This document shows positions 1 through 64,000 of a stretch of 64,000 bases of DNA, in pieces. Where the stretch lies: the NCBI GenBank assembly GCA_015233895.1, contig JADFXG010000002.1, forward strand, positions 186,001-250,000, in the 5' to 3' direction. The stretch's first letter is position 1. Each line of letters starts with the position of its first letter. The notes beneath the pieces are model-generated. The model ran no database searches. It was not told where the DNA came from and worked only from the letters and a program-made list of their open reading frames with translations. Position numbers and translations under genes: made by a program. This stretch comes from Nitrospirota bacterium (GTDB taxonomy: Bacteria > Nitrospirota > Thermodesulfovibrionia > Thermodesulfovibrionales > Magnetobacteriaceae).

Positions 1-132
1 TGCGGGTTTATAGTATTTTACGAATGAAAGGAAAGATAAAAGAATATTATGTGAGGCAATATTTTCCAGACAACTCGGAAAGAATTTCCCGACTGCAACT
101 CGGTATAAATCTACAACTTAATAAGTGTAAGC

Positions 133-165
133 AAAAAAAAAGAGAGAAGATACACTCTTCTCTCT
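133..165 (-). terminator. Rho-independent terminator of the dodecin gene
   Basis: Read on the minus strand, a perfect 9-bp stem (GAGAGAAGA / TCTTCTCTC) with a 5-nt loop is followed directly by a run of nine T. It lies about 45 bases past the stop codon of the dodecin gene, where a transcript terminator is expected. Confidence 0.75.
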
Positions 166-209
166 CTCATCTACGGATAACATCAAAAATTATACACAAT
201 TAACAGAAT

Positions 210-413
210 TCACACATGCTCTACCTTAAACGCAACCTCCGCTTTTACTCTGAAGACATCAACATTCTCATCCTTCATTTTAACATCGAACTCAGTAACC
301 ATAATACGTGTGATGCCTCTTAGGGTTTTTTGAGCTTCTTTGATTACATTCGTTGTTGCCTCCTCCCAGCTTTTGGGGGACACTCCCACTAATGTGATAA
401 TTTTAGAAACCAT
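210..413 (-). CDS. Dodecin family protein, non-flavin (calcium-dodecin-like) type
   Basis: This 67-residue protein has the dodecin pattern: an N-terminal strand (SKIITLVGVSPKSWEEA), one helix ending in KTLRG, and two strands ending in KAEVAFKVEHV. Dodecins form hollow dodecamers. In flavin-storing members a Trp follows the TLR segment and a Gln lies on the next strand, and these sandwich the flavin. By my alignment both positions are Arg here (GITRIMV and FRVKAEV). That resembles the non-flavin mycobacterial SecE2 (Rv0379) type, so the ligand is unknown. A good Shine-Dalgarno (AGGAGG) precedes the ATG, and a strong terminator follows the stop. The gene stands alone. The family assignment is firm and the ligand class is inferred. 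Confidence 0.85.
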   Translation of the reverse strand: MVSKIITLVGVSPKSWEEATTNVIKEAQKTLRGITRIMVTEFDVKMKDENVDVFRVKAEVAFKVEHV

Positions 414-503
414 TTTGCCCCTCCTTTTTTAAGTGTTTTTAAGGATGTCGAGCATAAGGCTACTGGAATACGTAAGGTGAACTTTAAATCCTGCGTGAAT
501 CTG

Positions 504-724
504 CTACAAAAACCACCGCTCTCTCTCAAAACCGGTAAAGTGTGCGAAGATTGCCATTTCTGCATGCCTAATTAACCTAAAGACTTCAATTTCTTCTACA
601 AGCAGATTCAAGCTGTTGTTTTGCTTCCTCCGCTATGGTGTTTTTTGAACATTTCTTTAATGTCAATAACACCATTCATTACCCCTTGCCAGAAACGTTT
701 CATAAAGTAGGTAAATTTTTCCAT
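504..724 (-). pseudogene. Small 38-aa ORF, probably the start of a frameshifted gene
   Basis: An ATG at 724 preceded by AAAAGGAGG opens a 38-residue frame (608..724) starting MEKFTYFMKRFWQGVMNGV and ending at a TGA. Beyond the stop, the other two frames read like protein in succession: TIAEEAKQQLESACRRN, then VEEIEVFRLIRHAEMAIFAHFTGFERERWFL with a TAG at 504-506. The simplest reading is one small gene of about 70 codons broken by two frameshifts. An intact 38-aa microprotein is the alternative. A TATAAT (803-808, minus strand) lies upstream. I do not recognise the family. The rest of 414-865 shows nothing else I can support. Confidence 0.4.
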
Positions 725-865
725 ACCTACCTCCTTTTACCCTCCCTTTTAGTGGTTAAACAACTGAAGAGTATTATGCAGAAAAATAATCTCCGCACTT
801 ATATTATACAACAATACTACAACGATTATCTTATTTTTTTGTCAAGCTATTAAAACAGCCTGGGA

Positions 866-2974
866 TTACGTCTTTTTAATGCTGCACAACAACCCTCTTA
901 ACCGGTAAGAACCAAAGGCAGGGTCATAGGGGGGAGTATCTGACGTTAACACATTGGCATTGGAGCGAAACAAGGAGTCCTCATCGGGGGCAGATGCGGT
1001 AGAAATATCCTCAGGAAACCACCAGCCATGCTCCACACTTATAACTTTGGGAGCAATATCCACAGTAACTTTTGCTGTCATGCGGATTTCTCCGCGGGGG
1101 CTCGACACTGTCACCCGATCACCATCTGCCACTCCGGCTGCCTTAGCGGTTTCCGGATGCAACTCAACCAGCGGGTCAGGATGGCGCTCTCTTAGTCCCT
1201 TTATTTGTCTGTGCTCACTGTGGAAAAACTCACGGCATCTGCCGCCGGTTATTAACACATATGGGTAGTCATTTAATAGCTCCGGAGTGCTAACAGGACT
1301 TTCCGGAGGTTCCACATAATCGGGAAGAGGAGCATAGCCCATCCGCTTTAACACTGAACTATAGAGCTCAACTTTTTTTGAGGGCGTACGAAACCCTTTT
1401 GTCTTGTACTTATAATACTCATGCGGCGGACAATGTGACCCTTTTTTAGCAAGCTCTTCAAACCCTGTTCCAATATTGCCAAGCTGATGGTTAAATATGT
1501 CCATGTAAGACATATCCTGAGAGGGCAGCGACAGGCGTTTAGAGAGCTCATCTATTATCCACTCATCCTGCCGTGCACTGTAGTATGATGTCAGAGCGCG
1601 CTGAGCATAGACATAATTTTCAACAACAAGCGGTATTCCCATAAGATGATTAATTTCAGGCCAAAAAGCAGCCGGCAGCACATAATCTGCCTGAAGTGCA
1701 GACGGAGTCATAAATAAATCTGTGGCTACAAGCAGGTCAAGTTTTCTAAGCGCCGATAAAGTCCTTTTTGGATTTGACACGGTAAGAAGCGGATTGTTAC
1801 CAAATAACAGAAGCGCTCTCACCCGGTAGGGAATCCCCTCATCAATAGCCTTAAAAAGCCCGGGGATGTGAGCCGATGGCATGTAGGCACGCCAGCCGCT
1901 TAATAGTTTAAATTCCTCAGCGCCAATCCTTTTTTGCGAAGACTCGGCTGGAAGTTTATCTTTTAACACGGGATAGTTCTTAAGTATATTCATTCCTAAA
2001 ATATCACCGCCGGGGACATCAAGATTACCGGTAATTGCCCGTAAAATTGCAACGGCGCGTACTGTTTGAAGAGAGTTAGAGTTTTGCTCTAAGCCTAAGC
2101 CCCAATCTAAAATGCCAGGTTTTACAGAGGCATAAATCTCTGCCGCTTTCTCTATGTCTTTAGCCGCTACCTGAGTTATCCCCTGAGCCCACGCAGTTGT
2201 GTACTTAGACACGTGGTCTTTAAGCTCACTAAAACCAACAGTGCACTGCTCAATAAAATCGCTGTCATAAAGATTCTGTTTCATTATGTGGTTAATCATG
2301 GCAAGAGCAAGGGCAGCGTCTGTGCCGGGTCTTAATGGTAGCCAGAGTTTACACCTTTTCCCTGTTTCTGTCCTTCTTGGGTCAACCGAAATGGTTTCAC
2401 ACTCACCGTGCAGAGCCCTCATGACAGCCGGAGCAAGCTCTCCGTCAGCGCTTGTTACAAGCGGGTTATGTGCCCAGAACAGGATACACTTTGGCTTAAC
2501 GCTGCCATAGTAATCCCCAACGACAAAGCCGCCATAGGTCAGATGGCTCACCGTTATCCGCGGAATAAAACACTGCGCAAGCCCTGGCTCATACCAGTTA
2601 GGGGTGCCAAGGGCGTTAGCAAAGCGAACCACGTGCATGTAGTGGTGGCGACCGGTGCCCTGGCCAATAGCAATAGTTTCAGGGCCGAAAGTGCTTTTTA
2701 ACTCTGAGACTTTCCCTGATATTTCATCTAACGCGTCATCCCAGGAAATCTCTGTCCATTTGTTTTGGCCACGCTCTCCAATTCTTTTTAGGGGAGTTTT
2801 AAGTCTGTCCGGGTGATTTGCTATCTCGTGGGCTTTAAGCCCCTTTACACACATATAGCCGCGGCTTATGGGAGAGTCTGGGTCACCTTTGACTTTAACT
2901 ACCTTGCCATTTTCCACATAAACAAGAGCGCCACAACCTCCGTGGCATGAACGGCAAACGCTTCTGTGTATCAC
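866..2974 (-). CDS. Molybdopterin-dependent oxidoreductase, DMSO reductase superfamily
   Basis: The 702-residue catalytic subunit should carry bis-MGD molybdenum or tungsten and one N-terminal [4Fe-4S] cluster, bound by C7, C10, C14 and C42 (CRSCHGGC ... GYMCVKG). C135 in GLAQCFIPR is the likely metal ligand, as in polysulfide/thiosulfate reductase-like and acetylene-hydratase-like members. The C-terminal MGD-binding domain is present (LELHPETAKAAGVADGDRVTV). There is no Tat signal, so the enzyme is probably cytoplasmic. No electron-transfer or membrane-anchor subunit is adjacent, and the substrate cannot be named. The start is GTG at 2974, 14 bases after the export lipoprotein gene on the same strand. 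The ribosome site there is weak. Confidence 0.85.
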   Translation of the reverse strand: MIHRSVCRSCHGGCGALVYVENGKVVKVKGDPDSPISRGYMCVKGLKAHEIANHPDRLKTPLKRIGERGQNKWTEISWDDALDEISGKVSELKSTFGPETIAIGQGTGRHHYMHVVRFANALGTPNWYEPGLAQCFIPRITVSHLTYGGFVVGDYYGSVKPKCILFWAHNPLVTSADGELAPAVMRALHGECETISVDPRRTETGKRCKLWLPLRPGTDAALALAMINHIMKQNLYDSDFIEQCTVGFSELKDHVSKYTTAWAQGITQVAAKDIEKAAEIYASVKPGILDWGLGLEQNSNSLQTVRAVAILRAITGNLDVPGGDILGMNILKNYPVLKDKLPAESSQKRIGAEEFKLLSGWRAYMPSAHIPGLFKAIDEGIPYRVRALLLFGNNPLLTVSNPKRTLSALRKLDLLVATDLFMTPSALQADYVLPAAFWPEINHLMGIPLVVENYVYAQRALTSYYSARQDEWIIDELSKRLSLPSQDMSYMDIFNHQLGNIGTGFEELAKKGSHCPPHEYYKYKTKGFRTPSKKVELYSSVLKRMGYAPLPDYVEPPESPVSTPELLNDYPYVLITGGRCREFFHSEHRQIKGLRERHPDPLVELHPETAKAAGVADGDRVTVSSPRGEIRMTAKVTVDIAPKVISVEHGWWFPEDISTASAPDEDSLFRSNANVLTSDTPPYDPAFGSYRLRGLLCSIKKT

Positions 2975-2988
2975 CTCAAATCAACCTG

Positions 2989-3780
2989 TTAATTTGAAAT
3001 CGAAAATCCGGTACTTGAACTTTTCTTTCCATGCTTTATAATGTCTAAAACATCGGGGGTCAGGATAATTCCGCTTTCAGCCGAAACTATAAAACCCAAA
3101 ATGCTTGATACTCTGGTCAGGCTGGTTACTACGTCAGCCATAAACGTAGTCGGCACAAATACAATATCGTTAGACCTCAGGTAAATATTTTGAGTCATAT
3201 CACCTTTAAATGCTTTTTTTATGTCAAAGGTGGCAGTCTCACCTTCTCTTACCACTACAACACCGGATTTATTAGCATTCGTACCAAACCCGCCACATTT
3301 AACTATCGCCTGAAGCAATGTCATGTTCTCCTCCATCGTAACCACACCGGGAGTGGTAACCTCGCCTGCAACAATCACCTTATGGCTTGAAAGAGTAGTT
3401 GGATTGACCATTACCATTGGATTTACTATATATTCCTTAAGCCGGTCTGCCATCTCAGTTTCAAGGGTTTTTACGGTTTTACCCCTGACATCCACATCCC
3501 CAATGAGAGGAAAGCTGAACTTGCCATCTACGCGTACCCGTATGCTGCTTATTGTAAGGTCGTCATGTCTGTGGACTTTGACAGAGAAAATGTCGCCAGG
3601 ACCCAGAGTAAACTCCGGCTCTTTCTGCAGTTGAGCATCAAGCGAAGTGTTATCGCTGAGGCTGTTATACGCACTAAATTTGGATGATTTTGAGGGGGTT
3701 GAACAGCTGAAAAGTAAAAAAATAAAAATAAGAAGCAGAAGCATTTTAGCCGTAAACTCTGATATTTTCGTCATAATCAA
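2989..3780 (-). CDS. Polysaccharide export lipoprotein (Wza/EpsA type, Poly_export + SLBB)
   Basis: This 263-residue protein starts with a lipoprotein signal peptide whose lipobox LLFSC puts the lipidated Cys at residue 26. A polysaccharide export domain follows (about 55-135: FTLGPGDIFSVKVHRHDDL ... GKFSFPLIGDVDV ... MADRLKEYI), then one SLBB domain (about 140-220: VIVAGEVTTPGVVTM). Proteins of this family form the outer-membrane or periplasmic channel that exports capsule or exopolysaccharide. It is shorter than Wza, as in EPS-type systems. No Wzc-like kinase or polymerase is nearby, but a glycosyltransferase lies just upstream on the same strand, which fits a scattered surface-polysaccharide function. 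Confidence 0.85.
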   Translation of the reverse strand: MIMTKISEFTAKMLLLLIFIFLLFSCSTPSKSSKFSAYNSLSDNTSLDAQLQKEPEFTLGPGDIFSVKVHRHDDLTISSIRVRVDGKFSFPLIGDVDVRGKTVKTLETEMADRLKEYIVNPMVMVNPTTLSSHKVIVAGEVTTPGVVTMEENMTLLQAIVKCGGFGTNANKSGVVVVREGETATFDIKKAFKGDMTQNIYLRSNDIVFVPTTFMADVVTSLTRVSSILGFIVSAESGIILTPDVLDIIKHGKKSSSTGFSISN

Positions 3781-3881
3781 CCCCTTTGAAGCATGATATT
3801 AATACCGGATGCTACCATAAAAACAGTGTTTAGTGCAAGCGGTTTGAACACTGAGTGGTATTACAGACAGGCTAAACATCC

Positions 3882-4670
3882 TTACTTTTTCAGATTCTTG
3901 ATCGCTGAAGCTGCTGCTTTAATAAAAAAATGGATAAGCCCCTTATAGAAAAAGATTTTTTTCCGGTAGCCTAATTTTTTTACAGAAGCGCCCTCATGGT
4001 GAATTGCTGCTGCATCTTTACAGAGCCCGATTTTATAATCTGTGTTTTTATAAAGCCTGTAGCACCAGTCAACATCGTTAAAGAAAATTGGAAATCGTTT
4101 TTCATCCAGCTCTCCAACCTGTTGCCAGCAGTTGCGCCTTACCAAAAGGGCAGATGCCATAGGCTGCGGCACCTCCTCCGTTTGCAGATGTTGCTTGTGG
4201 GTGAGTTTCCACTTTTTAAATCCTCCAAGCTCCTCTATCCCAACTTTCTCTAAAACAATAGAAGCAACTGAGGGAAACCTTCTGCAGGAAATCTGAAGTT
4301 GCCCGTCAGGATAGTACAAAAGAGGGGCAACAGCTCCCGCCCATAGCGAAATCTTCAAGAAGTTAACTAACTTTTCAGTTGTATCAGGATATAGCGCCAC
4401 ATCGTTGTTTAACAGAAATATATACTGACCGGAAGATGCGTTGACCCCCTGGTTAGTGGCCTTAGCATATCCTAAATTAGTATCGTTTCTAATCCAGGTG
4501 ATTTCCTTAAACTCTGCTTGTACCCTCTCCTGGCTACCATCTGTTGAGGCGTTATCAACTACAATTATCTCTTTTTGAAATGTTCCAACTGATTTCTCTA
4601 TGGACTTAAGACATTGCATGAGGAGCTCTGCGTGGTTCCAGTGAGGTATGACAAACGATACGGTTTCCAT
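3882..4670 (-). CDS. Family 2 glycosyltransferase (rhamnosyltransferase-like)
   Basis: This 262-residue GT-A fold enzyme has the N-terminal nucleotide-sugar motif (VSFVIPHWNHAELL ... VDNASTDGS) and the metal-binding segment FLLNNDVAL near residue 88 in place of DxD. The acceptor/base region (FPIFFNDVDWCYRLYK) follows. The pattern is that of WbbL-like transferases that add sugars to O-antigen, capsule or EPS. The donor and acceptor are unknown. It lies 24 bases after the receiver-TPR gene and about 100 bases before the Wza-like gene, all on the minus strand, so it probably belongs to a surface polysaccharide set. Confidence 0.85.
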   Translation of the reverse strand: METVSFVIPHWNHAELLMQCLKSIEKSVGTFQKEIIVVDNASTDGSQERVQAEFKEITWIRNDTNLGYAKATNQGVNASSGQYIFLLNNDVALYPDTTEKLVNFLKISLWAGAVAPLLYYPDGQLQISCRRFPSVASIVLEKVGIEELGGFKKWKLTHKQHLQTEEVPQPMASALLVRRNCWQQVGELDEKRFPIFFNDVDWCYRLYKNTDYKIGLCKDAAAIHHEGASVKKLGYRKKIFFYKGLIHFFIKAAASAIKNLKK

Positions 4671-4694
4671 TAAAACTCCGAGGAAAAGTACCTG

Positions 4695-6350
4695 TCAGCT
4701 TTCTTTCTTATGCAAGAGCGTGTTATATATATCCTGAAGCTGTTGGAATTTCATATTCTCAGGGTCTATTCCATTTATTCGGGTGATGAATTTCTCGCAT
4801 TTAAACAAATATTTGTCATCCCGTCCCTTTTTCTGCATATACCCAAGCGTAGCTCTCAGAGCATTTAGATTTATGACGAAATTTGAAGTCATCCCATCAG
4901 CAGCCTTTTCAAACAGATCGATAGCTTCTATGAACATGCCCTTATTAATCAAATCAACGCCCTTGTTGTTGATACTTATGATTTCAGCCTTAGTGTCTGC
5001 TACAAAGGCAAGTCCCTCCTCACCCATACCCAAATCCTTAAAAGTTTCCTGTACCTGACTGAGCACGCCATCATCGGAGTGGTTGTTTCTAACGACACTT
5101 TTCATCATTTCCATGCCTTTGTCTTTTTCGCCTGCCGCAATAAAAGACTGGGCTATCTCAATGGCAACATCAGGAGAAACTCTGCCATCAAGCTTAGTGT
5201 ATATTTCTTCAGCCTGTTTTAATGACTCCACAGCCTTTTCCTGTTGCTCAGATTCAGAGTAAATATGGCCTTCTATAAGAATCGCCTGAAGCAGAACCTC
5301 GTCATTGCCGGGAAAGTCCGCCCGCACCTCGCTGACCATATCGAGGGCTTTACCTGCATTACTCTTCTTAACTAAAACCTTTGCAAGCTGTGTGTAATCA
5401 GAGGCATCCTTAAAGAGAGATGTTTTCCCAAGCTTAACGGCAGTTCTTAATGATGTCTCTGCTTTATTGAGGTCTTTATTTTTAAAAGCAATGTTGCCCA
5501 GTGCCCTTTGCCTGAGTATTGCCTTAGGTGACTGATGCACTGCCTCTTCTAAGGTTCCCTGAGCGCCCCTTGTGTCACCCAACCGCTCAAGTGACTTAGC
5601 AAGCCAGTCATAAGCAGGTATAAACAGGTCATTTTCAATAATGAGTCCTTTAAACGTGTCACGGGCCTCGATGAATCTTTCTGTAAAGTAGTACACCTTT
5701 CCTAGATTATACACTGCCCATAGCACTCTGTACATATTCAACACCTGCAGATAAACCTTTTCTGCCTCAGTGTAATCAGGCTTCAGCATATTGACCTCGC
5801 CCTTTACCTTTAAGATATCTAAAAGCTGCTTAGGATATTTCTCCATTAACTTATCACATAAAACGAGCGCCCTGGAATAATCCCTGCGGGATATTGCCTC
5901 ATCTATATCGGCAAACATCTTTTTCTTCTCATCCACGGCTTTTATCCGCTGCACAAGGGAGGCGCTTGTAAAGGGTTTTATCAGATATCCGTCCGGATGA
6001 AAGTCCATCATACTCATAACCATATTAATTGTGTTTTCAGCCGTTATCATTATAAATATTGTGGAAAAACCGACTTTATTATTGTATTTTAACTCTTCAA
6101 ACACTTGTTGGCCATCTTTCTTACCATCGCCCAGATTATAGTCACAGAGGATTATATCATAGTGTTTGTGGGAAACTTTATTGACGGCTTCGGCTCCATC
6201 CTCGGTTGTTTCAACAAGCTTAGCACCAAGCCCAAGCAGGCTTCTTCTTAAATAGTCCCTGAATTCCTTGAAATCCTCAATTACAAGAACTTTTTTCTCT
6301 ACCAGGACAAGCTCTTTTGCCTGTTCTCTGCTGTATAATACTCTTCCCAT
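4695..6350 (-). CDS. Response regulator receiver domain fused to TPR repeats
   Basis: In this 551-residue protein, residues 19-135 are a receiver domain with the acidic pair in VLVIEDF, phosphoacceptor D70 (ILCDYNL), Thr in MITAEN and Lys124 (YLIKPF). The remaining 400 residues are helical tetratricopeptide repeats (for example YTEAEKVYLQVLNMYRVLW and NKDLNKAETSLRTAVKLGK). There is no DNA-binding or enzymatic output domain, so phosphorylation probably changes protein binding by the TPR array. The cognate kinase is not adjacent. It is first in a minus-strand group leading into glycosyltransferase and export genes, so it may control surface polysaccharide assembly. That role is inferred from position only. 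Confidence 0.85.
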   Translation of the reverse strand: MGRVLYSREQAKELVLVEKKVLVIEDFKEFRDYLRRSLLGLGAKLVETTEDGAEAVNKVSHKHYDIILCDYNLGDGKKDGQQVFEELKYNNKVGFSTIFIMITAENTINMVMSMMDFHPDGYLIKPFTSASLVQRIKAVDEKKKMFADIDEAISRRDYSRALVLCDKLMEKYPKQLLDILKVKGEVNMLKPDYTEAEKVYLQVLNMYRVLWAVYNLGKVYYFTERFIEARDTFKGLIIENDLFIPAYDWLAKSLERLGDTRGAQGTLEEAVHQSPKAILRQRALGNIAFKNKDLNKAETSLRTAVKLGKTSLFKDASDYTQLAKVLVKKSNAGKALDMVSEVRADFPGNDEVLLQAILIEGHIYSESEQQEKAVESLKQAEEIYTKLDGRVSPDVAIEIAQSFIAAGEKDKGMEMMKSVVRNNHSDDGVLSQVQETFKDLGMGEEGLAFVADTKAEIISINNKGVDLINKGMFIEAIDLFEKAADGMTSNFVINLNALRATLGYMQKKGRDDKYLFKCEKFITRINGIDPENMKFQQLQDIYNTLLHKKES

Positions 6351-6594
6351 TTAGTTAATTTGAATCACTCTGATTTAATTTATCGCTCCCTGTATGAATA
6401 ACATAAGCCAACCCGTAACAGATCACCTTCAATACCAAAATTTATCCCCCTTTGTACGCTTTGATATTATACATAAAAAATAAATCTTTTACAATGGCTG
6501 CCGAAAAAAATTGATAAGGTCTTATGGAGAACTAATTTGCCGGGTTTTCTTTACAGCTTTCTTATTTATCAGGTTTTTTGTTATACTAGGGGCT

Positions 6595-9012
6595 GTGGAT
6601 TTTTTGAACCTTTCAAAATTCCGAAGGCCAGGCAGATACATTGGCAATGAGGTAAATATAACAAAAAAAAGAGGGCTTGTCAGATTTGCCCTGTGTTTTC
6701 CTGATCTTTATGATATAGGTATGTCTAATCTGGGGCTAAAAATCCTCTATAAAATCATAAACGACATTCCCTACGCCTCAGCCGAAAGAGCTTTCAGCCC
6801 GTGGATTGACCTTGAGGAATACCTGAAACGAGAGGGCATTCCTCTTATGACTTTAGAAACTGCCACCCCGCTCAATAAATTTGATGCCGTAGGATTTACA
6901 CTTCAGTACGAGTTGTCGTATCCCACAGTCCTTAATATGCTCTCTATGGCCAATATCCCAATAAAAGCCGGGCAACGTAACCACACACACCCAATTGTGA
7001 TAGCCGGAGGCCCGTGCACTGTTAATCCGGCGCCGGTTGCCGGATTTTTTGACGCATTCGCTATTGGAGATGCCGAGGATTCAATAAAGGAAATCACCGA
7101 GGCAATTTATCTCCATAAATCAGAAGGAGATGGCAAACGTGAGAGTATCCTTAAGGCGCTCTCTGAAATAGAAGGAGTTTATGTGCCCGGGTACTCATCA
7201 AAACCTGTTAAGAGAAGATACATCCTCAATCTTAACGACTCCCCGTATCCGTGTGCATTCCCCGTTCCATTCACTGAAGTCGTCCATGACAGGATAAACA
7301 TAGAGATCGCAAGGGGTTGTAGTTGCAGCTGCAGATTTTGTCAGGCCGGTATGATTTATCGTCCGGTTAGGGAACGTGACCCTGAAACAATTATGAGGCT
7401 TGCTGCTGAATCTGTTGCTGCAACAGGCTATGACGAGGTGTCCTTTACCTCTCTGAACTCAGGAGATTATTCAAATCTGCCCTATCTGCTTAAACTTTTT
7501 AACCGTAAGTTTAAAGACAAAAATATTTCGTTTTCATTACCATCCCTTAGAGTAAGCTCTGTAACAGAGGATGTCATAAGGGAAATCAAGGTGGTGAAAA
7601 AATCTGGCTTTACGATAGCCCCTGAGGCAGCCACCTCAAGGCTAAGGCTTGTGATTAATAAGGATTTTGGGCAGGAGGATTTTGAACGCACCCTGTACTC
7701 CATATTTAAGGGTGGTTGGCTTAACCTTAAAATGTACTTTCTCACAGGACTTCCCACAGAGACCGATCAAGACATAGAGGCAATCCCAGGGATGGCTGCA
7801 GAGGCTATGAAAATTGCCAGAAAACACACCGGACGCTCTGTAAACATTAGTGTTGCAGTGTCGCCCTTTGTACCCAAAGCTCATACGCCGTTTCAGTGGT
7901 GCGGGCAAATTCCAATGGATGAAATAAACAGAAAAAACAGTTACTTAAAACGGGCACTTTCCCGAAAAGGGCTCAAATACAAAGGGCATGATGAAAGAAT
8001 GGCACTTCTTGAAGCAGTCATTGCACGCGGAGATGAATCGGTCTCCCCGCTTATTGAGGCAGCCTGGAATAGCGGCGCAAGACTCGATGCGTGGACGGAG
8101 GTTTTTGATTTCAATAACTGGGCTAATGCTGCCGAAAAAACAGGACTCGATTTAAATGCTCTTGCTGAAAAATCCATAAAGCCAGGGCAGCCCACTCCGT
8201 GGAGCATAATTGATACCCAGGTAACGGATGATTATCTAAACAAAGAATACGAAAAGGCTCTCTCAAGTGAAAAAACTGTGGACTGTAAACTTACTTGCAA
8301 CGCCTGCGGAGTGAAATGTAAAAGCGGCCAGTTCCTCTCTGATGTCAAACCCGCCGAAATATCTGACAGAACACCTGATTCATTCAAAACCCGGTATAAT
8401 CCGGTAAAAGTGCGGATAGTGTTTTCTAAGACAGGAAACATGAAATACCTCTCACATCTTGAGCTCCTGACCACCATACTGAAATCTCTGCGCAGGGCTC
8501 AGGTTCCTCTTGTTTATTCAAAGGGGTTTAATCCCTCCCCTAATGTGGCCTTTTCGCCGGCGCTTGGCGTAGGAGTGTCCGGGGAGCGGGAGTTTTTTGA
8601 TATGGAGGTTACACCTCCTTTTAATTTAAACCGTTTTAGAGACATTATAGCTCAAAACATGCCTCTTCCTATAGCAGATATGTTTTTTATCCCTCTAAAC
8701 ACACAGTCTCTCTGTAAGTTTATAACAGCCTACAGGTATGAGATTAAAAACATCGGCTGCAGTACTGAAGACATACAAAGCCGGATAAACACAGAGGAAA
8801 ACAGGTGGATTTTACCTATACTGGTACGATTTGATATAATTAATGGTAACCTTGAAGTGCTGCTAAAAGACACAGACAAGGCGATGGTGAAATTATCAGC
8901 TTGTGTAAAAGCATTGACAGGTAAGGAGTTAGAAGATGTGGATGTATCAAGAAAGGCTATGTACGGCTGGCAAAGTGACTGGGTTGAACCCACTCAACAA
9001 GTGCAGGGTTAA
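6595..9012 (+). CDS. Radical SAM protein fused to DUF2344 (TIGR03960 + TIGR03936)
   Basis: This B12-binding-like/radical SAM protein has the cluster motif CSCSCRFC (CxxxCxxC, near residues 242-249), with a C-terminal DUF2344 domain (from about residue 600: VRIVFSKTGNMKYLSHLEL ... YSKGFNPSPNVAFSPALGVG). The two-part fusion is a recognised family. Its reaction is not established, but its conserved neighbour is RNase G, as here. An upstream ATG at 6511 would add 28 hydrophobic residues absent from the family. I prefer GTG 6595 (or TTG 6604), since homologues begin just before RRPGRYIGNE. AGGGG at 6588-6592 fits TTG 6604 better. The stop is 8 bases before rng. Confidence 0.85.
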   Translation: MDFLNLSKFRRPGRYIGNEVNITKKRGLVRFALCFPDLYDIGMSNLGLKILYKIINDIPYASAERAFSPWIDLEEYLKREGIPLMTLETATPLNKFDAVGFTLQYELSYPTVLNMLSMANIPIKAGQRNHTHPIVIAGGPCTVNPAPVAGFFDAFAIGDAEDSIKEITEAIYLHKSEGDGKRESILKALSEIEGVYVPGYSSKPVKRRYILNLNDSPYPCAFPVPFTEVVHDRINIEIARGCSCSCRFCQAGMIYRPVRERDPETIMRLAAESVAATGYDEVSFTSLNSGDYSNLPYLLKLFNRKFKDKNISFSLPSLRVSSVTEDVIREIKVVKKSGFTIAPEAATSRLRLVINKDFGQEDFERTLYSIFKGGWLNLKMYFLTGLPTETDQDIEAIPGMAAEAMKIARKHTGRSVNISVAVSPFVPKAHTPFQWCGQIPMDEINRKNSYLKRALSRKGLKYKGHDERMALLEAVIARGDESVSPLIEAAWNSGARLDAWTEVFDFNNWANAAEKTGLDLNALAEKSIKPGQPTPWSIIDTQVTDDYLNKEYEKALSSEKTVDCKLTCNACGVKCKSGQFLSDVKPAEISDRTPDSFKTRYNPVKVRIVFSKTGNMKYLSHLELLTTILKSLRRAQVPLVYSKGFNPSPNVAFSPALGVGVSGEREFFDMEVTPPFNLNRFRDIIAQNMPLPIADMFFIPLNTQSLCKFITAYRYEIKNIGCSTEDIQSRINTEENRWILPILVRFDIINGNLEVLLKDTDKAMVKLSACVKALTGKELEDVDVSRKAMYGWQSDWVEPTQQVQG

Positions 9013-9020
9013 GGAAACAG

Positions 9021-10520
9021 ATGGCAAATGAAATCATAATAAACCACACCCTTGATGAGGTACGGGTGGGGGTGTTAGAGGGCGGGCAGCTTGTTGAGTT
9101 TTATGTGGAGCGAAAAAAAGAAGCCAGCATGGTCGGCAATATTTATAAGGGCAAAGTGGTAAAGATACTGCCCGGTATGCAGTCGGCATTTGTGGATATT
9201 GGACTGGAGAAAGCCGCGTTCCTTTATGTAGCCGATATTAAAACCGAATCAGAAGATTTTACAGCTTTTTTAGAAGAGACCGATGTTCCGATAGAAATTC
9301 CAACACGAAAAAGCAGAGGCGAGCTTACAATCAGCGAACTTATTCAGGAGGGACAGGAGGTAATAGTACAGGTATCAAAAGATCCGATAGGGACTAAGGG
9401 TGCCCGCAGCACTTCTTACATAACAATTCCCGGGCGCTACCTCGTGCTTATGCCGACAATCGAGCACATTGGAATATCCCGCCGGATAGAAAACCCCGAG
9501 GAAAGACAGCGGCTTCGTTCCATCGTGGAATCAATAAAACCTAAAGGGTATGGCCTTATTGTTAGAACAGCAAGCGAGGGCGCCAATCAGGAGGAACTCC
9601 AGCATGATATGGAGTTTTTGATGCTCGTTTGGGATAACATTCACAAGAAAAAGGAGAAAGTTTCCGCCCCTGCGCTATTGTACAGTGATTTAGACCTTAG
9701 CTTCAGAAGTGTCAGAGACCTACTCAGTAACGATGTCGAGCGCCTTGTCATTGACTCAAAAGACGAGTATGAAAACATACTTGATTTTGTTAAGAATTTC
9801 TTCCAAAAGCTGCTAAATAAGATAGAGCTTTATGACCGCAAAGAGCCCATTTTTGATGCCTTTGGCATAGAGCTTGACATATACAAGGGGCTTGACCGCA
9901 AAGTGTGGCTAAAATCCGGCGGCTACATCGTGATAGACCAGACGGAGGCCATGACGGTTATTGATGTAAACACCGGTAAGTATGTGGGCAAAAAGGATCT
10001 TGAAGATACGATATTAAAAACAAACCTTGAAGCCGTAAAAGAAATAGCGTACCAGATACGGCTAAGAAACCTGGGCGGCATAATCATTATAGACTTCATA
10101 GACATGGAACTGCAGGAAAACCGTGACAAGCTCTATCTTGCCTTTGTTGAGACAATGAAAAAGGACAGAGCCAAAAACACCATATTTAACGTATCGGAGC
10201 TTGGCCTGATTCAGATGACAAGAAAGCGGATACGGGAAAGCCTTGGACGCACACTTTGTGAAAGCTGTCCGATGTGCGAAGGAAAGGGGTTTGTCAAATC
10301 CGCTAAGACGATAAGTTATGAGATATTTAGGCGATTAAAGAAGGCTCCCATCCACAAGGGCGCAAAGGTGGTTATATCGGCCCACCCCATAGTGGCAGAC
10401 TATCTGTCTGATGAGCAAAGGGCTGGCCTTGAGGAGTTTGAAGTTACCCATGATGTAGCGGTAATAGTAAAGGCAGATTCGCGGTTACACAGGGAAAATG
10501 CAGAAATATCCGTGGTATGA
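9021..10520 (+). CDS. rng: Ribonuclease G/E family endoribonuclease
   Basis: The 499 residues cover an N-terminal S1 RNA-binding domain (about 36-120, GNIYKGKVVKILPGMQSAFVDIG), an RNase H-like/5'-sensor region, and the DNase I-like catalytic domain with its Mg-binding Asp residues in MTVIDVNTGKYVG and IIIIDFIDM. The Zn-link CESCPMCEGKG (near 415) pairs subunits in the tetramer. There is no long C-terminal degradosome scaffold, so it is RNase G-sized. The enzyme processes 16S rRNA and decays mRNA from 5'-monophosphate ends. It lies directly behind the radical SAM/DUF2344 gene, and its stop overlaps the next ATG by four bases, so the genes are translationally coupled. Confidence 0.93.
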   Translation: MANEIIINHTLDEVRVGVLEGGQLVEFYVERKKEASMVGNIYKGKVVKILPGMQSAFVDIGLEKAAFLYVADIKTESEDFTAFLEETDVPIEIPTRKSRGELTISELIQEGQEVIVQVSKDPIGTKGARSTSYITIPGRYLVLMPTIEHIGISRRIENPEERQRLRSIVESIKPKGYGLIVRTASEGANQEELQHDMEFLMLVWDNIHKKKEKVSAPALLYSDLDLSFRSVRDLLSNDVERLVIDSKDEYENILDFVKNFFQKLLNKIELYDRKEPIFDAFGIELDIYKGLDRKVWLKSGGYIVIDQTEAMTVIDVNTGKYVGKKDLEDTILKTNLEAVKEIAYQIRLRNLGGIIIIDFIDMELQENRDKLYLAFVETMKKDRAKNTIFNVSELGLIQMTRKRIRESLGRTLCESCPMCEGKGFVKSAKTISYEIFRRLKKAPIHKGAKVVISAHPIVADYLSDEQRAGLEEFEVTHDVAVIVKADSRLHRENAEISVV

Positions 10521-11356
10521 TTCAAAAGTCAAATCCCGATCTTGCAGATGAAACAAAATATTCAACTCTGGTTTCTTATCTAAAATCGTTAAAAAGTGTT
10601 GTGTTAGCTTACTCAGGCGGCGTTGACAGCACTTTCTTACTAAAAGCGCTCTCCGATGCCCAAATTCCTGCTCTTGCCGTGACAGCCAAATCCCCCTCAA
10701 TGCCGGTTGATGATTATAACCGGTGTGTCAGTATGACTCTGGAGTTTAAAATACCGGCAAGGACAATTGAAACGGATGAGATGAAAGATGAGCGATATGT
10801 TGCCAATACGCATGAGAGGTGTTTTTACTGTAAGAGCGAGTTATTTACTAAATTAAGAGCTGTTGCTGAGGCAGAGGGCTATGAGTATGTGATAGATGGC
10901 TCTAACACTGATGATCTAAGCGATTACCGGCCTGGGTTTAAGGCAAAGGAGAGGTTCAGAATAAAGAGCCCCCTGATAGAAATTGGAATTACTAAGGCTG
11001 AAATCAGAGCATTGTCGCAGCGCTTTGGATTAAGCACATGGGATATGCCCTCATCGCCGTGTTTAGCCTCGCGGCTTCCTTACGGAGAACGTGTGACAGA
11101 AGAGGCACTCAGAATGATAAGTGAAGCGGAACATGTGTTAAAGGCGCTTGGCTTTGGTGAGCTTCGGGTGAGAAAACACGGTGATATGGCTCGTATCGAG
11201 TTACACGAGGGCGACATAGAAAGATGCACTCGTACCGATATAAGAGAGAAGATCGTACAGGAGTTAAAATCTATCGGTTTTCTCTATGTATCGTGTGATT
11301 TGGAGGGCTACGTAAGCGGCAAGTTAAACCGTGCGCTTAAGAAAGCGAAACTATGA
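10517..11356 (+). CDS. larE: LarE-like ATP-dependent sacrificial sulfur transferase
   Basis: This 279-residue PP-loop ATP pyrophosphatase carries the SGGVDST nucleotide-binding loop (about residues 34-40) and the segment SSPCLASRLPYG, whose Cys matches the sulfur-donating Cys176 of Lactobacillus LarE. LarE adenylates and thiolates the pyridinium dicarboxylate precursor of the nickel-pincer cofactor of lactate racemase. No larB, larC or racemase gene is in the window. Many bacteria have LarE-like proteins without a known racemase, so the physiological substrate may differ. It is coupled to both neighbours by 4-base ATGA overlaps. Confidence 0.88.
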   Translation: MIQKSNPDLADETKYSTLVSYLKSLKSVVLAYSGGVDSTFLLKALSDAQIPALAVTAKSPSMPVDDYNRCVSMTLEFKIPARTIETDEMKDERYVANTHERCFYCKSELFTKLRAVAEAEGYEYVIDGSNTDDLSDYRPGFKAKERFRIKSPLIEIGITKAEIRALSQRFGLSTWDMPSSPCLASRLPYGERVTEEALRMISEAEHVLKALGFGELRVRKHGDMARIELHEGDIERCTRTDIREKIVQELKSIGFLYVSCDLEGYVSGKLNRALKKAKL

Positions 11357-12534
11357 ATGATACTGAATTTATACATAACATAAACCTTTGTGTAAAGTGT
11401 GGCGGGTGTAAGGCAGAGTGTCCGACCTACTTTGCATCGTCAAAGGAGATGGAAAGCGCCCGTGGCAGGATGCGCTTACTTAAGGCGTTTCTAGGCGGAG
11501 AGCTTGCGCCCGGCAAAAAACTCAGTGAAAAGATCTTCAGCTGCCTGCTTTGTGGCGATTGCTCAAACCGCTGTCCGTTAAACATAGACATCCAGGAGGT
11601 GATTTATCATGCCCGATATCTGCTTAAGAGTTATGACAAAAAGAGGAGGTTTTATCGCCCGCTTACAAAGATGCTCTTTAAAAATACTGACTTCTCTGTA
11701 AAACTCTACAAACCGTTTCAAAAGTATTTTAATAAGCGGATGGTAGCGGACGGGTTGATACCAGAGGATGTGGAGTTTTGCGAAAATCAGTTTAAAAAGA
11801 CCAATATTTTTTTAACGAAAAATAAAATCGGACGTGTCGCCGTGTTTTCCGGCTGTACGGCCAAGCATGTGTATCCGGAGCTTTCCTATTCGCTGGCAAA
11901 CGTGCTTAACGCGTTAAACTATGAGGTGGTGTTTCCCAACACAGAGGTCTGCTGCGGTGCGCCGTTTAGAGCTCTTGGATTAAATGATACCGCTATAAAG
12001 TATGCAGAGAAAAATTACAACACTTTCAGCAAATTAAACGTAGATGCCATAGTGTCCCTGTGTCCAACCTGTGTGGTAGCACTAAAGAAACACTATAAGC
12101 TCCTCATAGGAAAAGAGTTTGACAATGTCTATGACATAGCAACTTTCTTGAAAGAAAAACTCACAGGCCATATTACAACAAAATCAGGGATTGACCTTGA
12201 TGTCTCAGTCCATGACTCCTGCCATGACAGAAATGAGTTAAAAACAGGAGAGATTACAAGAGCAATCTTAAGCGGCATGGGGGCAAAGATAATCGAGCCG
12301 CACAAACAAACATGCTGCGGCTTTGGCGGCACATTTAGTTTATTCTACAAAGACATGTCAAACGTAATCCTGAAAGATACGTTAAAGGGACTGGTTCAAA
12401 CCGGCGCTAAAGCTTTTGTAACAACTTGCCCAAACTGCATATTTCAACTGAGTAAACTAATGAAAGATAAACCCATATATCACCTTATCGAGCTCGTTGA
12501 AGAGGTTCTCATGAAAGAGCAAAAAAAGGATTAA
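11353..12534 (+). CDS. GlcF/LutA-type Fe-S oxidoreductase subunit (two CCG domains)
   Basis: This 393-residue protein has two N-terminal [4Fe-4S] motifs (CVKCGGCKAEC near residue 13 and CLLCGDCSNRC near 70) and two cysteine-rich CCG domains. The CCG domains are CSGC-type to CCGAPFRA and CPTC, then CHDRNE to CCGFGG and CPNC. It matches glycolate oxidase iron-sulfur subunit GlcF and related HdrD-like electron-transfer proteins. The FAD-linked GlcD partner is not adjacent, so the donor is unknown. It overlaps larE by four bases, which suggests a link to 2-hydroxyacid metabolism. That link is an inference. Confidence 0.87.
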   Translation: MNDTEFIHNINLCVKCGGCKAECPTYFASSKEMESARGRMRLLKAFLGGELAPGKKLSEKIFSCLLCGDCSNRCPLNIDIQEVIYHARYLLKSYDKKRRFYRPLTKMLFKNTDFSVKLYKPFQKYFNKRMVADGLIPEDVEFCENQFKKTNIFLTKNKIGRVAVFSGCTAKHVYPELSYSLANVLNALNYEVVFPNTEVCCGAPFRALGLNDTAIKYAEKNYNTFSKLNVDAIVSLCPTCVVALKKHYKLLIGKEFDNVYDIATFLKEKLTGHITTKSGIDLDVSVHDSCHDRNELKTGEITRAILSGMGAKIIEPHKQTCCGFGGTFSLFYKDMSNVILKDTLKGLVQTGAKAFVTTCPNCIFQLSKLMKDKPIYHLIELVEEVLMKEQKKD

Positions 12535-12556
12535 CAGATTCTTTATACTATCATGT

Positions 12557-13387
12557 ATGAGACTTAAGGAACTTTTAGATAGTTATTATAATTCTTTTAA
12601 CTTTAAGGAAAGAGTCTTAAATGACCCCATAGAGTTTCCCTCTTTGTACAAAACCCCCGCTGACATAGAGGCCGCAGGGCTGATTGCCGCCTCTTTTGCC
12701 TATGGCAAAGTGACTCTGTTTAAGCCGGTAATACGACAAATCCTCGAAAAAATGGGTGGGAGCCCTTATGAGTTTCTCATAAATTTTAATGTTAGAACAC
12801 AGGGTAAATTATTTTCAGGCATATCGTACAGATTTAACCGTAATGAGGATGTGTTGGCTTTTTTGTTTGTACTTGGTGAAATTCTAAAAAATTACGGCTC
12901 TGTAAAAAGACTTTTTTTAGAGAATTTTAATGGCAGCATCTATGATTCAATAAACGGCTTTGTACAATACGCTGTAAGCGTAAATACAGAACCGGTTTAT
13001 GGTAATAACCAAAAAACAAATGGTTTTTTACAATTTTTCCCAGACCCGGCAAAAGGCAGCGCATGTAAGCGAATAAACATGTATCTGCGGTGGATGGTAC
13101 GCAACAGAGACATAGACTTTGGACTTTGGCCTGAGATACCGGCCTCAGCTCTGGTAATTCCCCTTGATACACATATATCAAAGGTGGCACGCTGTCTGGG
13201 GCTTACAAAGCGAAAAACCAATGACTGGAGAGCTGCCGTTGAAATAACTCAGGCTCTTAGCGTCTTTGAACCCCTCGACCCGCTCAAGTATGATTTTGCA
13301 CTTTGCCACCACGGCATATCAGGCAACTGTAAGGGTGTTGGCGATACTGAGTGCGATAAGTGCTCCTTTAAAGAGTTTATCAAATAA
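12557..13387 (+). CDS. TIGR02757 family protein (HhH-GPD-like features)
   Basis: The length (276 aa) and sequence fit the conserved TIGR02757 family of unknown function. Two segments recall helix-hairpin-helix DNA glycosylases. VIPLDTHISKVARCLGL resembles the VDTH...RLGL strip of endonuclease III. The C-terminal HHGISGNCKGVGDTECDKC resembles the HG...C......C..C Fe-S loop. The usual catalytic Lys-Asp arrangement was not confirmed. It starts 22 bases after the Fe-S oxidoreductase without a clear Shine-Dalgarno. The family is fairly certain; a DNA-repair role is speculation. Confidence 0.75.
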   Translation: MRLKELLDSYYNSFNFKERVLNDPIEFPSLYKTPADIEAAGLIAASFAYGKVTLFKPVIRQILEKMGGSPYEFLINFNVRTQGKLFSGISYRFNRNEDVLAFLFVLGEILKNYGSVKRLFLENFNGSIYDSINGFVQYAVSVNTEPVYGNNQKTNGFLQFFPDPAKGSACKRINMYLRWMVRNRDIDFGLWPEIPASALVIPLDTHISKVARCLGLTKRKTNDWRAAVEITQALSVFEPLDPLKYDFALCHHGISGNCKGVGDTECDKCSFKEFIK

Positions 13388-13519
13388 GCTTCGGACATTA
13401 AATTGGTATATTTAACAGAAACTTAACTTTGCATTTTATTATTTTACTTCAAACTTTACGGATTTTATGTTAAAATCTTAGAACTATGTTTAGCAGTAAT
13501 GAACAAATAGAGGCTTGAA

Positions 13520-14485
13520 ATGAAGAAAAGCAACATTCCTGATTTTACAAATGTAAGGAGATATCACCTCTCTGAGAGAAAAAGCAAGGTTTGTGTTTCA
13601 AAAGCAGGAACCCCTTATAGTCCAGGAGGCAGTTTCAGGGATTTTCTGAACACCCTTCCTGATATTTTAGCGGCGGGAGACTTCAACTCTGCAGCTAACG
13701 CCATTGTAGAGGCAAGAAGTAATGGTGCCTCCGTAGTGCTTGGCATGGGAGCACATCCAATAAAAGTTGGACTGTGTCCGGTCATTATAAATCTGATAAA
13801 TGAGGGGCTAATTACTGCTATTGCCACAAACGGCGCCTCGGTAGTTCATGACTTTGAGTTGGCCTACATGGGTTACACATCGGAGGATGTCTTAGAGCAG
13901 CTTAATGACGGGAGCTTTGGTATGGCTTATGAAACAGGAGTGTTTTTAAATGAGGCTATCAATAAAGGTGTTGATGAGGGAAACGGCATAGGGTACTCAA
14001 TCGGAAAATACATAAACTCTGAACCCTCGATGAAGCACAGTGAGAAAAACAGCATTTTTGCCGCCTGCTTCCGTAAACAAATTCCAATAACCGTCCATGT
14101 TGCCATAGGAACTGACATAATCCACATGCACCCGGAGGCTGACGGAGCTAAAATCGGGCTGGGAAGCATGAGAGATTTTCGAATTTTCACTAGTGTCGTT
14201 TCCGGGCTAACTCACGGAGTGTTTATAAATCTTGGCTCTGCCGTACTAATCCCTGAGGTGTTTTTAAAGGCTCTGACACTTGCAAGAAACACCGGCAGCC
14301 GTGTTGACAACTTTACGGCCATAAATATGGATTTCATCCGGCACTATAGAGCCCATGAAAATGTACTTAAAAGACCAACCGCAAATGGCGGCAGAGCAAT
14401 AAGCCTCATAGGGCACCATGAGCTGATGTTTCCGCTTTTAGCGGCGGCGGTGCTTGAGAAAAAAGCGGATTATTCAGCCGCATAG
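13520..14485 (+). CDS. Deoxyhypusine synthase-like protein
   Basis: This 321-residue protein has the NAD-binding Rossmann-like fold of the deoxyhypusine synthase family (SNGASVVLGMGAHPIKVGLCP, ATNGASVVHDFELAYMG, HVAIGTDIIHMHPEADG). I cannot find the SGARPDEAVSWGK-type segment that supplies the catalytic Lys in eukaryotic and archaeal enzymes, and bacteria generally lack eIF5A. Hypusine formation is therefore unlikely. A different spermidine- or NAD-dependent reaction, or a non-catalytic role, is possible. It precedes argD by 31 bases, so it may be co-expressed with late arginine biosynthesis. The gap before it (13388-13519) is AT-rich and likely holds the promoter of this group. Confidence 0.75.
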   Translation: MKKSNIPDFTNVRRYHLSERKSKVCVSKAGTPYSPGGSFRDFLNTLPDILAAGDFNSAANAIVEARSNGASVVLGMGAHPIKVGLCPVIINLINEGLITAIATNGASVVHDFELAYMGYTSEDVLEQLNDGSFGMAYETGVFLNEAINKGVDEGNGIGYSIGKYINSEPSMKHSEKNSIFAACFRKQIPITVHVAIGTDIIHMHPEADGAKIGLGSMRDFRIFTSVVSGLTHGVFINLGSAVLIPEVFLKALTLARNTGSRVDNFTAINMDFIRHYRAHENVLKRPTANGGRAISLIGHHELMFPLLAAAVLEKKADYSAA

Positions 14486-14516
14486 ATTTATTTATAAAAG
14501 AGGAGTATTAAGTTTT

Positions 14517-15716
14517 ATGGAAATAAAAAAAATGTTGGATGAATCATCTCAGTATGTGATGGAAACCTATAAGCGCTTTCCGGTGGTGTTTTCTAAGGGC
14601 AGGGAAATGCGCCTGTGGAGTGTTGACGGGAAAGAGTACCTGGACTTTCTTGCAGGTATTGCCGTTAATGTCTTAGGGCATTGTCATCCTAAAATTGTAG
14701 TAGCTATCCAAAAGCAGGCACAGAGGCTGATTCACGTCTCAAATTTCTATCACAACGACGTTCAAATTAAACTTGCCCGGCTTTTGATAAAACACTCGTT
14801 TGCCGACCGTGTGTTTTTTTGTAACTCCGGGGCAGAGGCAAATGAGGCTGCTATTAAGCTTTCCAGAAAGTACGCCAAGGCACACCACGGTGAGCACTGT
14901 GTAAACATTATAACAGCTCTGAATTCCTTTCACGGGAGAACTCTTGCCACAATAACAGCTACAGGGCAGCCTAAATTTCAAAAGGGATTTGAACCACTTG
15001 TGCCAGGCTTTAAGTACGTGCCGTTTAACGATTTTGAAGCTATCGAGGATGCCGTTGATAAAAACACTTGTGCCGTTATGATTGAACTGATTCAAGGCGA
15101 GGGCGGTGTGATTGTGGCCAGTGAGGACTATTTAAAAAAGCTGAGGGCTCTGTGTACTGAAAAAGGGGTTCTTCTGATTTTTGATGAGGTTCAAACCGGC
15201 ATGGGACGCACCGGCACACTGTTTGCCTACGAACACTACAAGATTGAACCAGACATCATAACACTAGCCAAGGGGTTAGGAGGCGGGGTTCCCATAGGAG
15301 CCTGCATGGCGCGTGATGATGTTGCCAAAGCCTTTGAGTACGGTTCTCATGCCTCTACTTTTGGCGGTAACCCGCTGTCCTGTGCCGCAGCCGTTGCAAC
15401 CCTTGAGACACTCCTTGAAGACAGCATTATGCTCACTGAGTGTAAACGTCTCGGAGACCATCTGCAAAATTCTCTCTTAAACTTGAAAGACAAGTTCCCT
15501 AACATAATAATGGATGTACGAGGACGGGGGCTACTGCTTGGAATGGAACTGACCCGTGAGTGCAGTCAGGTCGTACAGGCGTGTTTTGAAAGAGGAATAC
15601 TGATTAATTGCACAGCTGGTAATACGCTGCGCTTCTGTCCACCTTTGATTGTAAAAGAAGAGGACATTAACAAACTCATAGATGTACTCAATGAGGTTTT
15701 GGCGAGGTTATCGTGA
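14517..15716 (+). CDS. argD: Acetylornithine aminotransferase
   Basis: This class III PLP aminotransferase of 399 residues converts N-acetylglutamate semialdehyde to N-acetylornithine in arginine synthesis. Visible are YLDFLAGIAVNVLGHCHP, FCNSGAEANEAAIKLSRK, the PLP-contact segment LLIFDEVQTGMGRTG, and the Schiff-base Lys in ITLAKGLGGGVPIGA. An upstream in-frame ATG at 14454 would overlap the preceding gene and add 21 non-homologous residues. ATG 14517 has AGAGGAG upstream and fits the family, so it is chosen. It overlaps argF by four bases. Confidence 0.9.
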   Translation: MEIKKMLDESSQYVMETYKRFPVVFSKGREMRLWSVDGKEYLDFLAGIAVNVLGHCHPKIVVAIQKQAQRLIHVSNFYHNDVQIKLARLLIKHSFADRVFFCNSGAEANEAAIKLSRKYAKAHHGEHCVNIITALNSFHGRTLATITATGQPKFQKGFEPLVPGFKYVPFNDFEAIEDAVDKNTCAVMIELIQGEGGVIVASEDYLKKLRALCTEKGVLLIFDEVQTGMGRTGTLFAYEHYKIEPDIITLAKGLGGGVPIGACMARDDVAKAFEYGSHASTFGGNPLSCAAAVATLETLLEDSIMLTECKRLGDHLQNSLLNLKDKFPNIIMDVRGRGLLLGMELTRECSQVVQACFERGILINCTAGNTLRFCPPLIVKEEDINKLIDVLNEVLARLS

Positions 15717-16621
15717 AAAGAGATTTTTTGACCTTTTGGGAACTATCGAAAAATGAAGTTGAAAGCATACTTGAGCGTGCTGCATGTTTTAAAGCAGGAA
15801 ATACCGGCAATAAGAGCTCCCTCAGCGGCAAAAGCATAGGACTGTTCTTTGAAAAATCATCAACACGTACACGGGTTTCTTTTGAGGTGGGGATATATCA
15901 ACTCGGAGGGCAGCCTGTTTACATACGCAGCGGTGACAGCCAGGTGGGGCGCGGCGAATCAATCAGCGACACGGCGCGGGTGCTCTCCCGCTACTTTGAC
16001 GGACTAATTGTACGCACATACGCTCAGGTACGGCTTGAGGAATTTGCAAAGTATAGCACGGCGCCTGTAATAAATGGTTTGAGTGACACACATCATCCCT
16101 GTCAGGTGCTGGCCGATTTGCTTACCATAAAGGAAAGAAAAGGTAAGTTGCAGGGCATTAAATTAACATACCTTGGAGATAGCAATAATGTTACAAATTC
16201 GCTGATTGAGGCCTCACTACGAATGGGAATTGTGCTGTCCATAGCATCCCCGGCCGGGTTTGAGCCTAAGCCTGCTATGATGAAAAAACTCCATGACTTA
16301 GACTATCAGGGAATAAAGATATACAACGACCCTGTTGAGGCTGTAAAACAAGCCGACGTGGTTTATACCGACGTGTGGATAAGCATGGGGGATGAAGAGA
16401 CAGGTCAACAAAAAAAGAAGGACGCCTTAAAACCGTTTCAGATTAACGATGCCCTTTTAAAACATGCAAACCCTGATGTCACAGTGCTGCACTGTTTGCC
16501 AGCCCACAGAGGGGAGGAAATAACCGACAGTGTCATAGACGGCCCGATGAGTGCCGTGTTTGACCAGGCTGAAAACAGGCTGCACACACAGAAGGCTCTG
16601 TTAGAGATGCTAATCGGTTAG
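15713..16621 (+). CDS. argF: Ornithine carbamoyltransferase
   Basis: The 302-residue enzyme makes citrulline from ornithine and carbamoyl phosphate. It shows the carbamoyl-phosphate motif KSSTRTRVSFEVG, the HPCQVLADLLTI segment, the ornithine-binding region (YTDVWISMGDE) and the HCLPAHRG motif with its catalytic Cys. The GTG start overlaps the argD stop (GTGA), so the two arginine genes are translationally coupled. The RNase J gene follows within three bases. Confidence 0.93.
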   Translation: MKRDFLTFWELSKNEVESILERAACFKAGNTGNKSSLSGKSIGLFFEKSSTRTRVSFEVGIYQLGGQPVYIRSGDSQVGRGESISDTARVLSRYFDGLIVRTYAQVRLEEFAKYSTAPVINGLSDTHHPCQVLADLLTIKERKGKLQGIKLTYLGDSNNVTNSLIEASLRMGIVLSIASPAGFEPKPAMMKKLHDLDYQGIKIYNDPVEAVKQADVVYTDVWISMGDEETGQQKKKDALKPFQINDALLKHANPDVTVLHCLPAHRGEEITDSVIDGPMSAVFDQAENRLHTQKALLEMLIG

Positions 16622-16623
16622 CT

Positions 16624-18300
16624 TTGGAGTTACCCACTTTGGCGGCTGGAGTTTCTATAATTCCTCTGGGCGGTGTAGAGGAAATCGGGTTGAATATGAC
16701 AATTTTAGAGACAGACGATTCTCTTATAGTAATAGATGCAGGGCTTATGTTTCCAGAGGAGGGAATGCACGGCGTTGATTTTGTTATACCCGACTATTCG
16801 TACATTTTAGATAATAAGGATAAACTAAGAGGAATAATTATAACCCACGGACATGAAGACCACACGGGGGCACTGCCATTTCTCCTTAAGGATTTAGGCC
16901 CGGATGTGCCAGTCTATGGTACGCTTTTAACCATAGGGTTAATCAAGGATAAACTCAAGGAATATAATGTCAAGGACTTATTGTTTATAATAATTAAGCC
17001 GCGGGACAGGATAACACTTGGCGACTTTACGGTAGAATTCATTCGTGTTGCACACAGTATAGCTGATGGCGTGGGGCTTGCCGTTGAGACCCCTTATGGC
17101 ACAATTATTCACACGGGCGATTTTAAGTTTGATTCAAGCCCAGTGGATGGCGAGTTTCTGGATATATCGAGATTTGCGCATTATGGTGAAAAAGGTGTGC
17201 TGCTTTTGATGTCTGACAGCACAAACGCCGAGCGTGGAGGTTTTACCCCGTCAGAGAAAGTAGTACGGGCTGCCTTTGAGGATGTCTTTGCAAAGGCTGC
17301 AGGACGAATAATTATAGCTACATTTGCCTCAAACATCCACAGAATTCAGCAGGTGGTGGATGTTGCGGTTGAGTTTGGTAAAAAAGTTGTTTTATGCGGC
17401 AGAAGCATAGTGTCAAATGTACGTATAGCAATGGACCTGGGCTACCTGAGAATACCCTTTGATACGTGTCTTAAGGTTGAAGAGATTAAAAACCTTAAAC
17501 CCGGAGAGACAGTCATCGTAACAACAGGGAGCCAGGGAGAGCCCATGAGCGTGTTAACCCGAATTGCCCGCAATGAACATAAGCAGATAAAGGTTAAAAC
17601 CGGAGACACTGTGATAATCTCAGCAAAGGCAATTCCAGGCAATGGCAGAGCGGTTGGTAAAATAATCAATCAACTGTTTAAGATAGGAGCAGATGTAATT
17701 TATGAGAAGGTGGCAGATGTACACGTCTCAGGACATGCCTCGGTTGAAGAGCTTAAACTGATGCTTAATATAACCAAACCAAAATACTTTGTACCCATTC
17801 ACGGTGAGTACAGACACCTTCACCGCCACGCATACGTGGCCAAAACTCTTGGCATTGCTGTAGAAAACATATTTTTACTGTCTAACGGTAACGTGCTTGA
17901 AATCAACCAGCAGGAGGGAGTTCTTGCCGACGGGGTAACTGCAGGGAGAGTTTATATTGAAGGAAAAAACCTCTGTGATATTGGCGATCTGGTGCTTAAG
18001 GAACGGAGGCGGCTTGCTCAGGACGGCGTTGTCATAGTGCTCATTTCAATAGCGAAGGAGGACGGGAGTATAGTCTCAGGCCCCGACATTATAACACGAG
18101 GTTTTGTCTTTGAAAGCTCCTCAAAAGAGATTATGGATGAGGCCAGAGCTCTTATTCTTGAGGCTTTTGCCACTTTTGATGACTCCTTTGTAAAAAGCGT
18201 ATCCAATATATCTGCAAAAGTTAAAAGCATTCTCAGAAAGTTCATAAGAAATAAGACTGAAAAAAGACCGATAATTATGCCGGTTATCGTAGAGGTGTAG
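16624..18300 (+). CDS. rnj: Ribonuclease J
   Basis: This 558-residue metallo-beta-lactamase/beta-CASP nuclease has the zinc motif HGHEDHTGALP (near 80), a later metal Asp (LLLMSDSTNAE), the beta-CASP region (IATFASNIHRIQQVVD), HVSGHAS and PIHGEYRHL. The C-terminal RNase J dimerisation domain is complete. RNase J has both endo- and 5'-to-3' exonuclease activity in mRNA decay. Together with the RNase G gene upstream, the operon-like run carries two 5'-end-dependent ribonucleases. The start is TTG at 16624, three bases after argF. Confidence 0.92.
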   Translation: MELPTLAAGVSIIPLGGVEEIGLNMTILETDDSLIVIDAGLMFPEEGMHGVDFVIPDYSYILDNKDKLRGIIITHGHEDHTGALPFLLKDLGPDVPVYGTLLTIGLIKDKLKEYNVKDLLFIIIKPRDRITLGDFTVEFIRVAHSIADGVGLAVETPYGTIIHTGDFKFDSSPVDGEFLDISRFAHYGEKGVLLLMSDSTNAERGGFTPSEKVVRAAFEDVFAKAAGRIIIATFASNIHRIQQVVDVAVEFGKKVVLCGRSIVSNVRIAMDLGYLRIPFDTCLKVEEIKNLKPGETVIVTTGSQGEPMSVLTRIARNEHKQIKVKTGDTVIISAKAIPGNGRAVGKIINQLFKIGADVIYEKVADVHVSGHASVEELKLMLNITKPKYFVPIHGEYRHLHRHAYVAKTLGIAVENIFLLSNGNVLEINQQEGVLADGVTAGRVYIEGKNLCDIGDLVLKERRRLAQDGVVIVLISIAKEDGSIVSGPDIITRGFVFESSSKEIMDEARALILEAFATFDDSFVKSVSNISAKVKSILRKFIRNKTEKRPIIMPVIVEV

Positions 18301-19194
18301 TTGCACCAAAAATTTGACATTACGTTAAAAGGTTTGTTGAAAGATATACCTGTCAAGTTCCTAAAAATTTTATCTGGTTTTGATAGTGGAAAATTTCTTG
18401 ATACTCAATTGACAAATGTAAATATCCTGATTCCTGACTTGTTAATAGAGCTTCCTGACTTAACTATTTTACACGTAGAAATTATGAGCAATCCTGAGAA
18501 AATGTTGAAGCGGATGTTTCTTTATAATGCACTTATTTTCAATCACTATGACAGGTTACCAAAACAGATACTTTTGTATGTTGGTGACAAACCTTTAAAT
18601 ATTGAAAACAAGATAGGAAATTATTCTTTTGAGATTGTTGATATAAAAGACATAAACTGTTCTGAGTTACTTGAAAGTGACAAACCTGAAGATATAGTTT
18701 TAGCGATATTGTGTAAATCCGAAAACATAGACGTTACTGTCGCTAAGATATTGGAGAAACTATCTGTGCTACCATTAAAGGACAGAGAAGATTATATTTT
18801 GAAATTACTCTATCTATCCGACTTAAGAAAATTATATACTAAAATAAAACAGGAGGTAGAGAAAATGCCTATAACAATTAACTTAGAAGACAGCGATATT
18901 TATAAGGAAGCTGTGGAGAAGGGATTGTCTAAGGGTAAACTGGAGGGCTTGTTTGAGGGTAAACGCGAGGGCTTGTTTGAAGGTAAACGCGAGGGCTTGT
19001 TTGAGGGTAAACGCGAGGGGTTAATAGAGGGCATTGAAGGTATGCTTGAACTCAAATTTGGCATCAATGGACTTGAATTAATGAATATTGTCAGAGCTAT
19101 AAATACATTAGATAAATTGGAGGAGTTGAAAAATCTTATCAGGAAAGCCGGTTCGGTGGATGAATTGAAAGAGTTTTTGGGGAAGAGTGTGTAA
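18301..19194 (+). CDS. Rpn/PD-(D/E)XK transposase-family protein, copy 1
   Basis: This 297-residue member of the Rpn (recombination-promoting nuclease, former transposase_31-like) group begins HQKFDITLKGLLKDIP. Its nuclease core has PDLLIEL, then HVEIMSNP, then QILLYVGDKPL. The usual E-x-Q of the PD-(D/E)XK core reads E-I-M here, so the active site may be altered. The tail has three 8-residue GLFEGKRE-type repeats, followed by the conserved C-terminus that ends DELKEFLGKSV. It starts with TTG directly behind the RNase J stop and ends 12 bases before the M28 peptidase gene. Copies 2 and 4 and a remnant lie elsewhere in the window. Confidence 0.8.
   Translation: MHQKFDITLKGLLKDIPVKFLKILSGFDSGKFLDTQLTNVNILIPDLLIELPDLTILHVEIMSNPEKMLKRMFLYNALIFNHYDRLPKQILLYVGDKPLNIENKIGNYSFEIVDIKDINCSELLESDKPEDIVLAILCKSENIDVTVAKILEKLSVLPLKDREDYILKLLYLSDLRKLYTKIKQEVEKMPITINLEDSDIYKEAVEKGLSKGKLEGLFEGKREGLFEGKREGLFEGKREGLIEGIEGMLELKFGINGLELMNIVRAINTLDKLEELKNLIRKAGSVDELKEFLGKSV
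18943..19014 (+). repeat. 24-bp tandem repeat, three copies, inside Rpn copy 1
   Basis: Three near-identical 24-bp units (GAGGGCTTGTTTGAGGGT + AAACGC) encode the octapeptide EGLFEGKR three times. Length changes here stay in frame, so the linker between nuclease core and C-terminal domain can vary. Confidence 0.85.
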
Positions 19195-19206
19195 AAATAC
19201 TAAAAA

Positions 19207-20082
19207 ATGCTGAATAAGGCTGATATAACAGAAAATCTAAAGAACACTGTTTATTTTTTATCTAAGGAAATAGGCCCAAGGCCATATAGTAACCTTAATG
19301 CCCTGAATAAAACCTCCGACTACATTTCAGCATCTCTTAAAAGTTATGGATACGATGTGTCTTATCAACCATACAAATACAAAGGAAATAATTATAAAAA
19401 TATATACACTGAAATTAAAGGAAACAAAACGCCGGAAATATCAATTGTAATTGGTGCTCATTATGATACAGTATCTACTACTCCGGGGGCTGATGATAAT
19501 TCAAGTGGAGTCGCCGGCTTGCTTGAGATAGCAAGATTATTAGAAAATTCCACCTTTGATAAGACAATTCGTTTCGTTGCATTTACACTTGAGGAACCGC
19601 CGGCTTTCATGACTAAAAATATGGGGAGTTATGTTTATGCCAAAAGTCTGAAGGAGAACAATGAAAATGTCGAATTAATGATATGTTTAGAAATGATTGG
19701 ATACTTCAGTAAAAAACAGAAATACCCTCTTCCTGTTCTTAAGTGGTTTTATCCCCATGAAGGCGATTTTATTTTACTTGCCGGTGATACTAACTCACAG
19801 CATTCCATATCAAAAGTAAAAAATGGCTTTAGAAAAGGAACCGTCATGCCTGTTGAATCCATTACTGCACCCAGGTTTATACCCGGAATTGATTTTTCGG
19901 ACCACAGATCCTTCTGGAAATTTGGCTACAATGCCATTATGGTTACAGATACGGCATTTTACCGGAATCCAAATTATCATAGATCAACAGACACGCCGGA
20001 AACATTGGATTATGACAGTATCACCGAAGTTGTATTGGGGCTTAAATCAGCAATATGTGAAATAGCAAACATTAAGATGTGA
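19207..20082 (+). CDS. M28 family zinc peptidase
   Basis: This 291-residue aminopeptidase-like protein carries the co-catalytic zinc ligands in GAHYDTV and GADDNSSG, the catalytic Glu in TLEEPP, and the later ligands in FSDHRSFW and NYHRSTDTPE. M28 enzymes remove N-terminal amino acids or act on modified peptides. There is no signal peptide, so it is probably cytoplasmic. It sits between two Rpn-family genes. A fragment of a second copy of its 3' end follows the second Rpn gene (21090-21167), which ties this gene to the Rpn locus by duplication. Confidence 0.85.
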   Translation: MLNKADITENLKNTVYFLSKEIGPRPYSNLNALNKTSDYISASLKSYGYDVSYQPYKYKGNNYKNIYTEIKGNKTPEISIVIGAHYDTVSTTPGADDNSSGVAGLLEIARLLENSTFDKTIRFVAFTLEEPPAFMTKNMGSYVYAKSLKENNENVELMICLEMIGYFSKKQKYPLPVLKWFYPHEGDFILLAGDTNSQHSISKVKNGFRKGTVMPVESITAPRFIPGIDFSDHRSFWKFGYNAIMVTDTAFYRNPNYHRSTDTPETLDYDSITEVVLGLKSAICEIANIKM

Positions 20083-20178
20083 ATAATTGATATTCATTAT
20101 TTGCTGTTAAAGCTGCTTTATATATTATGAAAATATTCATGTATGTTATTATAAGAAAATAGAATAAAGGGATTTTAA

Positions 20179-21075
20179 ATGCCACAATATTATGACATTA
20201 CACTGAAAAGTATCTTGAAAGAGTTGCCACGAAAATTTATGAAGATATTAACTGGATTTGAAACGGCAAAATTTCTGGACGTTCAATTTCCTGACATTAG
20301 GTACAGGCAACCAGATTTGCTGGTGGAACTCCCAGATGACACGTTGTATCATATGGAGATGCAAGCACAAAATGATGGCAACATGGATTGTAGAGAACTG
20401 GAGTATTATCATCTGATATTCTGCGAGTTTAGGAAATCTGTTACCCAAGTGGTTTTATATGTAGGCTCAGAAAAACTGAAGATGAGTAACGAAATTAAAG
20501 CAAAAGGTTTACATTTCACCTATCAGATAATAGATATCAGAGATATAAATTGCCGAGAACTTCTTGAAAGTGATGATCCGGGTGATAATATTTTGGCAAT
20601 CCTTTGTAAGACAGATGATGCCGATGGAACAATAAAGGGAATTCTTGCAAAATTATATGAATTACCGCCTGAGGAAAGAGAAAACTATATTCTAAAATTA
20701 CTAACCCTGTCAAGGCTAAGGGGTTTAACAAAATCCGTAGAAAGGGAGGTTAAAAAAATGCCGGTAACTATTGATGTGAGTACAGATGTACTTTATTTGG
20801 AGGGCATGGAGAAGGGCTTACTTGAGGGTAAACAAGAAGGGAAGTTAGAAGGGTTACTTGAAGGTGAACGGAAAGGCTTACTTGAAGGTGAACGAAAAGG
20901 CTTGCTTGAGGGAATTGAGTTAGGACTTGAACTTAAATTTGGTTCAGCCGGACTTGAGTTGATGAATACAGTCAAAGCTATGAATACTATAGATAAACTG
21001 GAAGAATTTAAGAATTATATCAAGAAAGCCGGTTCAGTGGATGAATTGAAAGAGTTTTTAGGAAAGAATATATAA
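20179..21075 (+). CDS. Rpn/PD-(D/E)XK transposase-family protein, copy 2
   Basis: This 298-residue paralogue of copy 1 has the same order: DITLKSILKELP start, nuclease core (PDLLVEL, HMEMQAQND, QVVLYVGSEKL), a helical middle, a Gly/Glu/Lys repeat tail and the ending DELKEFLGKNI. Unlike copy 1, it keeps E-x-Q, so the catalytic core looks intact. Known Rpn proteins raise recA-independent recombination and cut DNA. Here the role is inferred by family. It is preceded by an AT-rich gap of about 95 bases and a modest ribosome site (AAAGGGA). Confidence 0.82.
   Translation: MPQYYDITLKSILKELPRKFMKILTGFETAKFLDVQFPDIRYRQPDLLVELPDDTLYHMEMQAQNDGNMDCRELEYYHLIFCEFRKSVTQVVLYVGSEKLKMSNEIKAKGLHFTYQIIDIRDINCRELLESDDPGDNILAILCKTDDADGTIKGILAKLYELPPEERENYILKLLTLSRLRGLTKSVEREVKKMPVTIDVSTDVLYLEGMEKGLLEGKQEGKLEGLLEGERKGLLEGERKGLLEGIELGLELKFGSAGLELMNTVKAMNTIDKLEEFKNYIKKAGSVDELKEFLGKNI
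20862..20910 (+). repeat. 24-bp tandem repeat, two copies, inside Rpn copy 2
   Basis: Two near-identical units of GGCTTACTTGAAGGTGAACG + AAAA encode LLEGERKG repeats. They sit at the position of the copy-1 array, but with a different sequence, so the repeats have expanded independently. Confidence 0.7.
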
Positions 21076-21089
21076 AGCTTACAATAGTG

Positions 21090-21167
21090 CCGACAGATGC
21101 GATTTGTATTCTTTATGGAGTTGTACTGGGGCTTAAGTCCACAATATGTGAGATAGCAAGCGTTTAA
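21090..21167 (+). pseudogene. 3' remnant of a second M28 peptidase gene
   Basis: Read in frame from 21090, this stretch gives PTDAICILYGVVLGLKST + ICEIASV and a stop. The peptidase gene upstream ends with VTDTAFY ... EVVLGLKSAICEIANIKM. The last 18 codons are clearly homologous at the DNA level, and the TDxxxx segment before them also aligns, with about two dozen codons missing between. It is a collapsed second copy of the peptidase 3' end left behind Rpn copy 2. Confidence 0.7.
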
Positions 21168-21187
21168 ACCTCCAATGCCATGGTAGT

Positions 21188-24100
21188 TTATTTCAATTTT
21201 AAAAATTCCTCATGTGCAGTATTTACAGCATAATGAATCTGCTCCTCCGTGTGATTTGCCATAACGAAAAATCTTACTCTTGTTGCATCCTCGCTAACAG
21301 CAGGAAAAAGTATCGGCATTGCAAGAATTCCTCTGTCAAATATGGCATTGGCAAGCTTGAGTGTTTTTATTGAGTCACCGATAATGACGGGTATTATGGC
21401 TGTACCATTACTGGTTCCGGTGTTAAGTCCTTTTTCCTTTGCGAGTGTTAGAAAGAGGCTTGACAGATAATGCAGACGGGCTACCCGATAAGGCTCTTTT
21501 TTTATCGTTTCAAGTGAGGCTATTGCAGCAGCCGTATTTGCCGGTGTTATGCTGGTTCCAAAAATATATCCAGGTGTTGTCAATCTGAGATATTTAATCA
21601 GTTCCTTCGAACCGGCAATGTATCCCCCACAACTCCCAATAGCCTTACTTAACGTCCCCATCCACACATCCACATCTGAGCGGTTAACGTTATAATGCTC
21701 TCCAACTCCACCGCCATTTTTCCCCAAGACACCTATCGAATGAGCCTCATCTATCATAAGTAATGCCTTGTGGCGTTTCTTTATTTCAATAATTTTGGGA
21801 AGATTCGGAATATCCCCGTCCATGCTGTAAGTTCCTTCTATAAGAATAAGAACTTTCTTATACATGGCTCTCTCTTTCTTTAAAATAGCATCGAGAGCCT
21901 CCCAATCATTATGCGGGAAAGTTATTTTTCTTGCACCCGACAAAAGACTTCCCTGAACAGCGCTCATGTGCATATAAAGATCATGTACGATTAGATCACC
22001 GGAGCCGACCAGCGTTCCAACTATGGTTTCGTTTGTACCAAACCCGCTTGGCAACACCAGGCTGTCTTCACAGTTAAGGAATTCAGCCAATACCCTCTCC
22101 AGTTTCTTGTGAAGCGGGGTTAATCCTGTTATTGGATTAGTAGCTGAAACTGATGTGCCATATGTTTTGATAGCGTCTATAGAGGCATTACATACCGAAC
22201 TGTCACAAGACAGCCCCAGATAGTTGAAAGTTGCAAAGTTTATCAAGTCACTGCCGTTTATGTTCATAGTGCTTCCGGCCATACCGTTATTGACCTGAAA
22301 GTACGGATTTCTAATTCCTAACGATTCCCACAGGGCTAATCTGTTACTCCATTCTATATATTTCGGAAACTTATCGAACCGGTAATATTGTTCATCTATT
22401 TCATCCAACACAACCGTTTCTTTGGCAGATATTTCCAAAACATCATCCGAAACAGGTGTAATCCTATCAGAAGGCAATTTCAACGGAGTTTCACTTATAA
22501 CAGGCGCTTCACAAGCAATATAGGCTGCTAACTTCTCTATAGTCGGGTATTCATAGAATAGCCTTTCTTCAAGCGAATGCCCCAACGCTGATTGCAAATC
22601 AGCCATTATCTGCACAACCATAAGGGAATCAATGCCGTATGTGAATAAGTCCCGTTTGTTGTCCATTTCTTTTGAGGGGATCTTCAGATGTAACGATATT
22701 TTACTTACAAGCCATCTGTCTAATTTACAAATATCCTTATCACAGCCATCGAGTTTTTCACACTGATCTTCAACTGATTCATCCCTTACAGGTTCTGTAT
22801 CTTTTAACGCCCACAACTTTTCTATCTCCCCTGTTTCATAACCATGACGCAACCGATGACGTTGAATCTTACCGCTTGATGTCATTGGAATACTATAGGG
22901 ACGCAGCAACACAACGTCATAGACAGATAGTTCATGCTCCTCTGCTACAGCCTTACGTATCGCATTGGCAATAACCTCAGGTGGAAGAACATCGGCATCT
23001 CCATGTGATTGGGATGTTTTGTTTGATGTCTTTTGATGTACGCTGCAGGCATTTCCAGCTATAGATTCTCTGTCTTTTAAAATATCTCTCAAGCCAGTTA
23101 AATATCCACTATTTACCTCTATGGCGACAATAAGCTTCTCTTCTCCGTTTACTTCTGTAGAAAAAGCACCACAAGCACCCACTCTTATTGGTCTTGTCCC
23201 ATTTACATCAAAAGAAATCTCATCTACTGTCCACTCTATATCCTGAGGATAATAGTTCTGTCCACGGATTATTATCATATCCTTGATACGACCAGTAACA
23301 AACAGACTGCCATTAAATATAAACCCGGAATCACCTGTCCTTAAAAAAGGACCGTCTCCGGTATCGGATAAATATGCCTGAAAGGTTTGTTTAGTCGCCT
23401 CAGGATTATTCCAATACCCTTTTGCCACATTTTTGCCAGATATCAATATCTCACCAATCTCTCCGACAGGTTTTGTAGCGTTGGTCTCAGGGTCGGCTAT
23501 AACAATCTTTTCGTCAAGCCATGGCTTGCCATTTCCAACTAATATCTTTGTTCCTTTCCCGTTATTACCTTCATTACCTGTTAAAACCACACGATTACGT
23601 TCAAGTTCATTTGTAAGTAAAGATTTATACACCTGTAAGTCCCCACGCTCTCCGCCGGTTGCAAACAGCGTAACCTCGGCAAGTCCATAAGCCGGATATA
23701 GCGTTTCTCTTTTAAGTCCATACGGTGAGAATGCCTCGTAAAAACGATCCATTGTGCTGCTGTTAACCGGTTCAGAGCCGGATAGGGCAATCTTCAAGTG
23801 CGATAAATTAAGTCCTTGTTTTTGTTCATCCGTTATTTGACGTGCACATAGTTCATATGCGAAGTTTGGTGCAAGAGTTACAGTAGCTTTATAATCGGAT
23901 ACAGCTTTAATCCAACATATTGGTTTCTGTAGAAAAGAGATTGGGGCCATAAAATAAAGACGCATCCCCATATAAATAGGGGAAAGTACCTGACCTATCA
24001 ATCCCATATCATGAAACAGAGGACTCCACCCAACGGCAATGGAATCTTCTGATAAGTTAATTGCAGATTGGAGCATTAGTTCATTATAAATAATGTTTTC

Positions 24101-24661
24101 GTGGGTTATCATTACTCCTTTAGGTTTAGCTGTCGATCCGGAAGTGTATTGGAGAAAAACTATATCGTCTGCATTAACCAAATTTTCCCAATAGTCTTTT
24201 GCGTTATCCTCGCTAATGGTTTCTGTTGAGACCCATGGTAAATCTTTTAGTGACAGATCCTCTTTATACATTGGTTTTATTTTATTTACGATATTGGATT
24301 TGCTAAGAATAACGGATGGTTTGGAATCATCTATTATGGATTTAAACCTGTCAAGTTTTTGATTCCTTTTTGGGGGATAAGCAGGGACAGCAATAATGCC
24401 GGCATAAACACAGCCAAAAAACGCACAGATAAAATCCAGGCCGGATGGGTATGCTAAAATCGCTCTTGATCCTCTATGGTATGACCTTTGAAGTTCAACG
24501 GCAATTGAACGGGCTTTCTTATCAAGCTCAGCATAAGTCAAAGATATGCCGTTTCCCTCACCATCAGGTAAGAAAGTATAAGCAACCCTATCCGGATGCT
24601 TATTTACTCTAAACCGGAGTAAATCAACCAATGTTGAGATATTACTAAACTTGTCAGTCAT
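21188..24661 (-). CDS. FAAL-ACP-alpha-oxoamine synthase fusion
   Basis: This 1157-residue three-part enzyme begins with a fatty acyl-AMP ligase-type domain (1-610: YTSGSTAKPKGV, SPLFHDMGLIG, LAPNFAYELC, RTGDSGF, GRIKDMIIIRGQNYYPQDIE). An acyl carrier domain follows (about 645-720) with the phosphopantetheine Ser in YGIDSLMVV, near 675. The last part is a PLP alpha-oxoamine synthase domain (about 780-1157: FNYLGLSCDS, GTYSMDGDIPNL, MIDEAHSIGVLG, Lys near 1006 in GTLSKAIGS). By family logic it activates a fatty acid, loads it on the ACP domain, and condenses it with an amino acid with loss of CO2 to give an alpha-amino ketone, as in sphingoid-base or CqsA/BioF chemistry. It is last in the operon. 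The product is unknown. Confidence 0.88.
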   Translation of the reverse strand: MTDKFSNISTLVDLLRFRVNKHPDRVAYTFLPDGEGNGISLTYAELDKKARSIAVELQRSYHRGSRAILAYPSGLDFICAFFGCVYAGIIAVPAYPPKRNQKLDRFKSIIDDSKPSVILSKSNIVNKIKPMYKEDLSLKDLPWVSTETISEDNAKDYWENLVNADDIVFLQYTSGSTAKPKGVMITHENIIYNELMLQSAINLSEDSIAVGWSPLFHDMGLIGQVLSPIYMGMRLYFMAPISFLQKPICWIKAVSDYKATVTLAPNFAYELCARQITDEQKQGLNLSHLKIALSGSEPVNSSTMDRFYEAFSPYGLKRETLYPAYGLAEVTLFATGGERGDLQVYKSLLTNELERNRVVLTGNEGNNGKGTKILVGNGKPWLDEKIVIADPETNATKPVGEIGEILISGKNVAKGYWNNPEATKQTFQAYLSDTGDGPFLRTGDSGFIFNGSLFVTGRIKDMIIIRGQNYYPQDIEWTVDEISFDVNGTRPIRVGACGAFSTEVNGEEKLIVAIEVNSGYLTGLRDILKDRESIAGNACSVHQKTSNKTSQSHGDADVLPPEVIANAIRKAVAEEHELSVYDVVLLRPYSIPMTSSGKIQRHRLRHGYETGEIEKLWALKDTEPVRDESVEDQCEKLDGCDKDICKLDRWLVSKISLHLKIPSKEMDNKRDLFTYGIDSLMVVQIMADLQSALGHSLEERLFYEYPTIEKLAAYIACEAPVISETPLKLPSDRITPVSDDVLEISAKETVVLDEIDEQYYRFDKFPKYIEWSNRLALWESLGIRNPYFQVNNGMAGSTMNINGSDLINFATFNYLGLSCDSSVCNASIDAIKTYGTSVSATNPITGLTPLHKKLERVLAEFLNCEDSLVLPSGFGTNETIVGTLVGSGDLIVHDLYMHMSAVQGSLLSGARKITFPHNDWEALDAILKKERAMYKKVLILIEGTYSMDGDIPNLPKIIEIKKRHKALLMIDEAHSIGVLGKNGGGVGEHYNVNRSDVDVWMGTLSKAIGSCGGYIAGSKELIKYLRLTTPGYIFGTSITPANTAAAIASLETIKKEPYRVARLHYLSSLFLTLAKEKGLNTGTSNGTAIIPVIIGDSIKTLKLANAIFDRGILAMPILFPAVSEDATRVRFFVMANHTEEQIHYAVNTAHEEFLKLK

Positions 24662-24710
24662 TATTTTTTTTCCTTTTATTTATTCTCACTAATATATTTC
24701 CATTTAACTA

Positions 24711-25529
24711 CTACGCATTTAACCCAATCTTCTTCTTATAAAACATCTCTACAACCTCTCTGTCGAATGGATTTACAATCATACCTGCATCGGCAATGAC
24801 TGATTGCCCATTGATAGCGCTTGAGCTGCCGCTTAATAAAAACGCTATCACGTTGGCTATTTCTTTTGTTTCAATTGCTGCTTTTCTAAATGTTAAAGCA
24901 TCTGTATAAAGAGATAGTTTTATAAAGTCTGGAATTCCTGCGGCTGAAGATGTTCGTATGACGTTTGATGAAACAACATTAAATCTAACCTGTGAAAATT
25001 GACTGAACGACTGTGCAAGATATACCACTGACGATTCTAAAGCAGCTTTTACAGGAGCCATATAACTGTAGTTTTCAATAGCTATTTTAGTAAATGGAAC
25101 AGAAAGTGTAACCACTGAGGCGTTGTTATCAAGTACGTCTTTGAAAGCACAAGACAGACTGATTAAAGAGTAACAGGATATGTCAATCGCCTGAAGGAAA
25201 TCCACCTTTCTTGTCTCATGAAATGGTTTAAGTCCTTCCGAAAAGTTGGCAAATGCTATAGAGTGTAACATTCCGTCTATTTTACTATGTTTGCTTGAGA
25301 CATCTTTATAGAGAATTGCTATCTCATCCTGGTTTTCTACATTACAAGTAAAGATATCAGTATCTGGTATAAACTGTTGTACTTTTTCTTTTACGGTAGC
25401 GTCTTTTACTACATAAATACACTCTGCTCCTTCATCCACAAGGCACTTTGCTGCAAAATATGCAATGCTTTTTTTATTAAACACTCCCACAATCAGAAAC
25501 TTCTTGCCCTCTAACTGCAAAAAACTCAT
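24711..25529 (-). CDS. FabI-like enoyl-ACP reductase (divergent SDR)
   Basis: The 272-residue short-chain dehydrogenase resembles FabI. GVFNKKSIAYF matches the FabI nucleotide loop (G-x5-SIA). ENYSYMAPVKAALE gives the Tyr-x6-Lys pair, and NVIRTSSAAGIPDF parallels the FabI PIRTLAASGI loop. The second FabI tyrosine, ten residues before the catalytic one, is Val here (TLSVPF instead of LSYLG), so it may be a specialised paralogue rather than the housekeeping enzyme. It is encoded between ACP (4-base overlap) and the FAAL-ACP-AOS gene, and so probably reduces an intermediate on that pathway. Confidence 0.8.
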   Translation of the reverse strand: MSFLQLEGKKFLIVGVFNKKSIAYFAAKCLVDEGAECIYVVKDATVKEKVQQFIPDTDIFTCNVENQDEIAILYKDVSSKHSKIDGMLHSIAFANFSEGLKPFHETRKVDFLQAIDISCYSLISLSCAFKDVLDNNASVVTLSVPFTKIAIENYSYMAPVKAALESSVVYLAQSFSQFSQVRFNVVSSNVIRTSSAAGIPDFIKLSLYTDALTFRKAAIETKEIANVIAFLLSGSSSAINGQSVIADAGMIVNPFDREVVEMFYKKKIGLNA

Positions 25530-25774
25530 TTTAGTTTTGCCTCAAGATAATCTACTGTGCTTTTCATGCTTTTTAAATGTGGAAAATCCTCATCTGGTAT
25601 TTCTATTGCGTATTTTCTCTGAAGTGCCATCACAACATCAAGAAAATCCATGCTGTCCATCTCCATCATGTTACTAAATGGCAGCTCTGTGTCCTCAATT
25701 GTGGAACAATCTACCTCAGTCATAACGTCCTGCATTATCCCTATCACAACATCCATAATTTCTTTTCTTGTCAT
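25526..25774 (-). CDS. Acyl carrier protein
   Basis: This 82-residue acidic helical protein has the phosphopantetheine attachment Ser in EMDSMDFLD. It diverges from housekeeping AcpP (usually DSLD), so it is likely pathway-specific. Its stop overlaps the start of the FabI-like gene by four bases, and the ketoacyl synthase gene lies 27 bases upstream in the same direction. It probably carries the growing or modified acyl chain used by the ketosynthase, reductase and FAAL-ACP-AOS proteins. No phosphopantetheinyl transferase is encoded nearby. Confidence 0.88.
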   Translation of the reverse strand: MTRKEIMDVVIGIMQDVMTEVDCSTIEDTELPFSNMMEMDSMDFLDVVMALQRKYAIEIPDEDFPHLKSMKSTVDYLEAKLK

Positions 25775-25801
25775 TTCGCATTTCTCCCGTTTGTGTATGT
25801 T

Positions 25802-27034
25802 TTATTCATATTTTTTTATTATAACTGTAGAATTAATACCTAACATTCCAAAGGAATTATTTAGAATATATCGTATCCCGTCTAATTTTATAGGCTCATT
25901 TCTTACTATATTTGTAATCATACATTCAGCATCGAGATTATCTAAATTTAATGTGTGATGAATAAAACCATCGGTAAAAGAGGGCAGTTCACCAGCAAGC
26001 TCAAGTGCCCCAGCAGCTCCCATCGTGTGTCCAATATAGCTTTTAGTGTTCGTAATATAAACACTGTTATGTTTACCGAATATGTTATAGATAGCCCTGC
26101 CCTCTGTTTTGTCGCCCAGAGGTGTTGACGTTGAGTGAGCATTTATAATGCTAATATCCTGCGGTTCAAGTACTGCCCTGCGGAGAGCCTTAACCATACA
26201 TTGCTCCTGCCGCTCCTGATTAGGTGCTACATAGTCTGAGGCGTCCGTATTTATCCCATAGCCGACTAACTCACCATAGATTTTTGCCTTTCTTGCTAAA
26301 GCATCATCTAACCTTTCCAGTATGTATAAACAACCGCCTTCCGATATTACTATACCGTTTCTATCAGTATCGAAAGGTCTGCAAGCCTTTTGAGGGTCGT
26401 TGTTATTAGCAAGGGCACCTTCATTTCTAAAGCTTGCAAAACATAGAAATGTTCTTATACTTTCAGACACCCCACCGCATATAGCCAAATCAACCTCGTC
26501 TAACATAAGCATTTGTGCACCGTGAATAAGACCAATGTTACCTGCTGCACAGGCTGCTCCTAAAGTGTAATGCGGTCCGGTTATTCCAAGATTAAGAGCA
26601 ATCTCTCCTGCAGGATTATTTGATATAGTCTTTGGATTAAAAAGATGGGATACGTATTTCAGATTGTATCCGTAATCCTTTATAGCCATTATTTCCTCTG
26701 TTGCTTCTGCTGCACCATGCTCGGTAATTCCAACATATATTCCTATATTGGATTTATCCAAAACGGCTAAATTAATACCTGCATCTTTTAACGCCTCATG
26801 AGCACAGTATATGCCGATTGATGCTGCTCTGGTACCTCTTCTTCTCTCTTTTTTTGACTGATATTTGCTTTCGTCATAAACGCAAACGCCAGCTATAACC
26901 TCACCCATAAGTTTCTCTTTATAAAGAGTAACACCTGATTTGCCCTCAAGGAGATTTTTCCTGAACTCGGCAAGATTGTTACCGTTAGGCGATGTTAAAC
27001 CCACTCCTGTAATTACAATTCTTTTGTTTTTCAT
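25802..27034 (-). CDS. Beta-ketoacyl-ACP synthase (FabF/KAS II-like)
   Basis: This 410-residue thiolase-fold condensing enzyme has the Cys-His-His set: Cys in LGAACAAGN, His in INAHSTSTPLGD and His in YIGHTMGAAGALE. It extends or builds an acyl-ACP by decarboxylative Claisen condensation. The presence of both His residues argues for a condensing enzyme, not a chain-length factor. It stands between the nitronate-monooxygenase-like gene (16 bases) and the ACP gene in the operon. No ketoreductase or dehydratase is encoded here, so those steps, if needed, must come from the general FAS. Confidence 0.88.
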   Translation of the reverse strand: MKNKRIVITGVGLTSPNGNNLAEFRKNLLEGKSGVTLYKEKLMGEVIAGVCVYDESKYQSKKERRRGTRAASIGIYCAHEALKDAGINLAVLDKSNIGIYVGITEHGAAEATEEIMAIKDYGYNLKYVSHLFNPKTISNNPAGEIALNLGITGPHYTLGAACAAGNIGLIHGAQMLMLDEVDLAICGGVSESIRTFLCFASFRNEGALANNNDPQKACRPFDTDRNGIVISEGGCLYILERLDDALARKAKIYGELVGYGINTDASDYVAPNQERQEQCMVKALRRAVLEPQDISIINAHSTSTPLGDKTEGRAIYNIFGKHNSVYITNTKSYIGHTMGAAGALELAGELPSFTDGFIHHTLNLDNLDAECMITNIVRNEPIKLDGIRYILNNSFGMLGINSTVIIKKYE

Positions 27035-27050
27035 TCTCTTTCAGTCACAT

Positions 27051-28118
27051 TTATAAATGTAATAAAGTCTCCTCTATGAGGTTCCTTACCAATGATTTGA
27101 CAGATATTATTTCGTTGCACCGATGAGCATTCGCGCCAGCAAAAGCAAACCCTTCATCGAGGTTACCTTCGGCAGCATTAAATAAAGCCTTGGCAATGCA
27201 GTAAGGAGCAGTTTTAGGGTCACAGGTTTTTAAGCAAAGATATGTACATTTAAAAGGAATAGTTTCCCCTTTGAATATCCTCTCCACAAATTCGTTTCGA
27301 ATAACCCTACCAGGCAGCCCTACTGGACTTTTTATTATCACTAAATCTTCTTCTTTCGCATCTAACCATGCCTGTTTGAAATTCTCATGGACATCGCATT
27401 CATATGTACAGACGAACCGGCTTGCCATTTGAACACCGGAAACACCTAATTTTAGATATTTCGCAATCTCACCGCCATCAAATATCCCTCCTGCCGCTAT
27501 TACAGGAATTGGCGGAGTGTATGAGTTCGCAATCTCAAGGATATCAGTTACAATCTGCTCAAGACTTTGTGCCTTATTCTCTACAATATCTTTATAAGTA
27601 AACCCAAGATGACCCCCTGCCTTAGGGCCTTCAACTATAACAGCATCGGGTATCTTGTTATAATTGTGGCTCCAAAATTCACATATAAGCTTAAATGTCC
27701 TGACTGACGATACGATTGGTAACAGCTTGACATCTTTTCCATCAAGGTATTTGGGGAGATCCACAGGCATACCTGCACCGGAGATAATTATATCTACACC
27801 CTCTTCAACTGCGGCTTTAACGAACCGTTGATAATCAGATACGGCATACAAAATATTAATGCCTATTATCCCGTTAGTTAAACTCCGCGCCTTCTTGATT
27901 TCGTCTTTTAATGCCTTTACTCTAACCTCACCATCTGCATTGTTTTTACCAGATATGGTATATCCTAATCCCGTAGCGGCAATTACACCAATGCAACCCT
28001 CATTTGCAGCAGATGAAGCCAATCCAGCAAGAGATATTCCCACACCCATCCCGCCTTGAATTATCGGAACTTCAGCCGTTAAATTCCCTATTTTTAGTTG
28101 TGGCAGGCTTTTACTCAT
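27051..28118 (-). CDS. Nitronate monooxygenase/FabK/PfaD-like flavoprotein
   Basis: This 355-residue FMN TIM-barrel protein shows IIQGGMGVGIS at the N-terminus, GAGMPVDLP, VEGPKAGGHLGF with the conserved His, and the phosphate-binding AAGGIFDGGEIAKYLKLG. Members oxidise nitronates (Nmo) or act as enoyl reductases (FabK, PfaD). Given its place at the head of an acyl-ACP operon, an FMN-dependent enoyl reductase is an attractive reading, but not proven. The C-terminal Cys-rich segment CTYLCLKTCDPKTAPYC is notable. The start ATG at 28118 has a weak ribosome site. Confidence 0.82.
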   Translation of the reverse strand: MSKSLPQLKIGNLTAEVPIIQGGMGVGISLAGLASSAANEGCIGVIAATGLGYTISGKNNADGEVRVKALKDEIKKARSLTNGIIGINILYAVSDYQRFVKAAVEEGVDIIISGAGMPVDLPKYLDGKDVKLLPIVSSVRTFKLICEFWSHNYNKIPDAVIVEGPKAGGHLGFTYKDIVENKAQSLEQIVTDILEIANSYTPPIPVIAAGGIFDGGEIAKYLKLGVSGVQMASRFVCTYECDVHENFKQAWLDAKEEDLVIIKSPVGLPGRVIRNEFVERIFKGETIPFKCTYLCLKTCDPKTAPYCIAKALFNAAEGNLDEGFAFAGANAHRCNEIISVKSLVRNLIEETLLHL

Positions 28119-28466
28119 AACACCATAGTGACACCAAACGTGGCTTAAAAAGATTCTGGAGTTGATTGAAGCAAATACAGGTTATGTATATAACGAAAGC
28201 ATAATTGAAAGATACATATTTAAATTTGAATAGAAATTTTCTTAATATTAAAGGAGCACTAGAGAGAGAGAGAGAAGCAAAAAATACGCCATTTTGCACT
28301 CTTTAATTTACAAACCAACATCTTCCCTCCCAAAAACATTTTTTAAACTACTACAGGATAATAAACAAATAAAAATGCAATGTCAAGTAAAATTTTCTAA
28401 TATTTTTAATATGTTACAAAAGTAGCCAAAAATGCTAATATAATTGAAATAGAGACAGTAGGGCTG
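28119..28466. other. Gene-free stretch with a coding remnant and a GA repeat
   Basis: This is upstream DNA of the five-gene operon (minus) and must hold its promoter, but I see no convincing boxes. On the plus strand, 28128-28231 reads TWLKKILELIEANTGYVY + NESIIERYIFKFE + stop. That looks like the 3' end of a lost gene I cannot name. A (GA)n run of eight units lies near 28261-28277. The remainder is AT-rich with no feature. Confidence 0.4.
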
Positions 28467-28750
28467 ATACCGCAGTATTATGATATTACTCTGAAGAGTA
28501 TTTTGAAAGCGTTGCTATGAAAATTCTTGAAGATATTGACTAGATTTGAGACTACAAAGTTTCCTGACATGCTATTTTCTTACAAAATTATATGAATTGC
28601 CACTTGAGGAAAGAACAGACTATGTTTTAAAATTACTAACCTTGCCAAGGCTAAGAGTTTTGAAAGAATCCGTAAAAATGGAGGTTCATAATCTTATCAG
28701 GAAAGCCGGTTCAGTAAATGAATTAAAGGGGTTTTGGGTAATAATGTATA
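28467..28750 (+). pseudogene. Collapsed Rpn-family gene remnant
   Basis: The first 100 bases (QYYDITLKSILKALL in the original frame) closely match Rpn copy 2, but a CGA codon has become TGA. The sequence then jumps to the middle (TKLYELPLEERTDYVLKLLTLPRLRVLKESVK) and jumps again to the C-terminus (NLIRKAGSVNELKGF), where it matches copy 1 better than copy 2. Two internal deletions and at least one stop make it a pseudogene. A short sequence AAAATGCTAA...GAAATAGAG occurs on both sides (28433-28455 and 28764-28797). The latter resembles the 5' end of the M28 gene. Confidence 0.8.
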
Positions 28751-28914
28751 ATATTGTTGAGCTAAAAATGCTAAGTTTGGCCATAACTGAAATAGAGTAA
28801 GTTTTAACGCACTTATTCATGTTCAATAGACAGTGTAAACCCTTGAGATGAAATATGAAATATATTTTGCGTTATCAAGTACATTATACGAAATAATTTA
28901 ATGGAGGGAATGTA

Positions 28915-29703
28915 GTGGAGATATTTCAGGCAATTGTTTTAGGTATAGTGCAGGGAGTAACGGAGTTTTTTCCGATAAGCAGCACGGCTCATCTGATTTT
29001 AATACCGTGGTTTTTTGGATGGACCGGGGCTGTGGATTCACTTGAGTTTGATATTGCTCTGCATGTTGGCACTTTGCTTGCGCTTGTTACGTTTTTTTTC
29101 AAAGACTGGTTGGAAATGTTTTTTAAAAAACACAAGAGAAGGCTTCTTTATCTAATTATAGTGGCAACTGTACCGGGAGCAATAGCCGGTAAGCTGCTTG
29201 ATAAGTATGCAGAGACCTCGTTAAGAAGTCCGCTGATAATAGCGGTTAGCCTGATTGTGGTTGCGATAGCTATGTTTATTTCTGAACGGGTTGGAATCAA
29301 AGTACAGACAGCTGAAAAGTTAAGTTACTTAGATGCAGTGTTAGTTGGCATAGCACAGGCTTTTGCCATAATTCCAGGAGTGTCACGCTCCGGTGGCACT
29401 ATTACTATGGGTATGTTTTTAGGAATGAAAAGAGATGAAGCTGCAAGGTTTTCTTTTTTAATGTGTACTCCGATTGTAGCAGGGGCTGCAGCTTTGCATG
29501 GGTATCATATACTGAAAGCACATAGTGCAGGCTTTAACATGCCGATGTTTGTCTTTGGTGTGCTTGCCTCTTTTATATCAGGGGTGTTAACAATTAAATT
29601 TCTACTGTCTTTTTTTAAGAGATTTTCATTAAACGGTTTTGTTTATTACAGGATTGTTCTTGCTCTGGTAATAATAGCTACGATGGTATGGCAGAAGTCG
29701 TAA
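28915..29703 (+). CDS. uppP: Undecaprenyl-diphosphatase
   Basis: This 262-residue integral membrane enzyme (BacA/UppP family) recycles undecaprenyl pyrophosphate to the monophosphate carrier used in peptidoglycan and polysaccharide assembly. The two catalytic motifs are visible: GVTEFFPISSTAHLIL near the N-terminus and PGVSRSGGTI in the second half. About eight hydrophobic segments are present. The start is GTG at 28915 with a GGAGGG ribosome site. It overlaps ftsK by 16 bases. Confidence 0.93.
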   Translation: MEIFQAIVLGIVQGVTEFFPISSTAHLILIPWFFGWTGAVDSLEFDIALHVGTLLALVTFFFKDWLEMFFKKHKRRLLYLIIVATVPGAIAGKLLDKYAETSLRSPLIIAVSLIVVAIAMFISERVGIKVQTAEKLSYLDAVLVGIAQAFAIIPGVSRSGGTITMGMFLGMKRDEAARFSFLMCTPIVAGAAALHGYHILKAHSAGFNMPMFVFGVLASFISGVLTIKFLLSFFKRFSLNGFVYYRIVLALVIIATMVWQKS

Positions 29704-31760
29704 AGGGAATAAAGTATGAGATAAAGGGGCTTATAGCCGTATTATTAGCGCTCTTTACGGCAACGTCTCTGCTTACTTATAACAAGTGGGACCCCTCCCC
29801 TTTTACCTATACCGATACATCCGCCAGTAACTATTGCGGCGTTGTCGGCTCATACTTTGCAGACATATTGCTGTCTTTTATTGGCAGCTGTGCGTTTATA
29901 TTCCCGTTTTTTCTGTTTTACTATGGGTTGAGGAGGCTTCTTGGCTCTGTAAAGAAAAAAGAAAACCTTGTTGGCACACTGCTTTTGTTAATTACGCTGC
30001 CTATGGTTTTCGCTCTTGTTGCCGATACATTTAACACAATGGCAGTGCGTGGAGGGTTATTTGGCGTTGTTTTGATTAATATTCTAAAAAAACCATTCTC
30101 TCCGGTGTTTGCATACATTGTGACACTGTCGGTTTTTTATACATCAATAGCTCTGATGCTGCCGATTAACCTGACATCTATATCTTTCAGACGGAATCCT
30201 AAGGCAAAGAGCGATCCAATTACTGTTGCCACTGGTGAGACTCCTAAAGACAGCGGCATAGAGCCAGACTTTAAAATCATCAAACATAAAGAGGAGCCGC
30301 CTGAGGAGGAAAGGAAACACACAGTGGCAGTACGGCAGTTTAAGATGATGCCGGAGGTGCGCGAGGGCCAGTACACGCTTCCTAAAGTGGAATTGTTAAG
30401 CAACAATGATACTGAAAAGTATGAACTCACCAGAGAGGAGTTGATCCTGGCTGCCGACATTTTAAAAAACAGGCTTTCGGATTTCAATGTCGATGGGAAA
30501 ATCTCTCAGGCACACCCCGGCCCTGTTATAACCATGTATGAGTTTGAACCGGCACCGGGTGTTAAAATCAGCAAAGTGGTGTCCCTCTCTGATGACCTTG
30601 GGCGTGCTATGGGCGGAATTAAAGTAAGAGTGTCATTAATACCCGGCAAGACCCCAATAGGAATAGAGGTGCCTAATGAAAAAAGAAGTGTGGTCAGCCT
30701 AAAGGAAATTATAGCGTCAGACAGGTTTGTTAAAAAGAGTTCACTGTTAACACTGTGTATGGGTAAGGACATCTATGGTAACCCTATAGTGGAGGACCTT
30801 GCCAGAATGCCGCACCTTCTTGTAGCTGGAACAACGGGCTCAGGTAAAAGTGTAGCCATAAATTCGATGATTATGAGTATCCTTTTTAAAGCTAAACCCT
30901 CGGAGGTAAAAATGCTGATGGTTGACCCGAAACTCCTTGAGCTTTCAATCTATGAGGGAATACCACACCTGATTTCAAATGTTATAACAAGCCCTAAAGA
31001 AGCCTCAGACGCTCTAAAGAAAATGCTGCTTGAGATGGAACGCCGTTATCGTCTGATAGCCGGACAAGGGGCAAGAAACATAGAGATGTTTAATGCCTCA
31101 GTGGCCGATGAGGAAAAACTCCCCTACATTATAGTGATCATAGATGAGCTGGCAGATTTAATGTTTACGGCGGCAAAAAATGTGGAGGACTCAATTGTGC
31201 GCCTTGCGCAGATGGCACGAGCATCCGGGATACATCTGATTGTGGCCACACAGAGGCCCTCAGTGGATGTCATAACGGGGATAATCAAGGCTAATTTCCC
31301 GTCAAGGGTGGCATTTATGGTGTCCTCAAAGGTTGACTCAAGGACGATTCTGGACACTCACGGGGCGGAAAAGCTGCTTGGCCGCGGAGACATGCTGATG
31401 CTTAGCCCAGGCGCTAAGATAACCCGCGTACACGGCGCTTTTGTGGATGAAAGTGAGATAAAAGCTGTCGTTGATTTTGTTAAATCACAGGGACGGCCGG
31501 ATTATTCTATTTTTGAAAATCTGATAATGGAGGAGGCACAATCTGCCGACACTGACGCCACAAGCAGTGACAAAGATGACGTGTATAAAGATGTAATCAA
31601 GTATGCCCAAACTATGGGAGAGGTATCAATATCCTCAATACAGAGACGGTTTAAGATAGGCTATAACAGGGCGGCGCGTATAATGGATATGCTGGATGAG
31701 GACGGACTTGTAGGGCCTCCCAAGGGTGCAGGGAAACCAAGGGATTTTGTTTCCAATTGA
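29688..31760 (+). CDS. ftsK: FtsK/SpoIIIE DNA translocase
   Basis: The 690-residue protein has an N-terminal membrane domain of about four helices (residues 10-165), a short linker, the RecA-like motor (Walker A GTTGSGKSVAINS, Walker B YIIVIIDELADL) and a C-terminal winged-helix gamma domain (DVIKYAQTMGEVSISSIQR) that reads chromosome orientation sequences. It pumps DNA through the closing septum and activates XerCD. The short linker is typical outside Enterobacteria. The start lies inside the uppP 3' end, which implies coupled translation of two envelope/division genes. Confidence 0.93.
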   Translation: MAEVVKGIKYEIKGLIAVLLALFTATSLLTYNKWDPSPFTYTDTSASNYCGVVGSYFADILLSFIGSCAFIFPFFLFYYGLRRLLGSVKKKENLVGTLLLLITLPMVFALVADTFNTMAVRGGLFGVVLINILKKPFSPVFAYIVTLSVFYTSIALMLPINLTSISFRRNPKAKSDPITVATGETPKDSGIEPDFKIIKHKEEPPEEERKHTVAVRQFKMMPEVREGQYTLPKVELLSNNDTEKYELTREELILAADILKNRLSDFNVDGKISQAHPGPVITMYEFEPAPGVKISKVVSLSDDLGRAMGGIKVRVSLIPGKTPIGIEVPNEKRSVVSLKEIIASDRFVKKSSLLTLCMGKDIYGNPIVEDLARMPHLLVAGTTGSGKSVAINSMIMSILFKAKPSEVKMLMVDPKLLELSIYEGIPHLISNVITSPKEASDALKKMLLEMERRYRLIAGQGARNIEMFNASVADEEKLPYIIVIIDELADLMFTAAKNVEDSIVRLAQMARASGIHLIVATQRPSVDVITGIIKANFPSRVAFMVSSKVDSRTILDTHGAEKLLGRGDMLMLSPGAKITRVHGAFVDESEIKAVVDFVKSQGRPDYSIFENLIMEEAQSADTDATSSDKDDVYKDVIKYAQTMGEVSISSIQRRFKIGYNRAARIMDMLDEDGLVGPPKGAGKPRDFVSN

Positions 31761-31874
31761 ATTGTTGGACTCCTCTCCAGTAACAATATGTGTGGCTTAC
31801 TGCGCTGCTTTACTATGCCTGAACGTGTTATCTTCAGAACTTAACCGGCGCTAAATGTACCAAATAACGTACAC

Positions 31875-33569
31875 TTACTCCTTGCAATTATTCCGCTTAA
31901 GCTCTACGCGGCGGTTCTTTGCACGGTTTACGTCTGTTGTGTTTGGCACAAGCGGTTTTGTATCGCCGTAGCCCTTAGCAGTAAGCCTCGCAGGAGATAC
32001 TCCGTGGTTGACAAGCCAGGTCTTAACCGAATTTGCCCGCTCATCGGATAACTTTAGATTGTAGGCGGGTTTGCCTATGTTGTCGGTATGGCCTCCTATT
32101 TCCGCAACGTACTGCGGGTCGTTGTTAAAAAGTGCTAACACCTGGGTCAATACCGGTTCGGAGCCGGGGGCAATTGTAGCCTTGTCGAAGTCAAAATTGA
32201 CGCCATAGATCTCCAATGTGCATTCCTTAGGGGTTGGCCCCCCTGCCTGCACCGTTATAAGCTCATAGGAACCCGTTGCTTTATCGTTTCCGGATGTGTG
32301 TTTTACGATATACCACAGCTCACCCAAATTGGTCTTATTTGTTGCTACCGTGTAATAAATATTTTTTGGATCGGAGACCACAGAAGCACTAATTGTCTGA
32401 AGTGCGTTTTGATAATTCTTCTTAATTACCAACGGGGTGGGGGTTCTTGATTTATCGGTTAGCGTGTAGTTTGTTACAAGAACGTGGCCTGCTATGATTT
32501 TGCTACCGCCTGGAAGATCGACCTTTACGGAATCGAAATCACGATAACTACAGTTGTCTATCTTAAAATATGAAAACTGTTTAATCAGCCACGGCGGGTT
32601 TTGGCAATCACGGTTTTTTGCATTGAGCGGAGCCGTCATAGCCTGTGCCTGTACCTCTTGCTCGAACGAGCGTACATTTACGGTAGTAAGCATGTATGAT
32701 GTAGTTGAATCGTCATTGCCACTACCATGCTTATAAATGTACCAAAACTCGCCATACGGAGTTTTTTGAGTAAACACCGCATGATTAACATTGTTTGGAT
32801 CGGAAACGAGTTGAGCGCCAATAGTTTGTAGGGCATTATTATAATTATTCATGACCGCAGCAGCAGTCGGAGAGTTCTTTTCGTTGGTTATAGTATACGT
32901 GACAGTGACACGAGCGCCTTCTACTGACTTTTCACCACCGGGCAAGTCGAGCCTGACAACGTCCCAGCCTTTGTTTTCACATGAAGCAAGCTTAAAATCA
33001 GAAAACTGTTTAACCAGCCACGGCGGGTTTTGGCATGTGCTGCTTTTAGGGTCAAGAGGCGCTTTCATAGGTTGAGCCTGAACCTCTTGCTCAAGCGGAC
33101 GCACTTGCACGGTCGTCAGGATAAATCCATCGGTTGAGTTCTCGTTACCGCCACCGTGGGTGTAAACAAACCAGAACTCCCCTTCGGGGCCTTTTTTTGT
33201 CATTACGGCCTTGTAAATGTTTCCTGGGTCGGAGACGAGTTGAGCGCCAGCGTTTTGAGCTTGTTTGACATAGTAGGACAAAGCATCTGCTGCTTTGGGG
33301 GTTTTTGCCTTATCTGTTAGTGTGTATGTAATTGTGCTGCGATGGCCAGATACCGATTTTTCTCCCTGTGGAAGATCAAATTTTAGAGTAGCCCATGCCT
33401 TATCGTTACATGACGTAATGGTAAACCCTGTAAGGGGTGAGGATGCCCAGGACGGCGCCTTGCATCCTGCAGCATTGTCGGCTTTGGCAACACTGGATAA
33501 CCCAACAGTAATGAACATAATGATGGTTGCCGATAAAAGCCAATATTTAAAAAAGCTATTCTTTTTCAT
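31875..33569 (-). CDS. OmpA-family protein with three copies of an unknown domain
   Basis: This secreted protein of 564 residues has a signal peptide (cleavage near A30). Three repeats of about 135 residues start at about 36, 174 and 313. Each opens with C-x2-[PS]-x-W, has a second Cys about 14-17 residues on, then DLPxGxK and YTxT[DN]...P, and ends with GE[FL]W[YF][IV]xxHxxGN. A C-terminal OmpA peptidoglycan-binding domain follows (about 447-564: FDFDKATI, GHTDNIG, NLKLSDERANSVKTWL, KNRRVEL). The OmpA domain anchors it to peptidoglycan. I do not recognise the repeated domain; the Cys pair could form a disulfide. It stands as a single gene with its own promoter. Confidence 0.85.
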   Translation of the reverse strand: MKKNSFFKYWLLSATIIMFITVGLSSVAKADNAAGCKAPSWASSPLTGFTITSCNDKAWATLKFDLPQGEKSVSGHRSTITYTLTDKAKTPKAADALSYYVKQAQNAGAQLVSDPGNIYKAVMTKKGPEGEFWFVYTHGGGNENSTDGFILTTVQVRPLEQEVQAQPMKAPLDPKSSTCQNPPWLVKQFSDFKLASCENKGWDVVRLDLPGGEKSVEGARVTVTYTITNEKNSPTAAAVMNNYNNALQTIGAQLVSDPNNVNHAVFTQKTPYGEFWYIYKHGSGNDDSTTSYMLTTVNVRSFEQEVQAQAMTAPLNAKNRDCQNPPWLIKQFSYFKIDNCSYRDFDSVKVDLPGGSKIIAGHVLVTNYTLTDKSRTPTPLVIKKNYQNALQTISASVVSDPKNIYYTVATNKTNLGELWYIVKHTSGNDKATGSYELITVQAGGPTPKECTLEIYGVNFDFDKATIAPGSEPVLTQVLALFNNDPQYVAEIGGHTDNIGKPAYNLKLSDERANSVKTWLVNHGVSPARLTAKGYGDTKPLVPNTTDVNRAKNRRVELKRNNCKE

Positions 33570-33632
33570 TTCAATCTCCTTTTTACAAAATAACGCTAAT
33601 TTGGTTTAAATGTTAAGATGTATAAAGTGTAT

Positions 33633-33661
33633 AGTATGCAATCGGCCTATATTATTGTCAA
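33633..33661 (-). promoter_or_regulatory. Sigma-70-like promoter of the OmpA-family gene
   Basis: On the minus strand, TTGACA (33656-33661) and CATACT (33633-33638) are separated by 17 bases. They lie about 65 bases upstream of the start codon and its AAGGAGA ribosome site. The spacing and -35 are ideal, while the -10 matches at four of six positions. Confidence 0.5.
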
Positions 33662-33702
33662 GAGGTCTCAAGCTGGGCAGCTTCAGGATTCTATGGCCTT
33701 TT

Positions 33703-35061
33703 TCAAAACATAAGAGGCAATCTTACACTGAAAGCAGTACCCACACCCTCAGACGATTGAAGTGACACTTTAGCGTTTAGTACATCGGCAAGCTCCTTTA
33801 CTACGGCAAGCCCTATTCCCATCCCACCCGATTGCTTACCACGGTAGTAGCGGTTATAAACCAGTGGTTTTTCACTGTCAGAAATCCCTCTGCCTGTGTC
33901 TTTAACTGTTATGATAAGTTCAGCCTCTGACATTTCATAAGAAAGTGTTACGCCTCCCTTTTCCGTAAATTTGATGGCGTTTGAAAGGAGATTATGAAAG
34001 ATAATTGAGAGCTTTTCTTTGTCTCCCATTATTTTTATATCATTGCCGGCATCGGACAATGTAAGAAAAATGCCTTTTTGGGCAGCCTGAGCCATAAAGG
34101 GTTCAATCATATCTCTTAAAAATGGTACAAGTGTAAATTCCTCATAAACAGGTTTCCTGAAAAAAGTCTCCTCTGCCCTTGCAACATCCTCTATGCCCTG
34201 AACAATTGAGGTAAGCCTTTCCACTTCTAAAGCAATAACGGTATGACACTTTCCGGGGTTTTCGTCAGCCACACCATCAACAACAGCCTCAACGTTTGCT
34301 CTCATAATCGTAAGAGGAGTTCTGAGTTCGTGTGCTATGTTAGACATGATTTGTTTTCTCTGCTCATCTTCGCGCCTGAGGGCTGAAGCCATGAAATTAA
34401 ACGCACTGGCCAGATCGCCTATTTCATCTCTGGTTGTAACAGGAATGCTCACATTAAAATCACCACTGCCTATTTTTGCCGTTGCCGCTATCAACCGCTT
34501 AAGCGGTGTTGAAAGAAAAACGCTAAAGAGCACCGACAGTATAATTGCCCCGCCTCCGGCTATTAAAAAGGATATTAATAAAAAATGTTTACCACGTTTT
34601 TTAAACAGGTTTTCTTTTAAAGACGGAAAGCCGTAACCGGTAATAGGCCATATCCACACAGAAGCAAGAAGACTACCGTTTACCATTATTGGGTAGTCCT
34701 TGTAGTGCTCCCCTTTTTTCCCTGTTTTTAAAATATCCTCCATGTTACGTGTCATAACACTATGGTGTCCGCTAAAAACACTCTTTGCGTCCATCACTAC
34801 GTTACCGTCTTTATCTAAAATTTCCACATAAAGCCCCAGCATAAGTCCCCAGTGCACGGCATCGTACAGAAGATTCCCACATCCATTCCCCTCTGTTTGA
34901 TACGCATCTTGCACTGTTGAAACTACCCATGAAATATTTTGAGTCTCATTTGCCGCAACATAGTCGTTAAAGTCTTTTGTAATTAACCACTTAAAAATCA
35001 GATTTGAGATCAGGGCAATTATTATAACAGTCGCAAAGGATAAAAACAGTTTAGTCCTCAT
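33703..35061 (-). CDS. Membrane sensor histidine kinase
   Basis: The 452-residue kinase has an N-terminal membrane helix (about 5-25), a periplasmic sensor of about 130 residues, a second helix (about 160-185), and HAMP (about 187-240, PLKRLIAATAKIGSGDFNV). HisKA carries the phospho-His in NIAHELRTPLTI, and the HATPase has NLLSNAIKFT, DTGRGIS and GIGLAV. It is the partner of the response regulator immediately upstream, whose gene overlaps it by 11 bases. A cytochrome c gene leads the operon. The stimulus is unknown. The operator evidence nearby suggests it controls its own operon and two neighbouring genes for exported proteins. Confidence 0.92.
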   Translation of the reverse strand: MRTKLFLSFATVIIIALISNLIFKWLITKDFNDYVAANETQNISWVVSTVQDAYQTEGNGCGNLLYDAVHWGLMLGLYVEILDKDGNVVMDAKSVFSGHHSVMTRNMEDILKTGKKGEHYKDYPIMVNGSLLASVWIWPITGYGFPSLKENLFKKRGKHFLLISFLIAGGGAIILSVLFSVFLSTPLKRLIAATAKIGSGDFNVSIPVTTRDEIGDLASAFNFMASALRREDEQRKQIMSNIAHELRTPLTIMRANVEAVVDGVADENPGKCHTVIALEVERLTSIVQGIEDVARAEETFFRKPVYEEFTLVPFLRDMIEPFMAQAAQKGIFLTLSDAGNDIKIMGDKEKLSIIFHNLLSNAIKFTEKGGVTLSYEMSEAELIITVKDTGRGISDSEKPLVYNRYYRGKQSGGMGIGLAVVKELADVLNAKVSLQSSEGVGTAFSVRLPLMF

Positions 35062-35731
35062 CCCTTACCCCTGAAAAGCTGTAACCCTCGCCATAGACTG
35101 TTTTAATAAAAACAGGATTTTTATTGTCATCCCCAAGTTTTCGCCTGAGATTTTTAACGTGTGCATCCACTGCCCTGTCTGAGCCTTCAAAATCATATCC
35201 CAGTGCTATACTTAACAGTTGCTCACGGCTGAGCACTCTGCCGGGATGCTCAGAGAGTGCTGTAAGTATCTTGAACTCAGTTTGAGTTAAGGGTAAAACA
35301 GTGCCGTTTAAACTTGCCATTTGCTTATCAATCAGAAGACATCCGTTATTAAAAGAAGTTGCAGCGTTTCTGTTACCTGAACGCCTAAGATGTGACTTCA
35401 CCCTTGCCATTAACTCCCGGGGGCTGAAGGGTTTTATAACGTAGTCGTCTGCTCCGGATTTAAACCCCTTTAAGATGTCCTTTTCATAGCTCTTTGCCGT
35501 CAGCATTATTATGGGGATGTCCGAGTTTTCCCGTATCATTACCGCTATGTCTTCACCGTCCATATCGGGAAGCGTGAGATCAAGAATGATTAAATCAGGG
35601 CTGTGGCTCATCATGTTAAGGCCGTCAGAGCCGGTTTGGGCATACAACGCCTCATAGCCCTCCTTTTTAAGATACATAATTACAATTTCGGCTATGTTTT
35701 TTTCGTCTTCTATTAGTAAGATTTTTTTCAT
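35051..35731 (-). CDS. OmpR/PhoB-family response regulator
   Basis: The 226-residue regulator has a receiver domain (acidic pair in LLIEDEKN, phospho-Asp in LIILDLTLPD, Thr in MLTAK, Lys in VIKPFSPREL) and a winged-helix DNA-binding domain (LTQTEFKILTALSEHPGRVLS ... GSDRAVDAHVKNLRRKLG ... FIKTVYGEGYSF). Such regulators bind direct repeats spaced 11 bp. Sites of exactly this form precede the operon itself and the two plus-strand genes at 36447 and 37112, so these are its likely targets. It is coupled to the kinase gene. Confidence 0.93.
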   Translation of the reverse strand: MKKILLIEDEKNIAEIVIMYLKKEGYEALYAQTGSDGLNMMSHSPDLIILDLTLPDMDGEDIAVMIRENSDIPIIMLTAKSYEKDILKGFKSGADDYVIKPFSPRELMARVKSHLRRSGNRNAATSFNNGCLLIDKQMASLNGTVLPLTQTEFKILTALSEHPGRVLSREQLLSIALGYDFEGSDRAVDAHVKNLRRKLGDDNKNPVFIKTVYGEGYSFSGVRDED

Positions 35732-35779
35732 TTAGGAGTTAAACAAGTTTATCATCTATATTATAAAAAGACAAGAAAT

Positions 35780-36205
35780 TTATTTCCCTGTCCTGAAGCC
35801 CTTAATTACATGAACCAATTTCCAGATATCCAGTGAGGTAAGGGCATTATTCCATGCAGGCATACCGTAAGCTTTTGAACCGTGTGAAATTAAATTATAA
35901 ATTTCACCATCCGTACTACCGTGCCTGAACTTCCCGGATGTAAAATCAACAGCTTTCATAGTCTCCCCACTGCCGTTGCCTCTACTGCCATGACATGCGG
36001 CACAGTGGGCTGCATATAGCGATTTACCCTCCTCCATCGCTTTAGCGTCAGGCTTTACAGGGTTTTTTAGCTTTTGATACTTTTTATGGCTATGCGCACC
36101 ACTTTGATGACCATCTGAGTTTTCCTCATGAGCATACACAAAAACAGCTGCCATTAAAACCAAAGTCAACACTGTAATCAGTACCGTTTTTCCAAAACTA
36201 TTCAT
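35780..36205 (-). CDS. Exported monoheme cytochrome c
   Basis: This 141-residue protein has a signal peptide (about 1-25, cleaved near VYA), a His-rich linker (HEENSDGHQSGAHSHKKY) and one class I cytochrome c domain. The heme is bound by CAACH and the axial Met is probably in AYGMPAW. It is periplasmic and transfers single electrons. The His-rich linker could bind a metal ion. It is the first gene of the operon with the two-component regulator, 48 bases upstream of it, and a shared operator lies in its promoter. Redox or metal sensing is plausible but not shown. Confidence 0.88.
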   Translation of the reverse strand: MNSFGKTVLITVLTLVLMAAVFVYAHEENSDGHQSGAHSHKKYQKLKNPVKPDAKAMEEGKSLYAAHCAACHGSRGNGSGETMKAVDFTSGKFRHGSTDGEIYNLISHGSKAYGMPAWNNALTSLDIWKLVHVIKGFRTGK

Positions 36206-36275
36206 AAACTGTGTAACCTCCTTATTTTTCTAAGACTTCTGCAAGAAATATTTGTTTTAACTCAAACTACTGTCT

Positions 36276-36307
36276 ATTATAAGAAAAAAATGTGAATAAA
36301 TTATGAA
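36276..36307 (-). promoter_or_regulatory. Predicted operator/promoter 1 (cytochrome c-RR-HK operon)
   Basis: The minus strand carries TTCATAATTTATTCACA (plus 36291-36307), two TTCAYA half-sites 11 bp apart, followed after 9 bases by a perfect TATAAT (36276-36281). The AGAAAA upstream of the box is also shared with site 3. The layout, with direct repeats replacing the -35, is typical of PhoB/OmpR-type activation. Confidence 0.7.
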
Positions 36308-36337
36308 TTTTCTCCTCTTTAATAAAGACTAATTGTA

Positions 36338-36369
36338 TTCATATTTTATTCATAATTGAGTGTTACTAT
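36338..36369 (+). promoter_or_regulatory. Predicted operator/promoter 2 (lipoprotein gene)
   Basis: TTCATATTTTATTCATAATT contains two TTCATA half-sites 11 bp apart. A -10-like TACTAT (36364-36369) follows 9 bases after the second half-site, the same spacing as in sites 1 and 3. It lies upstream of the lipoprotein gene and diverges from site 1. Confidence 0.68.
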
Positions 36370-36446
36370 GAATCATTGTCTAAGAAGGAGGGGGCAATAG
36401 GACAATATCAGTTGTTTTGTAAATAAAAAAAATATAGGAGGTTTCA

Positions 36447-36806
36447 ATGAAAAATGTTAATTCAGTAAGGTTGTTTCTGATTTTGTTAGCAATAACTGTA
36501 ACAACTCTAATGGTAGGAGGATGTGCCGGGTTAGAACAGGCACATCATGAATATTTGATGAAGGGAACTATCTTAGAAAAAACAGGCGATGAGGTGTATC
36601 TTTGTATAGGTACTAAAGATGGAGCTCAGGTTGGCCAGGAATTGAACGTGTATCTAACCAGAAGAGTTATCGGCAAGGGCACACACACAGATTGGGAGCG
36701 TGTGTTTACGGGAAAAGTAAAAATCACGGAAATTGTTGATGAACATTTTGCAAAAGGTAAGGTTATCTCTGGAACAGTTAAGGAAAATGATATAGCCGAA
36801 TTGTGA
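36447..36806 (+). CDS. Small predicted lipoprotein
   Basis: This 119-residue protein has a lipoprotein signal peptide (lipobox VGGC, Cys near residue 27). The mature part is about 90 residues (GTILEKTGDEVYLCIGTKDGAQVGQELNV), reads as a small beta-barrel, and recalls FlgT-C-like or SH3-like folds. The function is unknown. A good ribosome site (AGGAGG) precedes the ATG. The gene has the same operator as the cytochrome c operon and the Gly/Met/Asn protein, so it likely belongs to the same two-component regulon. A palindromic element ending in a T-run lies downstream. Confidence 0.75.
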   Translation: MKNVNSVRLFLILLAITVTTLMVGGCAGLEQAHHEYLMKGTILEKTGDEVYLCIGTKDGAQVGQELNVYLTRRVIGKGTHTDWERVFTGKVKITEIVDEHFAKGKVISGTVKENDIAEL

Positions 36807-36840
36807 TAATGTTTATTGCCTATGTAGATAACTCCGTTAA

Positions 36841-36939
36841 TAGAAAAACTGGATTCCTGCTTTCGCAGGAATGACAGAAACAGATAATCCCATCCTCTGT
36901 CATTCCCGCCTACGAGCGGGAATCCAGTCCCTTTTTCTA
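36841..36939. repeat. Long inverted repeat (REP-like), possible terminator
   Basis: Two arms of about 31-33 bases (ACTGGATTCCTGC...GAATGACAGA and its imperfect complement) flank a 17-base centre. Each arm itself contains a small hairpin (ATTCCTGC/GCAGGAAT and ATTCCCGC/GCGGGAAT). The plus strand ends in CCTTTTTCTA. It resembles dispersed REP-type elements and could terminate the lipoprotein transcript. Confidence 0.75.
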
Positions 36940-37040
36940 CTTTGAAAAACATAGAAACATGCCTACTTAGAAACCTGAAAACACTCTGCCGGAATTAACT
37001 CCGTAAACATTTAAACTTTTTAATGCAGCCTCACAGAAAA

Positions 37041-37072
37041 TTCATAATTTATTCACAATTGTGTGATAGGAT
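37041..37072 (+). promoter_or_regulatory. Predicted operator/promoter 3 (Gly/Met/Asn repeat gene)
   Basis: TTCATAATTTATTCACA (37041-37057) is identical to site 1. Nine bases later is a weak -10-like TAGGAT (37067-37072), with more T/A-rich sequence next to it. The gene start is 40 bases further on. Confidence 0.68.
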
Positions 37073-37111
37073 AATAATAGATTAAAAAACAAAAACAGGG
37101 GGTACAACAAA

Positions 37112-37396
37112 ATGAGAGTTTCTAAAATTAAGTTTCTGACACTGTCGTTACTGATGATTTTAGTCTTATCATTAGCTGTTTATGGTAGTGGTATGGCAAT
37201 GATGGGTGGTGGCGGCGGTTCTCAAGGCAATGGTGGTGGCATGGGCAATGGCGGTGGCATGGGCAATGGCGGAGGTATGGGCAATGGTGGTGGCATGGGC
37301 AATGGCGGAGGTATGGGCAATGGCGGAGGTATGGGACATCAACCCCCACCTGATAATAGAACAGGTTCAGATATGGGAAATGGCCACTTATATTAG
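37112..37396 (+). CDS. Exported Gly/Met/Asn-rich repeat protein
   Basis: The 94-residue protein has a signal peptide (MRVSKIKFLTLSLLMILVLS ... AVYG), then a low-complexity tail of six GNGGGM hexapeptides flanked by other Gly and Met residues, ending HQPPPDNRTGSDMGNGHLY. Nothing catalytic is visible. Regular Met every six residues could coordinate soft metal ions such as copper(I), or the repeat may simply be a flexible surface polymer. The gene has an AGGGGGT ribosome site and the shared operator. A hairpin lies downstream. Confidence 0.8.
   Translation: MRVSKIKFLTLSLLMILVLSLAVYGSGMAMMGGGGGSQGNGGGMGNGGGMGNGGGMGNGGGMGNGGGMGNGGGMGHQPPPDNRTGSDMGNGHLY
37226..37333 (+). repeat. 18-bp coding tandem repeat, six copies
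   Basis: Six in-frame units of GGCAATGGYGGNGGYATG encode GNGGGM. Third positions differ between units, so the peptide repeat looks selected while the DNA has drifted. Copy number could vary between strains. Confidence 0.9.
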
Positions 37397-37433
37397 TCGT
37401 ATAACTCTGCTGAATATATAAAAATCCCTCTAT

Positions 37434-37454
37434 GAGCAGTCTTTTAGACTGCTC
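37434..37454. terminator. Bidirectional hairpin between convergent genes
   Basis: A perfect 8-bp stem GAGCAGTC/GACTGCTC with loop TTTTA sits between the stops of the Gly/Met/Asn gene (+) and the radical SAM gene (-). The T-runs are a few bases away on both strands, so it is a weak or bidirectional terminator. Confidence 0.6.
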
Positions 37455-37475
37455 CGACTGGGGTTAGTTTTCACC

Positions 37476-38783
37476 TTAAAATGCCCAGTCATAGTCCTCT
37501 TCCTCTACGACTTTTTCCTGTCCGGAAATGTAATATGTGGGATCATATATTTTTATGCCAAGCTCAATGGCTGCTGCCTCATCGGCGCCAAAGATAGAGG
37601 CATAGTCGCCGTGAAATCCATCACAAATCCCTTGAACTGAACACATTTTACACTTAGCTGAATAACAATAATCACACTGGCTTGTCCTTACCAGCGCATT
37701 GTCTCTGTAAAAGTCCTCCTCACGGTTGCCTCTGCCCAGTTTTTGTTTGACCGTGTTTACGGCAAAACTAATCTCCCGGTAAAGCGCCTCTATCGGGGCA
37801 CGTGTGTGTGGATATGTCCGTATTAACTTCTGAACGGCATCTGTTGCAAACTTAAGTGCTACCGGAAACTGCATAGTTTCAAGCGATATAGTCCTGCGGT
37901 CCACAGGTTTTGTAATCTCTCCATCTCTCATTCTCTGGGGCTTTAACGCTGTCCATGACCATGAGACATAATCCCATTCATGAAGGTCATAGGGATTTTG
38001 TTGAAAGTTATATATGTTTTTTCTATGCCTTTCCTCTGCCATACACATTGGCAAATACCGGACATTACACTCTATCCCGACATCCTCAAGATAATCCATT
38101 GCAGGAGTTAGATACGCTTTTACATCCGTATAATTTGCCACATTTCCATCCGACAGTTTATCGCTGTTGTGCTGGTCCTCAAACGGATTAAATGTTATAA
38201 AGTTTACCACTCGTGCTCCTGTATTATGGGCTAACTCTGAAATAGCCATAAGCTCAGGCAGTGTTGTTTTACTTAACACACAGTTAAATCTAAACGGAAT
38301 ATTCTCAGCTACGATGTTCTCCAGTGCCGCCATCTGCTTTTTACTTGCTCCCTTTACTCCGACCAAAGAGTCATAGTTATCACCTAACCCGTGCACACTG
38401 ATAAGCAGATCTCGTACGCCGGCTGCTTTTAACTCGCTGCACCGTGTCCTTTTGCAAAGCAATACAGCGTTAGTGATAAGGGTCGGTAAAAGCCCGATAT
38501 TGCGGCAGTGTTGGGTAAGTTCCAAAATTTCTCTGTACAGCGTCGGCTCACCGCCCTGAATATCTATAGCATTGTTGTGGTAAAAATCAACAAGACAGGA
38601 GCATATTGCCTTTGCCTTTTCAAGTGTCATAAAAGGATGCTCTTTGTGTGATGCTGATTCTATCCTTTCAAGAAAATAACAGAATTGACAACGCAAATTG
38701 CATGTCTGCCCAAGCCACAACACTGCCCGCTTGTTTAACACCCGTTTATGTGTTTTCTTATATCCGTTGGTTCCGGTATTCAT
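37476..38783 (-). CDS. Radical SAM protein with C-terminal Cys cluster (SPASM-like)
   Basis: In this 435-residue enzyme the radical SAM cluster is bound by CNLRCQFC (near residue 32), with the SAM-binding GGEP equivalent in DIQGGEPTLYRE. The C-terminal CDYCYSAKCKMCSVQGIC provides extra Cys residues for auxiliary Fe-S clusters. Such proteins modify peptides, sugars or cofactors; the substrate is not clear. It is last in a minus-strand run with a glycosyltransferase 33 bases upstream, so a role in glycan or surface modification is possible. Confidence 0.83.
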   Translation of the reverse strand: MNTGTNGYKKTHKRVLNKRAVLWLGQTCNLRCQFCYFLERIESASHKEHPFMTLEKAKAICSCLVDFYHNNAIDIQGGEPTLYREILELTQHCRNIGLLPTLITNAVLLCKRTRCSELKAAGVRDLLISVHGLGDNYDSLVGVKGASKKQMAALENIVAENIPFRFNCVLSKTTLPELMAISELAHNTGARVVNFITFNPFEDQHNSDKLSDGNVANYTDVKAYLTPAMDYLEDVGIECNVRYLPMCMAEERHRKNIYNFQQNPYDLHEWDYVSWSWTALKPQRMRDGEITKPVDRRTISLETMQFPVALKFATDAVQKLIRTYPHTRAPIEALYREISFAVNTVKQKLGRGNREEDFYRDNALVRTSQCDYCYSAKCKMCSVQGICDGFHGDYASIFGADEAAAIELGIKIYDPTYYISGQEKVVEEEDYDWAF

Positions 38784-38816
38784 CCTCTGGCCCTCATAGT
38801 ACTCTACAACTATGTC

Positions 38817-39791
38817 TTAATTCCTGTAAATATAAAAATATATTTTCTTTAACCATTTTAGTGAGCCGATTTGCTTTCTAAGTCTGTCTGAGCCGCTTTC
38901 GCCAATAACGAGTCTTACAGCTATTATAAGGATATCGTTAAACATGAAAGGATATACACTCATCCCTTTTAACATCATCATGAGTCCTTTCAGGTAATGC
39001 TTCTGACAGATACATCTGTCGGCATTAAGCATAAACACTTTGGAAAGTCTCTTTCTAAACTGAGAAGAAGGCACGCTATGGCGGTATTTTTCTATCACTG
39101 CGGCCTCATCTGTAACCATCCTTTCAACGTGTTTTGATATATTGCCCTCATGTATTCTAATGTTTACAAGGGCCCTTTGTGTGCCCATGATTTTATAGTG
39201 TTTCAGTACCCTAAGCCAAAGGTCGTAGTCCTCAGGGCCTTTAAGGGATTCATCAAAGAGGCCGCATTTTTCAAACACCTCACGCTTTACCAAAACCGTA
39301 GAAGGCATTATGAAATTAATCGTACTAAAGAGCCGCTGAAAGCTGACCGGTTTCAAGTCGTCAAATCTTGCGGCATTTCTGTTTACATCAAGCAGACCGG
39401 TATCGCTAAAGGTGTTGTAGTCGCAAAACACCATACCGGTATTGTCTGACAGATATAGGATTTTAATCAGAGATTGCAGCATATCACAGTTCCAGTAGTC
39501 ATCGGCATCGCAAAAGGCGATGCAGTTTCCGGTTGCAAGAGCAAGCCCTGCGTTCCTTGCTGCCGAGGGACCATTGTTTTTTTGATAAACATATTTAATT
39601 ACGCCTTGTTCAGCTAACGGCGCTAACACAGCTTTGGTATCGTCGGTGGAACCGTCGTCAATTACAAGCGTTTCAATATTTTTGTGGGTTTGACTGAGTA
39701 TGCTGTCAATGGCTTTGCACACATATTTGCTGCGATTAAATGTGGGGATTATCACTGTGACCTTTACTGTGTCTCCGCCGTTATCAAACAT
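38817..39791 (-). CDS. Family 2 glycosyltransferase
   Basis: The 324-residue GT-A enzyme shows VTVIIPTFNRSKYVCKAI, VIDDGSTDDT, AARNAGLALATG and the DxD motif in AFCDADDYW. GPEDYDLWLR near residue 190 is the usual ED acceptor region. It adds a sugar to a surface glycan or lipid carrier; neither donor nor acceptor can be named. It is in a tight run with a receiver-HD-GYP gene (17 bases upstream) and the radical SAM gene, so glycan assembly and cyclic-di-GMP signalling are linked genetically here. Confidence 0.87.
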   Translation of the reverse strand: MFDNGGDTVKVTVIIPTFNRSKYVCKAIDSILSQTHKNIETLVIDDGSTDDTKAVLAPLAEQGVIKYVYQKNNGPSAARNAGLALATGNCIAFCDADDYWNCDMLQSLIKILYLSDNTGMVFCDYNTFSDTGLLDVNRNAARFDDLKPVSFQRLFSTINFIMPSTVLVKREVFEKCGLFDESLKGPEDYDLWLRVLKHYKIMGTQRALVNIRIHEGNISKHVERMVTDEAAVIEKYRHSVPSSQFRKRLSKVFMLNADRCICQKHYLKGLMMMLKGMSVYPFMFNDILIIAVRLVIGESGSDRLRKQIGSLKWLKKIYFYIYRN

Positions 39792-39808
39792 CAGGTTGCA
39801 CCATCTCT

Positions 39809-41323
39809 CTACTTGTTTTTTAGCCTTTCATATACATCCTCAAACATCGAGGCTATCTCTTTGAACACTGCTAAAATATTGGGATCAAAGTGATTTGGCT
39901 TTGTTCTGTTATCACCTTCTGTTATAATTTTAAATGTGGTTGTATGGTCAAAGCAGGGTTTATATCCTCTGCGGTTTCTGAGTGCATCGTAGCAATCTGC
40001 TATAGCTGTAATTCTGCCGCCAATGTGTATGGATTCATGTGCCAGCCCGTAAGGATAGCCACTGCCATCCCATTTCTCATGATGTGTCATAGCTATGACG
40101 CGTGCCAGTTCAAGTCTTTTGTGATTCCCTATAATATTGGCTGCAAACACTGGATGTTGTTTCATCTCAACCCACTGCTCATGAGTTAATGCCACGGGTT
40201 TTCTCAGGATGTCCGGATGTACGTGGATTTTACCAACATCATGCAGCGTTGCCTGAAGCCTTATATCTTTTACAAAGGAATCAGGCATGTTCATTTTCTT
40301 TGCTAACAGGGCACAGTACTCTCCCACTCTGTAAATGTGATTCCCGGTGTCATCATCGTTTGCCTCAGATGCCCTTGCAAGAGCATGTACGGTATATTCA
40401 AAAGACTTCTCGGTTTCTTTAATTTGCACTGACAGTGACCTCATAAAAAGTGTTTGTACTACAAGAGTTTCTAAAACGGCAGCGTCGTATATAGTTACAT
40501 CCCGTCCGTAATTTAGCGCAACAATTACAAGTGCATCGCTCAGGTAACAGATAAGGTTTTCAGCAGATATGTTATACCTCTTAAGGTTTTCAACAAGTGG
40601 AGCAAATGTTTTTTCCTGAGCAGGATTATTGCTGTAAAAAATGCTTGAGCTTTCTGTTCCCTCTGTCATAAACCATGCGTCTAAAACAAACGGATGCCTT
40701 TGGATTTTATTAGTATATCCATACCGATACCACTTATAATTTTTTTTATCCTCGATAACTCGCACAAGTATTATCAGGGGCTTATCATACATTTTGTCTG
40801 ACTTTCTGACAATCTGCTCCACCATCATATCCAGCACGGGCATAAATCTGAAATTTAGCGTGTTCACCGATTTAATAAGACTCCCACCAGCAACGGTCAA
40901 ACTGTTAATGTTGCTGTAGGCTGCCTTAAGCGCATCATTTAACTGCTTGACTTTAAGAAGGTTGGCAATCCTTGCCAGTACCTCATCTTTATTGAAAGGT
41001 TTCGTTATAAAGTCCTCAGCCCCTGACTCTATGCCGGTTATTCTGTCTGACTTAGAGTGTAAAGATGTCAGCATTATTACAGGAATGTCTCTAAGGTCAT
41101 CGCTTTCTTTAATCTCTTTGCATACATCAAACCCAGTCATTCCTGGCATCATTACGTCAAGAAGAACAAGATCAATTTTCACGGATTTGATTTTTGTAAG
41201 TGCAGATTCACCATCAGCCGCCATAATCAGCTCATAGCCCTTTGGCACTAGTATGTTTTTAAGAAGGTGGAGATTTACCTCCTCATCGTCAACACAGAGG
41301 ATTATAGGTTTATTGGGATTCAT
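39809..41323 (-). CDS. Receiver-HD-GYP cyclic-di-GMP phosphodiesterase
   Basis: The 504-residue protein has a receiver domain (1-125: ILCVDDEEVN, phospho-Asp in VLLDVMMPG, Lys in FITKPFN), a middle region of about 180 residues, and a C-terminal HD-GYP domain (about 315-500). The domain has LHDVGKIHVHPDIL, MKQHP, MTHHEKWDGSGYPYGL and ADCYDALRNRRGY. Both the HD and GYP signatures are intact, so it should hydrolyse cyclic-di-GMP. The middle part has no domain I recognise. It overlaps the preceding receiver gene by 14 bases, so the two are translated together. Confidence 0.93.
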   Translation of the reverse strand: MNPNKPIILCVDDEEVNLHLLKNILVPKGYELIMAADGESALTKIKSVKIDLVLLDVMMPGMTGFDVCKEIKESDDLRDIPVIMLTSLHSKSDRITGIESGAEDFITKPFNKDEVLARIANLLKVKQLNDALKAAYSNINSLTVAGGSLIKSVNTLNFRFMPVLDMMVEQIVRKSDKMYDKPLIILVRVIEDKKNYKWYRYGYTNKIQRHPFVLDAWFMTEGTESSSIFYSNNPAQEKTFAPLVENLKRYNISAENLICYLSDALVIVALNYGRDVTIYDAAVLETLVVQTLFMRSLSVQIKETEKSFEYTVHALARASEANDDDTGNHIYRVGEYCALLAKKMNMPDSFVKDIRLQATLHDVGKIHVHPDILRKPVALTHEQWVEMKQHPVFAANIIGNHKRLELARVIAMTHHEKWDGSGYPYGLAHESIHIGGRITAIADCYDALRNRRGYKPCFDHTTTFKIITEGDNRTKPNHFDPNILAVFKEIASMFEDVYERLKNK

Positions 41324-41690
41324 GAATTTGACTCAGGACTTTTTTTACAATCTCAGGCAGTGCCCTGGTATCAAGTGGCTTCGTTACATATCCGTTAAAC
41401 CCGGCCTCAAGAGCCTTTTCTCTGTCTCCTTTCATAGCAAAAGAGGTGACAGCAATTACCTTGAGGTCTCTATGTTTTGGATTGTCACGCAACTGATGCA
41501 GAACCTCAAAACCATCCATAAGCGGCATTTGTATGTCAAGAAGCACTACATCAACCGTATGTTCCTCAATCATCCTCAGCCCCTCAACCCCGTCTGCAGC
41601 CTCCCACACCTGATAGCCATTAGCTTTCAATATCTGTCTCTCAAGTGCCCGATTCTGCTCGTTATCTTCTACAATAAGAACGTTTTGCAT
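41310..41690 (-). CDS. Single-domain response regulator
   Basis: The 126 residues are a lone CheY-type receiver: acidic pair in VLIVEDNEQN, phospho-Asp in VVLLDIQMPLMDG, Thr in IAVTSFAMKG and Lys in GYVTKPLD. It lacks an output domain and probably shuttles phosphoryl groups or binds a partner. It is encoded between the hybrid kinase (37 bases upstream) and the receiver-HD-GYP protein (overlap), so phosphotransfer within this set is likely. Confidence 0.92.
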   Translation of the reverse strand: MQNVLIVEDNEQNRALERQILKANGYQVWEAADGVEGLRMIEEHTVDVVLLDIQMPLMDGFEVLHQLRDNPKHRDLKVIAVTSFAMKGDREKALEAGFNGYVTKPLDTRALPEIVKKVLSQIHESQ

Positions 41691-41727
41691 AACGCAAGCC
41701 CTCCTGTTCTGTTGACGGATGTATGCA

Positions 41728-43647
41728 TCATGTGCTCTGGCTGACAGGAAGTGTAAATATAAATTTACTTCCTGCCCCAGGCACGCTCTCTACCCATATG
41801 CTGCCTTTGTGAAGTTCAACCAGTTTTTTTGTAAGAGCCAACCCAAGCCCTGTACCTTCATATTTCTTGCTATAAACGGATTCCAACTGGGTAAACTCTG
41901 TAAATAACTTTGGTATATCCTCAGAGCTTATCCCTATCCCTGTGTCAATGACACTTACCTCTACGTCATTGGTGTCAGGTATTTTTCTTGCAGCCACAGT
42001 TACCGTGCCGCCTTTGGGAGTAAATTTTACTGCATTACTAATAAGATTAAATAGCACCTGTTTGATTTTTCTCTCATCAACCTCTAGTGGAATATTCATA
42101 TCCGGTGACATCTCAACTGTTAACCTAAGTCCATTTTTCATTGCTCTCTCTTTGTGCATGATAAGCGATGAATCTATCAGTTCCCCTAAAGATAGCAATT
42201 CAAATTCTGTTTCTAACTTTCCTGATTCAACCTTAGAAAGATCCAGGATGTCGTTTATCAGGTTTAACAGGTGTCTGCCGGCTGAAAGTATGTACCGGAT
42301 ATTTTCGTGCTGCTGCTCATTAAGGGGCCCTGGCAGTTCATCCTCCAAAACCTCCGAAAACCCTATTATAGAATTAAGCGGAGTTCTCAACTCATGGCTC
42401 ATATTGGCAAGAAAATCAGACTTCACCCTGTTAGCAGTAACTGCCGCCTCTTTTGCCTCTATTAGCTCTTTTAGCGCTCTGATTCTGTCTGTGATGTCCT
42501 CCGAGATGCCAAGCAGATATTGCGTATTTCCTCCGCCGTTTAATATAGGTATTTTTTTTGTATGGAGAATTCTCTCACCTAAAATTTTCGTTTTTATCGG
42601 TTCCTCAGGAATGTCAACAAGCTGCTTACTAACAATTACTTCCATGTCTTTTTCTGTAAAGAAATCGGCCTGGTTACGAGAGAAAATGTCGTGATCAGTT
42701 TTACCAATTAATTCATCTTCTCCGTAACCCAACAGTTTTTGTCCTGCCTTGTTGACTCTTACAAAACGCAGTTCTGTTGCATCCTTAACAAAAATCATGT
42801 ATGGGATGTTATCTATTATGTTAGATAAAAATGCTTCACTATTCCGTAATTTTTCCTGCATTTCTTTCCTTGCAGTGATGTCCCGTGCAGCTCCTATGTA
42901 TTGAATTACTCTCCCATCTTTGTCCCGGACCGGAAATCCACGGCCCCAAATCCACCTGACAGTGCCGTCCGGGTGAACGATACGGTACTCGTTATCAAAG
43001 GGTTGTCCGGTTTTTAGAATTTCCAGTTCGGCGATAACCCGTCCAACGTCATCCCGATGGATGGCATCTAAGAAGGACCTTGGATTTTCATACAGACTTG
43101 TCATTGAGCGTTTCCATATACGCTCGTATCCGGGGCTGATATAATACATCTTTTCAACTTTCGGATCTGTTATCCAGAAAACCTCGACTATATTTTCTGT
43201 AATAAGCCTGAAAAATTCCTCTTTTTCCCTCAGATTTTCATTAGTATTCTGAAGCAGCATATCTGTCTTATGCTTGTAGATAGCCATATCTATAGTAATT
43301 TCGAGTTCCTTTTGTGTAAAAGGTTTAACTATGTAGCCGTAGGGTTCCGTAATCTTAGCTCTTTCCACAAGAGGCTGCTCCGTGTGGCTTGTCATGTAAA
43401 CGACAGGTATGTGAAAAGTATTGTAAATATAAGAGGCAGCTTCTATGCCGTCCATTTTCCCTGCCAATGCTATATCCATAACTACAGCATCAGGTTTGTT
43501 TACTCTTATGTTCTCGATCGCCTCCTCTGCCGAGGTTAACATTGAGGTTATCTGATACCCTCTTCTGTTTAAATATTTACTTATAATCCCGGTAGTAACC
43601 GGATCGTCATCCACAACTAATACCTTATTAGCAGCCATAACTTTCAC
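41728..43647 (-). CDS. Receiver-PAS-PAS histidine kinase
   Basis: The 639-residue cytoplasmic kinase has an N-terminal receiver (VLVVDDDPVTTG, phospho-Asp in AVVMDIALAG, YIVKPF), two PAS domains (about 140-265 and 270-390), HisKA with NMSHELRTPLNSI, and HATPase (NLISNAVKFTPKGG, DTGIGISSED, GTGLGLAL). No membrane helices are seen. It heads the signalling run that continues with the lone receiver and the HD-GYP protein, to which it probably passes the signal. A kinase C-terminal remnant lies just upstream. Confidence 0.92.
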   Translation of the reverse strand: MKVMAANKVLVVDDDPVTTGIISKYLNRRGYQITSMLTSAEEAIENIRVNKPDAVVMDIALAGKMDGIEAASYIYNTFHIPVVYMTSHTEQPLVERAKITEPYGYIVKPFTQKELEITIDMAIYKHKTDMLLQNTNENLREKEEFFRLITENIVEVFWITDPKVEKMYYISPGYERIWKRSMTSLYENPRSFLDAIHRDDVGRVIAELEILKTGQPFDNEYRIVHPDGTVRWIWGRGFPVRDKDGRVIQYIGAARDITARKEMQEKLRNSEAFLSNIIDNIPYMIFVKDATELRFVRVNKAGQKLLGYGEDELIGKTDHDIFSRNQADFFTEKDMEVIVSKQLVDIPEEPIKTKILGERILHTKKIPILNGGGNTQYLLGISEDITDRIRALKELIEAKEAAVTANRVKSDFLANMSHELRTPLNSIIGFSEVLEDELPGPLNEQQHENIRYILSAGRHLLNLINDILDLSKVESGKLETEFELLSLGELIDSSLIMHKERAMKNGLRLTVEMSPDMNIPLEVDERKIKQVLFNLISNAVKFTPKGGTVTVAARKIPDTNDVEVSVIDTGIGISSEDIPKLFTEFTQLESVYSKKYEGTGLGLALTKKLVELHKGSIWVESVPGAGSKFIFTLPVSQST

Positions 43648-43665
43648 CCCCCCTCAGAAAAATTG

Positions 43666-43866
43666 CTACACTGTGGCGTCTGTATCAGTGCTTACATTTA
43701 AACCTATCAGAAACTCAGCACAGCCGTCAATATTATGAACCGTTAAACTGCCGCCCATATTGGTCTCAATTATCGTTCCGGTTTCATAAATGAAGGAGAG
43801 CAGAAGAATTATTTTATGCTGAAGCTTGATATTCACAGACCCCCTCCTCATGAGCATTTCTGGCAA
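43666..43866 (-). pseudogene. Histidine-kinase C-terminal remnant
   Basis: A 66-residue frame contains YETGTIIETNMGGSLTVH + NIDGCAEFLIGLN. This matches the last 30 residues of the HWKQP-type kinases at 56467 and 60365 (KTIIETNMSGTLTVKNVDGG...). The GTGLGLYMSK stretch before it has collapsed to TGT. The first 27 residues are unrelated. It is a leftover of a lost kinase, placed upstream of an intact one. No independent function is expected. Confidence 0.7.
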
Positions 43867-44017
43867 GACATTCTACTCATGCCTCCAACCCCTGTCTTTA
43901 AGGGCAGCAGTGACTGAAGCCACATATCCCCACTCCTAAGTGAATAATAACAAAAACACGGAGTACTTTGCAATATTTATTCAATAAAATACAGCAATCT
44001 CGTGTATAATATGAAAC

Positions 44018-44635
44018 GTGGTAAAGAAAAAGAGTAAAGGAAATTTTCTTAAAAAGGCACTTTATTTATTAATAACCGCTGTGCTTATTTATGTAACGAT
44101 TTTTGGTTTCTATCCGCGGTATAAAAAGCAAATTTCCCCGCTCGTTAGAAAGGTTCCGTACTTAGACAAGATTTACAAACCTGTCGGCACTCCGATAAAA
44201 GCCCGCGTGGTTAGAGTATATGACGGAGACACGGTTGTTGTGGCTCCGTTTGAGGGAAACAAGCGCTTTATTTGCCGCCTTTACGGAATTGACGCTCCTG
44301 AGGTCTCAAGCATGTCGCAAAAAGGACAGCCCTTCGCTGTGGAGGCTTTGCAGGAATTAAAAAAGTTAGTTTCAGGATACACGGTTGAAGTTACCACTAC
44401 AGGGGATAGTTCTTACAATCGGGAGATATGTCTGATTACCAGAGACGGACTTGACATAAATCTTGAAATGGTAAAAAGAGGATACGCATGGGCATACGTT
44501 AAGTATCTAAAGAAGGAGGACTCAGGCAGGTACGTGGATGCCAAAATTGCGGCAAGTGAAAAGAAACTCGGACTGTGGCGGCAAAAAGACCCCGAGCCTC
44601 CGTGGGAATTCAGAAAAAAACATGAGTTTAAGTAA
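44018..44635 (+). CDS. Membrane-anchored staphylococcal nuclease-like protein
   Basis: This 205-residue protein has an N-terminal membrane helix (about 12-28, LLITAVLIYVTIFGFYP), then an SNase/thermonuclease OB-fold domain from about 60 (KARVVRVYDGDTVVV, FICRLYGIDAPEV, SYNREICLI, GYAWAYVKYL). Catalytic Asp, Arg and Glu positions appear kept. It should cut DNA or RNA outside the cytoplasmic membrane with calcium. The GTG start is only 7 bases after a perfect TATAAT (44005-44010), so the transcript may be nearly leaderless. It is a single gene. Confidence 0.85.
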   Translation: MVKKKSKGNFLKKALYLLITAVLIYVTIFGFYPRYKKQISPLVRKVPYLDKIYKPVGTPIKARVVRVYDGDTVVVAPFEGNKRFICRLYGIDAPEVSSMSQKGQPFAVEALQELKKLVSGYTVEVTTTGDSSYNREICLITRDGLDINLEMVKRGYAWAYVKYLKKEDSGRYVDAKIAASEKKLGLWRQKDPEPPWEFRKKHEFK

Positions 44636-44751
44636 GCGGAGATTTTTAAATTTTATACCCTTTATTATAATAGTGTCGTTATTGTATAATTGAGTGTTCC
44701 TTTTTTAAACCATAACTATAGTGAATTATACAGGAGATGAGTGATAAGCGA

Positions 44752-45480
44752 ATGCCTAAGACAGCCGGTATAGTGATTATAGGGGATGAGGTACTCTCCG
44801 GTAAAGTGGAGGAGTGTAATGCCTACTATATGGCAAAGGGGCTCAGGGCTAAGGGAATAATCGTAAGGCGTATCAGCGTTATCCCTGATGAGGTGCCAGT
44901 CATTGCCGGGGAGGTAAAAAAGTTTGCAGCCGACTATGACATCGTGTTTACCTCTGGCGGACTTGGGCCCACACATGACGATGTCACTATCGAGGGTATT
45001 GCTAAAGGCTTTGGCGTGCACGTGGTAACTGAACATTCCCTGCACACTTTCCTCTACAACCGGTACGGCAGCAAGCTGACCCCCGAAAGAAGCAAGATGG
45101 CTGAGGTTCCGGAGGGAGCCACCGTGATTTCACATGAGGATATACGTTTTCCTCTCATAAAGTTTAAAAACATTTATATACTACCAGGACTCCCTGAGTT
45201 TCTCAGAGACAAGTTTGACGTCATAATATCCTATTACAACGAAAATCCAATAGCGCTGAAGAAAGTATATTTCAACGAGTATGAATCGGAACTAGCGCCG
45301 TTTATTAATGAAGTCGTATCTAAAAATCCGGATGTTAAAATCGGCTCTTATCCGGTTTTAAATGAAGAGAGCTATATGGTTTATCTGACCTTAGAGTCTT
45401 TTGATTCCAGTGCCGTTGACCGCGCCGTTGACATGATCACACAGAGCAAGTACCGTGACAAGATTGTCCAAATAAAGTAA
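44752..45480 (+). CDS. Molybdopterin-binding-fold protein (CinA N-terminal/MoCF family)
   Basis: The 242-residue protein carries the MoaB/MogA-like fold of the CinA N-terminal domain (IVIIGDEVLSGKVEECNA, TSGGLGPTHDDVTIEGIAKG, LPGLPEFLRDKFD). It lacks the C-terminal nicotinamide-nucleotide amidase domain of full CinA. The stand-alone form is widespread and of uncertain function, perhaps a pyrophosphatase. An ATG at 44737 abuts AGGAG with no spacing. ATG 44752 gives the usual N-terminus, so it is preferred, though its ribosome-site spacing is long. The hpt gene follows closely. Confidence 0.82.
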   Translation: MPKTAGIVIIGDEVLSGKVEECNAYYMAKGLRAKGIIVRRISVIPDEVPVIAGEVKKFAADYDIVFTSGGLGPTHDDVTIEGIAKGFGVHVVTEHSLHTFLYNRYGSKLTPERSKMAEVPEGATVISHEDIRFPLIKFKNIYILPGLPEFLRDKFDVIISYYNENPIALKKVYFNEYESELAPFINEVVSKNPDVKIGSYPVLNEESYMVYLTLESFDSSAVDRAVDMITQSKYRDKIVQIK

Positions 45481-45500
45481 CATAAGGGGGGTGAGTGCAG

Positions 45501-46016
45501 GTGACTAAATTGAAACCTTTTTTAACCGAAGAGCAGATCGCAATTAAAGTGAAAGAACTCGCAGCAGAGATAAATAAAGACTTCGGAACTGAACACTTTA
45601 TAGCCATAGGAATACTAAAAGGCGCCTTTATGTTCTTTGCCGACTTGATTCGCCATATAAAAGCGCCTCTTTCGATTGATTTTATAATTTCATCAAGCTA
45701 TGTGGATACCAGCACATCTGGTGAGGTTACAATTCACTCTGACATCAGAGCGGACATTGCAGGTAAGGACGTCCTGCTAATTGAAGATATCGTTGATACG
45801 GGGATATCGCTTAACAAAATCCGTGAAAGAATTCTGCAAAAGTCTCCCAAAACACTTAAAACGTGCGTGCTCTTAGATAAAAAAGACAGACGCATTGTTG
45901 ACGTTCCGGTTGATTACACCGGATTTGTCATCCCTGATGAGTTTGTAATTGGCTACGGTGTTGATTACAACGACAGTTATAGAAATCTTCCCTACATAGG
46001 GATTTTAAAACACTAA
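45501..46016 (+). CDS. hpt: Hypoxanthine phosphoribosyltransferase
   Basis: The type I PRTase of 171 residues salvages hypoxanthine and guanine with PRPP. The PRPP loop LLIEDIVDTGISL, the early loop IGILKGAFMFFADLIR, the flexible SSSYVDTSTSG segment and the late GYGVDYNDSYRNLPYIG are all present. GTG at 45501 has nine bases to the GGGGGG ribosome site. GTG at 45495 is only three bases away and is less likely. The next gene is queD, 12 bases on. Confidence 0.92.
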   Translation: MTKLKPFLTEEQIAIKVKELAAEINKDFGTEHFIAIGILKGAFMFFADLIRHIKAPLSIDFIISSSYVDTSTSGEVTIHSDIRADIAGKDVLLIEDIVDTGISLNKIRERILQKSPKTLKTCVLLDKKDRRIVDVPVDYTGFVIPDEFVIGYGVDYNDSYRNLPYIGILKH

Positions 46017-46028
46017 GAAAGAGGAACT

Positions 46029-46400
46029 ATGTTTGAACTATCCGTAGAGTCCACCTTTGCAGCGGCACATCAACTGCGCGGGTATAAGGGCAAGTGCGAG
46101 GCCCTACACGGCCACAACTGGCGCGTACAGGTTGTCGTGCAGGCCGATAAACTTAACGAAATTGATATCGCTGTTGATTTCCACGATATTAAAAAGCTCA
46201 CAAAAGATGTGACCTCTCAACTTGACCATGCGTTTCTGAACGACATCTTTCCGTTTACTCAGATAAACCCATCCTCTGAAAACATAGCCAAGTGGATTTA
46301 CGATACGTTAAGAAAAAAAATATCAACCGAGCACGCTCGGCTGCTCTCAGTTACCGTGTGGGAATCTGAAACCGCCGCCGCCACCTACTACGAGGATTGA
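46029..46400 (+). CDS. queD: 6-carboxytetrahydropterin synthase (QueD)
   Basis: This 123-residue PTPS-family enzyme shows zinc-binding His residues in AAHQLRGY and LHGHNW, the catalytic Cys in KGKCEALHGH, and the late SSENIAKWI and VWESETAAATY segments. It converts dihydroneopterin triphosphate to 6-carboxytetrahydropterin for queuosine and other 7-deazapurines. queC, queE and folE are not in the window. It sits in a close run with hpt and pmbA, with the next start one base past its stop. Confidence 0.92.
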   Translation: MFELSVESTFAAAHQLRGYKGKCEALHGHNWRVQVVVQADKLNEIDIAVDFHDIKKLTKDVTSQLDHAFLNDIFPFTQINPSSENIAKWIYDTLRKKISTEHARLLSVTVWESETAAATYYED

Positions 46401-46401
46401 T

Positions 46402-47745
46402 GTGCCGAACTCAGAGTTTATAAACAAAATCCTTGATGCCGCAAAATCCAAAGGCGGGGTAAAGTGTGAGGTGTTTGCTGCCTCCGGAACAAGCATTGAG
46501 GCAGAGGCTAAAGAGGGTGAGGTGGAAAGTCTGGAACGCGCCCAAAGCTCAGGGTTTTCTATACGCATACTTAAAGACTTTAGACAGGGGCTTGCGTATT
46601 CCACAGACTTTGAAAAATGGCCGGAGGTGCTTGACAACGCTCTTGAAGCCGCAAAGTGGACTCAAAGAGACGAAAACATAGAGTTTTCCCCGCATCAGCA
46701 CTACACTGATGTTGACATATATGATAAAAACATTGTCTCAGTTAAAGAAGATAGTGTTATAGCAATGGCTATGGATATTGAAAGAGCCGCCATTAACGAA
46801 AGTGCTAGGATAAAACGCGTAAGAAATGCCTCGGCCTCTGTTGCCGTCTCAGAGATACAAATAGCAAACACTGAGGGGCTCTCCGGCTTTTACAGTTCAA
46901 CACAATGCAGCTTTTCAGTTATGGCTATGGCTGAGGAAAATGGTGACACTCAATCGGGCTGGCACTATGAAACAAACCGATACCTGCCTGAGGCTTCAAT
47001 TGCCGCAAGTGTCGGAAAAACCGCTGCACTCAAAGCTCTTGAGCTCCTTGGCGCAAAAGCGTTTAAATCACTAAAAACCTCAATTGTTATGGATAACTCA
47101 GTGGCGGTGGATTTCTTAAGTCTCATCGCATCCTCCCTGTCTTCTGAAAACGTACAAAAAGGGAAATCCATGCTTTCAGGTAAACTCTCTCAGGCAATCA
47201 TTTCTAAACACGTTAATATAATAGATGACGCAACAATGCCCAAAAACTCTGCAAGCCGTCCCTTTGACAGCGAGGGTGTGCCGTCTCAGCGGACTGTACT
47301 GATTAACGAGGGAACTCTTAAAGGTTACCTGTATAATCTCTATACAGCTAAAAAGGACAATGTAAGATCAACCGGAAATGCCGCAAGAGGCGGAATAAAG
47401 GGGTTTCCACTGGTGGGTTCGTCAAATCTATACATTGAGCCGGCAGGAGAAAAATATAAATATAAAAACCTTGATGAAATGTTTAAAGAAATGGGAACAG
47501 GACTTTACATAACGGACGCTATGGGAGTGCACATGGCTAACCGCATAACCGGAGATTTTTCGGTAGGAGTAAGCGGCATCCTGATAGAAAACGGAGTCCG
47601 GGCATTTCCTTTTAAGGAGGCTGTGATGAGCGGTAATTTACTTGATTTTTTTAAAAACATTGAGGCATTCACCTCTGAAATAAAATTCTATGGGCGATAC
47701 GGCAGCCCCTCATTACTCATAAAGGACGTGGATATAAGCGGCTAG
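46402..47745 (+). CDS. pmbA: TldE/PmbA-family protease subunit
   Basis: This 447-residue U62-family protein (GTSIEAEAKEGEVESLERAQ, RGGIKGFPLVGSSNLYI, GMGVHMANRITGDFSVGVSGI-type end) lacks the HExxxH zinc motif of TldD, so it is the TldE/PmbA type. TldD and TldE together form a protease that trims peptides such as microcin or PQQ-like precursors and the CcdA antitoxin. A TldD partner is not seen nearby. The GTG start uses CGAGGA within the queD 3' end. Three small hairpins follow the stop. Confidence 0.85.
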   Translation: MPNSEFINKILDAAKSKGGVKCEVFAASGTSIEAEAKEGEVESLERAQSSGFSIRILKDFRQGLAYSTDFEKWPEVLDNALEAAKWTQRDENIEFSPHQHYTDVDIYDKNIVSVKEDSVIAMAMDIERAAINESARIKRVRNASASVAVSEIQIANTEGLSGFYSSTQCSFSVMAMAEENGDTQSGWHYETNRYLPEASIAASVGKTAALKALELLGAKAFKSLKTSIVMDNSVAVDFLSLIASSLSSENVQKGKSMLSGKLSQAIISKHVNIIDDATMPKNSASRPFDSEGVPSQRTVLINEGTLKGYLYNLYTAKKDNVRSTGNAARGGIKGFPLVGSSNLYIEPAGEKYKYKNLDEMFKEMGTGLYITDAMGVHMANRITGDFSVGVSGILIENGVRAFPFKEAVMSGNLLDFFKNIEAFTSEIKFYGRYGSPSLLIKDVDISG

Positions 47746-47798
47746 GAGTCAGCGACTCCAGGCAGGTGGTCAGCGACCACTGGGGAGTCGGCGACTCC
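47745..47798. repeat. Three consecutive short stem-loops
   Basis: GGAGTC-AGC-GACTCC (47745-47759), GTGGTC-AGC-GACCAC (47766-47780) and GGAGTC-GGC-GACTCC (47784-47798) each have a perfect 6-bp stem and a 3-base loop, spaced about 20 bases apart. The first begins right after the pmbA stop. There is no T-run, so they are not a usual terminator; they may stabilise or space the mRNA. Confidence 0.85.
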
Positions 47799-47838
47799 AT
47801 GCAATTAGAGAATGATTAAAACGATATTGGAGGGATAA

Positions 47839-48996
47839 ATGGATTATTTCTTTACAGAAGAGCAAATTATGATAAGGGATTTGGCACGGCAAATCGCAGA
47901 GGAGAGAGTGGTTCCTGTGCGTGCGGAGTTGGATGAAAAAGAGGAATTCCCAAGAGACATTATGAAAGTAATTGCGCAGGCTGACCTTTTTGGATTATTT
48001 GTGCCGGAGCAATACGGAGGGCTTGGTAAGGGGGCGGTAGAGCTTTGCATAGCGGTAGAGGAATTAAGCCGGGCATGTCTTGGCGTTTCAACAAGTTATG
48101 CCGCTAATGCGCTCGGCACTTTTCCGATTCTCCTTTTTGGCACAGATACTCAAAAGAACACATATCTGCCTGATATTGCTGCCGGTAAAAAACTGGTGGC
48201 GTTTGGCCTTACCGAGGCCAATGCCGGAAGCGATGCCGCAGGGATTCAAACAACCGCTGTAAAAGACGGCGATGATTACATATTAAACGGCACCAAGCAG
48301 TGGATAACCAATGGCAGTGAGGCCGAGATATACACAATAATTGCCATGACAGATAAAGCCAAGGGAGCTAGAGGCGCATCCGCCTTCATCGTTGAAAAGG
48401 GAACGCCAGGATTCACTTTCGGAAAGAAAGAAAAGAAGATGGGGATAAGAGCCTCAGTCACATGTGAGCTTGTGTTTGACAATTGCAGAGTGCCTAAGGA
48501 AAACATTCTTGGCAAAGAGGGTATGGGCTTTATTGTAGCCATGAAGACACTCGATCAGTCAAGAATCGGAGTGGGAGCTCAGGGACTTGGCGTTGCTCAG
48601 GGGGCTTTTGAGGAGGCTGTAAAATTTGCGAAAACCCGTATTCAGTTTGAAAAACCCATTATAAGTTTTCAGGCAATTCAGCACATGATTGCAGATATGG
48701 CAATTGAGATAGAGGCCGCACGCGCATTGATTTATTCTGTGGCCAGATTTATAGATAGCGGAGCTAAAGACATCACAAAACCCTCAGCTATGGCCAAAAC
48801 TTTTGCTACCGACATTGGGATGAAGGTTACAACTAATGCGCTTCAGGTTATGGGCGGCTCCGGTTACATGCGCGACTATCCGGTTGAAAAAATGATGCGG
48901 GACGCTAAGATTTTACAAATCTATGAGGGCACTAACCAAATTCAAAGAAATGTCATCTGCCAAAACCTGATTAAAGAGTTTTCACGGATGAAATAA
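47839..48996 (+). CDS. Acyl-CoA dehydrogenase
   Basis: The 385-residue flavoprotein shows the usual order: GLTEANAGSDAAG (FAD/substrate), GTKQWITNG, RIGVGAQGLGVAQGAFEEA, and the C-terminal QVMGGSGYMRDYPVEKMMRDAK with catalytic Glu in QIYEGTNQIQRNV. It fits short-chain (butyryl-CoA type) dehydrogenases. EtfB and a ferredoxin-fused EtfA follow on the same strand, so electrons probably go to or from this ETF. It could act as an enoyl-CoA reductase in a bifurcating complex, as in Bcd-Etf or caffeyl-CoA reductase. The direction is not shown by sequence. Confidence 0.92.
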   Translation: MDYFFTEEQIMIRDLARQIAEERVVPVRAELDEKEEFPRDIMKVIAQADLFGLFVPEQYGGLGKGAVELCIAVEELSRACLGVSTSYAANALGTFPILLFGTDTQKNTYLPDIAAGKKLVAFGLTEANAGSDAAGIQTTAVKDGDDYILNGTKQWITNGSEAEIYTIIAMTDKAKGARGASAFIVEKGTPGFTFGKKEKKMGIRASVTCELVFDNCRVPKENILGKEGMGFIVAMKTLDQSRIGVGAQGLGVAQGAFEEAVKFAKTRIQFEKPIISFQAIQHMIADMAIEIEAARALIYSVARFIDSGAKDITKPSAMAKTFATDIGMKVTTNALQVMGGSGYMRDYPVEKMMRDAKILQIYEGTNQIQRNVICQNLIKEFSRMK

Positions 48997-49057
48997 ATTG
49001 GTGATGATGAATTTTAATTATATCCGTTGCCAAAAGTATGATAGTGTAGATTCTGGT

Positions 49058-49163
49058 AAGGAGGAGATTGCCACACCCCCTGCGGGGGTTCGCAATGACG
49101 GCATGGAGCAGTGCTCCCTATCCGTCATTACGAGGAGCGTCAGCGACGTAGTAATCTCTTCCT
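49058..49163. repeat. Palindromic repeat element, copy 1
   Basis: This element between the acyl-CoA dehydrogenase and etfB has imperfect ends (GGAGGAGATTGCC and GTAGTAATCTCTTCC) around an inner inverted pair (CGCAATGACGG and CCGTCATTACG). The inner CGCAATGAC and GAGGAGC-CAGCGAC segments recur in the copies at 50107 and 53498. Confidence 0.8.
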
Positions 49164-49259
49164 TTTCTTTATCCGTCAGTATAAAGAGCGGAGGCGGCAT
49201 GGAAATGTCAGCTTTGACAAGTAAAGCATTAACAAATAAAACATGAGAAAGGTATAAAC

Positions 49260-50042
49260 ATGAAAATAGTCGTATGTATTAAGCAGGTGCCGGATACGGC
49301 TGAGGTAAAGATTAATCCTCAAACTAATACGCTTATGAGAGACGGGGTGCCAAGTATCATAAACCCTTACGATTTACACGCAATCGAGGCTGCGGTTGCA
49401 ATTAAAGAGGTGATGGATGCAACGGTTACCGTGCTTACGATGGGACCTCCTCAGGCTGAGGTTGCGCTTCGGGAATCAATTGCAATGGGAGCTGACGAGG
49501 CAGTGCTGCTTAGCGACAGAGCGTTTGCTGGCTCAGACACATGGGCTACCGCCTACACACTTTCCGGCGCCCTAAAAAAACTCGGGTTTGATTTAATCTT
49601 TTGCGGTAAACAAGCCATTGACGGCGACACCGCTCAGGTGGGGCCCGCTATGGCGGAGTTTCTCGATATTCCGCATGTAGCGTATGTAAGCAAAATTAAC
49701 TCCATCTCTGATACCAGCGTTGAGGTGCGGCGGATGATGGATGATGGCTACGATGTCGTTGAGACCTCCGTCCCTGTGCTCTTTACCGTTGTAAGGGAAC
49801 TTAATCAGCCGCGGTTTGCCTCGCTTAAGGGAAAGATGCGGGCTAAAAATGCCCAAATAAAAAAACTCACCCATGCCGATATTGGATTAGATGAAAAAGA
49901 CCTGGGGCTTTCCGGCTCCCCCACCCAGGTAAAAAACATCTTTGCGCCTGAGATGAAAAAGGAACGCGTTGTGTTTGAAGGTAAGCCAGAGGAACAGGTC
50001 ACAGAACTTCATAACGTACTGAAATCTGTTAAATGTATATAA
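49260..50042 (+). CDS. etfB: Electron transfer flavoprotein beta subunit
   Basis: This 260-residue EtfB has VVCIKQVPDTAEVKINP at the start, TMGPPQAEVALRESIAMGADEAVLL, and GKQAIDGDTAQVGPAMAEFLDIP. The GDTAQVGP form is the one I associate with anaerobic, often bifurcating ETFs; mitochondrial EtfB differs there. With EtfA it moves electrons between acyl-CoA dehydrogenase and another carrier. It is flanked on both sides by palindromic repeat elements inside the probable operon. Confidence 0.93.
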   Translation: MKIVVCIKQVPDTAEVKINPQTNTLMRDGVPSIINPYDLHAIEAAVAIKEVMDATVTVLTMGPPQAEVALRESIAMGADEAVLLSDRAFAGSDTWATAYTLSGALKKLGFDLIFCGKQAIDGDTAQVGPAMAEFLDIPHVAYVSKINSISDTSVEVRRMMDDGYDVVETSVPVLFTVVRELNQPRFASLKGKMRAKNAQIKKLTHADIGLDEKDLGLSGSPTQVKNIFAPEMKKERVVFEGKPEEQVTELHNVLKSVKCI

Positions 50043-50106
50043 ATGGAAAAATGCTTATTCCTTTAGATCAGGAAAACTTATTAAACAATGAAAATAAAGG
50101 ATAAAA

Positions 50107-50216
50107 GATGAGATTGCCACGGGATTTCATCCCTCGCAATGACAACAACTCCGCGCCGTCTTTGCGAGGAGCGACAGCGACCAGGGGAATCACCTGTAGG
50201 GGAGGGCAATCTCATC
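50107..50216. repeat. Palindromic repeat element, copy 2
   Basis: Perfect 12-bp terminal inverted repeats (GATGAGATTGCC at 50107-50118 and its complement at 50205-50216) enclose CTCGCAATGACAAC and TTTGCGAGGAGCGACAGCGAC. It lies between etfB and ferredoxin-etfA. Confidence 0.85.
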
Positions 50217-50283
50217 ATTATTGCCTGAGTTAAGTGAATAAGCGTTTAATGGAAAACCAATATAAATCTAATGTGGAGTGGAT

Positions 50284-51483
50284 ATGCAAATAAAGGTAGA
50301 TAGAGATCTATGCAGCAGTTGTGAAACCTGTATAGCCTCCTGTCCGTATGAGGCAATTGTGTTACAGGAGGGCAAGGCCTTTGTTAATGAGTACTGTCAG
50401 ATATGCCGGATTTGTCTGAGCGTTTGTCCTGAGGGCGCAATAAAAGAAGTACCGGATGCGCAGGATAGTAAAGATACGGTTACTGACATCTCTGCGTACA
50501 AAGGGGTAATGGTGTTTGCTGAGCAGCGTGAGGGAAAAGTTTCTCAGGTAGCGTTTGAACTTCTTTCAGCTGGTCGCCGCCTTGCCGATAAATTATCGGT
50601 TGAGTTATTTGCCGTGCTTTTAGGCGCACCGGAGTCTGAGGCCAATGAACTAATAAAGTGGGGAGCCGATAAGGTGTTTTTATGCAGCAGCGACTCACTG
50701 ACAAGTTTTAATGATGAGCCTTACACCAATATTGTTTCAAAAATCATAAAGGAGCATAAACCTGAAATTGTGCTTACAGGAGCTACGGCAATAGGACGGT
50801 CGTTTTTCCCGCGCGTTGCTGCCCGTCTTCATGCGGGGCTGACTGCCGACTGCACATCTTTGGAAATCGAGGATGGAGGGCGCAACCTGCTTGCCATAAG
50901 GCCGGCTTTTGGCGGAAACATCATGGCAACTATAATGTGCCCCGACACCCGCCCTCAAATGGCCACTGTGCGGCCAAAGGTAATGAAAAAGTGCGCTTGC
51001 AGCGCTAACCACACAGGGACTATTGTTAATATTGAAGTTCCCACTAACGGTAAATGCAGAACCAAAGTGCTTGAAACAACAAAGGATGCTGATTTCTGTT
51101 CCATTAACATCCAGGAGGCTGAGGTAATAGTATCAGGTGGCAGAGGGCTCGGTAACCCTAAAGGATTTGAGATGCTCAAAGAGCTTGCCGAACTGGTAAA
51201 CGGTACACTGGGCGCTTCAAGGGCAGCCGTTGATGAGGGCTGGATTCCTTATAACCATCAGGTTGGCCAAACCGGTAAGACAGTCTGCCCAAAGATTTAC
51301 ATCGCCTGCGGCATATCTGGTGCTGTGCAGCACATGGTAGGAATGCAATCATCGGATATTATTATAGCCATAAACAAAAACGCCGAGGCACCGATATTCA
51401 GTATCGCCAATTACGGGATAGTGGGCGACCTGTATGAAATCATACCGAGGTTGATTAAGCGAATAAAAGAGGAGAGAGGTTGA
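50284..51483 (+). CDS. etfA: Ferredoxin-fused electron transfer flavoprotein alpha subunit
   Basis: This 399-residue EtfA carries an N-terminal 2[4Fe-4S] ferredoxin domain (CSSCETCIASC and CQICRICLSVC, residues 10-55). The FAD-binding C-terminus is present (GQTGKTVCPKIYIACGIS, SSDIIIAINKNAEAPIF). Ferredoxin-fused EtfA occurs in bifurcating complexes such as caffeyl-CoA reductase CarCDE and lactate dehydrogenase-Etf. With the adjacent acyl-CoA dehydrogenase and EtfB, the set matches the CarCDE layout. ATG 50284 with GGAG at 50275 is chosen over GTG 50278, which overlaps the ribosome site. Confidence 0.92.
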   Translation: MQIKVDRDLCSSCETCIASCPYEAIVLQEGKAFVNEYCQICRICLSVCPEGAIKEVPDAQDSKDTVTDISAYKGVMVFAEQREGKVSQVAFELLSAGRRLADKLSVELFAVLLGAPESEANELIKWGADKVFLCSSDSLTSFNDEPYTNIVSKIIKEHKPEIVLTGATAIGRSFFPRVAARLHAGLTADCTSLEIEDGGRNLLAIRPAFGGNIMATIMCPDTRPQMATVRPKVMKKCACSANHTGTIVNIEVPTNGKCRTKVLETTKDADFCSINIQEAEVIVSGGRGLGNPKGFEMLKELAELVNGTLGASRAAVDEGWIPYNHQVGQTGKTVCPKIYIACGISGAVQHMVGMQSSDIIIAINKNAEAPIFSIANYGIVGDLYEIIPRLIKRIKEERG

Positions 51484-52415
51484 TGAAAAAAGCAGCCGTT
51501 GTGTTTCCAGGGCAAGGGTCTCAGGGTGTGGGGATGGGACTTGACCTCTTTGAAAAATTTGAAGAGGCAAGAGAGGTTTACAAAGAGGTCTCCACGGCTC
51601 TGAACTATGATATAGCAAAGTTATGCTTTAGCGGTCCAAAGGAGGAATTAAATAAAACCTACAGGACACAGCCAGCGCTTTTAACAACAAGCATAGCAGC
51701 CTACAGAGTGCTTCTGTCAAAGGGTATAAAACCGGAGGTACTGGCAGGACACAGCCTTGGGGAGTATTCAGCACTTGTTGCTGCAGGTGTTTTGACTCTT
51801 ACTGCTGCAACCAAGCTTACTGAAATGCGTGGCAGGTTTATGCAGGATGCGGTGCCAGAGGGCCAAGGGCTTATGGCGGCTATATTGGGGCTTAACAGAG
51901 AGATTGTAGATAATATCTGTTTAGCGGTAAAGTCCGGCTACGTTGCACCGGCCAATTATAATTGCCCTGAGCAGACTGTCATAGCAGGCGAAAAGCCGGC
52001 AGTTGAGGAGGCAATGATACTTGCCAGAAGTGCCGGAGCCAAAAGAGCAGTGCCACTTGCCGTTAGTGTTCCTTCTCACTGTACGCTTATGGTCAGCGCC
52101 TCCGAAAAGTTAAGTAAATACTTTGATGGCGTTGAATTTAAAAACGCTGAAATTCCCATTGTTAATAATGCGGACGCTATGCTTCTGGTTACGGCAGACC
52201 AAATAAGGTCAGCGCTTATCAGACAACTAAACAGCCCGCTTCTTTGGGAGGACTCGGTGAGAAAGATGGTTGACACCGGTGTAGAGGTGTTTATCGAGGT
52301 TGGCCCAATAACGGTTCTGTCAGGACTAATTAAACGGATAGACTCTACTGTTACACTTTTAAATGTGCAGGATAGCGCCTCATTGGATCGAACCGTGGCT
52401 GCACTAAATAACTAA
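51483..52415 (+). CDS. fabD: Malonyl-CoA:ACP transacylase
   Basis: The 310-residue transacylase loads malonyl units onto ACP for fatty acid synthesis. VVFPGQGSQGVGMG, the catalytic serine in AGHSLGEYSALVA, RGRFMQ-like RMQ region and the later catalytic His in PSHCTLM are visible. It is not near other fab genes. A TTG at 51480 would extend it by one codon, but ATG 51483 overlapping the etfA stop (TGATG) with GGAGAGAGG upstream is the natural start, so it is coupled to etfA. Confidence 0.92.
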   Translation: MKKAAVVFPGQGSQGVGMGLDLFEKFEEAREVYKEVSTALNYDIAKLCFSGPKEELNKTYRTQPALLTTSIAAYRVLLSKGIKPEVLAGHSLGEYSALVAAGVLTLTAATKLTEMRGRFMQDAVPEGQGLMAAILGLNREIVDNICLAVKSGYVAPANYNCPEQTVIAGEKPAVEEAMILARSAGAKRAVPLAVSVPSHCTLMVSASEKLSKYFDGVEFKNAEIPIVNNADAMLLVTADQIRSALIRQLNSPLLWEDSVRKMVDTGVEVFIEVGPITVLSGLIKRIDSTVTLLNVQDSASLDRTVAALNN

Positions 52416-52427
52416 TACCAAGTTTAG

Positions 52428-53459
<1,032 letters not shown>

Positions 53460-53497
53460 TAAAAATTTATACTGAGTAGAAATCTAAATAGAATATC

Positions 53498-53614
53498 AAA
53501 GAGGAGATTACGACGTCGCTGTCGCTCCTCGTAATGACGGATGGGCGCCCCCATACACAGCAGCCCCACGCCGTCATTGCGAACCCCTTTAAGGGGTGTG
53601 GCAATCTCCTCTTT
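53498..53614. repeat. Palindromic repeat element, copy 3
   Basis: Perfect 12-bp ends (AAAGAGGAGATT at 53498-53509 and its complement at 53603-53614) enclose GACGTCGCTGTCGCTCCTCG + TAATGACGG and CCGTCATTGCGAACCCCTTT. The same parts occur in copy 1, in the opposite order. It ends with a short T-run on the plus strand and may also end the ilvC transcript. Confidence 0.85.
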
Positions 53615-53668
53615 TTACTATGACATTTAGTTTTATCTTTAAACGCAACACGGTAATAATCAGCAGTT

Positions 53669-53730
53669 GGCACAGATTTCCTCAGATTTGAATTTTTCTT
53701 TCATCTGCGTTTATCTGCGCCATCTGCGGA
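53669..53730. repeat. ATCTGCG short-repeat element
   Basis: CAGATTTCCTCAGATTT is followed by three ATCTGCG motifs at 53703, 53713 and 53722, spaced 9-10 bases. I recall the same ATCTGCG-rich motif in intergenic regions of many environmental genomes; its function is unknown. Confidence 0.6.
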
Positions 53731-53765
53731 AAAAAGTCTTATTCTGTCAGATTAAGAGATTTACA

Positions 53766-55637
53766 TCATATCTCTATCCTGAATTCACACCAACCATCTA
53801 TGTTTCTGACAGAAATGGTGCCTTTCATGTTTTGCTCCACTATTACTTTTGCCATGTATAACCCCATTCCTGTTCTCAGTGCTATATCCCTGGTGGTAAA
53901 GTATGGGTCAAACACTTTGTTTATTATATCATTAGGGATTTCACCACCATTATCCGAAACAGATATAATTACCTTGCCAGTAGTACTGTCCTTATTTAAC
54001 TTTACTTTGATAATCCCATCAGTATTTTTTCTTTCTTCAAATTTATCCTTGGCGTTTGTCAGAATATTTAAAATTACATGGGCAAACTCATTCGGAAATC
54101 CTTGTATTGTCAAATTCTCGTCTAATTCTTTATCAATGACAATCCCCTTATCTCTGACGTATCCTGACAGAAGCGATTCGGCTCTGTTTATCTCATCAGC
54201 TATGTTAAATTCCGTTTGTTCTTCCTCCTGGATATAGAAATTTCTAAAATTATCTATTGTCTCAGATAATTTTATTAGTTCAGACATCGAATTGTTAACA
54301 TTATTAGTTATATACAGTTCATCTAAATCGCCATGCAGGTATGCATCTTTTATATCCTGAATTGAAACTCCGATTGCACATAGTGGCTGTCTCCAGTGGT
54401 GTGAGATATTCATCAGCAACTCACTCATTGAGATATATTTAGATTGCTCAAACATTAACTGATCCTTAGCACGGTTTTTTGATACCTCTTCATCAACTCT
54501 CTTTTGCAGGTTCAGGTTAATTGTCTTTATTTCATCCTCCATTTGTTTACGTTGTGTTATATCCCGAAAAACCAGTACGACTCTTTTGATCTCACCTTTT
54601 TTATTCTTAATGGGAGCAACACTATATTCAATATAGAGATCCTTTAAACGGCTTTTGAGCATTGAAATATTTCCATTTGCACCGATACTTTTTCCCTGAG
54701 CGACACATTGCTCAACAGGATTAATAACAGGAACACTCATATCCTCATTAACAACACTAAACACTTCACTTAAATCCCTGCCTGCTGCCTCCTGTAATGG
54801 CCAGCCTGTTAACTGTTCAGCAACCGGATTTAAAAGCTCAATACGGCTGTCAATGTTAGTAATAATTACTCCATCACCAATAGACATTAATGTAACCTGG
54901 ATACGTTCTTTTTCCTGCTCGAGCTGTTTTTTAGATACGAGTGTACGCAACCGTAATTCATTAAAGGTAAAAACTAGTTGCTCCAGTTCATCATCCTCCG
55001 CCATAAAGTGTTTATTACGTATCAGCTTAAGAGGTTTTTGCCATTCATTAGTTTTCAGATTTGCAATGTATGCAGATATATCCTTTAAATACCTGCCCAC
55101 TAACTTATGAAACAAAAAAATAATAAAAAAGGAAACTAAAAATGTTTTGACTGTCTGTGTCACCAATATAACCACGATTTTTTCTTTCAGACTTTGATAA
55201 ACCCTGTCAAGAGTGGCTACCACAAGCAGTTGTCCTACATAGACCTGTTTTCCCCGATGCAAATATTCGATTTTAAAGGTATGGCTTATGATATGTTTTT
55301 CCTGAGGCCTGCCTACAGCCAGTAACACTTTACCTTCATCTGATTTAATTTCAAGGTACTGCATATCGGGAAGGTTTTTGATACCCTCCATGTTAATTTC
55401 TAAATCCTTTACACTGTTGACCCATAAGCTATATGACAGACTGGGTAAGTAACTGGTTTCAATTTGGCTTATCCTGGTTTCAATGAGAGTCACAGACTGA
55501 TAGTAATCCAAAGCTAATTGCATAACTGTACCCACTAACGTAAAAATAGAACTGAACATGAGAATATAGACGGCAAAACGATAACCTATACCTTTTTTCT
55601 CTGACCTGAGAAGTGATTTTATATTCCAGTTCAACAA
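53766..55637 (-). CDS. Membrane PAS histidine kinase (HHWRQP type)
   Basis: The 623-residue kinase has a helix near 20-45, a periplasmic sensor of about 110 residues, a second helix (about 155-180), a HAMP-like linker, a PAS domain (about 250-370: MSIGDGVIITNIDSRIELLN), a coiled coil, and a kinase core with ISHHWRQPLCAIG as the phospho-His motif. Its HATPase has ILNILTNAKD, VSDNGGEIPND and GMGLYMAK. It follows the binding-protein gene by 12 bases and is the last gene of the kinase run. The periplasmic binding protein may feed signal into its sensor domain. No response regulator is adjacent. Confidence 0.9.
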   Translation of the reverse strand: MLNWNIKSLLRSEKKGIGYRFAVYILMFSSIFTLVGTVMQLALDYYQSVTLIETRISQIETSYLPSLSYSLWVNSVKDLEINMEGIKNLPDMQYLEIKSDEGKVLLAVGRPQEKHIISHTFKIEYLHRGKQVYVGQLLVVATLDRVYQSLKEKIVVILVTQTVKTFLVSFFIIFLFHKLVGRYLKDISAYIANLKTNEWQKPLKLIRNKHFMAEDDELEQLVFTFNELRLRTLVSKKQLEQEKERIQVTLMSIGDGVIITNIDSRIELLNPVAEQLTGWPLQEAAGRDLSEVFSVVNEDMSVPVINPVEQCVAQGKSIGANGNISMLKSRLKDLYIEYSVAPIKNKKGEIKRVVLVFRDITQRKQMEDEIKTINLNLQKRVDEEVSKNRAKDQLMFEQSKYISMSELLMNISHHWRQPLCAIGVSIQDIKDAYLHGDLDELYITNNVNNSMSELIKLSETIDNFRNFYIQEEEQTEFNIADEINRAESLLSGYVRDKGIVIDKELDENLTIQGFPNEFAHVILNILTNAKDKFEERKNTDGIIKVKLNKDSTTGKVIISVSDNGGEIPNDIINKVFDPYFTTRDIALRTGMGLYMAKVIVEQNMKGTISVRNIDGWCEFRIEI

Positions 55638-55649
55638 GGCCCATAATTC

Positions 55650-56417
55650 CTATAAAGCATACCTTGTAAGTACCTCAGTCTGAATTCGTTCATAAGTGCC
55701 ATCTTCTTTTATCGCTTTTATAGCCTCCGCAAACTTTGGGACTAATGCTTCATGTTTTTTATTAAGGTAAGGGTACCAGTAGCCTGAAAGAAACGGGGTG
55801 CTGAGCATCCTGGCGTTTTTGACTCCTGAATCCTTCATTAACTTCATTCCAATCATTCTCTCAATAATCGCGATATCTATACGTTTTTTCCCCAGCATAG
55901 TAAAGAGTTGCTCACCTTTTTCAACTGAAACAACCGAATGGGCCATGGTGGTGTTACGCTCTAAAATCTTCCACCCGGTAACAATCCCCACGTCATAAGG
56001 TTGCAAATCCTTTGGTTCATTTACTACAACATCTGATTTATTGGTAAAAATCATCATCTGAAATTGCATTATCTTTTCAGGTACTCGTACAAGATTGGGA
56101 TATTCACCTTTAGCGTTTATCGCATATATACGGCAGATGTCACCATCTTCTATGCCGCGGTCGGCGTTTTTTATTGCCCGCTCAGAGGGTAAGTACTGAA
56201 TGATGATTTCTATGCCCATCCGCTTTGCTAACTCTTTGTATATAAGGTCGAGGAAACCTGTTTTATCCGGTGATGTGAGTGTTGTACGGAAGGATGAGTT
56301 AAGTATCAGCGTTTGTTTCTGTTGTGCACAAGCGGTGTCTCTGCATGGGACACAGAAAAGTACGCCAAACACAATAATGGCTGATAACAGGAACTTTATA
56401 ACCGGTTGTTTTCTCAT
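55650..56417 (-). CDS. Periplasmic solute-binding protein (SBP family 3)
   Basis: This 255-residue protein with a signal peptide (about 1-30) has a two-lobed amino-acid-type binding fold (TGFLDLIYKELAKRMGIEIIIQYLP, AEAIKAIKEDGTYERI-like end). No ABC permease or ATPase is encoded nearby. It sits between two histidine kinase genes on the same strand. A sensory role, presenting ligand to the kinase behind it, is more likely than transport. The ligand is unknown. Confidence 0.82.
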   Translation of the reverse strand: MRKQPVIKFLLSAIIVFGVLFCVPCRDTACAQQKQTLILNSSFRTTLTSPDKTGFLDLIYKELAKRMGIEIIIQYLPSERAIKNADRGIEDGDICRIYAINAKGEYPNLVRVPEKIMQFQMMIFTNKSDVVVNEPKDLQPYDVGIVTGWKILERNTTMAHSVVSVEKGEQLFTMLGKKRIDIAIIERMIGMKLMKDSGVKNARMLSTPFLSGYWYPYLNKKHEALVPKFAEAIKAIKEDGTYERIQTEVLTRYAL

Positions 56418-56466
56418 CTGTTGTGTCCCCCTGTTTAGTTCTACAATGTGTATAACAATTCACAAA

Positions 56467-57906
56467 CTACTCTGCCGCATTCAACATTATCAAAAACTCC
56501 GCACCGCCGTCCACATTTTTTACCGTCAAGGTGCCACTCATATTTGTCTCAATAATTGTCTTGGACATGTAGAGTCCCAGCCCTGTTCCTTTTTCCTCTG
56601 ATTTCGTTGAAACGTAAGGCTCATAAATCTTATCAATGACATCCACCGGTATGCCGCCTCCGTTATCTCTTATATTAACATATATTTTATTATCCGAATG
56701 TGAAAGCTCTATCTTAATGTCTCCTATGAATTTTTTCCCTGAAGACTCGGCTCTGCTTACTATCGCATCACTTGAATTGTTGATTAAATTCAATATCACT
56801 TGTTTAAACTCGTTTGGGAAACCGATAGTTGTAAAATTAGATTCCGGAGTTGTAGTTTCAATGATGATTTCTATGTTATTCTTCTTTTTATATAAAGAGC
56901 CAAACATTCCAACTATATCCTCTATCGCTTTTTTTATGTCGAAGGGGCGTTGTGTTCTTGAGGGTATTAAAAAAGTCCTGAAGTCATCTATTGTCTTTGA
57001 CATAAACCCAACCTGCTGCATTACCGCTGTATTAGCTCTGCGCACATAATCTTTATCTATTTCACCAAAATCAGAGGCATCTTGCAAATCCTCAACGGTA
57101 AGAGATATTGCATTCAGCGGTTGTTTCCACTGATGGGCTATCATTCCTACAACCTCTCCCATTGATGCCTGCTTTGACTGTTGAATTAGCAACTGCTCCT
57201 GCTGCCGGCGTTTTTTTACCTCCTCATCAACCATAATAGTAAGATTTTTATTCATTCTTTCAAGAATATATGATTTCACTCTTAACTCTTTTTCTACTTG
57301 CTTAAGTTCACTTATATCCTTTGCAATATGAACGGAATATAAGAAGTTTCCATCTTTGTCAAATACAGGTGAAACGCTTACCAATAGCGAAAGAGAAGTT
57401 CTCTCATCCTCAATTTCAAGTATTTCATGTTCCCTTGATTTCAGGCATCTTTCATGCGGGCAGTTACAAAAAGGTTGATTTGTACCATGTACTAATGTAT
57501 AACACCTGCGCCCTGTCACATCATCACGATTCATCCCTGTAAACTTCAGAAACGATTCATTGGCTTTCTTAATAATGAAATTACTATCATGTATTGAAAC
57601 CATATCAGTGATTGAGTTAAAAATTGTATCCCATTCTTCCTCTGATTTTTTTATGATACCAGCCATACGGGTACGTTCTTTAATTTGAGCGATTAGAGGT
57701 TTAAATGTTAAAAAATATAAAAACGGATACACAAGGACAACCAAAATAGAACTATCCATTAAATTAATTAATACGAAAGAAGATATATTCCATTTATTAT
57801 GAAGCCAATCCAGCAGCGTCATATCAACAAACTCAGCGATAAAAATAGCCAGCATGACGGCTGTAAACAGATAAGCCGGACTATGGCGTTTAGTAAATAC
57901 CTTCAT
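56467..57906 (-). CDS. Membrane PAS histidine kinase (HQWKQP type)
   Basis: The 479-residue protein has two N-terminal helices (about 10-30 and 45-70) with little between. A PAS domain (about 88-205) carries several Cys (CYTLVHGTNQPFCNCPHERC), then comes a coiled coil, phospho-His in IAHQWKQPLNAIS, and HATPase (ILNLINNSSD, IRDNGGGIPVD, GTGLGLYMSK). The Cys-rich PAS form occurs in many anaerobe kinases and might bind a cluster or metal. It is 41 bases downstream of the PocR-PAS kinase gene and 49 bases upstream of the binding-protein gene. Confidence 0.9.
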   Translation of the reverse strand: MKVFTKRHSPAYLFTAVMLAIFIAEFVDMTLLDWLHNKWNISSFVLINLMDSSILVVLVYPFLYFLTFKPLIAQIKERTRMAGIIKKSEEEWDTIFNSITDMVSIHDSNFIIKKANESFLKFTGMNRDDVTGRRCYTLVHGTNQPFCNCPHERCLKSREHEILEIEDERTSLSLLVSVSPVFDKDGNFLYSVHIAKDISELKQVEKELRVKSYILERMNKNLTIMVDEEVKKRRQQEQLLIQQSKQASMGEVVGMIAHQWKQPLNAISLTVEDLQDASDFGEIDKDYVRRANTAVMQQVGFMSKTIDDFRTFLIPSRTQRPFDIKKAIEDIVGMFGSLYKKKNNIEIIIETTTPESNFTTIGFPNEFKQVILNLINNSSDAIVSRAESSGKKFIGDIKIELSHSDNKIYVNIRDNGGGIPVDVIDKIYEPYVSTKSEEKGTGLGLYMSKTIIETNMSGTLTVKNVDGGAEFLIMLNAAE

Positions 57907-57947
57907 TTTTTATCCTTGTTTTTCAAATATTTTAGCGATTACAGGCT

Positions 57948-60365
57948 TTATATCTCTATCCTGAACTCCGCACCACCATTATAATTTCTTACCGTGATAG
58001 TGCCTTTCATACTCTTTTCCACTATTAATCTTGTAATATATAAACCAAGCCCGGTTCCCCTGAGTTTATCTTTGGTAGTAAAATATGGTTCAAAGATTCT
58101 GCCAATAATATCCTCACCCACTCCTCCGCCATTGTCAGCAATGGTTATTACTGATTTTTTGGTGACAGGTTCCTTGTATGTCTTTATCTTAACAATACGG
58201 TTAGCAATATGCTTGTGTTTAAAAACATCCCTGACGTTTGCTAATATGTTCATAACAACCTGAGCAAATTCACTTGGAACTACAGTTACCGTCAACTCTT
58301 CATCAAGTTCCTTATCTATCAAAATATCCTTCAACTCAAAATACCCACTCATAACCTCTAACGCATTGTTTATCACTTCTTTTATTTTCACTTTTTCTTT
58401 TTGTAGATTGCTCAGATAGAAATCTTTGAAACCATCAATCGTGTTAGACAATCCCATAAGTTCTGACATGATGTTTGTGATATTTTTATCCAGATACTCA
58501 GCATTCAATTCTCTAAACGAGTACGCATCTTTTAAATCCTGCACTAAAACCCCAATTGAGGCCAGAGGTTGTCTCCATTGATGTGCAATATTGACCAGCA
58601 GCTCACCTATTGCCATGTGTCTGGACTGTTCATACATGAGCTGGTCTTTTAACCTGTTTTTTTCAATTTCTTCTTTTACCCTGCTCTCAAGAGTCAGTGC
58701 AATTTGTCTTAATTCATCCTCCAAACGTATTCGTTCTGTTATATCACGTGATATTACACACAACACCTTGTGTCCTCTATAGATAAATGCTCCTACGCTC
58801 AGTTCCACGGAAAACACTTTTCCATTCTTGTTTTTATGAAATCTATGGCGTACTTTTGCACTTCCTGTGATTTCAGCAATACTCATTGTTTCTATTGTTT
58901 TGTCGGGTTCTGCTGACAGAATAATTGTGCTTTTTCCTTTCATCTCATCTTTAGTGTATCCATACAGATTGCACCAGGCATTATTTGAATCTATAAATTC
59001 CAGCGTCTCGGCATCACAAAGATATATGGCATCATTTTCATTAGTAAAAAGCAGCCGGTATTTCTCTTCACTGTCATGCAGCGCTATTTCCATTGTTTTA
59101 AGTTCTGAGATATCTGTTCCCACTCCTGTCAGGCAGTCATTACCATCAACCTCTATCCGCTTCCCGGTAAAATAATAAGGGATGTCTTGTCCATCCTTTG
59201 TATGAAAATTGACATCTATAACAGCTTCGCCACTTTTAAATACTGTTTCTATTGCTATATTTAGTCTGTCTCTGTCAGCCACTGTAAAAAAATCAAAAGG
59301 TGTCATGTTTGAAATCTCTTCATGAGAATAACCTGAAACTATCTCTAAATTTTTATTCCATAATAAAAACTTGCCGGTTCTGTCAATAAGATAAAACAAC
59401 CCAGGTAATGTATTTATTATCGTCTCTGAAAACATTTTCTCTTTTAATACGGCCTCCTCTAAGGCTTTTCTTTTTGTTATATCCCGATGAATAGATATCC
59501 AAACCGTACCGCATTCCTTGTGTTCAAATGTTGATACATTAGCATTGCTCCAGAAGAGGGTCCCATCCTTTTTAACATTTAAAATCTCACCTTGCCATAA
59601 GCCGGTTTCATTCAGCTCTGACATAATTTGCTTTGCTTTATCATCGGGTGAAACATCAACAGGAGCATTTAGTATAGAAACATGTTTGTCTATAAGCTCA
59701 TCTCCTTTATAGCCAAATATGCTGTTAAATTTAGGATTAGTGTAGGCAATTTTGCCATCTGAGGCCTTTATAATAATAACTCCTTCGTCTATATTAGATA
59801 GTATTTCACTTTGCAGACGCATCTTATTTTCTGACATCTCCAGAGCTCTCTTCTTTGACAATCCGGTTACACCCGTAAGGCTGGCAAGACGCAGCAGAAA
59901 TTCCATTAAAACTTTTATATGTTCTTCTGTAAATATTGGGATTTTTGACAGTGCCTCAAGGTACTCTTCTTTGTCAAAACCAGACACCTCAGCTTGTTTA
60001 ATAAAATAGTCTTTATCCGGGGGTTCAAGAAAGAACTGGCCTGTAAAAAGATTACCCAGGTGCATTCCATCTATAACTATGGGGACAGCGGCATCTACCA
60101 GCCCATTTCTACATTTATAGACATTGTATCGCTGCCCTGCGTTTAGTTTACTTGCAAGTACTGTATCACTTTCCCTGCACCGTGCTGCTGTTACAGGGTT
60201 AACACGATGAAACTTAGAACAGAGCGTTTGCATAGGGCTAACAGCAAGTATATCACCTTCCAAATCAAGAACGGCTATTACAGCGCCTGTCAGCCTGGTA
60301 AAGCTCTCGGTGAGTTCCTGAAGCTCTCCGATATTTAAAATATCTAATAGTTTATAGTTCATCAT
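57948..60365 (-). CDS. PocR-PAS histidine kinase (HQWRQP type)
   Basis: The 805-residue cytoplasmic protein has an N-terminal PocR domain (about 8-175: LTESFTRLTGAVIAVLDLEG, CRNGLVDAAVPIVIDGMHLG, LFTGQFFLEPPD), then three PAS domains (about 190-310, 315-425, 435-550). The kinase core has IAHQWRQPLASIG and HATPase (IADNGGGVGED, GTGLGLYITR). PocR domains bind small hydrocarbon-like ligands, for example in propanediol regulation. There are no membrane helices. Its start shares a base with the stop of the upstream kinase gene at 60365, so the two are coupled. Confidence 0.9.
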   Translation of the reverse strand: MMNYKLLDILNIGELQELTESFTRLTGAVIAVLDLEGDILAVSPMQTLCSKFHRVNPVTAARCRESDTVLASKLNAGQRYNVYKCRNGLVDAAVPIVIDGMHLGNLFTGQFFLEPPDKDYFIKQAEVSGFDKEEYLEALSKIPIFTEEHIKVLMEFLLRLASLTGVTGLSKKRALEMSENKMRLQSEILSNIDEGVIIIKASDGKIAYTNPKFNSIFGYKGDELIDKHVSILNAPVDVSPDDKAKQIMSELNETGLWQGEILNVKKDGTLFWSNANVSTFEHKECGTVWISIHRDITKRKALEEAVLKEKMFSETIINTLPGLFYLIDRTGKFLLWNKNLEIVSGYSHEEISNMTPFDFFTVADRDRLNIAIETVFKSGEAVIDVNFHTKDGQDIPYYFTGKRIEVDGNDCLTGVGTDISELKTMEIALHDSEEKYRLLFTNENDAIYLCDAETLEFIDSNNAWCNLYGYTKDEMKGKSTIILSAEPDKTIETMSIAEITGSAKVRHRFHKNKNGKVFSVELSVGAFIYRGHKVLCVISRDITERIRLEDELRQIALTLESRVKEEIEKNRLKDQLMYEQSRHMAIGELLVNIAHQWRQPLASIGVLVQDLKDAYSFRELNAEYLDKNITNIMSELMGLSNTIDGFKDFYLSNLQKEKVKIKEVINNALEVMSGYFELKDILIDKELDEELTVTVVPSEFAQVVMNILANVRDVFKHKHIANRIVKIKTYKEPVTKKSVITIADNGGGVGEDIIGRIFEPYFTTKDKLRGTGLGLYITRLIVEKSMKGTITVRNYNGGAEFRIEI

Positions 60366-62017
60366 TAAACACTATCGCTTTTACACGCCACCAAACTTAT
60401 CACAAATTCTGCACCACCGTCAACATTTCTCACAGTCAGGCTCCCACTCATATTTGTCTCAATTATAGTCTTTGACATGTAAAGTCCCAGCCCGGTACCC
60501 TCCGTTTCTTTTGTTGTGAAGTAGGGTTCAAATATTTTTTCTATTGCTTCCTCAGGAATTCCACCACCGTTATCTTTTATTGAAACAACAACTTTAGAGT
60601 TGTACTCGGGTATGTTACCGATATTGATTTCTATATTCCCCATAATACTGTCATCAGTTTTACGTTTTGAGAGTATTGCATCCCTGGAGTTAGTCAGAAT
60701 ATTGAGCACAACCTGTTTAAATTCATTTGGAAAGCCTTCTGTAAGGAATAACTCATCTTGTTTAGCTTTCACGGAAATATCAATATTGCTTTTACTAAAT
60801 ATGTGTATAAACATTGACAGCAGTTCATCTATGGCTGACTTCAAACTAAAAATAATTTTTTCTTTTGATGGAATAAAGAAATTTCTGAAATCATCTATAG
60901 TCTTTGCCATAAATTCTATTTGCTGCATCGAGGAATCAACCATTTTTTCAATATATATTTCATCAACTTCATCGTATGTATAAGCATCCTTTAAGTCCTG
61001 TATTTTTAACCCTATAGCGTTAATTGGCTGTTTCCATTGGTGGGCTATTAATCCAATCATTTCACCCATGGATGCCATTTTAGATTGTTGAATCAGCATT
61101 TGCTCTTGTGTTCTTCTTTTTTTAATTTCTGATATTACCATTGTCTCAAGATTCTTATTTAGATTTCTTAGTTCATCTTCAATGTGTTTGCGGTCGGTGA
61201 TATCAATAATGGATCCTCTTAATCTGATAATCTTATAGTCAGCACTTAAAACAGGTTCACAGATAATGTTAATTATTCTTTCAGTTTTATCAGGTCGGTT
61301 AATGCGTATATCTAAGTCATAAGGTTTACCAATTTTTATTGCTTCTTTTACAGCTTCATTAAATCGCTGATAATCATCAGGATGGATATATTTTATAAGT
61401 ACATTATAAAGCGGTGGAACAAGGGTTGGATCCAAACCAAATATTTTAAACGTTTCCAATGACCATTTCGATTTTTGACTGACAGGGTCATAAGTCCATG
61501 TGCCAAAGTGTGCTTTATTCTGTGCCTCTGTTACATCACGTTCAAGGCATTGCTTTGCATACTGAAGCTCTTCTATAGTCTCTTTTAGTCTTGCAGTTAT
61601 ATGCCTGTTTTCAAGTATTCTTGTCATAACATTACTAATATTTCCCAGAAACGGCTCATAAGCAGCATATTCCTCATGATTACTGATATTTACTAAGATA
61701 TATCCGTAGGAATTATTAATTGTTCTTAAACTGAGCTGTTTAAAACCTCTGCTTTTGGCTAATGCACAATCGCTATCCTTATGTGAAGTAATTTTACATA
61801 AGGAACAGCAGGAGACAGGAAAATCTGTTTTATCGGTTATGAAAACATCACCTTCATAGCAAATATATAATGATTTTACACCTATTATTTCAGTGAGTGC
61901 TCTGTTAAGAAACTCAGCCATACCTTTAACCGTGGGTATTACGTCCAGACTACTTGAGATGACTAACATCTTACCAAGAGTACCAGCTTGTAGTGCAGAA
62001 TCTTGCATAATTAACAC
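60365..62017 (-). CDS. GAF-like/PAS histidine kinase (HQWKQP type)
   Basis: The 550-residue cytoplasmic kinase has an N-terminal GAF-like domain (about 15-140) with a four-Cys cluster CCSLCKITSHKDSDC, a PAS domain (about 170-285: HFGTWTYDPVSQ), a coiled coil, phospho-His in IAHQWKQPINAIG, and HATPase (VLNILTNSRD, IKDNGGGIPEE, GTGLGLYMSK). The Cys set could hold an Fe-S cluster or metal and sense redox state; that is an inference. It precedes the PocR-PAS kinase with a one-base overlap and follows the MEDS gene. Confidence 0.9.
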   Translation of the reverse strand: MLIMQDSALQAGTLGKMLVISSSLDVIPTVKGMAEFLNRALTEIIGVKSLYICYEGDVFITDKTDFPVSCCSLCKITSHKDSDCALAKSRGFKQLSLRTINNSYGYILVNISNHEEYAAYEPFLGNISNVMTRILENRHITARLKETIEELQYAKQCLERDVTEAQNKAHFGTWTYDPVSQKSKWSLETFKIFGLDPTLVPPLYNVLIKYIHPDDYQRFNEAVKEAIKIGKPYDLDIRINRPDKTERIINIICEPVLSADYKIIRLRGSIIDITDRKHIEDELRNLNKNLETMVISEIKKRRTQEQMLIQQSKMASMGEMIGLIAHQWKQPINAIGLKIQDLKDAYTYDEVDEIYIEKMVDSSMQQIEFMAKTIDDFRNFFIPSKEKIIFSLKSAIDELLSMFIHIFSKSNIDISVKAKQDELFLTEGFPNEFKQVVLNILTNSRDAILSKRKTDDSIMGNIEINIGNIPEYNSKVVVSIKDNGGGIPEEAIEKIFEPYFTTKETEGTGLGLYMSKTIIETNMSGSLTVRNVDGGAEFVISLVACKSDSV

Positions 62018-62185
62018 CCCGGTTTCAATTGTTCAAATTCAAATGCTTCTGCAGCTAAAACACCCTGCCTCACCTTTACAAAAAAGAATAAGTTAAAAAA
62101 GAGAATAATTACAACCCTCCTTCAGATCAATTGGCATCGGAATAAGACCAAAAGATACCCCGCAGCTCTTTGGCGTAGAGTTTAA

Positions 62186-62812
62186 TTAATCGAAATGTGT
62201 TGCCATAAATTCATCAGGCTGCACGTAGTATGGATTCCGGAGAATCTGACCTTGAACTATCATAAGCGGATGAACGTTTAGAACATCAAACAAAGTAGCA
62301 CCGTCATATATATTGGCATCATACTGACAAATTACCCCGCTAAACGGATATTCAACAAGTAGTTTGTTTATAAGAGACTCGTACATAAACCAGTTCTCTA
62401 CCCCAGGCACCCCTTCTTTAATCCACACGGGCTCACCAGTACCCCGCAAACCTGTATAACCCTCTTCGTCAGCTTTTTTATAATAGCTCCTTAACGTATT
62501 GAGCATTCTCTCCACGTCAAACCTGCCGTCAGGACAGTATCCCTTCCTTGCAGGTTCAACAAACAGTTGTCCGCTTTGCCTGTACTTCAATACATCAAGA
62601 CCCAATTGTTCAAAATAACCGTCTATATCCGCATCTGTAGCTACATCTGCAAGGTAAATGAATTTTTCCTTTGCGCTCAGGCCACTCTCTACAAACTTTG
62701 ACATTACCTTTCTACGTGCTTCACTACTACTATAAATAAAACAGATGTGTGTACCCATAGGAAAACTCTCCGGCGTGAAACCATAATCTACATTGTAGTT
62801 TAGCTTTTCCAT
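62186..62812 (-). CDS. MEDS domain sensory protein
   Basis: The 208-residue stand-alone MEDS (methanogen/methylotroph, DcmR sensory) domain shows MGTHICFIYSSSEARRKVMS, FVESGLSAKEKFIYLAD, LRSYYKKADEEGYTGLRGTGEP and FPFSGVICQYDANIYD-like segments. MEDS domains are thought to sense small hydrocarbon derivatives and usually sit with kinases. ATG 62812 with GGAGG seven bases upstream is preferred to an in-frame ATG at 62863. It heads the kinase run, 168 bases before the GAF-like/PAS kinase gene. Confidence 0.83.
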   Translation of the reverse strand: MEKLNYNVDYGFTPESFPMGTHICFIYSSSEARRKVMSKFVESGLSAKEKFIYLADVATDADIDGYFEQLGLDVLKYRQSGQLFVEPARKGYCPDGRFDVERMLNTLRSYYKKADEEGYTGLRGTGEPVWIKEGVPGVENWFMYESLINKLLVEYPFSGVICQYDANIYDGATLFDVLNVHPLMIVQGQILRNPYYVQPDEFMATHFD

Positions 62813-62877
62813 CTTTCCCACCTCCGTTTTCAATAACTCGATTTTTAAACGGGATGCCTTCACTACATTGTCTTAAT

Positions 62878-62900
62878 ATATGCCTGTTAACCCGGCATAT
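62878..62900. promoter_or_regulatory. Inverted repeat in the MEDS gene leader
   Basis: ATATGCC (62878-62884) and GGCATAT (62894-62900) form a 7-bp inverted repeat around a central GTTAAC. It lies between the predicted promoter and the MEDS ribosome site, so it may be an operator or an RNA hairpin. Confidence 0.45.
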
Positions 62901-62954
62901 TATCTATTTTTAAGAACAATAACCCACTGGTTGATCTTTACACCTCTTTATAGA

Positions 62955-62984
62955 AGAATAACACAAAACCATATCGCTTGTCAA
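62955..62984 (-). promoter_or_regulatory. Sigma-70-like promoter of the MEDS-kinase operon
   Basis: On the minus strand TTGACA (62979-62984) and TATTCT (62955-62960) are separated by 18 bases, about 140 bases upstream of the MEDS start. The -35 is perfect and the -10 matches at four of six positions. Apart from this and the inverted repeat, 62813-63118 shows nothing. Confidence 0.5.
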
Positions 62985-63118
62985 ATAACTATGCAAGACA
63001 GATCAGGTTGATCAGAAACGCGCGTGTTGGCAGATACATACACAGCATTAACGTCATTGTGAAACAAACAGCAAAAACTCAGGAGCAAATACACTAAATA
63101 TAAACACCATGTGGTGTC

Positions 63119-64000
63119 TTATACACTCCTGGCCAGAAACTCCTTCAGTTCATCTATTGAATCAGCTTTTTTGATAAGGTTTTTAAAATCCTCTAATTTA
63201 TCGATAGTATTTATAGCCCTAACTATATTCATCAGTTCAAGTCCGGCAAAACTATATTTGAGTTCAAGTCCTAACTCAATACCCTCAAGTAATCCCTCCT
63301 GCTTACCCTTAAACAATCCCTTCTCAATCCCTCTCTCAATCCCTCTCTCAATCCCTCTCTCAATCCCTCTTTCCATTCCTCTTTCCATTCCTCTTTCCAT
63401 CCCTTTTCCATTCCTTGTTTGTACCTGACATCACGTTCTATATCATATACCAAAGCCATTTCACTTACCTCCTTGCATACGTTTTCCTGTAAATCTCTGA
63501 GTTGCGCCAGTATCTCTAACTGTCTTATGTACTTTAAACGACTAACCTCCTCTTTTACGGTTTCCATTATTTTGCTTAACAGGGTCTTTATTACTATTGT
63601 ATCATCTTCTGAGCCGAAATTACATAAAATCCCAAGTATCACCTCAGCAGGTGTATTGGAACTTATGAATTTTTCACAGTCTATGCTCCTGAAGTCTATT
63701 ATGTCATATTCAAAGGCCAAATTTTCGTCTTTGATATAATTTTTCATTCTGAGTGGTTTTCTGCCGACATAAAACAGCACCTGTTTTACCGGTTTTCCAT
63801 ACGTCTGACTAATATAAATACGGTACCGGAGCATTCTATATGGCATGTTGCTGTCATTTGTGGCCTGGAATTCTATATGCAAAATGTATGTGCTGCCATC
63901 GTGTAAGGTAACCTCAAGTAAGAAATCGGCTTCTCTTTCGTCAGTGATTTGTAGTTTAGTTTTCAGTGGCTTTATTGATATTGCATTTATTCCCAACACC
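63119..64000 (-). pseudogene. Rpn/PD-(D/E)XK family gene, copy 4, frameshifted, cut by window edge
   Basis: The nuclease core (ADFLLEV, HIEFQATND, QVLFYVGRKPL; E-x-Q intact) and helical middle are in one frame from the window edge to the repeat tail (KQGMEKG). The rest of the tail (MERG and IERG repeats) and the C-terminus (ELGLELKYSFAGLELMNIVR, ending DELKEFLARSV) are in another frame, from about 63400. One repeat unit (63399-63410) has 11 instead of 12 bases, which explains the shift. The start lies beyond the window. It may be a decayed gene, a sequencing error, or a slippage-prone locus. Confidence 0.75.
63306..63410. repeat. 12-bp tandem repeat array with one 11-bp unit
   Basis: About eight units of AATCCCTCTCTC or ATTCCTCTTTCC (plus strand) encode IERG and MERG tetrapeptides on the minus strand. 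The last unit before the nuclease core is one base short. Both frames stay open across the array. Confidence 0.85.

Follow-up and report, generated by a model that had tools for sequence, protein, structure and literature searches.

The locus raises the question of how two Rpn-like genes came to alternate with an M28-family peptidase gene and a peptidase remnant: by duplication of an Rpn–M28 unit, or by recombination at this spot. The window, the whole 64,000-nucleotide stretch that was analysed, corresponds to positions 186001–250000 of contig C2 in a 3.7-Mb genome of 65 contigs. Its RNase J gene (16624–18300, + strand; assigned by Pfam) is followed by Rpn1 (18301–19194, +), which comprises a nuclease-like domain, an internal start, four-residue repeats and a tail. 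An M28-family peptidase gene (19207–20082, +), a second Rpn-like gene of another subfamily (Rpn2; 20179–21075, +, with an internal start ATG at 20758) and a copy of an M28 3′ end come next, and this order, which a sequence-only reading of the window had claimed, agrees with the open reading frame, Pfam and alignment data. Beyond it lie a five-gene operon on the opposite strand (21188–28118, −), a degraded Rpn gene and a gene at 28915–29703 (+) that we take to be uppP/bacA-like. Domain matches in the operon indicate a fusion of AMP-ligase, carrier and aminotransferase, a FabI-like reductase, a carrier protein, a ketosynthase and an NMO-like gene.

The same place was located in relatives by means of the RNase J gene. 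In all three congeners (G001, G002 and G003), RNase J is syntenic with the left flank of the window and is followed by one Rpn gene and then by uppP, with no intervening block. Window positions 16601–19211 and 28675–30000 align as the left and right parts of one continuous congener sequence, so that approximately 9.56 kb is extra in this genome. Joining the two flanks at a repeat that they share recreates the congener arrangement, with identities of 1006/1056 (95%) to G003, 822/1012 to G002 across the site and 442/508 to G001 where alignable. Orthologues of Rpn1 lie directly 3′ of RNase J in G003 (94.9% over window 16601–19211) and G002 (77.7%), and the G001 orthologue, in the same place, has lost its N domain. 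Rpn1 is the old resident of the site.

The additional DNA, a 9,558-bp block (19132–28689), very probably sits inside the Rpn1 tail between two perfect copies of a 23-nt direct repeat, one at the left junction within the tail (19132–19154, +) and one at the right junction (28690–28712, +). The block contains an Rpn tail, the M28 gene, Rpn2, the M28 remnant, the fatty-acid/PKS-like operon and the degraded Rpn gene. At the right end, a region found also upstream of Rpn genes in G003 (28179–28466, +) leads into the 5′ part of this third, Rpn2-type gene (28467–28689, +), delimited by sequence comparison. The Rpn remnant noted earlier at 28467 is real but chimeric, switching at the junction, at about 28689, from Rpn2-type sequence to the displaced tail of Rpn1. 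That tail (28690–28758, +), decayed and now out of frame, is 75.8–87.1% identical to the tails of the three congeners and continuous with their 3′ flank.

Donor and resident tails are so alike that the left crossover point can be placed only approximately. No further copy of the 23-nt repeat was found among the examined loci of the genus, overlapping loci of the same place aside, and one copy was found in G005. Shared runs of at least 23 nt occur in 11% of tail pairs (about a ninth), so the length of the repeat alone is weak evidence, and its position counts for more.

Between the displaced tail and uppP, which adjoins Rpn1 in all three congeners, lies a segment (28759–28914, +) that is 95.5% identical to the Rpn1–uppP intergenic DNA of G003. 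It includes the stretch at 28768 that had been likened to the start of an M28 gene. That likeness dissolves on comparison: its alignment score of 19 was equalled or beaten by 487 of 2,000 shuffles, and the same sequence is found in three congeners that have no M28, matching their Rpn1–uppP intergenic DNA in 72/80 positions (G003), 65/81 (G001) and 67/77 (G002). The stretch is ancestral intergenic DNA.

The reading that we regard as probable is that the block entered the tail of a resident Rpn gene, that the Rpn genes are RpnL/RpnS-like with exchangeable tails, and that the seam of exchange is a 12-nt repeat array. The 9,558-bp block would have entered the 3′ tail of Rpn1 by recombination between Rpn tail sequences; the Rpn1 frame would have stayed intact by using the block-borne tail, and its own tail would have been pushed 9.6 kb downstream, joined to half an Rpn gene and left to decay. 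The simplest route would be a single crossover with a circle on which one Rpn gene was followed by M28, Rpn2, the remnant of the other M28 gene and the operon. The 5′ part of the circle’s Rpn gene would now lie at 28467–28689 and its 3′ part at 19132–19194. Every piece, the half Rpn gene at either end included, would be accounted for by such an event; a double crossover with linear DNA would be the alternative route, and the chances of a circular donor are about even.

The empty-site congeners, the junction repeats and the chimeric remnant bear out the earlier suggestion of recombination at this site. Homologous recombination is the presumed agent and the Rpn nuclease a doubtful driver, although sequence does not distinguish RecA-type homology from action of the nuclease. 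The genes that could be recognised in the block, namely M28, Rpn2 and the operon’s five, include no recombinase, the small open reading frames not each being scanned.

The copies score under the curated family cut-offs and are therefore named Rpn-like. Against TIGR01784 (cut-off 52.1 bits), Rpn1 scores 13.9, Rpn2 22.2 and a copy at another locus (L208) 32.7 bits; PF12784 (19.9 bits) and PF04754 (18.9 bits) are matched by the L208 copy only, both under cut-off. An AlphaFold model of Rpn2 (pLDDT 83) finds its best solved matches among PD-(D/E)XK-type nucleases, with Z scores below 8 and a Foldseek E value of 0.012, and matches EndoMS/NucS (Z 7.4 and 7.3), Card1 (6.4) and several restriction enzymes. 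Residues D46 and E60 are invariant in 26 sequences, the model alignment having taken 26 of 30 Rpn coding sequences. The model contains a long helix, residues 204–259, and two further helices, residues 271–283 and 287–297. A sequence search of the PDB gave no match, and RpnA-S (PDB 7TH0), the reference for a three-helix C-terminal domain, was absent from the fold listings obtained with the whole Rpn2 model. PADLOC models gave no match either, and the collections searched held no plasmid, phage or viral record with Rpn2.

All 30 coding sequences carry an internal ATG, and 29 of them an internal Shine-Dalgarno sequence signal; in Rpn1 the predicted RpnS start (18851–18867, +) consists of AGGAGG and the ATG at 18865. 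Two other genera show an SD-like internal signal in 20/21 and 23/23 sequences. In 33/33 cases (the 30 coding sequences and three solo tails), a multiple of four residues separates the internal methionine from a LELK-type motif. What remains in tail-only genes is precisely the portion that begins at the internal ATG: the frame is open from that ATG to the stop in five of five, with an SD sequence in all except the L198 copy, and a sixth solo tail is the G001 orthologue of Rpn1, frameshifted within the tail. These genes share the RpnL/RpnS plan, in which a predicted nuclease carries a putative antitoxin started inside the same gene. A recurrent 2-kb gene beside Rpn loci was considered as a partner and set aside; the long proteins encoded there are putatively of sensor type, from genes present in many copies.

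The 30 sequences are stop-free Rpn frames of at least about 780 bp from 43 stretches, plus the two window copies; partial, broken and contig-edge copies (for example, L198–L205, L207, L214 and L218, as well as L219, L228, L229 and the N-deleted G001 Rpn1) were left out. The distances that the two nuclease-domain halves give correlate with each other at a Mantel r of 0.97 and with those of the tail at 0.17 and 0.21; among 345 divergent pairs the correlation between tail and nuclease-domain distance is 0.01. Tree tests reject a common history in both directions: the N-domain tree fails on the tail data (delta lnL 97.9, AU p 9.3e-9), and the tail tree fails on the N-domain data. Across the 12-nt repeat array the correlation with the N domain drops from 0.90 to 0.16, and the array appears to be the seam of exchange. 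Nuclease domains that are nearly identical can bear differing tails (N distance 0.07, tail 0.24), and similar tails occur on strongly divergent domains (N 0.55, tail 0.13).

Two further genera, g2 and g3, were sampled from a part of their listed Rpn copies (40 stretches, 44 open reading frames). In g3, which serves as a replicate, the uncoupling is weaker (r 0.36; 0.19 in divergent pairs), and in g2 the tail and N domain are tightly coupled (r 0.96, with a usable tail in 210/253 pairs).

We are confident that C-terminal tails have been swapped among nuclease families in this genus. Rpn1 displays the process twice, in the block insertion described here and in a replaced tail patch in G003, where the body is 97.0%, the last 63–69 nt 73–76% and the 3′ flank 95.5% identical. 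Gene conversion within genomes found no support as the source of alike tails, since tail distances within and between genomes are about equal. This, like the absence of Rpn2 from the plasmid, phage and viral collections searched, weighs against the main reading. The literature searched, in which most subscription papers are not included, yielded no account of Rpn paralogues exchanging their tails.

Of 17 Rpn places in this genome, 10 had a congener stretch against which synteny could be compared. A break lies within 250 bp of the Rpn gene at eight of these ten loci and within 100 bp at six, and other aligned DNA shows 4–6 breaks in 75 kb; the resulting enrichment (p 6e-5 to 3e-4 at 250 bp, 1e-3 to 3e-3 at 100 bp) comes from a small tally, read by hand from BLAST blocks and mixing assemblies. 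The two loci with no such break are L193 and L194, the latter with only a 400-bp duplication. The best reading is that Rpn tails are recombination seams and that the window has caught one event. A broader picture can be offered tentatively, in which the Rpn genes of these probably Nitrospirota genera form a recombining network sharing an antitoxin-like tail that is swapped at the 12-nt seam, the tails dock cargo in and out of the genome, and the nuclease possibly helps through an ability of its own to promote recombination.

An unlikely alternative is that Rpn loci are only permissive gaps after core genes, at which insertions gather with no role for the Rpn sequence. Rpn genes often do lie directly 3′ of other genes, and some of the breaks in the small tally fall outside Rpn DNA; here, however, both junctions lie inside the Rpn tail at a shared repeat, and tail exchange between nuclease families needs exchange between one Rpn gene and another.

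The peptidase bears on a further alternative, improbable as an account of the locus, that an Rpn–M28 unit was tandemly duplicated, that its second M28 gene was mostly deleted and that the two genes move together. The M28 product matches PF04389 (E 2.5e-30; 106.1 bits against a cut-off of 21.3). No other member of this M28 family turned up in the genome, and the gene is absent from the three congeners; its nearest relative within a genome of the same family is 63% identical, and its nearest relatives in named collections belong to Nitrospirae/Thermodesulfovibrionia assemblies, which makes a Nitrospirota host probable.

A second M28 3′ end does follow Rpn2 (21119–21167, +), as this alternative would have it. 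It aligns to the intact gene over 46 nt (21119–21164) at 85% identity (39/46), with an in-frame stop to 21167 and a score of 57, compared with at most 32 in 2,000 shuffles, none of which was as good. The fragment had been drawn from 21090 to 21167, which places its left end too far upstream, homology beginning at about 21115–21119. The changes are mostly silent or mild, as expected of a once functional gene (seven differences, four of them synonymous, too few for a test), and fit a second M28 gene that would have diverged while coding and later been lost. The claim that a second peptidase was mostly deleted survives to the extent that a divergent M28 gene once stood beside Rpn2, but not as half of a duplicated Rpn–M28 unit.

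Against such a unit, Rpn1 is the old resident, and Rpn2, of a different subfamily, is 56% identical in amino acids to Rpn1 and 89% to a G002 copy located elsewhere. The 5′ flank of Rpn2 (20086–20178, +) recurs at other Rpn loci, with matches in five further stretches around them at E≤3e-4 and in eight at E≤0.04. Nor do the two families travel or amplify together: the genome has 26 Rpn matches at about 20 Rpn places and one M28 gene of this family, and M28 was found in none of 43 stretches around Rpn loci, 41 of which hold an Rpn match. The converse search covered 75 stretches around M28 genes (three of them longer stretches around genes already counted) and found no Rpn; it has little power, since Rpn is known from only a few of the genomes concerned. 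M28 was accordingly rejected as a mobile partner of Rpn. With other Rpn loci lacking M28 and the similarity at 28768 not exceeding chance, duplication is refuted as an explanation of the whole locus; a local Rpn–M28 duplication inside the block is possible.

Slightly less probable again is an ancestral block that the three congeners have lost by deletion, or a contig misassembled at Rpn repeats. Recombination between the 23-nt repeats would remove the block cleanly, and Rpn genes do lie at contig ends in these assemblies (L203, L204 and C88). A single gain, however, is simpler than several clean losses, one of them in the closest congener, and 23 nt is short for an assembly error. G003 also holds, elsewhere, a divergent form of most of the operon (76–86% DNA identity), apparently without the AMP-ligase fusion. 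Its contig C88 (4.1 kb) is 99.7% identical to window 20974–25121 and spans neither junction; two G003 contigs cover window 48–56 kb, at approximately 98–100% and 88–96%, and C88 may therefore come from a mis-binned near relative. The notion that tails are alike through strong protein constraint, with no exchange, is very unlikely: tail pN is near 0.16 regardless of the N domain, as constraint would predict, but the tree tests reject a single history, N domains and tails are mismatched in both directions, and the tail region of g2 diverges in step with its N domain, so that, with g2 and g3 differing as they do, constraint alone does not explain the likeness.

Entry of the block into the resident Rpn tail resembles a known general mode, Campbell-type integration or rearrangement at dispersed repeats. 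As in that mode, the block lies between direct repeats belonging to two half genes, and the joined flanks restore the empty site. It differs in that the repeat belongs to a protein-coding, antitoxin-like tail and that no integrase or transposase was recognised among the block genes. Kingston 2017 (PMC5350276) describes how, in Enterobacteriaceae, rpnC was inserted independently several times between panC and panD, and there, as here, Rpn genes are tied to repeated, separate genomic changes at one place. In the rpnC case the Rpn gene is the insert, whereas here an Rpn gene is the entry site of a 9.6-kb block and has its tail swapped; the window adds a case in which tail swap and cargo insertion look like a single event.

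According to two sources (Kingston 2017, PMC5350276; Zhong 2023, PMC10327210), Rpn proteins were first proposed as promoters of recombination and have been given roles as nucleases, in the SOS response, as antitoxins and in phage defence; the later preprint (PMC10327210) presents them as anti-phage toxin–antitoxin systems. The genes described here resemble the E. coli RpnL–RpnS genes-within-genes of these texts in carrying SD and ATG signals inside the gene and four-residue repeats that come in whole multiples of four, in having genes made of a tail alone, and in being numerous and patchily distributed. On the Rpn2 model, a PD-(D/E)XK-like N domain and a helical C-terminal tail are possible further points of likeness. 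Unlike the E. coli genes, they fall under the TIGR01784, PF12784 and PF04754 cut-offs. The same preprint holds that the toxin and antitoxin products must co-evolve because they share one gene (PMC10327210). The uncoupling of tails across nuclease families in one genus, for which a neighbouring genus with coupled tails serves as control, calls this rule into question, and the uncoupled pairs offer natural material for finding where in the tail specificity lies. In E. coli, the tails are described as varying greatly and as each being specific to its own toxin, whereas here one type of tail is shared and exchanged across very different nuclease domains.

A further Rpn-like gene, located near the right end of the window (63119–63999, minus strand), carries its N-domain and tail as separate ORFs, the frame of the repeat array between them being broken. 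Comparison with the congener genome G003 showed an inserted stretch of 2.7 kb (60419–63131), which overlaps a sensor-kinase-like gene and whose entry point lies 10 bp inside the 3′ end of this Rpn gene. The G003 assembly contains one region in two versions (contigs C88 and C250 versus C236), one of which is 98–100% identical to the genome of the window; a near relative was therefore likely binned together with G003.

Tails also occur as stand-alone genes in five stretches around Rpn loci, at L195 (10889–11191), L198 (8472–8783), L200 (3386–3807), L214 (7922–8314) and L218 (7067–7426). In each, the first codon corresponds to the internal start site of the Rpn genes, and these genes are candidate free antitoxins.

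The operon carried by the inserted block (21188–28118) encodes an AMP-ligase/carrier/aminotransferase fusion, and its domains point to a fatty-acid-derived amino ketone as a possible product. Two dispersed repeats lie elsewhere in the window: one of approximately 200 nt (36805–37015), with dozens of matches in the congener G001, and a second (49058–49172 and 53464–53655), of which G003 and G001 contain many copies in both orientations.

In the resident gene Rpn1 (18301) and its G002 and G003 orthologues, the E-x-Q motif of the other Rpn copies is replaced by E-I-M. Because the glutamine is described as characteristic of the Rpn family (PMC5350276), the proteins of this subgroup may have little or no activity.

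Follow-up and report, generated by a model that had tools for sequence, protein, structure and literature searches.

The reactions of a fatty acyl-AMP ligase (FAAL), an acyl carrier protein (ACP) and an alpha-oxoamine synthase (AOS) are known from separate genes of bacterial sphingolipid synthesis. In Caulobacter and E. coli B, the acyl-ACP synthetase AasR loads AcpR, and SPT prefers acyl-AcpR (PMC9386255). The E. coli genes are those of our locus L121, in which AasR is a FAAL-type gene. A second set of related systems comprises RkpA-RkpG of Sinorhizobium meliloti and fusion proteins of Planktothrix and Streptomyces, in which an AOS is fused to or adjoins an ACP and an iterative type I PKS assembles the chain. 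The S. meliloti AOS gene is one that we take to be RkpG from its gene order and from what is generally known of the rkp region. Cysteate fatty acyltransferase, which acts in the synthesis of sulfonolipids, likewise applies AOS chemistry to an acyl thioester.

Here, we describe a locus in a 64,000-nt stretch of DNA from a Nitrospirota bacterium (contig JADFXG010000002.1, positions 186,001 to 250,000; hereafter the window) that encodes a FAAL, an ACP and an AOS in one polypeptide. Because the trio is already known experimentally from separate genes (PMC9386255), it is the one-chain architecture and its genomic context that are new, and not the chemistry. We consider it probable that this protein starts from a free fatty acid, which it activates and transfers to its own ACP, and that it then condenses the acyl chain with an amino acid to a long-chain alpha-amino ketone. 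If this is true, a single polypeptide leads from free fatty acid through the committed steps of sphingoid-type lipid synthesis and would be a compact object for enzymology and engineering.

Architecture of the fusion protein

Five intact ORFs on the minus strand fill positions 21188-28118 of the window, separated by gaps of 16, 27 and 49 nt and joined once by a 4-nt overlap. The largest encodes the fusion protein with three domains:

21188..24661, minus strand: FAAL-ACP-AOS fusion protein, 1157 aa (intact ORF, Pfam domains, catalytic residues)
22823..24661, minus strand: FAAL domain, residues 1-613, with FAAL-type insertion (best PDB matches are FAALs)
22514..22726, minus strand: fused ACP domain, residues about 646-716, attachment site Ser679 (PF00550, 55 bits)
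21212..22309, minus strand: AOS domain, residues 785-1150, PLP lysine Lys1006 (Pfam, structure matches, residues, tree)

The Pfam matches were AMP-binding at residues 18-417 (233 bits), PP-binding at 650-715 (55 bits) and Aminotran_1_2 at 805-1147 (150 bits), and a sequence-only reading of the locus had correctly recognized both the 1157-aa protein and the tight minus-strand run. Because the top solved relatives of the first domain are FAALs (7r7g, 486 bits; 3kxw, 416 bits) and the alignment reveals the FAAL-specific insertion that E. coli FadD lacks, its sequence identifies this domain as a FAAL and not a CoA ligase. FAALs are distinguished by rejecting CoA and loading holo-ACP, and the FAAL pocket is described in PMC8460268. 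Ser679 of the fused ACP is present in the alignment, and the AOS domain retains every residue by which we judged membership of this family, that is, the stacking His898, the Asp971/His974 pair, the PLP lysine Lys1006 and the carboxylate-binding Arg1130.

With these residues in place, the FAAL would adenylate a free fatty acid with ATP to acyl-AMP and hand the acyl group to the fused ACP, on a Ser679 phosphopantetheine that a PPTase from another locus would attach. The AOS, carrying PLP on Lys1006, would then convert the acyl thioester and an amino acid into an alpha-amino ketone and CO2, and the product may serve as a sphingoid-base-like lipid precursor. This order of loading and condensation, proposed in the sequence-only reading, accords with the domains, the residues and the AasR/AcpR/SPT precedent, and an amino ketone still appears to be the likely product.

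The proposed steps parallel those of AasR/AcpR/SPT, in which a fatty acid is converted to acyl-AMP, a specialised ACP is loaded and a PLP-dependent AOS performs the condensation. The known trio differs in being encoded by three separate genes, in an AOS that belongs to another clade (AU p = 5e-36) and in having reductase and N-acyltransferase genes nearby, none of which were found near the window fusion.

Phylogenetic placement of the AOS domain

In a tree of 31 sequences, the fusion AOS grouped with RkpG-type and PKS-linked AOSs with support of 100/99; eukaryotic SPT2 formed the sister of this clade (99/96), and the fusion AOS was placed outside all bacterial SPTs. This monophyly and the ACP fused upstream mark the domain as a carrier-linked AOS of the RkpG type. 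AU tests rejected grouping it with BioF (p = 0.0009), KBL (p = 0.00009) or proteobacterial SPT (p = 5e-36), and cysteate fatty acyltransferase belonged to a distinct clade. CqsA and LqsA were compared to the fusion AOS by score, outside the 31-sequence tree.

Among the AOS models, bioF scored best with 331 bits, yet stayed under its cut-off of 426. That the protein is a second biotin-type AONS (BioF) is extremely improbable in view of the AU result, the lack of a biotin gene in the run and a further AOS gene at C9 of the same genome that already fits the BioF role by match profile. The sequence-only reading, which would have been contradicted by a BioF grouping together with a complete biotin operon, holds on this point.

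It is possible, though on the whole doubtful, that the protein is a fused equivalent of AasR-AcpR-SPT that uses serine and releases ordinary 3-ketosphinganine. Its three activities would be identical to those of the proven trio (PMC9386255), SPT2 is the sister of its AOS clade, and the Sphingobacterium SPT is its best solved relative (217 bits). The SPT models, however, all remained below their cut-offs (310/640, 259/500 and 210/670 bits), and five amino-acid-pocket positions differ in the alignment from the rest of the clade, which also counts against the amino ketone reading proposed above. Relative to the Sphingobacterium SPT, Y812F is near the Asn52 position, S841T is at and R842N beside the Ser81 position, and S1035G and G1037S are near the Met271 loop. 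Moreover, the genome has a separate SPT-clade AOS at C1 (L136), flanked by genes for an epimerase-type SDR and a GNAT, so that serine chemistry would be duplicated. Because this SDR-AOS-GNAT locus seems to provide for ordinary sphingoid synthesis, it is plausible that the fusion handles a different amino acid or chain.

The carrier-protein-linked relatives of the fusion AOS are 41-48% identical to it. They include AOSs fused after an ACP (Planktothrix KS-AT-DH-ER-KR-ACP-AOS, Streptomyces KS-AT-ACP-AOS) and pairs of PKS and AOS genes in Sinorhizobium, Pseudomonas, Paraburkholderia, Caballeronia and Nitrospira; the RkpA-RkpG-type and PKS-ACP-AOS systems also share a homologous N-terminal extension with the window AOS. 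The closest relatives of the FAAL-ACP half are FAALs of cyanobacterial and Nitrospira PKS/NRPS proteins (38-46%). No iterative type I PKS accompanies the AOS in the island described below, where FAAL-ACP takes the place of the whole PKS. Because of the origins of these relatives, the fusion resembles the loading unit of a PKS attached directly to a release unit of the same kind of enzyme. If this is true, FAAL-ACP loading has been linked to AOS release with every elongation domain removed.

The same relatives raise the possibility that the fusion makes the lipid that anchors or carries a surface polysaccharide, a role proposed for the RkpG-type genes of rhizobial K-antigen clusters. In Sinorhizobium, Paraburkholderia, Caballeronia and Pseudomonas, the closest AOS relatives adjoin capsule genes. 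We regard this explanation as unlikely, as the island contains no capsule or export gene and the Nitrospira relatives accompany MMPL-like transporter genes instead. Four Nitrospira-type clusters (L122, L123, L126 and L127) combine a type I PKS and an AOS with envelope-type genes whose sequences, read by eye, suggest a porin, an MMPL transporter and a protein for lipoprotein sorting. Judging from their gene content, these clusters might make and export an amino ketone lipid that has yet to be described.

The adjoining FabX-like module

The remaining four genes of the run lie upstream of the fusion, behind a promoter-like site:

24711..25529, minus strand: FabI-like enoyl-ACP reductase (ENR), 272 aa, Tyr154/Met157/Lys161 (PF13561, 177 bits; FabI structures best)
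25526..25774, minus strand: divergent discrete ACP, 82 aa, Ser41 (PF00550, 28.6 bits; orthologues 49-65% identical in related clusters)
25802..27034, minus strand: FabF-like ketosynthase (KAS), 410 aa, Cys162/His300/His336 (FabF subfamily below cut-off; FabF structures best)
27051..28118, minus strand: predicted FabX-like FMN/[4Fe-4S] acyl-ACP dehydrogenase/isomerase, 355 aa (270 bits to 7e1q/9lt5; cluster cysteines)
28358..28386, minus strand: promoter-like site TTGACA-17-TATTAT, 11/12, upstream of the five-gene run (consensus match only)

No terminator-like site was found on the minus strand between the five genes. The catalytic residues confirmed the ketosynthase with its Cys-His-His triad and the FabI-like reductase of the sequence-only reading. 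The FMN protein had been read as FabK/PfaD/Nmo-like and has to be reassigned. Among solved structures it scored 270 bits to the 7e1q/9lt5 group versus 108 bits to FabK, and with 149.5 bits it did not reach the TIGR03151 (FabK) cut-off of 453; we therefore dropped the assignment as FabK.

FabX converts acyl-ACP to trans-2- and then to cis-3-enoyl-ACP for the synthesis of unsaturated fatty acids. In the Helicobacter pylori enzyme, for which 7E1Q is cited, His182 and Cys300/304/308/320 are either essential or ligands of the [4Fe-4S] cluster (PMC8626469). The alignment matches His170 and Cys291/295/299/307 of the window protein to this catalytic His and the four cluster cysteines, which are also kept in the orthologues of G003, G004, G007, G010, G012, G019 and G021. 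By its FMN NMO-fold, the His and the conserved order of the cysteines, the protein is FabX-like, with a predicted role as dehydrogenase/isomerase. Unlike that of H. pylori FabX, its gene shares an operon with dedicated KAS, ACP and ENR genes. With a FabX-like FMN protein among them, the upstream genes resemble a module for unsaturated chains, and not for the simple reduction that had been assumed. The FabX-KAS-ACP-ENR module probably makes a cis-unsaturated acyl-ACP. If this reading is right, the locus points to a FabX-based operon for unsaturated lipids in uncultured Nitrospirota.

No FabZ gene lies between the ACP and ENR genes, which are the pair with the 4-nt overlap, or, by tblastn, elsewhere in the region, and the five-gene run contains no thioesterase, dedicated ketoreductase or PPTase. 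The dehydratase and ketoreductase for the module must come from housekeeping enzymes encoded elsewhere in the genome, which contains several FabG-type SDRs. It also has three PPTase-domain genes, one of them in a frame of 230 aa, a length that matches Sfp-type enzymes, so that the missing PPTase and ketoreductase can be supplied from outside the run.

The relatives G003, G004, G010 and G012 contain the module as FabX, KAS, ACP, FabZ and ENR, with identities to the window of 66-74% (FabX), 72-79% (KAS), 49-65% (ACP) and 56-87% (ENR). Beside these genes no FAAL-AOS was found where the contig continues; that of G003 stops inside ENR. Because the relatives carry FabX-KAS-ACP-FabZ-ENR without an adjoining FAAL-AOS, gene content indicates that the fusion was added to a lipid module that is older than itself and that lost FabZ here. 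The single line of making, reducing and releasing a chain that the sequence-only reading envisaged is weakened by this distribution. In addition, the module and the fusion do not obviously form one line because a discrete acyl-ACP from the FabX module would not need a FAAL. That the fusion nevertheless condenses the cis-unsaturated chain of the module with a non-serine amino acid, and so makes an undescribed, island-spread lipid class, is a tentative and rather unlikely idea.

A laterally variable island

The five genes are part of a segment with the following features:

19211..28675: island of about 9.5 kb with an M28 peptidase gene, an Rpn gene and the five genes (empty sites in congeners; low GC and GC3)
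18301..19194, plus strand: presumably an Rpn-type (PD-(D/E)XK) gene at the left island edge (type from family knowledge)
28546..28800, plus strand: Rpn remnant at the right island edge, which matches the end of the left copy at 84% over 63 nt

Positions 19211-28675 are absent at the syntenic site in G001 (a complete genome), G002 and G003, in which uppP-ftsK comes next after RNase J, whether or not an Rpn gene is present, and the flanks match at 78-95%. The island has a GC content of 0.383 versus 0.42-0.43 in the flanks and a GC3 of 0.30-0.35 versus 0.42-0.47. The simplest reading is a gain by recombination between Rpn copies; loss of the segment from three congeners would be the less parsimonious alternative. 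On this laterally variable island, the fusion would have been joined to the older FabX-KAS-ACP-ENR module.

Its location on an island and its strain-specific presence fit accessory metabolism, and FAALs commonly feed PKS or NRPS products; the fusion might hence make a short-chain signal or a secondary metabolite such as a CAI-1-like alpha-amino ketone. This option, offered in the sequence-only reading, appears improbable to us. The AOS is distant from CqsA (75 bits versus 217 to the Sphingobacterium SPT), the quorum-sensing AOS model gave 151 bits against a cut-off of 428, and the island lacks a sensor, an exporter and a resistance gene. If the long-chain amino ketone reading is true, the membrane lipids of this Nitrospirota group could become predictable and testable.

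Rpn-type genes or remnants occur at four places in the window (18301-19194, 20179-21075, 28546-28800 and 63271-63999), three of them at or in the island, and there was no Rfam match in 19000-29000. Directly upstream of the window (G000:C2:163539-183361) are three large type I PKS genes with frames of 2004, 1530 and 2182 aa, and C15 of the same genome has further NRPS/PKS genes. The window also encodes an OmpA-like protein with three internal repeats (31875-33569) and a Gly/Met-rich protein with MGNGGG repeats (37112-37396).

Occurrence of the fusion in other genomes

No second FAAL-ACP-AOS fusion was found outside this lineage in 396 Nitrospirota genomes and 60 relatives, in 72,556 plasmid records or in a scan of GTDB genomes, which used short patterns from one sequence that distant fusions may escape. 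The fusion is supported by one species-level lineage. No described cluster with the same set of genes was found in the data searched, in line with the sequence-only reading, and literature searches that combined FAAL with AOS gave no match.

The only other copy of the fusion is on a contig in MAG nDJH6bin1 (99.7% over 4148 nt). This MAG is 95.3% identical to the window around the empty island site and has its own FabX-KAS-ACP-FabZ-ENR contig, which is 76-86% identical and ends inside ENR. In view of both observations, the fusion-bearing contig is probably a stray from the window species or its strain, and we do not count it as independent support for the fusion. In this near-identical contig (L023; JADFYB010000230.1), all 13 in-gene differences from the window fall within one stretch of about 60 nt, creating a TAG stop, which suggests an assembly error in this 3.7x contig.

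G010 retains a C-terminal scrap of an AOS that is 72% identical over 53 residues to the fusion AOS, from which it appears that a related AOS was once more widespread in the family. This scrap, the missing FabZ of the window copy and a relative in which FabX is fused to ENR through deletion would suit a decaying or inactive acquisition. We rate such decay as very unlikely for the window, in which all five ORFs are intact and the 5 of 75 clade-invariant AOS positions that are altered lie within the range of other members. In the relative with the deletion (L171 2301-3677; G015:C51), a FabX-like N-terminal part continues in frame into the C-terminal half of ENR, as would result from a deletion of KAS, ACP and FabZ.

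A different FAAL-ACP fusion is encoded on a Legionella lytica plasmid (L119 11899-16770; NZ_CP071528.1). There, a FAAL-ACP-ComA (phosphosulfolactate synthase) fusion of 970 aa adjoins a phosphosulfolactate phosphatase and an AOS whose best match is cysteate fatty acyltransferase (28eh, 358 bits). By their similarities, these genes likely represent a sulfonolipid-type set outside Bacteroidota.
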